IMG/VR virus record: IMGVR_UViG_3300020159_001718
Location: 1-38,891 of that record
Direction: 5' to 3' (one strand)
DNA length: 38,891 bases
Origin: a virus
Below are positions 1 to 38,891 of this stretch, one piece after another; within the stretch, counting starts at the first letter, position 1, and the number at the start of each line of letters is the position of its first letter. The translations under genes were made by a program, and so were the position numbers. A model generated the notes under the pieces. That model was not told the origin of the DNA and made no database searches. It was given only the letters and a program-made list of their open reading frames with translations.

Positions 1-195
1 CAACCTGGTTTTGCCATCAATGACGAGACAGGTGACACGTACTATCAAGGTTTTGAACGCAACACAGATACACCTGTAAATCCAGCTAGTGATCCCAGTC
101 AATTTCCTGCATATGATGATGACGGTAACCTACAACCAGGTTTTGCCATCAATGACGAAACAGGTGACACATACTATCAAGGATTTGAACGCAGT
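1..195 (+). repeat. Two copies of a 132-bp-period coding repeat at the left edge
   Basis: The segment at 1-60 recurs at 133-192 with only a few silent base differences. It encodes the same 20 residues each time (QPGFAINDETGDTYYQGFER). The period is 132 bp (44 codons). Because the window starts exactly inside a copy, more copies may lie upstream. Confidence 0.85.
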
Positions 196-2547
196 TACGA
201 CGAGCCAGTCAATCCAGAAGAAGATCCTTTTGAGCAATCGCGCTACGAAGCTGAGTTAGAGTACGATGCACAAGAGCCGTATGATTTTGGTGCCGCCGAT
301 GTTAACGATCCTTACTATGGCTTGTCATCATCACAGTTAGAGGCCTTGGGCGGCGCTGATCCTACTGATCCGTATATTCGCGCACGCCTGGGTATACCTC
401 AGTTGCCTGGAAGCACATTGTTGGCCACACCAGGTTTTGGCACAATTAAAACTGGTGTGCCAATACTGGATACTGCTATAAGTTCGCTTGGCAGCCTATT
501 TGGATTTGACAATACCAAAACTGGAACCACAACAGGATCACCAGCGCCAACGCCCGACACTGCTGCCACAGCACAAGAAGCTGCCGCGCTTCTTGATCAA
601 GATCCTGGCTTGACAGATGATGAAGATCAAAATCTACAAAACATTGTGGGCGCACAAGGAGAAATTGTACGGGCTGAAGAAAATATTCAAAGCAACAATC
701 GCCAAATCTTAGCTAACGAAGAAGCACAGGCTGCGGCACAAGAACAACAACGTCAAGCACAAGCAATCATTGATCAAAACAATGCTGAACTAGCAGATGA
801 GAACTTGTCAGACGATCGACGAGCCGAACTTGAAGCCAACAATGCGGCCCAACGTGCCAGCATTGCTGAAAATGCCGCAGTGATTGACGAAGCACAAAAC
901 AATATTGATAATGCTACTGCAAACAATGAACAGCAGACAGACTCTATACTAACTAATCAAGGTGTAATTGAAGAAAATTCCGAAGCCTTCTCTGCCAATG
1001 GTAGTGAGCTAGGAGCTCCAGTAGTTGCAGGTGATGATCCAGCATTAGAAGAACCAGTAGAAGATATATTTGTTGAAGCTGACGAAACAGTTACAGAATT
1101 AAGTGAAGAAGAAACTGCGGCACTGTTTGACGGCACAGAAGAACCAGTAGAAGATATATTTGTTGAAGCTGATGAAACAGTTACAGAACTAACTGAAGAA
1201 GAAACTGCGGCATTGTTTGATGGAGCTGACCAACCAGTAGAAGATGAATTTGTTGAAGTTGATGAAACCGTTACAGAATTAAGTGAAGAAGAAACTGCGG
1301 CATTGTTTGATGGTACTGAACCAGTAGAAGATGAATTTGTTGAAGTTGATGAAACCGTTACAGAATTAAGTGAAGAAGAAACTGCGGCATTGTTTGATGG
1401 TACTGATGTAGATGCTGAAATAGAAAGAGCTGCAGCCGAAGGTGTTGAAAACTTTGAGCCTGACGCTGTGGATGAATTTGACGGTATAGACGAACAAGTG
1501 GCCGCCAATGAAAACGCACTTGAAGAACCACCACAGCTATCACCAGAAGAAGTTGATGCTGAAATAGAAAGAGCCGCAGACGAAGGTGCTGAACAGTTTG
1601 AACCCAACGATGTTGATTCTGAAACTGATCCAGCACTGGCCGCTGACGACGGAACTACAGAAGGTATACAAGATCAAATCAACGATCAAGATGCTGACGC
1701 ATCACAACAAAATGCAACAATACTAAAAGCCAAAGAACAAGCAACTTTACAGGCACGATACAAACAACCTGCTAGTTCAGATTGGCGTGTGCGTTTGCAG
1801 TTAGCACCACAGGCCAACTATCTATACAAAGCCAAACCTCCTGGAATCTTAGCACCGTTGTACAACACTGATGGCGTTATATTTCCTTATACGCCTTCGA
1901 TTGAAACATCGTACACAGCATCATATGATCGTGCTGACCTAGTACACTCAAACTATCGTGGATACTTTTACAAAAACAGTGCAGTTGGTGATATCAACAT
2001 TCGTGGCATATTCACAGCACAAGACACACAAGAAGCAGATTACTTGTTGGCAGTGATTCACTTTTTTAGATCAGTGACCAAGATGTTTTACGGACAAGAT
2101 ACACAACGTGGTGCACCACCGCCGTTGGTTTATCTTAGTGGTTTAGGCCAATATCAGTTCAACCAACATCCTTGTTTAGTATCTAGTTTTACATACAGCT
2201 TGCCTACTGATGTAGACTATATACGTGCTGGAGCGCCAAACAACTACGGAACTAACTTGTTATCAGCCAGATCAAAGACCAATGGCGCCCAGGCCAGCAA
2301 CGCAGGTAGTGCAGTAATAAGTCGCTTAGTAAGTGCAAATTTGAATACTTCAAATCCAACGCTGAATGTTCCACAGCCTAACCAGCTGACTCAAAACGTT
2401 AACAATTTGAATCAAGCAACCTATGTTCCAACAAAGATTGAAATTAGTCTTCAGTTGTTGCCAATCAACACACGCAGTCAGATTAGTCAGCAGTTTAGTG
2501 TCAAAGACTTTGCTGCCGGCAGCTTAATTAAAGGAGGATTCTGGTAA
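1..2547 (+). CDS. Baseplate/tail-tube-type structural protein with acidic tandem repeats, 5' end missing
   Basis: The frame is open from the first base, so the gene starts upstream of the window; the TTG at 322 is an internal codon, not a start. The visible part is 848 residues. It has two copies of a 44-aa-period repeat around 'QPGFAINDETGDTYYQGFER' (residues 1-20 and 45-64). An alanine/glutamine-rich, probably coiled-coil stretch follows (about 190-320), then four 29-30-residue acidic repeats (351-468) and two 'VDAEIERAA' repeats (about 469-539). A folded C-terminal domain (about 580-760) contains 'ADYLLAVIHFFRSVTKMFYG' and 'VDYIRAG'. That domain resembles a conserved tail-tube/baseplate-type domain of marine T4-like phages, and the position just before gp53 suggests a gp48/gp54-like or hub role. 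The exact T4 equivalent is not certain. The long acidic middle is probably a flexible linker. Confidence 0.6.
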   Translation, partial: QPGFAINDETGDTYYQGFERNTDTPVNPASDPSQFPAYDDDGNLQPGFAINDETGDTYYQGFERSYDEPVNPEEDPFEQSRYEAELEYDAQEPYDFGAADVNDPYYGLSSSQLEALGGADPTDPYIRARLGIPQLPGSTLLATPGFGTIKTGVPILDTAISSLGSLFGFDNTKTGTTTGSPAPTPDTAATAQEAAALLDQDPGLTDDEDQNLQNIVGAQGEIVRAEENIQSNNRQILANEEAQAAAQEQQRQAQAIIDQNNAELADENLSDDRRAELEANNAAQRASIAENAAVIDEAQNNIDNATANNEQQTDSILTNQGVIEENSEAFSANGSELGAPVVAGDDPALEEPVEDIFVEADETVTELSEEETAALFDGTEEPVEDIFVEADETVTELTEEETAALFDGADQPVEDEFVEVDETVTELSEEETAALFDGTEPVEDEFVEVDETVTELSEEETAALFDGTDVDAEIERAAAEGVENFEPDAVDEFDGIDEQVAANENALEEPPQLSPEEVDAEIERAADEGAEQFEPNDVDSETDPALAADDGTTEGIQDQINDQDADASQQNATILKAKEQATLQARYKQPASSDWRVRLQLAPQANYLYKAKPPGILAPLYNTDGVIFPYTPSIETSYTASYDRADLVHSNYRGYFYKNSAVGDINIRGIFTAQDTQEADYLLAVIHFFRSVTKMFYGQDTQRGAPPPLVYLSGLGQYQFNQHPCLVSSFTYSLPTDVDYIRAGAPNNYGTNLLSARSKTNGAQASNAGSAVISRLVSANLNTSNPTLNVPQPNQLTQNVNNLNQATYVPTKIEISLQLLPINTRSQISQQFSVKDFAAGSLIKGGFW
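1051..1404 (+). repeat. Four tandem acidic 29-30-codon repeats
   Basis: The units lie at 1051-1140, 1141-1230, 1231-1317 and 1318-1404. Each encodes a variant of PVED.FVE.DETVTEL followed by a second block, EEETAALFDG. Units 3 and 4 differ only at their first base, which points to recent duplication. Units 1 and 2 have 'DIFVEAD' where units 3 and 4 have 'DEFVEVD', so the array grew in at least two steps. Confidence 0.95.
1405..1617 (+). repeat. Second repeat pair, VDAEIERAA type
   Basis: Two 23-codon units at 1405-1473 and 1549-1617 share the pattern VDAEIERAA.EG.E.FEP..VD. They are separated by 75 bp of other acidic coding sequence. They follow directly on the four-unit acidic array and extend the low-complexity linker of the same protein. 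Confidence 0.85.
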
Positions 2548-2846
2548 TGGCAACTTATACCCCAACTAGTCCTTATTTCAACACAGGATACAATCAGTTT
2601 TACCTTGATACCATGGTCAACAGACCTATACCCAAGGAAAGTGACGACATTGAGTTTGTGATCAATCAAACATATCAATACCGACCAGACTTGTTGGCGT
2701 ATGACTTGTACGAGGACGGTTCGTTATGGTGGGTGTTTTATCAACGCAACCCCAACACTCTAACAGCGCCACCGCTTGATTTCAAGGTTGGTGTGAGATT
2801 ATTTTTACCTAAGATCACTACTTTGCGATCAACCCTGGGGTTCTAA
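2547..2846 (+). CDS. 53: Baseplate wedge protein gp53
   Basis: This 99-residue protein resembles T4 gp53, a wedge component that joins neighbouring wedges around the hub. The diagnostic stretch is 'RPDLLAYDLYEDGSLWWVFY' followed by QRNPN (about residues 49-72). It matches the LAY-LY-LWWV-RN pattern typical of gp53-type proteins, with a LysM-like C-terminal half. T4 gp53 is about twice as long, so this is the compact form. The start ATG overlaps the upstream stop codon by one base (TAATG) and follows a strong Shine-Dalgarno, AAGGAGGA, at 2531-2538. The next gene begins 3 bp after the stop. The position next to hub-type genes and upstream of gp25 and gp6 agrees with a T4-like baseplate cluster. 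Confidence 0.8.
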   Translation: MATYTPTSPYFNTGYNQFYLDTMVNRPIPKESDDIEFVINQTYQYRPDLLAYDLYEDGSLWWVFYQRNPNTLTAPPLDFKVGVRLFLPKITTLRSTLGF

Positions 2847-2849
2847 CAT

Positions 2850-5800
2850 ATGGCAAGAACTGTTGCAGAACTAGAAGCGGAAATTGCCAGACTTCAGGCA
2901 GAGTTTAATGCTGTGCAAGCAGCCGCAAGAGCGTCTGGTGATATTAATAGTCCTCTTCTAAACACAAGAGAAGAATTAAGAACTCAAATAGCTCAACTTA
3001 AACGTGAGTTAAAAATTGCGGTTGCACAAGAAAACAGTACACAACCAACTCCGCCAACTACAGCAGGGCAAACAGTCAACGACGACCAGTTAGACGGCCC
3101 ATTAAAGCCCCCACCGTTAGAAGTTGACGCGAACGGTCGTATACAACGGTTTCCTGAAAAAACAGCCCCTACTAACGCAACCGCCACAGAAACAGTTGCA
3201 TCTGGTGATATTGATTTTGGCGTTAACGCAGAAACAAAGACATTTCAAACAACACAAGGAACAAGTTCACTAGGTGAAGACGGTGTGTCTAGCTTGCTAC
3301 CTACCCCTTCGTTGCCGTCGTCGGCTAGCATTAGTAATAATATTAATTCTGGTTCCATTCCTGCCTTTAAGCTAGATCAAACCTACAAAAGCGCAGAAAT
3401 TGGAGATGCACTCAGCAGTACAAAAAAAATAACATCAGGTGGAGTGGGAGCCAAAGACGACAATGTGCAGACCACAGCGTCACCGGCTACCACAACCACA
3501 GTTATCAACAACGGTTACAACGATGATGCACAGATACAACCGCAGCCCAACATCCTGGACAAATTTGCTAGCTATACTTACAATGCATCAATTTATTTGA
3601 TGACGCCTGAACAGTATACCAAAATGGTTGTCAGTAAGAAAAAAACAGTCAACGGTTATAATTTATTATTCCAAAGCGGTGGCGCACCCAACAACGTAGG
3701 TGGCGCAAAAGGTACAGTAGGATCTCAAAATGGATCAGCGGCACAAACCAAAGGAACTGCAAGTCCAGATTCTGGTCGTAACCCGTTTTTTGCCGATGAT
3801 TTTTACATTGACAACATCACTATTGAAAATGCACTACCTGGCAAAGTAACTCAAGCAGCACACATGGTATCTAGCATAAAGTTTACGGTAGTTGAACCCA
3901 ATGGCATTACATTGATAGATCGTCTGTACCAGGCCGTGCAAGACCATGTGCCAAAAGGCGCAGACGGAAATATCAACTACACTGCTGTACAATATCTCAT
4001 GGTAATCCGCTGGTACGGATACGATCAAAACGGCAATCTTATCAAGGTAGGCGCTAACAACGGAGAAATCAGCACAGACCCAAATGCTGTGGTTGAAAAA
4101 TTTATTCCGTTTCTTATTAGAAGAATCAACTGGGGAGTGTCTAGCAAATTAGTAACCTATGAATTTGATTGTGCTCCTGTAGGACAAATGATTGCGGCCA
4201 CTACTGCTCGAGGAACCATTCCTTACGACATTGAACTGTCAGACAAAACAGTTGGTGGCATACTAGGTGGCAACTATTTACTTAATTCCGTGCCAGGCAC
4301 AGCCGACGACACTACTGCCGCAACCGAAGCAAATACTACTACCCCTGCGCCAGGCAAAGCCAACGCTGCCCCAACCACCAAGAAAGTTGTTAAACAAGGT
4401 CTTATGGCAGCTATGAATGACTTTCAGCGTCAACTAGTCCGAGACAAAACGTATGAATATCCAGACGAATATTCAATAGTTTTTGCTAACGGTGCTGAGT
4501 CTATTAGAGATGCTGATGTAAGACTACCTGGTAAAAAAGCCAACATCAGTGCAACGCCAATGGCGCCACCGTCTACTAAAGATGCTTCTGGTCTTGATCC
4601 TAAAAAGAACAGCGTAGACAACACTGTGAGAAATTATGCAGTAACAGCTGGTCAGCAATTAGTGCAAGCAATTGATTTAACTATTCGTAACTCAAGTTTT
4701 ATCTACAAACAAGCATCAATTATCAAAACAGAAGAAGTAGTAGACGAGTCCAGTGACGAAGAGCCAGGTAATACCGCTGCAACACAAAAACTAACATGGT
4801 ATCAAATATCAATGGAGTGTACACCAAAACTTGATCAGTACGACAAGCAACGTAACGACTATGCTTACAAAATAAAATACATTATTAGTCCGTATACCGT
4901 ACCTGCATTTGATAGCAAGTATTTTCCTGTGGCCAAGTTTGGCGGCCTACACAAAAGCTACAAGTACTGGTTCACTGGTGAGAACACAGATGTACTTGAT
5001 TATCAAGCCAACTTTAATCACTTGTACAACATGACTGTGAGTGGTAGTGAACCAAATAACTCTGCTGCTGCTAAACTTCGAAAAAAATATACCAGCAGCA
5101 TGCGAGATATTCCTAAGTACAGCTTTCAATCGGCTAGCACAGAAAGTCGTGCTGGAGCCGAAGGCGAAGGACATGAAGTGGCTGCTAATGCCGCTGAATC
5201 ATTGTATAGCCCCAGTGACATGGGAAAAACAAAACTTCGAATCATAGGAGACCCTGCATGGATACAGCAAGGAAGCCAGTCAGTTGGTGTGTCTGCAGTT
5301 AACTTCAACTATAAAGGATTTTTACCCGATGGCACTATTAACTTTGACAGTCAACAAGTGATGTTTGAAATTGCATGGCAACGCCCAGCTGATTACAATC
5401 TCAACACTGGTCTGGCAGATCCTTACAACGGATCAAAGAATCGAAAACCAATTGAAAGTGTGGTATATCAAGCTACTAAGTGTACTAGTGAGTTTAAACA
5501 AGGTAAATTTGAACAAACAATTGACGGCTCGTTGTACATGTATCCAATTCCAACTACTGCATCGCCGGTATCAAATGCTGCAAGCAACCCTAGCAAGACT
5601 GTAAATACTAACACTAGCGGAACAAACGAGCGCGACGATACTACACCTACAGTGCCAACAACTGAATTCTCTTTGTTGTCAGAACCATCTGAAGTAGATG
5701 CTACTACAACCACACCAGATGTGAATGCAGCAGAGTCAGACGATCCAGAAATGTTGACACTACTCAATGACGAAGATCCAACTGATGCGTACGGTGAAAA

Positions 5801-5882
5801 TATTGGTATTGACGGTCTTGACGCCCCAGAGGTAATGGGAGCAACAACAGAGCCGGACCAGCTAGGCGCAACTGAAGGATAA
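2850..5882 (+). CDS. Large baseplate hub/tube-type structural protein
   Basis: The protein has 1010 residues. The N-terminus is a short predicted coiled coil (VAELEAEIARLQAEF, residues 4-18 and onward), followed by a Thr/Asn/Pro-rich linker. A folded domain at about 310-475 contains 'FTVVEPNGITLIDRLYQAV' and 'YLMVIRWYGYD'. This is a pattern I associate with hub or tail-tube-junction proteins of marine T4-like phages (gp27- or gp48-like). A second structured part runs to about residue 930, and the last 80 residues are Thr/Asp/Glu-rich and acidic, like the linker of the first gene in the window. The gene sits between gp53 and the gp5-like spike, which favours a hub role. The family assignment rests on context and remembered patterns, so the exact T4 equivalent is open. 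Confidence 0.55.
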   Translation: MARTVAELEAEIARLQAEFNAVQAAARASGDINSPLLNTREELRTQIAQLKRELKIAVAQENSTQPTPPTTAGQTVNDDQLDGPLKPPPLEVDANGRIQRFPEKTAPTNATATETVASGDIDFGVNAETKTFQTTQGTSSLGEDGVSSLLPTPSLPSSASISNNINSGSIPAFKLDQTYKSAEIGDALSSTKKITSGGVGAKDDNVQTTASPATTTTVINNGYNDDAQIQPQPNILDKFASYTYNASIYLMTPEQYTKMVVSKKKTVNGYNLLFQSGGAPNNVGGAKGTVGSQNGSAAQTKGTASPDSGRNPFFADDFYIDNITIENALPGKVTQAAHMVSSIKFTVVEPNGITLIDRLYQAVQDHVPKGADGNINYTAVQYLMVIRWYGYDQNGNLIKVGANNGEISTDPNAVVEKFIPFLIRRINWGVSSKLVTYEFDCAPVGQMIAATTARGTIPYDIELSDKTVGGILGGNYLLNSVPGTADDTTAATEANTTTPAPGKANAAPTTKKVVKQGLMAAMNDFQRQLVRDKTYEYPDEYSIVFANGAESIRDADVRLPGKKANISATPMAPPSTKDASGLDPKKNSVDNTVRNYAVTAGQQLVQAIDLTIRNSSFIYKQASIIKTEEVVDESSDEEPGNTAATQKLTWYQISMECTPKLDQYDKQRNDYAYKIKYIISPYTVPAFDSKYFPVAKFGGLHKSYKYWFTGENTDVLDYQANFNHLYNMTVSGSEPNNSAAAKLRKKYTSSMRDIPKYSFQSASTESRAGAEGEGHEVAANAAESLYSPSDMGKTKLRIIGDPAWIQQGSQSVGVSAVNFNYKGFLPDGTINFDSQQVMFEIAWQRPADYNLNTGLADPYNGSKNRKPIESVVYQATKCTSEFKQGKFEQTIDGSLYMYPIPTTASPVSNAASNPSKTVNTNTSGTNERDDTTPTVPTTEFSLLSEPSEVDATTTTPDVNAAESDDPEMLTLLNDEDPTDAYGENIGIDGLDAPEVMGATTEPDQLGATEG

Positions 5883-5885
5883 TAA

Positions 5886-7406
5886 ATGGCAGAGAATACC
5901 CAGAGAAGTAGAGGAAGACCACGGAATTATAAATTAGATCGCGGCGGCGTACCAGCCGAAGGCGGTCCGTTCCTGGGTGTTGTGATGAGCAATATTGACC
6001 CTACGCGAACTGGCCGTTTACGAGTTTATATTGAAACATTTGGAGCTGGTAACATGAATGATGATACCAAGTGGACAACTGTTGACTACCTGCCTTCATT
6101 CTATGGATCTACTGCACGATCAGGCACAAGCAAAGGACCAGGTTCGTATCCAGGCAACAGCAACAGCTATGGCATGTGGTTTACTCCCCCAGATGAAGGA
6201 GTAACTGTGATGTGCGTGTTTGTGAACGGTGACCGAGAACAAGGTTATTACATTGGCGTAGTACCAGACCAAGGCATCACCCACATGGTACCAGCAATTG
6301 GTGCAGCGCCCAACGCAGTAAAAGCAAATGCAAATCAAGAAAAATACTTTGCTAACGCTTCTCAATTGCCTGTAACAGAAATAAATGATGGTAACACTGA
6401 AGTTACAAACTCGCCAACATATTACGATCAACCAAAACCAATTCATTCTGTAGTAGCTGCAACAATATTTCAACAAGGCTTAATCAATGACACAGACCGT
6501 GGGCCAATTGGATCTAGTAGTCAGCGTGAAAGCCCTAGCACAGTTTACGGAATATCAACACCTGGCCGTCCAATTTTTCGAGGTGGTTTCAAGCAAGAAG
6601 ATATCGAAACTAAAATTGCAAAAAATAGTATCAAGCCGCAAGATGCTGAAGTCATTGGGCGTATGGGCGGGCATACCTTTGTTATGGACGACGGTAGTAT
6701 CAACAACAAAGATGCACTGTTTAGATTGCGAACAGCTAAAGGTCATCAAATCACAATGAGCGACTCTGGCGAATTCTTTTATATTATTCATGCCAATGGT
6801 CAATCATGGCTTGAGTTTGGCAAAGAAGGAACCATTGACCTATACAGCACAAACTCTGTAAATGTACGAACAGATGGCGATATAAATTTTCATGCTGGTA
6901 ACAACATCAACATGTATGCTGCCAATGATGTTAATATCAAAGCAGTAAATGATATGGCTTTGGAGTCAAAAAGATTTTCAGCTACTGGTGTAGACAATGC
7001 TGTAATCTATAGCAAAACATACGTTGGTGTAAAATCAGATGGTACCCTTGCATTAAAGAGTGCCAAGGGAAGCTGGGCCGGAGGCAGTAGTCTTGTATTC
7101 AAAGCAGGCGGAATTGATCTTAATGGACCGGCTGCACCAGATGTTACTTCTCCGCCCGCTATTACAGAAACAATTCTGCCAGACGTAACTTTTGACACCA
7201 GCCTTGGATGGGTAGAAAAACAAGATGGCTTGACTAGTATTGTATCTCGGGCACCAACACATGAACCGTACCTGGGCCACGGCAAAGGAGTAGATGTTTC
7301 TGCAACTTTTGAATCTAACCAGCCTAGCCCGCCACCTGGGGCTGATCCTGTGCCGGCTGACGTAGAAATAATAGCAGAAACAGAAACTAATGGAGTCATT
7401 CCGTAA
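5886..7406 (+). CDS. 5: gp5-like baseplate hub/spike protein lacking a lysozyme domain
   Basis: In T4, gp5 forms the trimeric puncturing device under the hub. Here residues about 24-140 form an OB-fold-like N-domain ('GPFLGVVMSNIDPTRTGRLR', then a GVTVMCVF strand and a GYYIGVV strand), as in gp5 and VgrG proteins. Residues about 262-420 are a repetitive beta-helix-like region with 'GHQITMSDSGEFF', 'GDINFHAGNNINM' and 'DVNIKAVNDMAL', as in gp5C and VgrG spikes. No lysozyme segment with a catalytic Glu-Asp-Thr arrangement is visible between the two; that region is a Gln/Asn/Pro-rich linker. The C-terminus is Pro/Glu-rich. The ATG follows GAAGGA (5874-5879) and lies 3 bp after the upstream stop. 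The 506-aa length is somewhat below T4 gp5 (575 aa), as expected without the enzyme domain. Confidence 0.75.
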   Translation: MAENTQRSRGRPRNYKLDRGGVPAEGGPFLGVVMSNIDPTRTGRLRVYIETFGAGNMNDDTKWTTVDYLPSFYGSTARSGTSKGPGSYPGNSNSYGMWFTPPDEGVTVMCVFVNGDREQGYYIGVVPDQGITHMVPAIGAAPNAVKANANQEKYFANASQLPVTEINDGNTEVTNSPTYYDQPKPIHSVVAATIFQQGLINDTDRGPIGSSSQRESPSTVYGISTPGRPIFRGGFKQEDIETKIAKNSIKPQDAEVIGRMGGHTFVMDDGSINNKDALFRLRTAKGHQITMSDSGEFFYIIHANGQSWLEFGKEGTIDLYSTNSVNVRTDGDINFHAGNNINMYAANDVNIKAVNDMALESKRFSATGVDNAVIYSKTYVGVKSDGTLALKSAKGSWAGGSSLVFKAGGIDLNGPAAPDVTSPPAITETILPDVTFDTSLGWVEKQDGLTSIVSRAPTHEPYLGHGKGVDVSATFESNQPSPPPGADPVPADVEIIAETETNGVIP

Positions 7407-8774
7407 ATGGCAGCATATACATTTACTAATCCCAGCAACGGACAGCGACTTAGTATCCGCGGTCCTGCAACACTGACTAGAGATCAAGCACAACTTATTT
7501 TTGATCAACAGTTAAAGACTGGAGCACTTGTTGGACTAAAAGCTGGTGATGTTATTAATCCAGCAACTCAAGTTGCAGGCGGCCTAACGTCTGCCCAAGC
7601 TCAACTTGCTCAACAAACTGTGCAAACAAAACAAACTTATAATGATATTGCATTGAGAGTACTAGGAGCAGCACTGACATCAACTCCGTTGCCGTCAAGT
7701 AGATTAACAAATAGTGATGCATTAAATCGTTTAAATGTTATTACGTTAGCAAACTACGCTGGACAAAGTGAAGCAACAACTTCAATAGGCGGAATGTCAC
7801 CGGTAATCGTAACTGGTGTATTGGCACAAGTACAAAAACTAGCAAACCAAGCAGCAACATTTGTTACCAACAATGGCGTAGGAAAATATGCACTGAGTGC
7901 TTTTCAAATTGAAACTGCGGGTTATATTAAACCTGGTACAACTGCTAGATATACCAGCGGCTCTACACTAGCTGACGTGTTAAAAAGTCCAAACGTATGG
8001 ACCAACAAAAACAATATACAATCAGTTGACGATTTTTTAGCAAACAACTCTGCTCAACAAACAGTACAACAAGAAAATATGATAGCTGGAATTAATCAAT
8101 TACAAGAAGTAGGAATTGATGTTTCTGCATTGCCAATTAGACTACAAGCTGGTGTATCAATGTGTGCGGCCGTAGACCCATCAACAACTGAGCAATGGCT
8201 CAAGGGCAACACTGTCCCGTCTGCTACACAAATTTTGTTTAGTCAATATGTACGCACTGGCGCATATGCTGTAGACTTTACCATAAACAAAGTAGGCGCT
8301 ACCTTACAACGTCAAGTGCCTGCTAACGGTACAGAAGCCACAATTGATCGTACTACAGTAAATGCAGCAACCAGACGAATTGTGGGCAACGAAAAAGTTC
8401 CTGCACTGAATTACGGTGGTCAGCCAGTGGATCTAGCACTAGTTACACAATACGATGATCTGTATGCGCAGTATTCATCGTCTAAGACCTTGCTGGCTAG
8501 CGTACAATCTCAGATATCAACTGCTACACAAAACACAGCAGAAATACAACAAGCACAGTTACAGTCGTTGTTGCCAAGACTGCAACAATTGCTGGCTTCA
8601 TTTATAACGCTAAGACAATTAGCAGTAAACAGCACACCGTTGCCGTCTGACTTTATTACAAAAATTGATCAAACAATTGCAGATATACAAATAACTATTG
8701 CTGCGGTCAACAGTGGAATACAGATTCTAAAACAAATAAAAACACAAGGACGATACGTTGGTAGCACCGTATAA
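7407..8774 (+). CDS. Baseplate-associated protein, possible tail peptidoglycan hydrolase
   Basis: The protein has 455 residues. The N-terminal 70 residues contain 'TRDQAQLIFDQQLKTGALVG'. A central region (about 155-235) has 'GVGKYALSAFQIETAGYI', then 'VLKSPNVWT' and 'SVDDFLANNSAQ'. This spacing resembles lysozyme- or transglycosylase-like domains in which a G-KY-x-F segment is followed by a discarded or failed-helix region. The C-terminal 110 residues are Gln/Leu-rich and probably helical. The position immediately after a gp5-like spike that lacks its lysozyme makes a relocated cell-wall-cutting activity attractive, but no catalytic residue can be named with certainty. The ATG directly follows the previous TAA, with GGAG at 7392-7395. 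It could instead be a purely structural hub accessory protein. Confidence 0.45.
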   Translation: MAAYTFTNPSNGQRLSIRGPATLTRDQAQLIFDQQLKTGALVGLKAGDVINPATQVAGGLTSAQAQLAQQTVQTKQTYNDIALRVLGAALTSTPLPSSRLTNSDALNRLNVITLANYAGQSEATTSIGGMSPVIVTGVLAQVQKLANQAATFVTNNGVGKYALSAFQIETAGYIKPGTTARYTSGSTLADVLKSPNVWTNKNNIQSVDDFLANNSAQQTVQQENMIAGINQLQEVGIDVSALPIRLQAGVSMCAAVDPSTTEQWLKGNTVPSATQILFSQYVRTGAYAVDFTINKVGATLQRQVPANGTEATIDRTTVNAATRRIVGNEKVPALNYGGQPVDLALVTQYDDLYAQYSSSKTLLASVQSQISTATQNTAEIQQAQLQSLLPRLQQLLASFITLRQLAVNSTPLPSDFITKIDQTIADIQITIAAVNSGIQILKQIKTQGRYVGSTV

Positions 8775-8777
8775 ATA
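8770..8777 (+). promoter_or_regulatory. T4-type late promoter box TATAAATA upstream of gp25
   Basis: The sequence TATAAATA is an exact match to the T4 late-promoter consensus. It includes the stop codon of the preceding gene (GTA TAA). The gp25 ATG begins only 5 bp after the box, so transcription from it would start at about the start codon and give a leaderless or nearly leaderless message. The coincidence with a Val-stop codon pair leaves chance possible. Confidence 0.5.
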
Positions 8778-8782
8778 TTTCT

Positions 8783-9157
8783 ATGACTACATTCATTGGG
8801 TTTAATACTATAAATCAATATAAAAAGTTCACTCTGACAGATTATGAGTTGATCAAACGCGACCTGTTGAATGCTTTTAATATTCGTCCGGGATCCTTGC
8901 CAGGCCGCCCAGAATACGGCAGCATGATCTGGGACTACTTGTTTGAAGGCCAAGTAGAAGGAACACAACTTGCTATACAGCAAGAAGTACAGCGTGTGGC
9001 AGGCGGCGACCCACGTATCTTTATTAGTGATGTGCAAGCATACCCACAAGAAAACGGTATTCTTATTGAAATACAACTTACTATTATCAACGCTTCAAAC
9101 GCCGAGATACTCAACATCTTTTTCAATCAAGAGACTCGTAACGCCACCTATGTATAA
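8783..9157 (+). CDS. 25: Baseplate wedge protein gp25
   Basis: This 124-residue protein belongs to the gp25/GPW family, a lysozyme-like-fold wedge component that contacts the sheath and starts sheath assembly. The hallmark segment 'RPGSLPGRPEYGSMIWDYLF' (about residues 36-55) carries the conserved R-P-G-x-x-P-x-x-G-x-x-W/L-x-x-x-L-F/Y pattern of the family. Downstream there is a 'GDPRIFISDVQAYPQENG' beta-hairpin and a typical hydrophobic strand, ILIEIQLTII. The length equals that of T4 gp25 (132 aa) within a few residues. There is no clear Shine-Dalgarno; the upstream region instead has a TATAAATA box ending 5 bp before the ATG. It is followed 47 bp later by gp6, as expected for a baseplate wedge cluster. 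Confidence 0.9.
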   Translation: MTTFIGFNTINQYKKFTLTDYELIKRDLLNAFNIRPGSLPGRPEYGSMIWDYLFEGQVEGTQLAIQQEVQRVAGGDPRIFISDVQAYPQENGILIEIQLTIINASNAEILNIFFNQETRNATYV

Positions 9158-9204
9158 CTGAGCCGTTTTTAAAGCCGATAAATAAAACATAGAGGCTTAT
9201 AAGA
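9158..9204 (+). promoter_or_regulatory. gp25-gp6 spacer with late-type box GATAAATA and SD
   Basis: This 47-bp gap holds GATAAATA at 9177-9184, which fits the NATAAATA pattern described for late promoters of T4-like cyanophages. It ends 20 bp before the gp6 ATG, leaving room for a short leader. AGAGG at 9191-9195 is a plausible ribosome-binding site. A weak 5-bp inverted repeat, AAGCC/GGCTT, flanks the box, but it is too short to rely on. Confidence 0.5.
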
Positions 9205-12200
9205 ATGGCAACCACAACAAGACAAACAGCAATATTTGGCGTTGAAGACTGGAAACAGATCTATCAAACTTATCGCGAAGCAGACTTCCAAAGTTACGAC
9301 TTTGAAACATTACGTAAAAGTTTTGTAGATTATCTGCGTTTGTACTATCCAGAAACGTTTAACGATTACATTGAATCATCTGAATTCATTGCATTGCTGG
9401 ATATTATTGCGTTTATGGGGCAGAGTCTTGCATTCCGTACAGACTTGAACACTCGCGAAAACTACCTGGACACCGCCGAACGCCGCGATTCAGTTGTTCG
9501 CCTGGCCAATTTAGTAAGCTATGATCCAAAGCGTAACACCGCAGCCGAAGGCTACCTTAAAGTTTTCAACGTTACTACTACAGAAAATGTAACTGATTAC
9601 AACGGTGTTAACTTATCTAGTGTTACTGTGGACTGGGCTGACCCAACTAATCCAGACTGGCAAGAACAGTTCACAGCCATTATCAACGCTGCCTTGGTTG
9701 ACAGCCAGCGTGTGGGCCGCCCTGGCAACCGTCAAACTATTTTGGGTGTTCGCACAGACGAATACGCTATTAACATGCTCACTGGGTTTTTGCCTGTTGT
9801 ACCATACAACGCCACCGTGGATGGTGTTAACATGCCGTTTGAAGCAGTAACATCTACTAGTGTAGGCAAAGACTACATTTACGAACCTAGTCCTATTCCA
9901 AACACCAGCTTCAATGTGTTGTTCCGTAATGATCAACTGGGATTTGCTAGTGCTAACACTGGTTATTTTTTCTTGTTTAAACAAGGCACATTACAAAACA
10001 CTGACTTTAACTTGAGTGAACGCATTTCAAATCGCACGGTGAACATCAATGTAGAAGGTATTAACAATCAGGATCGTTGGTTATTTGAATTAGATAACAT
10101 TGGTAACATTACTCGTGAGTGGGACTATGTTGAAAGTGTGTATACCGCTGCTGCCGAACAGGTAGTTGCACTACGCCCAATTTATTCCACTACTAGTCGT
10201 ACTAACGATCAAATTACTTTGGCATTTGGTGATGGTGTGTTTAGTGAAATCCCAGTGGGTATTTTCCGTTGTTATACTCGTGCATCAAACGGTCTGCAAT
10301 ACATTATCAACCCTGAAGAAATGCAAAACGTTTCTATTCCAATCAGCTACATCAGCCGTAACGGAAACTTAGAAACAATCACATTCACTTGCGGTATCAC
10401 ACAACCTGTGACAAATGCACAGGCTCGTGAAACAATTGATGCAATCAAACAACGTGCTCCTGCTAGATACTACACACAAAATCGTATGGTCAACGGTGAA
10501 GACTACAATTTGTTTCCATACACTGCTTACAACTCTATTATCAAATCAAAAGCATTGAACCGTGCTAGTATTGGTACTAGTCGTTACTTGGACTTGGTGG
10601 ACAACACTGGCAAATACAGTTCAACCAACACTTTCTCCAGTGACGGTGCATTGTGGGAAGAAAATATTTTACCAACTATTTTGTTCTCTTGGATCAACCG
10701 CAACGAAATTGCTGACTTTGTGACCAACGAAGCACAACCGCAGTTGACTCAATCCACTATGAAACAGTTCTACTATGCTAACTTTCCTAGAGTTTACATC
10801 AATGCTGCACCTGCTGGTTCGTTTGTAATTGGTGGTGTATACACAATTGCAACTGTAGGTACAACAAATTTTACAACTATCGGTGCTGCTGATAATCTAG
10901 TAGGCACAGTGTTCACAGCCACAGGCGTTGGCGCTGGTACTGGTACGGCTTACACTAGTCTTGCTGGTAGCACATGGCAACAGTCTACTACACTGGCCAA
11001 CGAAACAACTGGTTATTTTAAGAACGCAGTAGGTAATGCAATTCCTGTAGGCACAAGTACATCAACTAATTTTCAGTATGTGCAAGTTGGCAGTTTGATT
11101 CAGTTTGTGGCTCCCGTTATCAACCAACAACCGTACTACTTTGATCGCAACAACAGATTACAACCCGGTATACCAACCAAGCCAGAAGAGCGCACTGAGA
11201 TCTGGGCAGCACCGCAAGCTATTGTAGGCGACGGCTACAACGGCGGCATTGGTAACCTAACATCAGGTGCAGGTCCTGTTACTATCAACAACTTTGTGCC
11301 AACAGGTGCAGTTGTTGGCGAAATTATTCCGTTATTTGTCACAGACTTACCGCTGACACTTGAACAACAAATGGGCGACCAAATTGAATTGTTCCGTAAC
11401 TTTGGCCTTGGTTACGACAGTCTTGGCACAATTACAGGTACCGCAGGTAGTTGGTATCTAATTACCAGTACTAACTTGGATGCAGATGCAGTATGGAGCC
11501 AGACTTATGCTGGTAATACTAGTGGTGCTAACCTTGATGCCAGCTGGCTAGTGCAGTTTGTAGTTGAAAATCAAAACTATACTGTAACTTTCCGTGGCCT
11601 TGCTTATAACTTTGGGTCTGTATTGCAAACACGATTCTTCTTTTTTGATGATCAATTGATATATGATAGCCGCACAGGCACAGTTATCAAGGACTTTATC
11701 AATGTGTTGGCCATGAATACACAACCTGAGTCAAGTTCTCCTCTAGAAGGTGATATCTTTATGAATATCATTGGACAACCTGTTGAAAGTGACGGCTATG
11801 TTGATGACTTCCAAGTAAACGTTGGGTTCCGTGACAGTGACAACGACGGCGTACCAGACAATCCTGACTTCTTTAGTGAAATTGTAGGACCTGTACCTTC
11901 AACACCAAGCGCAAATTCTCCGTGGATTTTCTTGCAACAAACAGTTGACTTTGATAACTTGCAACGTTATCTATTGGTTGAAGAAGGCGTGGTTAATGCA
12001 AGTTATGCAACACTAGATGATATTGAACTAGTAAAAAGTGAATGGAGTCCTGGACAAATATTCTATGCATACAGCGATGATGCATTTTATCTATTAAGTG
12101 TTAACGTAGCTGGAGTACGAACGCTTGTAGAGCAAACTGGATGGATTGCCCGCAGTGGGCGTCAAGACTTGTACTTCCAATACCGTCATAACTCGCCATT

Positions 12201-12801
12201 GACTAATCGTATTGATCCTGGTACAACAAACATTATTGACCTGTATGTTGTAACACAGTCTTACTACACATCATATCAAAACTGGATTAAAGATACAACT
12301 GGCACAGTTACTGAACCTAACGTTCCTAGTATCGATGAATTGAGCACAGCTTACCAAGGCTTGCAAGATTATAAAATGATCTCAGACAACATTGTGTTGA
12401 ATTCTGTAAATTTCAAACCGTTGTTCGGTGCAAAAGCTGCCCCAGAATTACGTGCAACAATCAAAGTGATTAGAGCTCAAAATTCTACCGCATCAACAAG
12501 CGAGATTAAAAACCAAGTTATAGCTTCGATGAATACTTACTTCTCAATTGATAAATGGAACTTTGGCGACACATTCTATTTCTCCGAGCTTGCAGGTTAT
12601 TTGCACAGCCAACTTGGTTCAATCATCAGCTCTATTGTGTTGGTACCATTAAACCAACAAAAGAGTTTTGGTGACTTGTACGAGATCCGTTCTGCTCCTA
12701 ACGAAATCTTTGTGAATGCAGCAGACATAACTAATATAGACGTGATTGAAGCCTTGACCAGCACCAATCTAAGAACAGCCCCAGGCAGCGGAGTAATTTA
12801 A
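9205..12801 (+). CDS. 6: Baseplate wedge protein gp6
   Basis: The protein has 1198 residues. In T4, gp6 forms the continuous wedge ring around the hub. The N-terminal 110 residues are typical, with 'DYLRLYYPETFNDYIESSEF', 'ALLDIIAFMGQSLAFRTDLN' and 'YLDTAERRDSVVRLA'. The last 150 residues (VNSVNFKPLFGAKAAPELRA and the following strands) also look like the gp6 C-terminal domain. The protein is nearly twice the T4 length (660 aa). The extra part includes a 38-residue GTT-F-IGAA module (about 545-583) and a calcium-loop-like DSDNDGVPDNPD at 877-888. The stop overlaps the next start by one base (TAATG). The assignment is strong; the function of the insertions is unknown. Confidence 0.9.
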   Translation: MATTTRQTAIFGVEDWKQIYQTYREADFQSYDFETLRKSFVDYLRLYYPETFNDYIESSEFIALLDIIAFMGQSLAFRTDLNTRENYLDTAERRDSVVRLANLVSYDPKRNTAAEGYLKVFNVTTTENVTDYNGVNLSSVTVDWADPTNPDWQEQFTAIINAALVDSQRVGRPGNRQTILGVRTDEYAINMLTGFLPVVPYNATVDGVNMPFEAVTSTSVGKDYIYEPSPIPNTSFNVLFRNDQLGFASANTGYFFLFKQGTLQNTDFNLSERISNRTVNINVEGINNQDRWLFELDNIGNITREWDYVESVYTAAAEQVVALRPIYSTTSRTNDQITLAFGDGVFSEIPVGIFRCYTRASNGLQYIINPEEMQNVSIPISYISRNGNLETITFTCGITQPVTNAQARETIDAIKQRAPARYYTQNRMVNGEDYNLFPYTAYNSIIKSKALNRASIGTSRYLDLVDNTGKYSSTNTFSSDGALWEENILPTILFSWINRNEIADFVTNEAQPQLTQSTMKQFYYANFPRVYINAAPAGSFVIGGVYTIATVGTTNFTTIGAADNLVGTVFTATGVGAGTGTAYTSLAGSTWQQSTTLANETTGYFKNAVGNAIPVGTSTSTNFQYVQVGSLIQFVAPVINQQPYYFDRNNRLQPGIPTKPEERTEIWAAPQAIVGDGYNGGIGNLTSGAGPVTINNFVPTGAVVGEIIPLFVTDLPLTLEQQMGDQIELFRNFGLGYDSLGTITGTAGSWYLITSTNLDADAVWSQTYAGNTSGANLDASWLVQFVVENQNYTVTFRGLAYNFGSVLQTRFFFFDDQLIYDSRTGTVIKDFINVLAMNTQPESSSPLEGDIFMNIIGQPVESDGYVDDFQVNVGFRDSDNDGVPDNPDFFSEIVGPVPSTPSANSPWIFLQQTVDFDNLQRYLLVEEGVVNASYATLDDIELVKSEWSPGQIFYAYSDDAFYLLSVNVAGVRTLVEQTGWIARSGRQDLYFQYRHNSPLTNRIDPGTTNIIDLYVVTQSYYTSYQNWIKDTTGTVTEPNVPSIDELSTAYQGLQDYKMISDNIVLNSVNFKPLFGAKAAPELRATIKVIRAQNSTASTSEIKNQVIASMNTYFSIDKWNFGDTFYFSELAGYLHSQLGSIISSIVLVPLNQQKSFGDLYEIRSAPNEIFVNAADITNIDVIEALTSTNLRTAPGSGVI
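10837..10953 (+). repeat. GTT-x-F-T-x-IGAA module in gp6, shared with the giant protein
   Basis: This encodes about 39 residues of the form YTI...GTTNFTTIGAA.N.VGTVF.AT.VG.GTGT. Nearly the same sequence appears in the 4768-aa protein at 20349-20466. The identity at protein level is much higher than between any other parts of the two proteins, so it is a mobile or recombining beta module rather than general homology. Confidence 0.85.
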
Positions 12802-15800
12802 TGGCAAGAGTACGCAGCGTAGAATTTTTACCTGAAATTTTTCAGACAGACACAAACAAGCAGTTCTTAGCAGCAACGTTGGATCAGCTGATCCAAGAAC
12901 CCAAGTTTAAAAAGACTCAAGGGTTTGTTGGCCGTCGGGTTGGTCCTGGCGTTAATCCCAATAATTATTATGTTGTTGAGCCAACAAAGACACGGGCAAA
13001 TTATCAACTCGAAGCAGGTATTGTTAGTCTCAAGCCAGACACTGATACTATTCAAGATGCAATTACTTACCCCGGACTGCTAGATGCAATTGACTACCAA
13101 GGCGGCAACTCAACTAGACCAGACCGTTTGTTTGAAAGTCAGTATTATACCTGGGATCCGTTTATTAACTGGGATACCTTTATCAACTTTAGCCAGTACT
13201 TCTGGTTACCAGCTGGACCCGATGCTGTAGATGTTGCAGCCACAGGTGTACCTGCGTCAGATGAGTTTACTGTTGACCGAGCTAACGGTGTTTACACATT
13301 CTCAGGACTGCAAGGTAATAATCCCACTATTGATTTGGTTCGCGGTGGCAGCTATGATTTTCTTGTTGCACAAAATGCCAAAGAAACTGTTAACTATCGA
13401 GTAACCAATGCTGGCACAAGTTCTTATGTTATTGATTATCAAAATAATCCTACACTAACACTTACTCGTGGTGATACCTATGTGTTTACTCTGAGCTTGA
13501 CTGGCGAGTTTCCGTTCTATATCAAGACCGCTGCCACTACTGGACTAACGGACATCTACAGCACTGGGGTAACAAACAACGGCGCAGTGTCAGGACAAAT
13601 TACATTCGTGGTACCACAAGATGCGCCAGATACCTTGTTCTATTCATGCGCAACACAGTCAAACCTAAGAGGTCAGATTAATATTATTAACGGTACTTCT
13701 GGTACAGGACCAGGATTCTGGATTCAGACTGATCCCGGCATCAACGGTAGAATCCTTGCTACTCCAAACATCAGCTCACGTGATGTGTATGGTGTAACAA
13801 ACAACGGCGAGGATCTTGGTACAATTACTTTTAACGTGCCAACAAAAACTGCACAACAATTTTATAACGACTTAAACAGCATTGGCACAGTTGACTTGGT
13901 CACTGACTTACTGTTTGATCAAATTAACAACATATCAGTAGACACTTTCCTAAGCACCTACGGCGGCATTGATGGTATTTCTTCATTAAATGGCCGTACT
14001 TTGATTTTTACAACTACTAACGTTGATGCAGCGCTCGGCGGCTGGAATAAAACAACATTCTATGATCCTCTAGCACAAAACAGTGCTAACAATGGTTTAC
14101 CTGGCAGCTACGACTCCATTGGCTATGCGTTACAAACAGAAGTACCGTTAAACGAGCGCTATAGTATCTGGCAGATCAGTTACTACACCAACAACGGAAT
14201 TCAATATATTTCGTTAACTAGTGCTACTAGCGTTGCTGAATTAGACAAGTTCACGGTTCGTTACGGTGACACTTATGCTAGTACCAATTGGTTCAAGAAC
14301 GATGCTGGCGTGTTTAGAGAAATTCCTTTACTAACCGCAGCTCTAGATACCTTGTACTATCAAGATGCTACTGACCCTGAAATTTTTGGTCGTATTCGTT
14401 TAATTGATGCTGGACAAAGTTCAACTTTGTTTGTTGAAGAAATTCTTGGTAAAGAAAACTACACTAGCCCTAACAATGTAATATTTACTAATGGACTCAA
14501 AGTTATTCTACGAGGTGATGTTGAACCAGCTTCTTATGCTGACAATACATACTATGTTGCAGGAGTAGGAACAGCAATTGAATTGTTGCCAGAAATTAAT
14601 TTTATCACTCCAGAATCTTATGTGGTTGATGGAAACGACAGCGTAATAGACACACAACCTGGCGAACTGGATTATCTTACTATTGACCGAGCAAGCAAAG
14701 ATCTCAATGCATGGACCCGTAGTAACCGTTGGTTCCATATTGACGTTATTAATGCCACGGCAGAATACAACAACACTTCTGTAGTAATTGACAACTCATA
14801 CCGAGCCAAGCGTCCTATCATTGAGTTCCGCCCAGACGTGCGTTTGTTCAACATGGGCACAGAAGGCAAAGCACCTGTTGATGTAATTGACTTTGAAGAA
14901 ACAGATGCATTCAGTAATATTGAAGGTACTACAGCTTATAGTGTAGATGGATACCCATTTGCTAATGGCAGCCGTGTTATTTTTGCAGCCGACGCAGATG
15001 CCAATGTGCGCAATAAAATTTGGGAAGTTAATTTTGTTATACCTGACTCAGTACCACCGCTGATTGCACAACCAATTATCACTTTGACACTAGCCACCGA
15101 CGGCGAAGTACTAGTAGATCAAAGTACAGTTTGTGTTGAAGGCAATACATTAAAAGGATTATCATTCTGGTACGATGGAGTTGAATGGATTGAAGCACAA
15201 TTAAAAACCAAAGTTCAACAGGCACCGTTGTTTAATGTGTACGATGCTGCTGGAGTAAGTTTCAGCAATCTAGCCAAGTATCCAAGTACAACATTTGCTG
15301 GCAGTAAGTTATTCAGCTATGCAGTTGGTGATACTGGGGTGTTAGATCCTATCTTGCAATTCCCGCTACAGTACCTTAACCTTAACAACGTTGGCGACAT
15401 TGTATTTGAAAACAACTTGTACAAAGATACATTCTTGTATGTTCGTGATAACGTTTCTACAACAGAATTAATCAGTTCGGGCTTTGCACGTGAGTATGTT
15501 TCTCGAGCTGTATATCAGCGTCTCATTGGATGGAACACCGCAGCAACACAGACGCAAATACGTCAACAATTTACATTCACATACAATGGTAATCCTCTAC
15601 AGTTAGATGTTAAAGCATCAAGCGACGGCACTGTTCCTGCTGTTAAAATTTATGTAGGATCAAAGTTTCAAGATCCTGGCAGTTACATAATTGCAACTAC
15701 TGATAACACAACTACATTAACACTCGATGACACCTATGCGATCGGCGACACAATTGAAGTTGCAGCGTTAAGTGATCAAATTAGCCAAGTTGGATTCTAT

Positions 15801-18800
15801 CAAGTTCCTATTAACTTAGAAAAAAACCCACTAAACGGCAACAGCGATCAATTTACCTTGGGTACTATTCGAACTCATTATGAATCAATCTGCGAAAACT
15901 TAACTACTTTATCTGGCCCAATCAACGGTGCCAACAACACACGTGACCTTGGAGACATTGGTACCTACGGTCTGATTATCTTGCAACAAAGTTCGCCGCT
16001 GACATTAGCAGGATACTTTAACAGAAGTACAGAATACAATATTTTTGCTAGTTTGCAATATAACTCGCGAGAGTATCAAAAGTTTAAGAATATAATGCTT
16101 GAAGAAATAACCAAGCTAACTCTTCAATTTGAAACTCCGGGTGAAATTTTAACAGAAGCAATGGCCAACATCACGCTTGGCCGGGTCGAAACATCGCCAT
16201 TCTATTGGTCGGACATGTTGCCAACTGGTTCTGTTTATATTCAAACAGTCTACACTGTTAGTTTGATCACTACCAATGTATTTGACACTGTACAAGTTTA
16301 TGATTATACCAGTGCAAATTTTCTTGGTATGTTGGTTTACAAAAACAACGTGTTGTTGACCCGTGGCATTGATTACACAGTATCAACTGATGGTCCAACA
16401 ATTACAATATTAACAGCACTAGCAATTGGTGATGTTATTACTTTACAAGAGTTCTCTGCTACCTACGGAAACTTTATTCCAAACACACCTACGAAGCTAG
16501 GATTATATCCAGCATATCGTCCAGAAATTAGAGAAGTTACAACAACTACTGGCAGTACGCTGGCCATCATTGGACACGATGGCAGTATCACTCCAGCATT
16601 TGATGATGTAAGAGATCAGGTATTGCTGGAATTTGAAACTCGTATCTATAACAACCTTAAGTTAGATGGTAACCCAGTCCCGCTGTCAATGACAGACGTA
16701 TTACCAGGGCAATTTCGTGTTACTGGTTATAGCTTTGCAGAAATTAATAGTATTCTAAGCGTTGACTTTTTGAGTTATGTTGGTTGGAACAAACTTGATT
16801 ACACATCTCAAAATTATATTGCCAGCAACGAATTCAGCTGGAACTATAGCGGAAGCCAAGACAAGCTAACCAAACAAAATTTACTGGGTGCATGGCGTGG
16901 CATCAATCGTTATTTCTACGACACTGAAGATCCTTCAGCAACACCTTGGGAGATGTTGGGGCTAACGATCAAACCAACATGGTGGAATACTGTTTACGGT
17001 CCTGGTCCATACACAAGTGACAACTTGGTATTGTGGGACGATCTTGAGCTAGGCCGCGTTGCAGATCCATCAGGTGCATATATTGTTCCAGACTATATTC
17101 GTCCTGGACTAAGCAATGTTATCCCTGTTGACTCTGAAGGCAACCTATTAAGTCCATTTGAATCAGTAGTAGAAGACTACAATGCTTCTAGTTTCCAACG
17201 CAGTTGGGTAGCAGGCGATGGCGGCCCAGTTGAAGCGTCATGGTGGAATTCTAGCGCATATCCATTTGCAGTAATGAGAGTTTTGGCGCTTACACGTCCA
17301 GCTAAATTCTACAGTTTGTTTGCTGATCGAGATTTGTATCGTTACCAAGATGAATTTGGCCAATACCTATATAGCAATCGTTATCGCCTGGATGCTAACG
17401 GTATACAAGTATACGGCGACGGCACTAGTAAAGCTAGTTTTATTGATTGGATTGTTGATTACAATCGCCAATCTGGCATTGACAGCACCGCTGACCTCAC
17501 AGCGGCTTTATTGAGTATTGACGTTCGATTATGCTACCGTATGGCTAGTTTCAGTGACAAGCAATACATTAAATTATATACAGAAAAGTCAAGCCCAAAC
17601 AGTTTGAACAGTACCTTGCTAATACCAGACGAAAGCTATGACTTGTTATTGTACAAGAACCAGCCGTTTGATCGAGTTACATATAGCAGTGTTGTGGTCC
17701 AAACGGTCCAAGGCGGCTATGCCGTTTACGGCTATAGCACTTCTCAACCTTACTTTGACATTTTAGTAAGTCAAGGGGTAGGCAACTTAAAAACATATAC
17801 TGTTGGAAATGTTAGCATTCGTGTGCCGTCTGCGTACACAAACACAGTGGCACAGGTTCCATATGGCTTTGTATTTTCTAATCAAACAGCAGTTGCAGAC
17901 TTTTTGTTGAGCTACGGTAAACTATTAGAAACACAAGGATTAACCTTTACAGATCGTGCCAACGGATATCAACTGGACTGGAGCCAAATGGTCCGTGAGT
18001 TCCTGTACTGGAGCCAACAAGGTTGGGGTGTAAACAGCTTGATCAACCTGAACCCACTGGCCGGTGCATTGACTATTACCAAGCCAGGTTCTGTTGTTGA
18101 TAGTATTGTTACACAGACTTCTGACAATGTTCTACTAGATCAGAACAAACGTGAGTTGCCGATTAGAAATCTAAATGTTGTGCGTTTAGACAACACAATT
18201 ATGTTGGAGCCGCTGACTGATCAAAGTTTGAGTTTTGCTGACCTGCGTTTTACTAATTTTGAGCACATGATTGTGCTCAATAACAAGAGTGTGTTCGGTG
18301 ACTTGATTTACGAACCCATTACTGGCGCACGTCAAAGCCGATTGGACCTTGTGGCAATAACCTCCACTGAGTGGAACGGTACAGTTGATGCCCAGGGCTT
18401 TATTTTAAACCAGGATAACGTTGAAGAATGGACAGGTCTAAAGAAATATACTAAGGGACAGATTGTTAAGTATAAAGATCAATATTGGAGTGCAGCAGAG
18501 ATTGTTGATCCAAGTCTGACATTTGATTTTAACAAGTGGCTCAAGAGCGACTACTCACAGATTCAGAACGGTTTGTTACCAAACATCGCTAACAAAGCTA
18601 ACCAATTACAAAACTCATACAGCATTAACACCGCTAACTTGGAAAACGACAATGACTTGTTGAGCTACGGGTTAATTGGTTTCCGCCCACGTCAGTACAT
18701 GGCTGCGCTCAACCTTGATGATGTGAGTCAAGTTAATGTGTACTCGCAATTCTTAGGAACCAAAGGTACAATCCTTAGTGCTGAGTTGCTGAGCCAAGCA

Positions 18801-21800
18801 AACCTTGGTAAAGAATCAGCTGATTATCAAATTTACGAAAACTGGGCAGTACAACGTGCAGTATACGGCGCCAATGCTAACCGTAGCTTCTTTGAATTAA
18901 GACTCAATCGTGCATTGCTTAACTCCAACCCTAGCCTGGTACAAGTAACATTGCCTGAGCAGGTGAGTCAAGCAGACCAAACAATTCTATTGAGTAATGT
19001 TTGGAAACAAAGCTACAAGTTAACTTCTCCTGACATTTTACCTACAACCACTGTGACAGTTACTGACACTGCATTACCAAGCGCTGGATATGTAAATCTT
19101 GATGACACAGACATCACAGTGTTTAATTTAACAGACCCAACAAGTTTAGAAGCCAGCATTGACTCTGTTGAAGTTGGGGCAACTGTATGGGTAGCCAAAG
19201 TTAACAATTATGATTGGAACATCTATCGTTGCGTTCAAGTTCCAGGTTATATTGATCATGCTTGTGACAACCTAGACGGAACCTCAATTGTTTACTTTAC
19301 TAAAGAACATGGATTAGTACCAGGGAACCAAGTAATCATTAGATTCTTGGATACAAACATCGATGGTGTATACCGTATTCTAACAACACCAACAGTGAAC
19401 TCTGTTACAATTGCCTACACATTCACTGGCAAGGACACAGCAATCAATGGCGTAGGTATTGGTTTCACATTGCAAACTCAACGTGTTGCCCAGGCTAGTG
19501 ATATTCTTGACTTGCCATATGCTAACGATATTCAAACTGGTGCTAAGGTTTGGGTAGACAACAACGGCAACGGACAATGGCAGGTATTAGAAAAACAAAA
19601 TCCGTTTAGCGATGTTGTTGAATTAGCACCAGTCCTATTAGCTGCTGATGAACAGTACGGGCAAAGTGTTACACAAGCAAAAAATCGTTTAGCTGCATTG
19701 GTTGGTAGCCCATTGTATGGCTCTGGTCAAGGAGCAGTATATGTGTACGTTAAAAACTATAGTGATCAGTATACTCCTGTTAGTCCATTAGCTGAGGGTG
19801 ATGCTATCCTTACTCTTGATGTTACTGGTACAAAAGGCTATGGTAATGCAGTTGACTTTGGTAGCCAAACCTGGGCAGTAGCTGGTGCTAGCAAGAGCCA
19901 GGATTCAACCGGCTTGATTGATGATGTTGGGTATGCCGCAGTAATCTATCGTGATCCACGTCTTGGCGAACCAGGAGTTAACCCTTATGATCAGTCACAA
20001 TTATTAGTGTCACCCGAAGCGTCGACTGCAGGTGAATTTGGTTACAGTGTGGCCATGAGTGACGACGAGCGTTGGATGTATATTGGTGCACCTGGCGTAA
20101 ACAAAGTATATGCATACGGTCGCGTTGATTGGCAAAATCAACTTGTTAGAATACCTGCTGATGGGGCAACTCAAAGTTATAGCGTTGGAAGTACTATACA
20201 AGTTGGCAACCAATATCAATTAAAAGTTACGTTGAATGGACAGCTACAGACTATAACAACAGACTATACAGTTAATGCAGGCCTCAACACAGTTACATTT
20301 ACATCTACTCCAGGTGTTGTGGCTGCAACTGCTATTGTTGCCACTAACACCTATACAATTTTATCTGCTGGTACTACAGACTTTACATTAATTGGTGCCG
20401 CTAATAATAATGTTGGCACAGTGTTTGTGGCAACAGCGGTAGGCACAGGAACTGGTACAGTATTGTTTGAAACTATAGTTGAAGTTTCTAGATATAACGC
20501 TATTCAAATTCCTTACAATTCAGCAACCTATAACTTGTCAGATGGTACTGACAATGCTGGAAACCGTGTTGGTATATTTACTGCACAAAACATATATTCG
20601 TTCAGTATCAAAGTATCTAGCCCCGGAGACTTTATTAACAAGCTATTGCGCCCTGGAATTGATTATACATTTGCAGGCACCACAATTAACTTTGGCGCTA
20701 CTACATTTGGATCTGATGATGTTGTTACTGTTACATCAGAAGGATACTTTGAATTAGCAAGTACATTAACTGTGGGCGGCCTTGCAGCAGGTGCTAGATT
20801 TGGTCACAGCGTTTCTTGTACAACAGACGGTCGTCAAGTTATTGTTGGTTGCCGTAATGAAACAGTAGATACACAGGTTGAAGCTGGCAGCGTATACGTG
20901 TTTGATCGTAACGTTCAACGTTTCATCTACGGTGAAGATCCAAGTTCTACAACCTTTACTGTGCTAGGAACAGTTACATCACCGGTTAGTGTAATTGTTA
21001 ACAATCAATTCTTGATCAACGAAACTGATAGTATTGTTAATGCAGACAATACATTTGCAGTAAATGGTAACAACATCACTATCCAAGATCCGTTAGCTGT
21101 AGGTGATGTAATTGAGATTGAAACAAACCAGTTTACACAAGTTCAGCGTGTGACACAAAACACTGTGGCAGAGTTTGTGAACTTTGGTCAAGCTATTGAT
21201 ATTTGTAGTTATAATTGCAGTCTTTACATTGGTGTGCCACAAGATAGCACACAAGCATACAAGGCAGGTGCAGTTGAGCGTGATGTAAACCAAAGTCGCG
21301 TGTATGGTACAATTACTGCTACCATTGCTAGTCCTACACTTACTGTTGGACAAACTATCAGGGTTAACAATATTGATGTTGCAGTTCCTGGTGCTGGAAC
21401 AGTTGCAAGTCTTGCAACAGCAATCAACGCCACAGTGCCAAACGTAACTGCGTCTGTGTCTACCACTGGATTTTTGACTATTGCTGTTACTAACTCTGGC
21501 GCAGCACCAGCTGGTAACAAACTGCAAGTTGCACCTGGTAGTTCAACTGGCAGTACAGTGTTTACTGCACTTGGCTTTGAAACTTTTGCTTACACACAAA
21601 GTATCTATAGTCCTTATCCTGTAGATTATGCTGCATTTGGTTACAGCGTTAACATTGATACGTCTGCAGAAAATTTAGTAGTTGGTGCGCCCAAAGGAAC
21701 ACTATATTTGTTCACTGTGTTTGATGATGGCACAACAGACTGGGACGGAAACAGCACAATCTTCTTCAGCACAATTTTGCAGAGTGGTGCAGTGTACACA

Positions 21801-24800
21801 TATGATTACTTGCCTAGTGCCAGTGACAATGTGCTAACCCCAGGCAAGTTTGTTTTTGGTCTGCAGATCAGCGATAGTCATGTTAACCAGTACGACAACT
21901 ACGGTGCTTCTGTAAACTACACTGACGGTGTGTTGATGATCGGAGGCCCAGGAAACGATGCATTGTTTGACGGCAGTACTATCCAGAACAATTACGGTCG
22001 TGTGTATGTGTTTGAAAACCCAGATCGTATTCCTGCATGGACAGTAATTCATCAACAACAACCAGTAGTGGATATTCGTTTGTTGAACTCAGTATTCACA
22101 TACGATCGAATCACTGGTGCAAGAACAGAACAGTTTGACTTCTTTGATCCGCTACAAGGCAAAATCCTAGGAGCTGCACGTCAGAACATTGACTACCTTG
22201 GTGCAATTGATCCTGCAAGTTATAATGTAGGACCAATCAACAACAACAACACCACATGGACAGCAGAACATGTTGGTCAAATTTGGTGGGATATTAGCAC
22301 AGTACGCTTTATTGATCCAAACCAAGACGACATTGTGTATGCAAGTCGTCGTTGGGGTCAGTTGTTCCCTGGTAGTTCAGTTGATATCTATCAATGGATA
22401 CAGTCAGATGTGCCTCCTGCAAATTACACAGGTGTTGGAATACCATTGAATACTGTATCTTATACAGTAAGCAGTCGTCTGAGCATTGATGGAACTTTTA
22501 ACACTTATTACTATTTCTGGGTTCGTGGAATTGCTAGTGTTAGTACACAACAAGGCAAGACACTGAGTGCAGACACAGTAAGTCGTTATATTGAATCTCC
22601 AAAGAGCAGCGGTATTGCCTATATTGCACCAATCAACGCCAGTACTATTGCAATTTACAATGCAACTGATATTATCCAGGCAGAAGATACTATTATCAAC
22701 ATTGAGTTTGATCGTGAATACACAACTGACAACGTTCACGTTGAGTACGAGTTAATTGTACAAGACAAAGCAGACGGCTTCTTGAGCAAAAACTTGTACC
22801 GCAAACTACAAGATTCATTCTGCGGTGTTGACACTGCTGGTAACTTAGTTCCAGATCCCAACTTGAATGCCGCTGAGAGATATGGTGTTCAATTCCGTCC
22901 ACGCCAGTCAATGTTTGTGGATCGCTTTGCGGCATTAAAGAACTATATTCAACGTACTAATGCAGTGTTTGCACTGTATCCAATTGTTGAAAATCGTAGT
23001 TTTGTGCTTTTGAACTCTAGCGATCCTGAGCCTTCGTCAACAGAAATTGTCAACGGAGTTACTCAAACTAATTGGAACTTACGGGTAGCTAACTTAGAAA
23101 TCTTAAGCTATCAAAATATTGATGCAGTAGCACTAGGGTACAAATACCTAGTGGCATCCGACAGCTCAAACAACGGCTTATGGGCCATCTATGAGGTAGA
23201 GCTAGCACAAAACTCGTTAGTAGGCGCACGTGAGTTAGTATTAGTTAAAGTACAAAATTACGATACTAAAAAGTACTGGAGCTATATTAACTGGTACTTG
23301 CCTGGCTACAACCCTAGCACCAAAGTTATTGCTGAAGTGCCAACCTATAGTTCGTTGGCTACTTTAAGTGTTGTAGTAGGTTCGAGCGTTCGTGTTACTT
23401 CTAATGCACAAGGTAAGTTTGAAATTTACTTGCTTGAAGCACTTGACACATGGATTCGTGTTGGGTTAGAGGATGGCACAATTGCAATCAGTGCTGAAAT
23501 TTACGACTATGCATTAGGACGATTTGGCTTTGACGTTGAAGTTTTTGATGCACAATACTTTGACCAAGAGCCTGTGATTGAAACACGAAAAATTATTCAA
23601 GCAATCAATGAAGAAATTTTTATTGATGAGTTGGCTCTAGAGCGCAACAAATTGTTAACACTGATGTTTAACTTTGTGTTGAGTGAATTCTCTGCCCCTG
23701 AGTGGTTAATTAAGACTTCGTTGATTGATGTTGATCACAACATTCGTAATCTAGAACCGTTCCAAAACTATCGTCAGGATAACCAGGAGTTCGTACTAGA
23801 CTACATCCAAGAAGTCAAACCATATCATGTACAGATACGTGAGTTCAACTTGTTGTACAATGGTCAAGATCAATATCCTGGCAGTATGACAGACTTTGAT
23901 CTACCAGCATACTACAACACAAGTTTGCCTGCACCGCAATATACAAGTCCAATCTTGACACCGTATGCACATAGTACATACCAGGCTGATAACACAATTA
24001 GTGATGCGTCAAGCGATGCGTTGATTTGGCAAGCATGGCCTTACTCACAATGGTATGGCAATTACTTGTTGAGTTTAGAAAGTATTACTGTTGTCAATGG
24101 TGGTTCTGGATTTACTGATGCACCAACCGTGACCATTGTTGGCGATGCAACCACTCCTGCGACTGCAACTGCATTCTTAAACAGCCAAGGACAAGTGACA
24201 TTTGTCACCGTGACAAATCCTGGATCTGGCTACGGCGCAACTCCTACAATTGTGTTTGAGGGCGGAAACGGTGTTAACGCACAAGCGTATCCTGTGATGA
24301 TTGGTAAAGGATATGGACAAACAATTAATGGTACTGGAACACCCACTGAACTGTATTACAATCTAGCACGTAGTTTCCGTACAGTTATTAGATACGATCG
24401 ATTTGACTTTGTTAGTCAAGTTACTGATTGGCAAGCAAATGTACACTATGAGAACGGCACACTAGTAAGATATGACAATCGTGTTTGGAGTGCTTCAAGC
24501 ACAGACTCATCTGCAGTCGAAAGTCCAACGTTTGATTTAGAAAACTGGACTTTGGTTCCTGCTGGCGACCTGTCTGCAGCCGATCGTATCACTGGTTATT
24601 ATACACCGGGTGTTAACGAACCTGGTAATGAATTACCGTTGCTAATTGACGGTATCGCCTATCCTGGTGTACAAGTATATGGCACAAGTTTTGGGTCAGT
24701 TGAAGCAATTGATGCGGAATATGCTAGTAGCTTTACAGATGTATACCTAGGGACTCGCCCGACTGATATCAACGTTAGCGGCGGCGAATTTATTGGACCA

Positions 24801-27107
24801 TATGAAGGTCATGCTCCTGAAGAACTAGTTAATGGTGCAGAGTTTGACACTGTAGATATTCGTGTGTACACTCGTCCTGGCTCTGACTGGTCGTTGGATG
24901 ATGGTATTTCTGGACAAAACGGCCACGGTTTCCAAATTGCAAGCCGTCGATATACCATTGACGTAGAGCTAACAGAGTTAGATTGGGCAGGCCTACTAGA
25001 ACACCCAGCACAGTTAATCATGTCAAACATCACCACAGGCTTAGACCTGGTGCCTGACGTTGATTACGTGATTGATTGGATTGCTAAAACTATTCAAATT
25101 ATCAGCACAGTGAATATTAGTGCTGGCAATATATTAAACCTTAGTGTGTACGAAGTGGGCGGTAGCAGCCAACTTTACAGACAGAACTATATAGGTAGTG
25201 ATGTTGTTGATACATTGATTATTCCTGTAGAGGCTAGTGAGATTTATAGCTTGCCATTATTTGTTAATGGAGAGTTTGTATCAGTTACTGAGTGGGAAGC
25301 ATATTATCCAGCTGAGGAATGGGATCAACTGCTAGCGTATGAACGCTTGGATGTTGTGTACACAACTACCGGTGGCACCACCTACTACCGAGCATTGCAA
25401 CAAGTTCCAGCAGGTATTGATATCTCTAACACTGATTATTGGTTTGAATATGTTCCAGCAACATTAAGCAAGGTAACCTTGCCAACCGCTTATACCAGCA
25501 GCGACTTCTTGGTGTTAACTGTACTTGGTATAACAACTCCAGTTCAATACAGTTGGAGCACGCCATTAACACAATACTTTACCGTTACATCTCAAATTAA
25601 CAGTAATAAAACAGTTCAATTGTCCAACAGTTTAAGCGGTACAAACGTACCAAACATAATTGTTGATGTTGACGGGTTACGACTTCGTCCGTACGAAGGT
25701 ATTGAATACATTGGTGACGGCACAACAAATAGCTTTAGTCTGCCAAGTCGTGGCGGCTACGAACAAAGCATCATTGATGCCTACACAGATGTCTCTGTGT
25801 ATGTAAATGATGAACTGCAAACACAAAGCATTGGTGCTACTGTTGGTGATTATAGTGTAACTAACTGGGACGGATCCAGCATACTGCAAGTAATCTTTAT
25901 TAGCCCACCCCCAGAAGGTGCACGAGTAATTATCAGTGTAAGCACTGTGGCTGAATACCTAGTATCTGGTACACAATTACAGTTGGTCAACGCTCCACCA
26001 TTTGGAGGCACAATTGCTGTTACTACATGGAACGATACTGCACAACAAAACTTGGTAACACTAGTATTCCAGGGGCCTATATCAACTGGTGCTACTATCA
26101 CTGAGTCGTTTGATAGTACACCGTTTGATGAAGGCTCGGTTAACAACGATCCTGGATCGTACGATTACTCTGTAGGAACGTCAATACCAAACAATGATTT
26201 TAACTTGAATCGTGCCAATGTTAATCCTAGTAGACTATGGGTTACATTAGATGGTTATCGTTTGTTTGATGGTGAAGACTATGTGATTCAAGGAGAGTAC
26301 TTGATCTTGGCCAGCGGCGCAATTGCTTCTAACCAAGTTATGGTAATTACAGAATTTGCAGAAACTATAGTACCAGAAGCGCTAGAGTTCCGTATCTTCC
26401 AAGACATGCGTGGAGTGCAAGCAACATTTAGAATGACAGAAGCCACAACCACTGCGCTTGCTGTGGCACTGACTTCTGATGCAGATATTGCTTATGTCAC
26501 AAACGCCAATGCATTAACAGATCCAGATCTAGTCAACGGTGTGTTTGGTGTTTGCACTATCAATGCCGAACGTATTATGTACAGAATCCGTGACACTGCA
26601 ACTAACAGCATTTCTGGATTATTACGCGGCACAGGTGGAACTGCTGCTACTTCGCACAGCATAGATTCTATGGTATACGATATGGGTCGAGGTAACTTGC
26701 TGTACGCACAATACCAAGATTATATTGTTAAGGACAGCACGTTAGCAGACGGCACAACTACTGTGTTTTATGCTCCAAGTATTGTGGTTGAAGATTTCTT
26801 GGATAGCTCATCAGAAAACTTGTCAATTGAAGTGTATGTTGGTGGTATCCGTCAGTACAAGTACAGTGATACTACTACAACTAGTGAATATCGTTGGGTG
26901 CTAAATCAATACGACCCAGTTGCGGTGGAGTTTATTGTAGATACTACTACAGTACCTCCTTTAGCTGCACCAGCAGACGGTAGTGAAGTAACTATACTTG
27001 TACGCCAAGGACACAGCTGGTATCAACCTGGGGAATCTACTGCTAGCGACGGTATTGCATTGCAAGAAACAAATACCCTGGCCGCAAGGTTCTTGCGTGG
27101 TTTATAA
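12801..27107 (+). CDS. Giant multidomain baseplate/tail protein in the gp7 position
   Basis: One uninterrupted frame encodes 4768 residues. It directly follows gp6 (TAATG overlap, CGGAG SD at 12789-12793), the place of wedge gp7 in T4 (1032 aa). Residues 116-145 have 'WDPFINWDTFINFSQYFWLP', an N-terminal signature of giant proteins in marine T4-like phages. Residues about 216-297 resemble a cupredoxin-like domain with lost copper ligands. Residues 2285-3073 hold seven FG-GAP-like repeats. Residues about 3606-3720 hold 'FSAPEWLIKTSLIDVDHNIR' and 'EVKPYHVQIREFNLLY'. Residues about 3761-3822 have a GSGF/GSGY pair. The last 470 residues are beta modules of the 'VYVNDELQ' and 'LDGYRLFDGEDYV' type. 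The role is probably a baseplate wedge or peripheral adhesin. Equivalence to T4 gp7 is inferred from position, not sequence. Confidence 0.65.
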   Translation: MARVRSVEFLPEIFQTDTNKQFLAATLDQLIQEPKFKKTQGFVGRRVGPGVNPNNYYVVEPTKTRANYQLEAGIVSLKPDTDTIQDAITYPGLLDAIDYQGGNSTRPDRLFESQYYTWDPFINWDTFINFSQYFWLPAGPDAVDVAATGVPASDEFTVDRANGVYTFSGLQGNNPTIDLVRGGSYDFLVAQNAKETVNYRVTNAGTSSYVIDYQNNPTLTLTRGDTYVFTLSLTGEFPFYIKTAATTGLTDIYSTGVTNNGAVSGQITFVVPQDAPDTLFYSCATQSNLRGQINIINGTSGTGPGFWIQTDPGINGRILATPNISSRDVYGVTNNGEDLGTITFNVPTKTAQQFYNDLNSIGTVDLVTDLLFDQINNISVDTFLSTYGGIDGISSLNGRTLIFTTTNVDAALGGWNKTTFYDPLAQNSANNGLPGSYDSIGYALQTEVPLNERYSIWQISYYTNNGIQYISLTSATSVAELDKFTVRYGDTYASTNWFKNDAGVFREIPLLTAALDTLYYQDATDPEIFGRIRLIDAGQSSTLFVEEILGKENYTSPNNVIFTNGLKVILRGDVEPASYADNTYYVAGVGTAIELLPEINFITPESYVVDGNDSVIDTQPGELDYLTIDRASKDLNAWTRSNRWFHIDVINATAEYNNTSVVIDNSYRAKRPIIEFRPDVRLFNMGTEGKAPVDVIDFEETDAFSNIEGTTAYSVDGYPFANGSRVIFAADADANVRNKIWEVNFVIPDSVPPLIAQPIITLTLATDGEVLVDQSTVCVEGNTLKGLSFWYDGVEWIEAQLKTKVQQAPLFNVYDAAGVSFSNLAKYPSTTFAGSKLFSYAVGDTGVLDPILQFPLQYLNLNNVGDIVFENNLYKDTFLYVRDNVSTTELISSGFAREYVSRAVYQRLIGWNTAATQTQIRQQFTFTYNGNPLQLDVKASSDGTVPAVKIYVGSKFQDPGSYIIATTDNTTTLTLDDTYAIGDTIEVAALSDQISQVGFYQVPINLEKNPLNGNSDQFTLGTIRTHYESICENLTTLSGPINGANNTRDLGDIGTYGLIILQQSSPLTLAGYFNRSTEYNIFASLQYNSREYQKFKNIMLEEITKLTLQFETPGEILTEAMANITLGRVETSPFYWSDMLPTGSVYIQTVYTVSLITTNVFDTVQVYDYTSANFLGMLVYKNNVLLTRGIDYTVSTDGPTITILTALAIGDVITLQEFSATYGNFIPNTPTKLGLYPAYRPEIREVTTTTGSTLAIIGHDGSITPAFDDVRDQVLLEFETRIYNNLKLDGNPVPLSMTDVLPGQFRVTGYSFAEINSILSVDFLSYVGWNKLDYTSQNYIASNEFSWNYSGSQDKLTKQNLLGAWRGINRYFYDTEDPSATPWEMLGLTIKPTWWNTVYGPGPYTSDNLVLWDDLELGRVADPSGAYIVPDYIRPGLSNVIPVDSEGNLLSPFESVVEDYNASSFQRSWVAGDGGPVEASWWNSSAYPFAVMRVLALTRPAKFYSLFADRDLYRYQDEFGQYLYSNRYRLDANGIQVYGDGTSKASFIDWIVDYNRQSGIDSTADLTAALLSIDVRLCYRMASFSDKQYIKLYTEKSSPNSLNSTLLIPDESYDLLLYKNQPFDRVTYSSVVVQTVQGGYAVYGYSTSQPYFDILVSQGVGNLKTYTVGNVSIRVPSAYTNTVAQVPYGFVFSNQTAVADFLLSYGKLLETQGLTFTDRANGYQLDWSQMVREFLYWSQQGWGVNSLINLNPLAGALTITKPGSVVDSIVTQTSDNVLLDQNKRELPIRNLNVVRLDNTIMLEPLTDQSLSFADLRFTNFEHMIVLNNKSVFGDLIYEPITGARQSRLDLVAITSTEWNGTVDAQGFILNQDNVEEWTGLKKYTKGQIVKYKDQYWSAAEIVDPSLTFDFNKWLKSDYSQIQNGLLPNIANKANQLQNSYSINTANLENDNDLLSYGLIGFRPRQYMAALNLDDVSQVNVYSQFLGTKGTILSAELLSQANLGKESADYQIYENWAVQRAVYGANANRSFFELRLNRALLNSNPSLVQVTLPEQVSQADQTILLSNVWKQSYKLTSPDILPTTTVTVTDTALPSAGYVNLDDTDITVFNLTDPTSLEASIDSVEVGATVWVAKVNNYDWNIYRCVQVPGYIDHACDNLDGTSIVYFTKEHGLVPGNQVIIRFLDTNIDGVYRILTTPTVNSVTIAYTFTGKDTAINGVGIGFTLQTQRVAQASDILDLPYANDIQTGAKVWVDNNGNGQWQVLEKQNPFSDVVELAPVLLAADEQYGQSVTQAKNRLAALVGSPLYGSGQGAVYVYVKNYSDQYTPVSPLAEGDAILTLDVTGTKGYGNAVDFGSQTWAVAGASKSQDSTGLIDDVGYAAVIYRDPRLGEPGVNPYDQSQLLVSPEASTAGEFGYSVAMSDDERWMYIGAPGVNKVYAYGRVDWQNQLVRIPADGATQSYSVGSTIQVGNQYQLKVTLNGQLQTITTDYTVNAGLNTVTFTSTPGVVAATAIVATNTYTILSAGTTDFTLIGAANNNVGTVFVATAVGTGTGTVLFETIVEVSRYNAIQIPYNSATYNLSDGTDNAGNRVGIFTAQNIYSFSIKVSSPGDFINKLLRPGIDYTFAGTTINFGATTFGSDDVVTVTSEGYFELASTLTVGGLAAGARFGHSVSCTTDGRQVIVGCRNETVDTQVEAGSVYVFDRNVQRFIYGEDPSSTTFTVLGTVTSPVSVIVNNQFLINETDSIVNADNTFAVNGNNITIQDPLAVGDVIEIETNQFTQVQRVTQNTVAEFVNFGQAIDICSYNCSLYIGVPQDSTQAYKAGAVERDVNQSRVYGTITATIASPTLTVGQTIRVNNIDVAVPGAGTVASLATAINATVPNVTASVSTTGFLTIAVTNSGAAPAGNKLQVAPGSSTGSTVFTALGFETFAYTQSIYSPYPVDYAAFGYSVNIDTSAENLVVGAPKGTLYLFTVFDDGTTDWDGNSTIFFSTILQSGAVYTYDYLPSASDNVLTPGKFVFGLQISDSHVNQYDNYGASVNYTDGVLMIGGPGNDALFDGSTIQNNYGRVYVFENPDRIPAWTVIHQQQPVVDIRLLNSVFTYDRITGARTEQFDFFDPLQGKILGAARQNIDYLGAIDPASYNVGPINNNNTTWTAEHVGQIWWDISTVRFIDPNQDDIVYASRRWGQLFPGSSVDIYQWIQSDVPPANYTGVGIPLNTVSYTVSSRLSIDGTFNTYYYFWVRGIASVSTQQGKTLSADTVSRYIESPKSSGIAYIAPINASTIAIYNATDIIQAEDTIINIEFDREYTTDNVHVEYELIVQDKADGFLSKNLYRKLQDSFCGVDTAGNLVPDPNLNAAERYGVQFRPRQSMFVDRFAALKNYIQRTNAVFALYPIVENRSFVLLNSSDPEPSSTEIVNGVTQTNWNLRVANLEILSYQNIDAVALGYKYLVASDSSNNGLWAIYEVELAQNSLVGARELVLVKVQNYDTKKYWSYINWYLPGYNPSTKVIAEVPTYSSLATLSVVVGSSVRVTSNAQGKFEIYLLEALDTWIRVGLEDGTIAISAEIYDYALGRFGFDVEVFDAQYFDQEPVIETRKIIQAINEEIFIDELALERNKLLTLMFNFVLSEFSAPEWLIKTSLIDVDHNIRNLEPFQNYRQDNQEFVLDYIQEVKPYHVQIREFNLLYNGQDQYPGSMTDFDLPAYYNTSLPAPQYTSPILTPYAHSTYQADNTISDASSDALIWQAWPYSQWYGNYLLSLESITVVNGGSGFTDAPTVTIVGDATTPATATAFLNSQGQVTFVTVTNPGSGYGATPTIVFEGGNGVNAQAYPVMIGKGYGQTINGTGTPTELYYNLARSFRTVIRYDRFDFVSQVTDWQANVHYENGTLVRYDNRVWSASSTDSSAVESPTFDLENWTLVPAGDLSAADRITGYYTPGVNEPGNELPLLIDGIAYPGVQVYGTSFGSVEAIDAEYASSFTDVYLGTRPTDINVSGGEFIGPYEGHAPEELVNGAEFDTVDIRVYTRPGSDWSLDDGISGQNGHGFQIASRRYTIDVELTELDWAGLLEHPAQLIMSNITTGLDLVPDVDYVIDWIAKTIQIISTVNISAGNILNLSVYEVGGSSQLYRQNYIGSDVVDTLIIPVEASEIYSLPLFVNGEFVSVTEWEAYYPAEEWDQLLAYERLDVVYTTTGGTTYYRALQQVPAGIDISNTDYWFEYVPATLSKVTLPTAYTSSDFLVLTVLGITTPVQYSWSTPLTQYFTVTSQINSNKTVQLSNSLSGTNVPNIIVDVDGLRLRPYEGIEYIGDGTTNSFSLPSRGGYEQSIIDAYTDVSVYVNDELQTQSIGATVGDYSVTNWDGSSILQVIFISPPPEGARVIISVSTVAEYLVSGTQLQLVNAPPFGGTIAVTTWNDTAQQNLVTLVFQGPISTGATITESFDSTPFDEGSVNNDPGSYDYSVGTSIPNNDFNLNRANVNPSRLWVTLDGYRLFDGEDYVIQGEYLILASGAIASNQVMVITEFAETIVPEALEFRIFQDMRGVQATFRMTEATTTALAVALTSDADIAYVTNANALTDPDLVNGVFGVCTINAERIMYRIRDTATNSISGLLRGTGGTAATSHSIDSMVYDMGRGNLLYAQYQDYIVKDSTLADGTTTVFYAPSIVVEDFLDSSSENLSIEVYVGGIRQYKYSDTTTTSEYRWVLNQYDPVAVEFIVDTTTVPPLAAPADGSEVTILVRQGHSWYQPGESTASDGIALQETNTLAARFLRGL
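13445..13690 (+). other. Cupredoxin-like domain with missing copper ligands (residues about 216-297)
   Basis: The segment reads 'NPTLTLTRGDTYVF', 'FPFYIKTA', 'GVTNNGAVSGQITFVVPQ' and 'APDTLFYSC'. This matches a cupredoxin-like domain common in marine proteins. The usual C-x2-H-x2-M copper site is C283-A-T-Q286-S-N-L289 here, and the upstream G-H-P-F becomes G-E-F-P-F. It is probably kept as a beta-sandwich building block only. Confidence 0.6.
19653..22020 (+). other. Seven FG-GAP-like repeats, probable seven-bladed propeller with insertions
   Basis: Repeats start at residues 2285, 2346, 2411, 2666, 2793, 2945 and 3033 of the giant protein. Each has a Y/F-G-x-S/A-V/I start, a 'VGAP'-like strand (VGSP, VAGAS, IGAP, IVGC, IGVP, VGAP, IGGP) and, in most, a 'VYVF'-like closing strand. 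Seven is the number of blades in integrin-type propellers. The gaps after blades 3, 4, 5 and 6 are enlarged. The first three of these hold recognisable beta modules, including the GTT-F module at 20349-20466. The calcium loop D-x-N-G-D-G of classic FG-GAP repeats is absent. Confidence 0.6.
20349..20466 (+). repeat. GTT-x-F-T-x-IGAA module in the giant protein, second copy
   Basis: This encodes TYTI.SAGTTDFTLIGAA followed by NNNVGTVFVATAVGTGTGTV. It is the counterpart of the gp6 module at 10837-10953, with the same length and the same invariant Gly, Thr and Phe positions. It lies in the insertion between propeller repeats 3 and 4. Confidence 0.85.
24081..24265 (+). repeat. GSGF/GSGY tandem beta repeat (residues about 3761-3822)
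   Basis: Two units carry the pattern V-x-N-G/P-G-S-G-F/Y followed by a P-T-V/I-x-I/F-V/E strand: 'VVNGGSGFTDAPTVTIVG' and 'VTNPGSGYGATPTIVFEG'. This is a beta-solenoid-like building block found in many phage tail proteins. The flanking sequence has no further copies. Confidence 0.7.
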
Positions 27108-27125
27108 CAAGGTAAATAAAAGATC

Positions 27126-27275
27126 ATGCCGAATACACAATCTAATACGCCCAAAGTGCCCGAAAAACAGGCACAACCACGTCGTCCTAACGAGCACGGT
27201 ACTATTTCAGTACAGGCACACTTCCGGGTATTTGATCCAAATACCCAAAAAACTATTGTAGAGGGTCGCGCATGA
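27126..27275 (+). CDS. Small conserved-looking protein, 49 aa
   Basis: This small gene lies between the giant protein and the 201-aa structural gene. The first 24 residues are polar and Pro/Gln/Arg-rich. The second half reads 'GTISVQAHFRVFDPNTQK' and ends in TIVEGRA. Its stop overlaps the next ATG by four bases (ATGA), which suggests translational coupling. The 'H-F-R-V-F-D-P-N-T' core resembles 'H-V-K-I-H-D-P-A-S' near the N-terminus of the next protein. I recall similar tiny ORFs at this place in marine T4-like phages, but no function is known to me. A role as a small baseplate or fibre-attachment component is only a guess from position. Confidence 0.6.
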   Translation: MPNTQSNTPKVPEKQAQPRRPNEHGTISVQAHFRVFDPNTQKTIVEGRA

Positions 27276-27877
27276 TCACATCAGGACTAGCTAAAATTAC
27301 TGGGCATGTGAAGATACATGATCCTGCCAGCGGAGAAATATTCTATAATGATCATAATGCTATACATTATGAAAATATCTCAATTGCTATGGCACAAACT
27401 CTCAGCGATCGTAACACAGGCTACATTTACCAAATGGCGTTTGGCAACGGTGGTAGTTCAGTAGATCCCACAGGCGTTATTACATATTTGCCCCCTAATA
27501 CAACAGGGCAAAACGCAGACTTGTATAACCAAACATACCAAAAAGTTGTTAACGATAGCTCGGCTGCTGATACTGATCCTGAAAACAACTTCATGACAGT
27601 GATACATACTTCTGGTAATGTGTACACGGATATTTTAGTTACTTGTTTGTTAGATTACGGCGAACCACCAGAACAACAAGCATTCGATAACAGCACAAAC
27701 TTCAATGGCGAGTTTGTATTTGATGAACTGGGACTCAAGTCTTGGAACGGCTCAGCAGATAATTTACGTTTGATTACTCACGTGATTTTTCACCCTGTAC
27801 AAAAGAGCTTGAACAGACAAATCCAGATTGACTATACATTGCGTATACAGACATTAAGCAATATTAATGCTGTATAA
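27272..27877 (+). CDS. Conserved phage structural protein, probably baseplate/fibre attachment
   Basis: The protein has 201 residues. The N-terminus, 'TGHVKIHDPASGEIFYNDHN' followed by AIHYENIS, and the following 'YIYQMAFGNGGSSVDPTG' are recognisable as a virion-protein type found in T4-like marine phages. The rest is predicted beta-rich, ending in 'RQIQIDYTLRIQTL'. No enzyme motif or membrane segment is seen. In T4, gp8 to gp12 (wedge, fibre connector and short fibre) follow gp7, so a wedge or fibre-connector role is plausible, but the sequence does not allow a specific T4 name. The start is coupled to the 49-aa gene by an ATGA overlap. The stop codon lies inside a TATAAATA box that probably drives the following fibre gene. 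Confidence 0.6.
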   Translation: MITSGLAKITGHVKIHDPASGEIFYNDHNAIHYENISIAMAQTLSDRNTGYIYQMAFGNGGSSVDPTGVITYLPPNTTGQNADLYNQTYQKVVNDSSAADTDPENNFMTVIHTSGNVYTDILVTCLLDYGEPPEQQAFDNSTNFNGEFVFDELGLKSWNGSADNLRLITHVIFHPVQKSLNRQIQIDYTLRIQTLSNINAV

Positions 27878-27880
27878 ATA
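27873..27880 (+). promoter_or_regulatory. T4-type late promoter box TATAAATA upstream of the tail fibre gene
   Basis: This is an exact TATAAATA match that includes the upstream stop codon (TAA at 27875-27877). It ends 28 bp before the next ATG, which is a normal distance for a late promoter with a short leader. The leader carries TAGGAACGGG (27891-27900), a plausible ribosome-binding site. Confidence 0.65.
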
Positions 27881-27908
27881 TTAAGAATAATAGGAACGGG
27901 CGACCAAC

Positions 27909-29654
27909 ATGGCATATACAATTAATTTAACCGACGGTAACGTTTTTGCAACGATTGCAGACGGTACAGTAAACACCAGCAGTAGCATGACGCTGGTAGG
28001 TAAAAACTACGCTGGCTACGGTGAATTTTTGGATGAAAACTTTATCCACTTGCTGGAAAATGCAGCTAATACTACAGCGCCAGCCGCACCGTTAACAGGT
28101 CAATTGTGGTGGGATAAAACTAACACACTGCTAAAAGTTTATAACGGTACTATTTGGAAAACAATTAGTGCTGCCACTTCCAGTGCTACACAACCAACCA
28201 GTAACGTAACAGGCGACTTGTGGTATGATAGTACCAACCAGCAGTTGAAAGTATACACAGGTTCTAGCTTTATTGTTGTTGGTCCAGCATTTACTAGTTC
28301 AGAAGGTACAGCTGGTGCAATTCCTGGCACAGTTAACGATTCTGGCGGCACACCACACTATATTACCAGTCTATATGTAAACAATCAACAAATTGCCATT
28401 GTCAGTGTTGACAGTGCATTTACTCCATCTGCTCCAACAAGCGTAAATTTTCCAACAATCTATCCAGGTATTACTGTAACCAAGAGTGGTAGCGGGGTGC
28501 ATGCTGGTAACGTGATTAACACTGGTAACTTAACATTAGGCGCTGGTGGTGCAACTACTGTTACATTAACTAGCACAGGCGGCAACGTGGCCGGTTATGT
28601 AAGTGCAAGTGGTAACGTGACCAGCGGCAATTTGTTATCAGGCGGTTTGGCATCCATCACAGGCAACATCACTGGTGGCAATTTGTTATCAGGCGGTTTG
28701 GCATCCATCACAGGCAACATCACTGGTGGTAACTTAGTAACTGGTGGCGCAATTAGTGCTACTGGTACTGCCAATATAACAGGCAATATCAACGGCGGCA
28801 ACTTACGCACAGTTGGGCAGGTAACTGCAACCGGCAACATCACTGGTGGTAATGTTATTTCTAGTGCGTTGGTATCAGGTGCGTCTGTTACAGCAACAGG
28901 CAACGTAACAGGTGGTAACGTAGTCACAGGCGGCTTAGTAACTGCAACTGGTAACATTATCAGTTCTGCCAACGTTTCAGGTACGTACTTCCTGGGCAAC
29001 GGTAGCCAGCTTAGTGGATTAAATTTAGCAGTTACAGTTACGAAATTCGTCAACGGCACGTCAGAAGGTAACATTGGCGCATCTGGTGGTAACATCAACT
29101 TTAACGTAGGTGGAACATCAAACGTTGTTGTGATGAGCACAACTGGTTTGACTGCAACAGGTATCAGCGTACCTAGCATTACCAAAACTGGTTCTAACGC
29201 AGTTGGTAACATTGGATCAAGCTCAAACTACTTTAACCAAGTGTTTGCCACAGCAACCACAGCACTGTATGCTGACGTTGCAGAACGCTTCCATGCAGAC
29301 GAAATTCTAGAACCTGGTACAGTTGTTGAACTAGGTGGCGTGAACGAAATTACCAAATCTCGTTCAGATTTGAGCGAAACTGTGTTTGGTGTGATAAGTA
29401 CAAGACCAGCGTTTACCATGAACGGTGGAGCTGGCGAAAGCGATACTCACCCAGCTGTGGCTATGACAGGTCGCGTTCCAGTCATGGTTACGGGTATAAT
29501 TAACAAAGGCGACAGACTAGTTAGTGCTGGCAATGGTATTGCCCGTGCTGCTCGCCCTGGTGAAGCAACTTCGTTTAACGTAATTGGACGTTCTTTGGTA
29601 GCTAAAACTACAGAAGAAATTGGAACAGTTGAAGCCATTGTAAGTACCAAATAA
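27909..29654 (+). CDS. Tail fibre protein with repeat shaft and C-terminal maturation-type domain
   Basis: The protein has 581 residues. The N-terminal part has two copies of a G-x-LW(W/Y)D-x-TN-x-x-LKVY-x-G motif (W67-W68-D69 and W105-Y106-D107), common in the N-terminal region of marine phage fibres. The middle (about 200-360) is a shaft of short repeats such as SGGLASITGNITGGN and TGGLVTATGN, typical of beta-helical fibre stems. The C-terminal 130 residues start at about 'ALYADVAERFHADEILEPGT' (A455-E459 core) and continue with 'VFGVIST' and 'MTGRVPVMVTG'. This domain resembles the self-processing or chaperone-like ends of other phage fibres. I cannot point to a cleavage site. The protein probably binds the host surface. 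Confidence 0.75.
   Translation: MAYTINLTDGNVFATIADGTVNTSSSMTLVGKNYAGYGEFLDENFIHLLENAANTTAPAAPLTGQLWWDKTNTLLKVYNGTIWKTISAATSSATQPTSNVTGDLWYDSTNQQLKVYTGSSFIVVGPAFTSSEGTAGAIPGTVNDSGGTPHYITSLYVNNQQIAIVSVDSAFTPSAPTSVNFPTIYPGITVTKSGSGVHAGNVINTGNLTLGAGGATTVTLTSTGGNVAGYVSASGNVTSGNLLSGGLASITGNITGGNLLSGGLASITGNITGGNLVTGGAISATGTANITGNINGGNLRTVGQVTATGNITGGNVISSALVSGASVTATGNVTGGNVVTGGLVTATGNIISSANVSGTYFLGNGSQLSGLNLAVTVTKFVNGTSEGNIGASGGNINFNVGGTSNVVVMSTTGLTATGISVPSITKTGSNAVGNIGSSSNYFNQVFATATTALYADVAERFHADEILEPGTVVELGGVNEITKSRSDLSETVFGVISTRPAFTMNGGAGESDTHPAVAMTGRVPVMVTGIINKGDRLVSAGNGIARAARPGEATSFNVIGRSLVAKTTEEIGTVEAIVSTK
28626..28727 (+). repeat. Perfect 51-bp tandem duplication in the fibre shaft
   Basis: Two adjacent 51-bp units (28626-28676 and 28677-28727) are identical at every base and encode GNLLSGGLASITGNITG twice. 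The other shaft repeats nearby are diverged. Perfect identity, including third codon positions, means very recent duplication, so the shaft length is probably changing in this phage population. Confidence 0.95.
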
Positions 29655-29667
29655 TTAGGAAGATAGT

Positions 29668-30636
29668 ATGACATACACAAGCGGTGGCTTAATTCAAGCC
29701 ACAGACTATAATGGATTTGTAAGCACAAATGCTAGTGCCAACGTCAATGACGTTTGGGCAACAGGATCCAGTGACAAAGGCTGGGGTCAGAGCGCAATTG
29801 CAACTGTTTCTGCTACTAACACCATTACAGCCACACAATGGGCTAGCTTGGTCAATACTTTGGCCAGCATGGGTAGCCAAACTGGTACCGCAATTACAGC
29901 AAGAACTGCTCCTGTGACAGGTGGCACAATCGGTATTCTCTCTGCACTAAACACTGATCTTACAAACATTACAACGAATAGATTAAACGCAGTAGCCCAA
30001 GGCAGTCAATTCACCGGCTGGTCTGGTACTAACTCTAAAACAGCTACCACATCAGGTGCTACATGGACTATTACATTTACCAACACAGTAACATTTGCAA
30101 GTGCAGCGGCTGCACGTTATTTCTTCAATGCAGGCGGAACTATCAAATTGGATGTGAGTAAAACAGCAACTGGCAACACCGGCGATCCAGAATGGAATGA
30201 CTTGGCCAACACACTCTGCGGTGATATCTTTTTTACTGCTGGTACAGCTACTCAAACTATTGCAGGTACTGCTTATACGGGCACAACCAAAATTGGCGGA
30301 ACAGGCGTTCCTAACACTCTAGCTACCACAACTGGGTTTTATGATTTGACTGCAGGAGCTGCTGCCACTATCATCTACAAGCAGTTTGCTGATACTGCTC
30401 CGTACACATCCAACTTCATTCAACACAGTGTGGCACTCAACGCAGGCTCAACTGCATTGACATTTACAACACTTTGGTCAGCCAGTGACGGCGATCCAAT
30501 CACAGGCGGCACAGCAAGTTCAGGCGCAACACCAGGCACAGCACCAACTACTATCTGTACATATTTCCCACCTTCATCAACTTATCTAACAACAGCCTCT
30601 TGGGGCGCACCAACTGTAGCTGCCACAACAGCTTGA
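29668..30636 (+). CDS. Tail fibre/collar-type structural protein
   Basis: The protein has 322 residues and is rich in Thr, Ala and Gly with very few charged residues. The N-terminal half has 'GGLIQATDYNGFVSTNASAN', 'DKGWGQ' and 'ITATQWASLVNTLASMGSQT', a pattern I recognise from fibre or collar proteins of marine T4-like phages. The C-terminal half is beta-rich with 'FASAAAARYFFNAGGTIKLD' and a terminal Pro/Ser/Thr segment. It probably contributes to the fibre tip or collar, but no T4 gene can be named. AGGAAG at 29657-29662 is a good ribosome-binding site. The gene is followed directly by a hairpin terminator, so it is the last gene of the structural transcription unit. Confidence 0.6.
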   Translation: MTYTSGGLIQATDYNGFVSTNASANVNDVWATGSSDKGWGQSAIATVSATNTITATQWASLVNTLASMGSQTGTAITARTAPVTGGTIGILSALNTDLTNITTNRLNAVAQGSQFTGWSGTNSKTATTSGATWTITFTNTVTFASAAAARYFFNAGGTIKLDVSKTATGNTGDPEWNDLANTLCGDIFFTAGTATQTIAGTAYTGTTKIGGTGVPNTLATTTGFYDLTAGAAATIIYKQFADTAPYTSNFIQHSVALNAGSTALTFTTLWSASDGDPITGGTASSGATPGTAPTTICTYFPPSSTYLTTASWGAPTVAATTA

Positions 30637-30639
30637 TCA

Positions 30640-30665
30640 AAAGGGGTAATTGCCCCTTTACTTTT
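30640..30665 (+). terminator. Rho-independent terminator ending the structural operon
   Basis: A perfect 7-bp stem, AAAGGGG/CCCCTTT (30640-30646 with 30653-30659) with a 6-nt loop, is followed by a T-rich tail (ACTTTTC). It begins 4 bp after the stop of the 322-aa gene. Confidence 0.85.
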
Positions 30666-30685
30666 CTCTAAAATTCCCGTATAAT
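30657..30685 (+). promoter_or_regulatory. Sigma70-like promoter of the glycosyltransferase/radical SAM operon
   Basis: TTTACT (30657-30662) and a perfect TATAAT (30680-30685) are separated by 17 bp. The -35 element overlaps the terminator arm. Transcription would begin near 30692, at or next to the ATG at 30691, and no Shine-Dalgarno is visible, so the first gene may be read from a leaderless message. The box is not the TATAAATA late type, so timing may differ from that of the structural genes. Confidence 0.6.
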
Positions 30686-30690
30686 ATGTT

Positions 30691-30999
30691 ATGGATACTG
30701 AAACTTTGATTGCACATTCGCGAGCCCGTTTTGATCATCAAACAGCACGACGATTACTAAAAGAAAAATACGAAGCACGTATGCTATTTGCTTATGCAGG
30801 TGGTATGTGGCGTGCTGGACCAGAACTACTGACTGTACTAACTGTATGCCCGGATAGGGAATCGGCAGTTATTCTTGACTTGTATGAGAATCCAATACGG
30901 ATCAATGTTGGAGATCTTGAAATGGCAGCACAACAACGCTGGCAAGAGCAAATGAACAGTTGGCTTGCAGAGCATGAAAAACTGAGCAAGAAACGATGA
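30691..30999 (+). CDS. Small protein of unknown function, first gene of the accessory operon
   Basis: This 102-residue protein is Arg/Glu/Leu-rich in its first 35 residues ('ARRLLKEKYEARMLFAYAGG') and again at the C-terminus ('QRWQEQMNSWLAEHEKLSKK'). A central strand region, 'ELLTVLTVCPDRESAVILDL', lies between them. It has no signal peptide, membrane segment or enzyme motif. I recognise the type as a small hypothetical protein of T4-like marine phages but not its function. The ATG is at the predicted transcription start with no Shine-Dalgarno. The stop overlaps the next ATG by four bases (ATGA), so it is translationally coupled to a glycosyltransferase-like gene. Confidence 0.65.
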   Translation: MDTETLIAHSRARFDHQTARRLLKEKYEARMLFAYAGGMWRAGPELLTVLTVCPDRESAVILDLYENPIRINVGDLEMAAQQRWQEQMNSWLAEHEKLSKKR

Positions 31000-31799
31000 C
31001 TCGTGGAGTATTGATCTTTGCCTTTAATAATGAACATACTGACTACCTTGCAATGGCTGCGTGGAGTGCTGAGAACATTCGTAAGCACCTCGGGATACCA
31101 GTTGCGGTCGTCACAGATGTCGGGGACGGAAGCAGAAATAAAGCGTTTGACCGAGTCATTACAGCTACACCTGTTTCAGGAGGAACACGTTACTTTGAGG
31201 ATTACGAAAAAACTGTTACATGGCACAACGCAGGTAGAACTGACGCTTACGCACTTTCACCCTGGGACGAAACTCTAGTACTTGATGCAGATTATGTTGT
31301 GGCCAGTTCGGATCTTAACAAACTATGGCACAGTACAGCAGACTTCATGTGCCACAAAACTGCCTGGGACATGAGCACAGGCGAAGACCTTGTGGGCCTA
31401 AACAGTTACGGACAATATGATATGCCCATGTGGTGGGCAACTGTAATGATGTTTCGCAGAAGCAACACAGCGCAGTACATTTTTGACTGCATGAACATGG
31501 TCAAAAACAACTGGGAACACTATAGAAACTTGTATGGTATCAGCAAGAGCACATATCGCAATGACTTTGCACTGAGCATTGCACTAGGTATTGTTTCGGG
31601 ACACACAGGTGTAGTAGATGAAATCCCTTGGCGACTAGCGTCCTTGTTGCCCAAAGACAAACTGATCAAGTACGACCACAACATGTACGAAATACACAGC
31701 ATAGACTCTACAGGCACAGATAGATATACTATGTTTGCAGGCATGGACTTTCATGCCATGGGCAAAAAGCATCTAGGAGATATAATTGCGGCCAGTTGA
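30996..31799 (+). CDS. GT-A-type glycosyltransferase-like protein 1
   Basis: The protein has 267 residues and a nucleotide-sugar-transferase-like pattern. It begins 'RGVLIFAFNNEHTDYLAMAA', has 'IPVAVVTDV' (about residues 34-42), and then 'ETLVLDADYVVASSDLNKLW', where D97-A-D99 is a DxD motif for a metal-bound nucleotide sugar. 'PMWWATVMMFRRSN' and 'STYRNDFALSIALGI' follow, as in GT8- or GT2-like GT-A folds. A C-terminal part with 'FHAMGKKHL' may supply a metal-binding His. No membrane segment is visible, so the protein is probably cytoplasmic. The start is ATGA-coupled to the previous gene. The sugar and acceptor are unknown. Confidence 0.6.
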   Translation: MTRGVLIFAFNNEHTDYLAMAAWSAENIRKHLGIPVAVVTDVGDGSRNKAFDRVITATPVSGGTRYFEDYEKTVTWHNAGRTDAYALSPWDETLVLDADYVVASSDLNKLWHSTADFMCHKTAWDMSTGEDLVGLNSYGQYDMPMWWATVMMFRRSNTAQYIFDCMNMVKNNWEHYRNLYGISKSTYRNDFALSIALGIVSGHTGVVDEIPWRLASLLPKDKLIKYDHNMYEIHSIDSTGTDRYTMFAGMDFHAMGKKHLGDIIAAS

Positions 31800-32559
31800 A
31801 GAACAAGGTTACATCATACCTGCATTTAACACGGGTACAGTTGACTATGTTGACTGTGCTAGAACCTTGGCCAAGACACTGCTCCTGCATGTGCCGGATG
31901 CACGAGTATGCTTGTTGACCAACGACAAGTATGCAACAGACCACAATCTATTTGCCTACACGCACATAGTAGAAGACATTGACATACAAAATCCTTTTGC
32001 CAACGATGCATTGGTGTTTTCACAAACACCGTTTCGAGAAACTATCAAACTAGAAGCAGACATGATGATTGCTAGTGATATATCCCACTGGTGGACCATG
32101 TTTAGACATCGTGACGTTGTGATCAGCACAGGATGCAGAGACTGGAAAGACAATGTCAGCACTGCACGTAACTATCGCAAGGTATTTGATGATAACTCGT
32201 TGCCGGACGTGTACAACGCTGTTACATACTGGCGCTTGAGTAACACAGCAAAAGAATTCTTTACCTTGGTGCGCAGTATCTTTGCCAACTGGGTAGAATA
32301 CCGGAAGCTGATCAAGTTTAGCCCGGACACACCGGATACTGACCTAGTGTATGCAATGTCTGCACAGATCCTAGGGCCAGAAACAGTAACATTACCATTT
32401 GCCAGCTACCCAAAGATTGTGCATATGAAACGGCACATAGCAGGAACAGCCACAGAAGACTGGACTCGAGAACTAGTCTGGGAACTGGATCCATTGCGTA
32501 TACAAACACTTGCACAATGGGGAGCTTTCCATTTTAATGTAAAGGACTGGCAACGATGA
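31786..32559 (+). CDS. GT-A-type glycosyltransferase-like protein 2, TTG start
   Basis: The protein has 257 residues and is a diverged paralogue of the preceding gene product. It starts 'GYIIPAFNTGTVDYVDCART', has 'VCLLTNDKY', then 'FRETIKLEADMMIASDISHW' with E90-A-D92 at the DxD position, and 'YNAVTYWRLSNTAKEFF' where protein 1 has 'MWWATVMMFRRSNTAQYIF'. The C-terminus has 'YPKIVHMKRHI'. The start is TTG at 31786 with AGGAGA (31775-31780) five bases upstream; no in-frame ATG exists near the N-terminus. It overlaps the previous gene by 14 bp. The ExD in place of DxD could mean altered metal or donor use or reduced activity. Confidence 0.55.
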   Translation: MRPVEEQGYIIPAFNTGTVDYVDCARTLAKTLLLHVPDARVCLLTNDKYATDHNLFAYTHIVEDIDIQNPFANDALVFSQTPFRETIKLEADMMIASDISHWWTMFRHRDVVISTGCRDWKDNVSTARNYRKVFDDNSLPDVYNAVTYWRLSNTAKEFFTLVRSIFANWVEYRKLIKFSPDTPDTDLVYAMSAQILGPETVTLPFASYPKIVHMKRHIAGTATEDWTRELVWELDPLRIQTLAQWGAFHFNVKDWQR

Positions 32560-32882
32560 CACCAGAAGAATTTTGGAACACACTGGCGGTCATGCCAGAA
32601 TCCCAGACGGTGTTTTACAGACTGTATCATGAAAACGGTGTGCCATTATTCTACAGCATGGAAGATCGGCCTGGTACATATATTGAACTGGATCAAGAAA
32701 CCTATGCTCGCAGCGCCAGCAATGTGCGTGTGCGAGACGGAAAGCTAGTTGAACTAACTTGGCAAACCTCCCAGAAGATTGTGCCCAGCACACACGGAAC
32801 ACAGTGTCACAACAAAGACGTGGCAATAGTAGTAGAACAAAACGGAACATATTGGAGCAAACAAATATATGAAACAAGTTGA
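32556..32882 (+). CDS. Small protein of unknown function between two glycosyltransferase-like genes
   Basis: The protein has 108 residues. It reads 'MTPEEFWNTLAVMPESQTVF' and then 'RLYHENGVPLFYSMEDRPGT', followed by 'YIELDQETYARSASNVRVRD' and 'GKLVEL', and ends with 'DVAIVVEQNGTYWSKQIYE'. The pattern suggests a small alpha/beta protein. I have seen similar hypotheticals in fibre-adjacent regions of marine T4-like phages, but I do not know the function. It is joined to its neighbours by a 4-bp (ATGA) and a 14-bp overlap, so it is made together with the glycosyltransferases and may be a partner or substrate-handling protein. Confidence 0.6.
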   Translation: MTPEEFWNTLAVMPESQTVFYRLYHENGVPLFYSMEDRPGTYIELDQETYARSASNVRVRDGKLVELTWQTSQKIVPSTHGTQCHNKDVAIVVEQNGTYWSKQIYETS

Positions 32883-33792
32883 TATTGCAGATTTAGACTG
32901 CATTTTTTTAAGTTATGATGAACCTAACAAAGAAGAACATTGGGTTAAGATTAAAAATATGGTGCCTTGGGCCCAAAGGGTGGACGGTGTCAAAGGGTCT
33001 GACGCGGCACATAAAGCAGCCGCGCAATTATCAACCACTGAACGATTTATCCTTATTGACGGCGACAACATTCCCAACCCAACGTTTTTTAATCAAACGT
33101 TACATTTTCCTGAACCGAACTACGAGAATGCTGTGTTCCGGTGGAGGGCTCGCAACCATATCAACGGACTAATGTACGGCAACGGCGGCTTGAGCTCATG
33201 GACTCGAGAGTTTGTTATGAACATGCAAACACACGAAGCCACTGACGGTCGTGCAGAAACTGAAGTTGAGTTCTGCTTTGATCCGTTATACTGGGCCATG
33301 CATGACTGCTACTCAACAACATACCCTAATGGTAGTGATTTCCAAGCATGGCGTGCAGGATTCCGCGAAGGTGTAAAGATGTGCTTGCAACGTGGTCGCA
33401 AGCCCACAGTGGAAGAATTCAAGCAACAGGTGCTTAGAAACATTGACAACCTCACAATCTGGCACAACATCGGCACAGATGTAGACTACGGCGAATGGGC
33501 TATTGCAGGTGCTCGCCAAGGCACATACATGACCATGCTTACCAACTGGGACCACCGTCTGGTGCAGAACTTTGATGCACTTGCAGAACTGTGGGAGAGT
33601 GTTAAGAACTCGCAGCCTCGACTGTTGAGCAATCAACTGGGACCAGAGCTGGGAACACAGTTAGACTTGCCCATGGCCATCTTAGAAACAGAACAGTCGG
33701 CGTTCTTCAAGCACCACTACAATTCACAGTGGCGTAACCAAGGTGTTATGGTTCGTGAGATTGATGTTATTCGCAAGGCAGAAGGTTGGTAA
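32869..33792 (+). CDS. Glycosyltransferase-like protein 3 (IDGDN type)
   Basis: The protein has 307 residues. The N-terminal part reads 'DIADLDCIFLSYDEPNKEEH', then 'VPWAQRVDGVKG' and 'STTERFILIDGDNIPNPTFF', where D64-G-D66 is the DxD-type nucleotide-sugar site of a GT-A/GT2-like fold. It then has 'NAVFRWRARNHINGLMYGNG', a likely donor-binding loop. The C-terminal third, 'IAGARQGTYMTMLTNWDHRL', is unlike the two earlier glycosyltransferase-like proteins. Such proteins occur in T4-like marine phages and are usually annotated only as glycosyltransferases. The start overlaps the previous gene by 14 bp; the end touches the next start (TAATG). The substrate is unknown. Confidence 0.55.
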   Translation: MKQVDIADLDCIFLSYDEPNKEEHWVKIKNMVPWAQRVDGVKGSDAAHKAAAQLSTTERFILIDGDNIPNPTFFNQTLHFPEPNYENAVFRWRARNHINGLMYGNGGLSSWTREFVMNMQTHEATDGRAETEVEFCFDPLYWAMHDCYSTTYPNGSDFQAWRAGFREGVKMCLQRGRKPTVEEFKQQVLRNIDNLTIWHNIGTDVDYGEWAIAGARQGTYMTMLTNWDHRLVQNFDALAELWESVKNSQPRLLSNQLGPELGTQLDLPMAILETEQSAFFKHHYNSQWRNQGVMVREIDVIRKAEGW

Positions 33793-35180
33793 TGAGCAAA
33801 GGCGACCAAAGCAAGTTCATGAGCTCTGCAGAGCAAATGCGTAGTGAGCTAGGGCACGGACTTTGTTTGGCCAAATGGAAGCAGGTTAGTTTGCACTTGC
33901 CAACCGGGCTCAACAACTCATGCTACCATCCTCCTTTACACCAGATTGACGCCAGTGTACTCAAAGACAATCCAGGCGCACTACACAACACCGCACACAA
34001 AAAAGAACAGCGTCGGATCATGTTGCGTAACGAGCGTCCTGGTGAATGCTCCTACTGCTGGAACATGGAAGACCTGGGCAAACTAAGTGATCGTCATTAT
34101 CGTTCTGGAGAAGCCTGGGCAGCAATAGATTTAGAAAAGATTAAAAACTCAACTGGAGATGAAGATGATGTTGTACCCTCATACGTGGAAGTCAATTTCA
34201 ACAACGCTTGTAACCTGCGCTGCTCTTACTGTAGCCCTCAGTTTAGTAGCTCATGGGCTGATGAGGTTAATCGGCATGGAGGATACCCGACTAGCCGTGT
34301 TCATAATGATCCCACTCACTTTACCGGTAATCGCAAACCTATCCCAGCTAGAGAGAGTAATCCTTATGTGGACGCATTTTGGGAGTGGTGGCCCACACTA
34401 TACCCTGAGCTAGAACACTTTAGAATGACTGGCGGGGAACCGCTCATGGACAAGAACACTTATAGAGTGTTTGACTATGTGTTAGCTAATCCCAGCCCCA
34501 AGTTGCACTTAAACGTCACAAGTAACTTCTCAGTTGAAGATAGTCTTTTTGAAAAGTACATATCCTACACAAAGCTACTTTGTAATACCAACATAGAACA
34601 CTTTATGCAGTATGTGAGCTTTGATTCGGGAAATCTAGCCCAGGCTGAATACATAAGGCATGGCTGCAACGGGACAAAAGTTATTGAAAATGCAGAACGC
34701 TTCTTAACGGAAGTGCCCACACGCAACAGTCTAACGTTTATTATCACAATGAACAATCTCAGCGTTACAGGGCTGTTGCCCATGATGGAGATGATTCAAA
34801 GCATGCGCCGCAAGCACAGCACAACCTATCAACGTGTGTGGTTTGATACTCCTGTACTGCGTGAACCAGCTTGGCAATCCTTGCAAATACTGCCCGAAAG
34901 CTATGCACAGCAACTGGAAAAGACTCGCGACTACATGCTGGCCAACATGGTCACAGATGCTAATCCTTTGCATGGATTTAAAGACTACGAAGTACAACGC
35001 CTAGAGCGTGATATTGCATGGATGCGTGAAGGACAGTCAAAAGATAATTCAGTGGCAAAAGCAGACTTTTATCGTTTCTTTTTGGAGCATGATAAAAGAC
35101 GCGGAACAGATTTTCCAGCAACATTCCCAGAAATGAAATCATGGTGGACAGAATGCGAGTATCATGCTCGGCAAGCATAA
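33792..35180 (+). CDS. Radical SAM protein with N-terminal twitch-like domain, 1
   Basis: The protein has 462 residues. ATG at 33792, overlapping the upstream TAA, is a better start than a TTG six bases earlier. The core [4Fe-4S] site C140-x3-C144-x2-C147 sits in 'NNACNLRCSYC', and G214-G215-E216-P217 is the SAM-binding GGEP motif. An N-terminal domain carries C25 (LCLAKW), C44 (SCYHPP) and C86/C89 (CSYCW), which would form an auxiliary cluster placed before the core as in N-terminal-twitch radical SAM proteins. Another shared motif is 'AEYIRHG'. The enzyme would use SAM and iron-sulfur clusters for radical chemistry on an unknown substrate. It lies between two glycosyltransferase-like genes. 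Confidence 0.8.
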   Translation: MSKGDQSKFMSSAEQMRSELGHGLCLAKWKQVSLHLPTGLNNSCYHPPLHQIDASVLKDNPGALHNTAHKKEQRRIMLRNERPGECSYCWNMEDLGKLSDRHYRSGEAWAAIDLEKIKNSTGDEDDVVPSYVEVNFNNACNLRCSYCSPQFSSSWADEVNRHGGYPTSRVHNDPTHFTGNRKPIPARESNPYVDAFWEWWPTLYPELEHFRMTGGEPLMDKNTYRVFDYVLANPSPKLHLNVTSNFSVEDSLFEKYISYTKLLCNTNIEHFMQYVSFDSGNLAQAEYIRHGCNGTKVIENAERFLTEVPTRNSLTFIITMNNLSVTGLLPMMEMIQSMRRKHSTTYQRVWFDTPVLREPAWQSLQILPESYAQQLEKTRDYMLANMVTDANPLHGFKDYEVQRLERDIAWMREGQSKDNSVAKADFYRFFLEHDKRRGTDFPATFPEMKSWWTECEYHARQA

Positions 35181-36270
35181 AATCATTATCGATGAATGGG
35201 CAGAAGTAGTAGACTTACTGGACCCTTATGCTGATGGAGAATTCTGGACCTGGGCAGATGTCAACTTTGATCCTGCTTGTGTATACATTGTGGGCAGAGT
35301 TGTATTAAAAGACAACTGGCAAGAGATAACAGATCTTGCCACCCGATATCCTGGTCGTATTGTGTTCTGCAATCCTGCAGAAGGTTCAGAAACAATACTA
35401 CTGCAACTCCGGCGCTTGCGTATTGAACCGCATGTGCGTGACGGTCGTATTCTGTTGTTAACATCCGGAGACCTAGAACCAGGCTGGAATCAATTGAGCA
35501 CAGATTGTTACTTTACCAACATAGTAGACTACACAGAAAACAAATCTGCACAGCTACAGGCAGCACTGGACTATAAAGATCGTCGTCCATATGAGTTTCT
35601 TTTCTTAAATGGCCGCCTGCGCCCGCATCGCAAGTATCTAATAGACCATCTAAGAGCACAGGGCTTGTTGACACATGCCCTGTGGAGCAACCTGGGTAGT
35701 CAGGTTGAAATGGCATTTACGTCTGTGTTGAACACAGGCCTGTCAGAACCCGTACACTTGCTGCCAGAGCAGTACGAAATACCACGTGCTGTACCCAATT
35801 TAAATCGAGAGTACACAGGGTTCGCCAAGCATGAATTGTTTGAGAACACCTGGGGCGATGCTATCATAAATCACAAGTGCTACACAGACACATGGTTTAG
35901 TTTAGTAACAGAAACTATATTTGATTACCCGCACTCGTTTAGAACAGAAAAGATCTACAAGCCCATTATAATGGCACATCCTTTTGTGGTTGCTGCCAAC
36001 CGTGGCTACTTGAAAGATCTACGCAACGCAGGATTCCAAACGTTTGATAGCATAATAGATGAAAGCTACGATCAAATTGATTGTCCACTGACCAGGATAG
36101 AGCGTATAATAGATACAGTACGGTATATTAGTCGCGGCGGCGCTGAACATTTCTGGACGGCCTCCCGTGATATATGTAAATATAATCAACAACATCTCCA
36201 GGAGTACAATCGCGAACAACGTACTCAATTGCCCACTCAATTAGAACAATACTTAAATGAACGATCTTGA
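35164..36270 (+). CDS. GT10/exostosin-like glycosyltransferase
   Basis: The protein has 368 residues. The C-terminal half contains 'SFRTEKIYKPIIMAHPFVVA' (about residues 258-277) and then 'DLRNAGFQTFDSIIDESYD'. This combination is typical of fucosyltransferase- or exostosin-like GT-B enzymes, where E262 and K263 lie in the nucleotide-sugar-binding site. The middle has 'EFLFLNGRLRPHRKYLIDHL', the usual start of the second domain. The N-terminal 130 residues ('PACVYIVGRVVLKDNW', 'RIVFCNPAE') form a diverged first domain. It overlaps the previous radical SAM gene by 17 bp and the next by 14 bp, so it is embedded in the radical SAM cluster. The sugar is unknown; fucose is not implied. Confidence 0.6.
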   Translation: MLGKHKIIIDEWAEVVDLLDPYADGEFWTWADVNFDPACVYIVGRVVLKDNWQEITDLATRYPGRIVFCNPAEGSETILLQLRRLRIEPHVRDGRILLLTSGDLEPGWNQLSTDCYFTNIVDYTENKSAQLQAALDYKDRRPYEFLFLNGRLRPHRKYLIDHLRAQGLLTHALWSNLGSQVEMAFTSVLNTGLSEPVHLLPEQYEIPRAVPNLNREYTGFAKHELFENTWGDAIINHKCYTDTWFSLVTETIFDYPHSFRTEKIYKPIIMAHPFVVAANRGYLKDLRNAGFQTFDSIIDESYDQIDCPLTRIERIIDTVRYISRGGAEHFWTASRDICKYNQQHLQEYNREQRTQLPTQLEQYLNERS

Positions 36271-37588
36271 ATTTAAACACACAGTACTAGATCCACTGAG
36301 TGAATCATTTTGTGCAGCAAAGTGGTATAATGCTACCATTTGGCTTGGTAGCGGCATGAGCACCAGCTGCCACCACCCGCCTGCTCATTTGGTGGACAAA
36401 GATAAAGTCCTTATCAACCCTAAGCTGCTGCACAATACTCCAGAAAAGAAAGCTGATCGAGAGCTGATGCTAAAGGGCGAACGCCCAGCCGGCTGCGAAT
36501 ACTGCTGGAAGATTGAGGACATGGGCAAGGATTCTATCAGTGACCGTGTGTACAAATCAAAAATATATCCTATAAAGGCCCTGCAAGATGCTGCTGATTC
36601 TTCACCCGCAGAAGACGTTGATCTCCGTACACTGGAAATTGCTTTTGACCGTACTTGTCAGTTTGCTTGCAGCTATTGCAACCCAGCTTTCAGTACAACA
36701 TGGGTTAATGATATTCGACGTAACGGACCCTATACTGGCCTGGTTAGTGATGGTAGGAACCACTTCACTCACACTCATGAGTCTGCTCAATTGTTCAAAG
36801 TCACAGAGTCTAATCCATACGTGGATGCATTTTTTGCATGGTGGGAAACGGATCTACATCGTTCACTCCAGGAACTCAGAATCACAGGAGGAGAGCCCCT
36901 CATGTCTCATCACACCTGGAAGCTCATTGAATGGTTTAAGACGAATAAAGGCAAGAGTACTACACGCCTGGCTATTAATAGTAACCTTGGATCCCAGGTT
37001 GATATTGACAGGCTTCTTGAAAACACAAAAGACATAGATGTAGATCTTTACACTAGCAACGAAGCGGTGGGATCACAAGCAGAATACATACGTGATGGTT
37101 TAGTATGGGTGGACTGGGCTGACAATGTAGAACGCTTGTTGGCCAGTGGTAATTTCCGTGGCATTCATGTGATGGCAACAATCAATGCACTGTGTCTAGA
37201 CAGCTTGGATCAGTTGTTGGCGTGCATACTACAGTGGAAAATCAAGTACAGCCGCGATGCCATCAGCTTTACACTTAATATTCTACGCTTTCCGTCATTC
37301 CAAAGCCCGTTGATACTGCCCGATAACTTGCGTACAGCGTACATGTTAAAACTAAGAACTTGGTTGCTGAACAACAGCGGGTCAGAATTCCTGCATGAGC
37401 ACGAAGTTAATCATTTACAGCGTCTGGTAGACTATTTGGATGTGGTAAAGACACCGCACTCTGACGCATTTGAAATGCCCAAGCTACACAACGACTTTAA
37501 ACAGTTCTTTAGTCAGTATGATTCTCGTAGATCAAAAGACTTTGGCGCTGTGTTTCCCGAATTAAAAGAATGGTACGATTCATTATGA
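36257..37588 (+). CDS. Radical SAM protein with N-terminal twitch-like domain, 2
   Basis: The protein has 443 residues and is a clear paralogue of the 33792-35180 product. The core site is C134-x3-C138-x2-C141 in 'DRTCQFACSYC', and G211-G212-E213-P214 is the GGEP motif. The N-terminal cysteines are C19 (FCAAKW), C38 (SCHHPP) and C80/C83 (CEYCW), with exactly the same spacing as in the first copy. 'AEYIRDG' is also shared. The C-terminal part differs, so the substrates may differ. It overlaps the GT10-like gene by 14 bp and the next radical SAM gene by 4 bp (ATGA), so the three are co-translated. Confidence 0.8.
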   Translation: MNDLEFKHTVLDPLSESFCAAKWYNATIWLGSGMSTSCHHPPAHLVDKDKVLINPKLLHNTPEKKADRELMLKGERPAGCEYCWKIEDMGKDSISDRVYKSKIYPIKALQDAADSSPAEDVDLRTLEIAFDRTCQFACSYCNPAFSTTWVNDIRRNGPYTGLVSDGRNHFTHTHESAQLFKVTESNPYVDAFFAWWETDLHRSLQELRITGGEPLMSHHTWKLIEWFKTNKGKSTTRLAINSNLGSQVDIDRLLENTKDIDVDLYTSNEAVGSQAEYIRDGLVWVDWADNVERLLASGNFRGIHVMATINALCLDSLDQLLACILQWKIKYSRDAISFTLNILRFPSFQSPLILPDNLRTAYMLKLRTWLLNNSGSEFLHEHEVNHLQRLVDYLDVVKTPHSDAFEMPKLHNDFKQFFSQYDSRRSKDFGAVFPELKEWYDSL

Positions 37589-38891
37589 ATATACAACAAC
37601 AGCTAGAACAAATTAAACAACAGTACCAGGTGCTGGACATTGTTGATTTAGCTATGTGGACAGACGACTATGAAGCCAGTACAAAATGGCTTACTCGTCG
37701 ACTACAAGCAGCACACAAACTAGAATATGCTCCAGAGCAACGCATAGTGTTCCTGCACACTCGCGACTACTATGTGGAAGGCAAAGACACAGGCCTGATT
37801 CTGCGTAACTTGCAAATTGCGCTAAACGAAGTGGACATTAGTAATTGTTTTGCCACGGTGATTAGTACCAACCCAGACTTGGAAAAAGAAGTAGCCGTAC
37901 TAGCTGAAATAAGTGCAGATCCTGTGCCTATTAACTTTGTGAGTGTAGCAGATGATTATCAACGTAACGAATTGGCTCAGCATCCCTACAGTAGAAAAGA
38001 ACAGTATCAGTACGGTAGTGCTAATCCTATAAAGATTAATTTAAATGATGTCAGCGAAAAAGAACGCTTTATGCTGAGTGAAAGCAAGAGCTTCTGCATG
38101 TACCCTTGGATGCACATGCATGTTTGGCCTACAGGACAAGCATATCCTTGCTGTCATGCCAAGCCTAATCCTTCGTTCGGTAATGCACATAGTCAGCCCA
38201 TGAAAGAAATTTGGAACAGCAAAAACTTCAAGCAACTCAGAGTAGATATGCTGAATGATCAGCCCAATCCCAGCTGTAGCAAGTGTTACGAGCAAGAAGA
38301 TTCTGGTTTCTTTTCGGGACGTCAATCAGCCAACAAGCATCACGGACACCATATTGAACGTACACAAGCTACAGAAGCTGACGGCACATATAATGATTTT
38401 GAAATGACTTACTGGGATATTCGTTTCAGTAATCTATGTAATCTACGTTGTAGATCATGTGGACATATCTTTAGTTCACAGTGGTATCAAGATCAAGCCA
38501 AACTAGCAGGCGGCGACTGGAAAAAGCTCAACAAGCCGCTAATCTATGCTGGCCGTACAGAAACAGACATGTGGGAACAACTAGAGCCCCATTTAGACTA
38601 TGTAGAACAGATCTACTTTGCAGGCGGGGAACCGCTGTTGATGGAAGAACACTATCATATTCTGGAAGAACTGGTAAAACGCAAACGTTTTGATGTTAGA
38701 CTAATATACAACACAAACTTCACACACACACAGTTAAAAGATAAATCAGTGTTTGATTACTGGAATCAATTTGACTCTGTGGCAGTGGGTGCAAGTTTAG
38801 ACGCTTCAGGCGCACGTGGTGAGTACATACGCAAAGGTACAGACTGGGCAGTTGTTGAACAGAACCGTAGAGACATGTTGAAGATTTGTCC
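37585..38891 (+). CDS. Radical SAM protein with N-terminal twitch domain, 3, 3' end missing
   Basis: The frame is open to the window edge; 435 codons are visible. A 170-residue N-terminal extension ('QRIVFLHTRDYYVEGKDTGL', 'ISNCFATVISTNPDLEKEV') comes first. The canonical twitch domain follows: C171 in 'FCMYPWMHMHVWPTG', C189-C190 in 'YPCCHAK', 'MKEIWNSKNFKQLRVDMLND' and C231/C234 in 'CSKCYEQEDSG'. The radical SAM core then has C285-x3-C289-x2-C292 in 'SNLCNLRCRSC', G347-G348-E349-P350, and 'GEYIRKGTDW'. This is the most typical member of the three and fits the NCBI-type 'twitch domain-containing radical SAM protein' description. It is ATGA-coupled to the previous gene. Confidence 0.8.
   Translation, partial: MNIQQQLEQIKQQYQVLDIVDLAMWTDDYEASTKWLTRRLQAAHKLEYAPEQRIVFLHTRDYYVEGKDTGLILRNLQIALNEVDISNCFATVISTNPDLEKEVAVLAEISADPVPINFVSVADDYQRNELAQHPYSRKEQYQYGSANPIKINLNDVSEKERFMLSESKSFCMYPWMHMHVWPTGQAYPCCHAKPNPSFGNAHSQPMKEIWNSKNFKQLRVDMLNDQPNPSCSKCYEQEDSGFFSGRQSANKHHGHHIERTQATEADGTYNDFEMTYWDIRFSNLCNLRCRSCGHIFSSQWYQDQAKLAGGDWKKLNKPLIYAGRTETDMWEQLEPHLDYVEQIYFAGGEPLLMEEHYHILEELVKRKRFDVRLIYNTNFTHTQLKDKSVFDYWNQFDSVAVGASLDASGARGEYIRKGTDWAVVEQNRRDMLKIC

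Follow-up and report, generated by a model that had tools for sequence, protein, structure and literature searches.

A conserved glycosyltransferase and radical SAM gene block behind the fibre genes of environmental phages: a candidate fibre-glycosylation locus

What does a phage make with glycosyltransferases and radical SAM enzymes encoded one behind the other directly after its fibre genes? The question is raised by a gene block at positions 30691-38891 (+ strand) of the viral record IMGVR_UViG_3300020159_001718, of which positions 1 to 38,891 (38,891 nt) were analysed and are here called the window. An earlier note on this DNA had described nine consecutive overlapping genes after the tail-fibre genes, and these were confirmed at the same place and strand: all nine lie on the + strand downstream of the fibre genes, neighbours overlap by 4-20 bases, and the order is g1-GTa-GTb-g4-GTc-rS1-GTd-rS2-rS3, directly after fib2. 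The features are the following.

29668..30636, + strand: fib2, a Thr/Ser-rich fibre-like protein, the proposed substrate of the block
30640..30659, + strand: intrinsic-terminator-like hairpin, AAAGGGGTAATTGCCCCTTT-ACTTTT, which would close the structural operon
30657..30685, + strand: sigma-70-like promoter, TTTACT-N17-TATAAT
30691..30999, + strand: g1, 102 aa
30996..31799, + strand: GTa, GT8-like glycosyltransferase (from alignment, AlphaFold and fold searches)
31786..32559, + strand: GTb, GTa paralogue with a LEAD (ExD) motif and a TTG start
32556..32882, + strand: g4, 108 aa
32869..33792, + strand: GTc, GT-A-like candidate, by its IDGDN motif
33786..35180, + strand: rS1, twitch radical SAM enzyme (NF033640), with an in-frame ATG at 33792
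35164..36270, + strand: GTd, GT-B (exostosin/GT4-like) glycosyltransferase, accessory
36257..37588, + strand: rS2, twitch radical SAM enzyme (NF033640)
37570..38891, + strand: rS3, twitch radical SAM enzyme (NF033640), its 3' part lost at the contig end

For GTa, the DxD motif (D97-x-D99) is invariant in the alignment, the best Foldseek match of the AlphaFold model (pLDDT 93.5) is glycogenin (E 1e-7), and fold comparison by VIA gives Z 17.0 to glycogenin and 14.5 to LgtC; on these predictions we are confident that it is GT8-like, with a GT-A fold near that of glycogenin and LgtC. GTb, which carries E90-x-D92 in place of DxD, can be called GT8-like through its homology to GTa, to which hhalign assigns a probability of 99.4. 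Neither protein matched a glycosyltransferase profile in Pfam, PHROG or NCBIfam, curated GT8 included, and both are therefore termed GT8-like and not filed as GT8. GTc could not be aligned to GTa or GTb. Of the three GT-A-like enzymes proposed earlier, one is borne out by its predicted fold and one by homology, while the third stays a candidate by motif. The model of GTd (pLDDT 88.6) has a GT-B fold; of the families nearest to it, which its former label gave as GT10/exostosin, Foldseek puts EXT2 first (E 7e-4), whereas VIA ranks SenB/GT4 first (Z 12.8), followed closely by a GT10 fucosyltransferase (Z 11.1) and EXT1-EXT2. Profile searches of all four glycosyltransferases against PDB sequences gave no match, so that predicted structures, those of GTa and GTd, are the basis of the fold assignments.

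The three radical SAM proteins, to which N-terminal four-cysteine domains had been ascribed, match the NCBIfam family NF033640 (N_Twi_rSAM) with E-values of 2e-89, 3e-84 and 9e-93 for rS1, rS2 and rS3 (300, 284 and 311 bits, all exceeding the curated cut-off of 170 bits). The match of rS3 spans model positions 1-267 and the protein is extended at its N-terminus by about 150-170 aa; in relatives rS3 is full-length. After the core the radical SAM suite consists of five conserved slots (rS1, rS2, rS3, rS5 and rS6), and in 22 aligned enzymes from these slots CxxxCxxC, GGEP and the N-terminal C27, C46, C88 and C91 are invariant. CxxxCxxC and GGEP are intact in every orthologue checked for the five slots: 80/80 for rS1, 75/75 for rS2, then 72/72, 59/59 and 57/57. 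Catalytic residues are conserved, and their loss, an outcome that the earlier note had named as speaking against its proposal, does not hold for the glycosyltransferase core. Five separately conserved slots suggest five distinct reactions.

The contig end falls inside a longer locus and cuts rS3. On full contigs the locus runs on past this edge with additional radical SAM enzymes and a NodU-type carbamoyltransferase, and the genomes inspected held further members: an amidinotransferase homologous to AGAT/StrB1 (in some genomes), more glycosyltransferases, a DegT aminotransferase assigned by sequence, an epimerase and, at the far end in two genomes, thyX. The idea that the block is a complete pathway has accordingly to be modified: the genes are coherent, selected and linked to a fibre gene, but in the window they are incomplete and the locus continues downstream, in two modules. 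No cassette protein inspected is predicted to cross a membrane, the highest Kyte-Doolittle mean over 19 residues being 1.49; the set includes neither a flippase nor a polymerase, a ligase or a membrane glycosyltransferase. Upstream, a 4768-aa protein matches virion/baseplate-connector PHROGs.

With an upstream tail gene as anchor, the block is present in 97-100% of those best-matching relatives that have room for it (GTa 65/67, GTb 62/63, GTc 58/58), g1 is kept at the same place in 68/70 relatives, and g4 is found in 60/61 with room. Neither small protein gave a family match in Pfam, PHROG or NCBIfam (for g4, none above cut-off). When a diverged GTc served as the anchor of a second set, fib2 was seen to precede GTa-GTb in 45/46 loci with room. 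From one lineage to the next the order fib2-g1-GTa-GTb-g4-GTc does not change; the radical SAM suite is common to two phage groups and swapped for others elsewhere, and GTd is missing from some sub-groups of relatives. By gene content and order the locus is thus made up of two modules, a fixed glycosyltransferase core and an exchangeable radical SAM suite. Independent occurrence of the genes, the other counter-finding named beforehand, is not seen for the glycosyltransferase core, where co-occurrence is near-universal. Sequence comparison indicates that the block is under strong purifying selection, dN/dS not exceeding 0.25 in almost every gene and pair tested and reaching its top value, 0.39, in g4.

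The block extends over two or more distinct phage groups and hundreds of environmental phages. Among 50,697 phage records searched for isolates, rS1, GTa, g1, GTd, the repeat-GT protein and fib2 had no match, and weak Vibrio/marine matches were obtained for rS5 and a marine-type rS2 only. The phage, a large one, stands closer to jumbo myoviruses of the RaK2 type than to the pelagimyophages discussed below. Moraphages were considered as a candidate for the same lineage and set aside, since radical SAM genes are not mentioned for them (PMC12619734).

That the block has its own promoter and is isolated by a terminator holds because both elements are conserved in most relatives read, and not through single-sequence statistics, since on the window sequence alone they are not above chance. 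The hairpin recurs at the equivalent place in most relatives read, and the promoter takes the form TTGACA...TATAAT in the group of L030, L041, L055 and L072. Sigma-70-like promoters are enriched in two genomes, G001 and G002 (17 and 19 found, about 2 expected), and T4-type late promoters (TATAAATA, one mismatch) weakly so in two genomes (22 vs 11 and 30 vs 16), for which reason the timing of expression is not readable from promoters.

Copies on bacterial chromosomes bear on what the enzymes may act upon. One Bdellovibrionota chromosome carries fib2-g1-GTa-GTb-x-GTc in the phage order, followed by radical SAM genes and adjoining rnhB-rplS-trmD-rimM-pheS-pheT; fib1 is absent upstream, and the fibre gene has therefore travelled with the enzymes. 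It is the only one of 129 genomes with such a block, and the adjacency could be hitchhiking; a baseplate query gave no match in that genome, which is weak evidence against a prophage. The chromosome of Bacteriovoracaceae UBA6144 (L156) is like the phage locus in having homologues of all five radical SAM slots, in the same clades as the phage ones, and unlike it in lacking glycosyltransferases, so that the substrate of the suite may be other than the glycan; no phage genes lie nearby. On Bdellovibrionota chromosomes GTc homologues adjoin radical SAM genes, and carbamoyltransferases, epimerases and GT2 enzymes are neighbours of the radical SAM relatives at several loci of Bdellovibrionota and Bacteroidetes. 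A Pfam comparison favours sugar genes: ten such regions held 3 epimerases, 3 GT2 enzymes and 2 carbamoyltransferases, compared with 2 GT1-type enzymes in ten control regions, counts that are small and include two regions that are near-copies in gene content.

The explanation that we favour, at roughly even probability, is a fibre-glycosylation and tailoring locus in which the Thr/Ser-rich fib2 would be glycosylated in the cytoplasm. GTa and GTb would attach the first sugars to hydroxyl residues of fib2 and lengthen the chain, g1 and g4 possibly serving as chaperones or adaptors. The glycan would be built by GTc together with the exchangeable glycosyltransferases, and altered chemically by the radical SAM enzymes and the carbamoyltransferase, as well as by the amidinotransferase in genomes that have one; the decorated fibre may then affect adsorption, stability or recognition. 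The downstream carbamoyltransferase, amidinotransferase, epimerase and DegT aminotransferase fit a tailored amino-sugar glycan. In favour of this reading are the predicted glycosyltransferase folds, the low dN/dS values, the sugar enzymes beside the bacterial radical SAM relatives, the fixed core behind fib2 (upstream of g1, GTa, GTb and GTc in nearly all relatives and in the bacterial copy), the movement of fib2 with the enzymes, the absence of membrane spans, and the composition of fib2, which is 22% Thr and 8% Ser (30% Thr+Ser, against 16-24% in the other structural proteins tested).

The radical SAM suite without glycosyltransferases on a bacterial chromosome speaks against it, and so does the conserved sigma-70-like promoter, which would uncouple the block from the structural operon and would also suit early remodelling of the host. 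Such remodelling is the main rival, which we consider rather unlikely: the enzymes would alter host lipopolysaccharide or capsule, blocking superinfection or freeing progeny. Besides the independent promoter, it is consistent with a Bacteroidetes radical SAM relative that adjoins a carbamoyltransferase and a polysaccharide-type ABC permease (assigned by reading), and it is preferred by the authors of PMC7029224 for the GT8 genes of an analogous cluster. The inspected cassette, however, lacks the flippase, polymerase, ligase and membrane glycosyltransferase, nearly all members of a diverse lineage have the block, which is not how a host-specific accessory would be distributed, and in the bacterial block the fibre gene moves together with the enzymes.

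SPASM/twitch radical SAM enzymes commonly act on peptides, and the suite could instead cross-link, epimerise or otherwise modify residues of the fibre or of a small protein in a RiPP-like manner, the glycosyltransferases forming a separate layer. The five reactions suggested by the slots and the suite without glycosyltransferases in Bacteriovoracaceae would agree with this; no short leader-bearing precursor is evident, however, g1 and g4 being conserved but without a recognised precursor signature, and sugar enzymes lie beside several of the bacterial relatives. We hold peptide maturation to be improbable. Less credible still is hypermodification of phage DNA bases by the glycosyltransferases and radical SAM enzymes. 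DNA is a frequent target of phage glycosyltransferases, thyX lies at the far end of two loci, and GTd resembles T4 beta-glucosyltransferase in fold (Z 11.0), but many GT-B enzymes share this likeness to the T4 enzyme, the block sits after fibre genes and not replication genes with a fibre protein as its tightest partner, and carbohydrate or protein targets fit the GT8-like, carbamoyl and amidino enzymes better.

The earlier statement that no phage pathway of such composition had been described proves too strong. In pelagimyophages a variable host recognition cluster, after the large baseplate protein and between VrlC and gp14, holds tail fibres, several glycosyltransferases (GT8 the commonest) and sometimes radical SAM cassettes (PMC7029224), and by analogy the present block is a variant of such clusters, since here, too, a large baseplate protein is followed by an island in which fibre, glycosyltransferase and radical SAM genes lie together, a likeness in layout drawn from the published description. 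It differs in the fixed order from fib2 to GTc and in the individual conservation of the five radical SAM slots. Phages rich in radical SAM genes are also on record, namely TARA_ERS488813_N000010 with 12 (PMC5332604) and Aeromonas phage 332-Vera with 8, inside its structural gene cluster (PMC12390700); a fixed glycosyltransferase block is described for neither, and 332-Vera belongs to the Chimallinviridae, so that its likeness may be convergent. The Vibrio phages K566 and K567, jumbo isolates, have several radical SAM genes in a cluster, with 19-27% identity to the present ones, but over the stretch examined GTa, GTb, GTc and GTd have no detectable counterpart there. Mycobacteriophage glycosyltransferases reportedly decorate the phages' own structural proteins, at capsid and tail-tube C-termini (PMC12619734, citing Freeman et al. 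2023), which the present phage would parallel if the favoured explanation is true; neither radical SAM enzymes nor carbamoyl- or amidino-transferases are named in that cited summary.

For the widespread N_Twi_rSAM family, NCBIfam gives a domain layout and no reaction. Here the family fills five orthologous slots and its genetic partner is defined, namely a fibre protein together with the glycosyltransferases, which makes the question of substrate testable. We suggest, tentatively, that these phages may carry glycoprotein fibres tailored by five twitch radical SAM reactions together with carbamoylation and, in some, amidination, a glycan or glycopeptide chemistry with no known counterpart in virions, whose enzyme suite is shared with Bacteriovoracia. 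If the fibre is modified, the virion would owe it to an unusually complex post-translational pathway, with a bearing on how jumbo phages adsorb and evade recognition.

Nine overlapping genes on the plus strand close the window, directly behind two fibre-like genes, as the earlier note had described:

12801-27107: baseplate/virion protein of 4768 residues, occupying more than one third of the window
27909-29654: fibre-like gene fib1
29668-30636: fibre-like gene fib2
30691 to contig end, plus strand: the block g1, GTa, GTb, g4, GTc, rS1, GTd, rS2, rS3 (GT, glycosyltransferase; rS, twitch radical SAM enzyme)

Between fib2 and g1 lie a hairpin followed by a short run of T and the promoter TTTACT-N17-TATAAT. 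Such matches are not above chance in the window's sequence taken alone; most of the relatives inspected, however, have the arrangement at this position (as TTGACA...TATAAT in the L030/L041/L055/L072 group of loci), and in two whole contigs 17 and 19 strong sigma-70-like promoters were found before genes versus about 2 expected. The separate promoter claimed for the block is therefore probable.

Three GT-A-like enzymes and one GT10/exostosin-like enzyme had been proposed. GTa has a confident predicted GT-A fold, nearest to glycogenin, and GTb is homologous to it, with ExD where GTa has DxD; GTc, since no alignment with GTa or GTb was obtained, would be GT-A-like by motif only, its IDGDN being kept in 69 of 78 copies. 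The fold predicted for GTd is GT-B, for which Foldseek ranks exostosin EXT2 first but VIA-align ranks SenB and other GT4-like enzymes. All three radical SAM proteins (rS1, rS2, rS3) are members of NCBIfam NF033640, scoring far over its cut-off, and the N-terminal four-cysteine domains attributed to them are confirmed: the four cysteines, CxxxCxxC and GGEP are invariant in an alignment of 22 enzymes from five gene slots (rS1, rS2, rS3, rS5 and rS6). Among the radical SAM enzymes the feared loss of catalytic residues was not seen, CxxxCxxC and GGEP being intact in all orthologues checked. The window's rS3 has an N-terminal extension (37570-38080, about 150-170 residues) that orthologues of the G001/G002 genome type lack; several other contigs have 562-574-residue open frames in the rS3 slot, so that it may recur.

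With rS1 as query, 333 related stretches were recovered, the best 80 of which keep the gene order (g1 76, GTa 77, GTb 78, GTc 79, rS2 80, GTd 70). Because this sample was picked by rS1 itself, the census was repeated from an upstream tail gene: among those of the best 80 of at least 595 relatives with room, fib2 was present in 71/72, g1 in 68/70, GTa in 65/67, GTb in 62/63, g4 in 60/61 and GTc in 58/58, bearing out the expected co-occurrence for this core. In nearly all gene-by-pair comparisons dN/dS was 0.01-0.25, with a maximum of 0.39 in g4. The block is real, selected and widespread. The baseplate wedge protein shares 31-38% identity with RaK2-type jumbo myoviruses, and the block was not found in any isolate phage searched.

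The window does not hold the complete pathway that had been supposed, for in contigs of 320 kb and 347 kb the block runs on beyond its stopping point:

genes there: rS3, rS5, rS6, an unknown protein of 361 residues, a carbamoyltransferase of the NodU/TobZ type (Pfam, 1e-48), another radical SAM enzyme
and also: an amidinotransferase (relatives: AGAT and StrB1), two further enzymes resembling GTd, a repeat protein whose end resembles GTc, a DegT aminotransferase, an epimerase, thyX

Variable slots between the conserved genes contain additional glycosyltransferases, and whole contigs of 320-364 kb have 13-21 NF033640 matches each, mostly over the curated cut-off. The 361-residue protein (L089:8092-9174) is of no known family, strongly conserved (65% mean column identity) and found behind rS6 in most loci. 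The repeat protein (L089:16337-19732; 1132 residues) has about ten repeats (DYSWxPxPxxPPYIYVFGNQ...GATExKYM) before its GTc-like C-terminus and no Pfam or PHROG matches; a 943-residue version occurs in G002 and shorter homologues in L153 and L154.

A second phage group (MAG contigs L151-L153, viral contigs L298-L337) shares this core and all five radical SAM slots, ordered rS1-rS2-rS3-rS6-rS5. The distant groups L338, L342, L354, L365 and L370 retain fib2-g1-GTa-GTb-GTc with only one or two radical SAM enzymes, whose identity to any slot does not exceed 41%. Independent occurrence of the genes, which would have told against a single pathway, does not hold for the glycosyltransferase core, GTa-GTb preceding GTc in 46/46 loci with room and fib2 preceding GTa-GTb in 45/46. 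In a quick tree of 93 enzymes with long branches, each slot forms one clade (support 99-100 for four slots, 92 for rS5) in which the two phage groups are joined by a copy from the chromosome of Bacteriovoracaceae UBA6144. That chromosome (L156) carries all five slots beside obgE and the L21 gene, with no glycosyltransferases in the cluster. Tree and gene contents together indicate an old suite that can be parted from the glycosyltransferases and whose members probably act together. Eight twitch radical SAM genes form the cluster at L156:2824-14820. NF033640 genes (E 1e-40) occur in 63/129 genomes of the class to which L156 belongs, at most 12 each, versus 0/14 control genomes; GTc homologues lie within a few kilobases of them in at least five, and across ten neighbourhoods versus ten control regions epimerase, GT2 and carbamoyltransferase genes were commoner near radical SAM genes, in small numbers.

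The core is also found on one Bdellovibrionota chromosome, L208, after rnhB-rplS-trmD-rimM-pheS-pheT, in phage order with radical SAM genes next:

L208:11504-15915 (contig G076:C21): fib2-g1-GTa-GTb-x-GTc beside pheT, x being a 163-residue protein; layout closest to phage loci L342/L343/L357

Identities to the phage proteins are 31% for fib2 (E 7e-14), 28% for g1 (E 1e-9), 31% for GTa, 30% for GTb and 43% for GTc (E 2e-82). No second fib2-to-GTc block was found among the 129 genomes of the class. A baseplate query had no match in the L208 genome, which is weak evidence against a prophage; the contig stops soon after the block.

Systems of this general kind are already known. Pelagimyophages have a host-recognition cluster behind VrlC which, like the block, combines fibres, glycosyltransferases (GT8-dominated) and, in some, radical SAM cassettes (PMC7029224), and phages rich in radical SAM genes are on record (PMC5332604; PMC12390700). 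The earlier view that no phage pathway of such composition had been described goes too far; in the open-access literature we found no account of the fixed core, of the suite of five slots with its copies in bacteria, or of the link with a single fibre protein. The cultured Vibrio phages K566/K567 (L131; OZ196521.1 144844-185848) have several clustered radical SAM genes with adjoining unknowns, and could possibly serve as an isolate model for such clusters.

Gene content, the predicted GTa and GTd folds, intact motifs, conservation and modularity are established directly; from them we infer the substrate, step order, chemistry and biological role. The main rival is remodelling of the host surface, O-chain modification of the host being the role preferred for the pelagimyophage cluster by its authors (PMC7029224); for mycobacteriophages, glycosylation of the virion by phage glycosyltransferases is known (cited in PMC12619734). 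In L208 fib2 is present without fib1, the fibre gene having moved together with the enzymes; Thr makes up 22% of fib2 and Ser 8%, and none of the cassette proteins inspected looks membrane-spanning, all of which we read as support for fib2 as the substrate. Fibre glycosylation with radical tailoring is the best-supported reading of the block, and one to which we would give an even chance of being correct.
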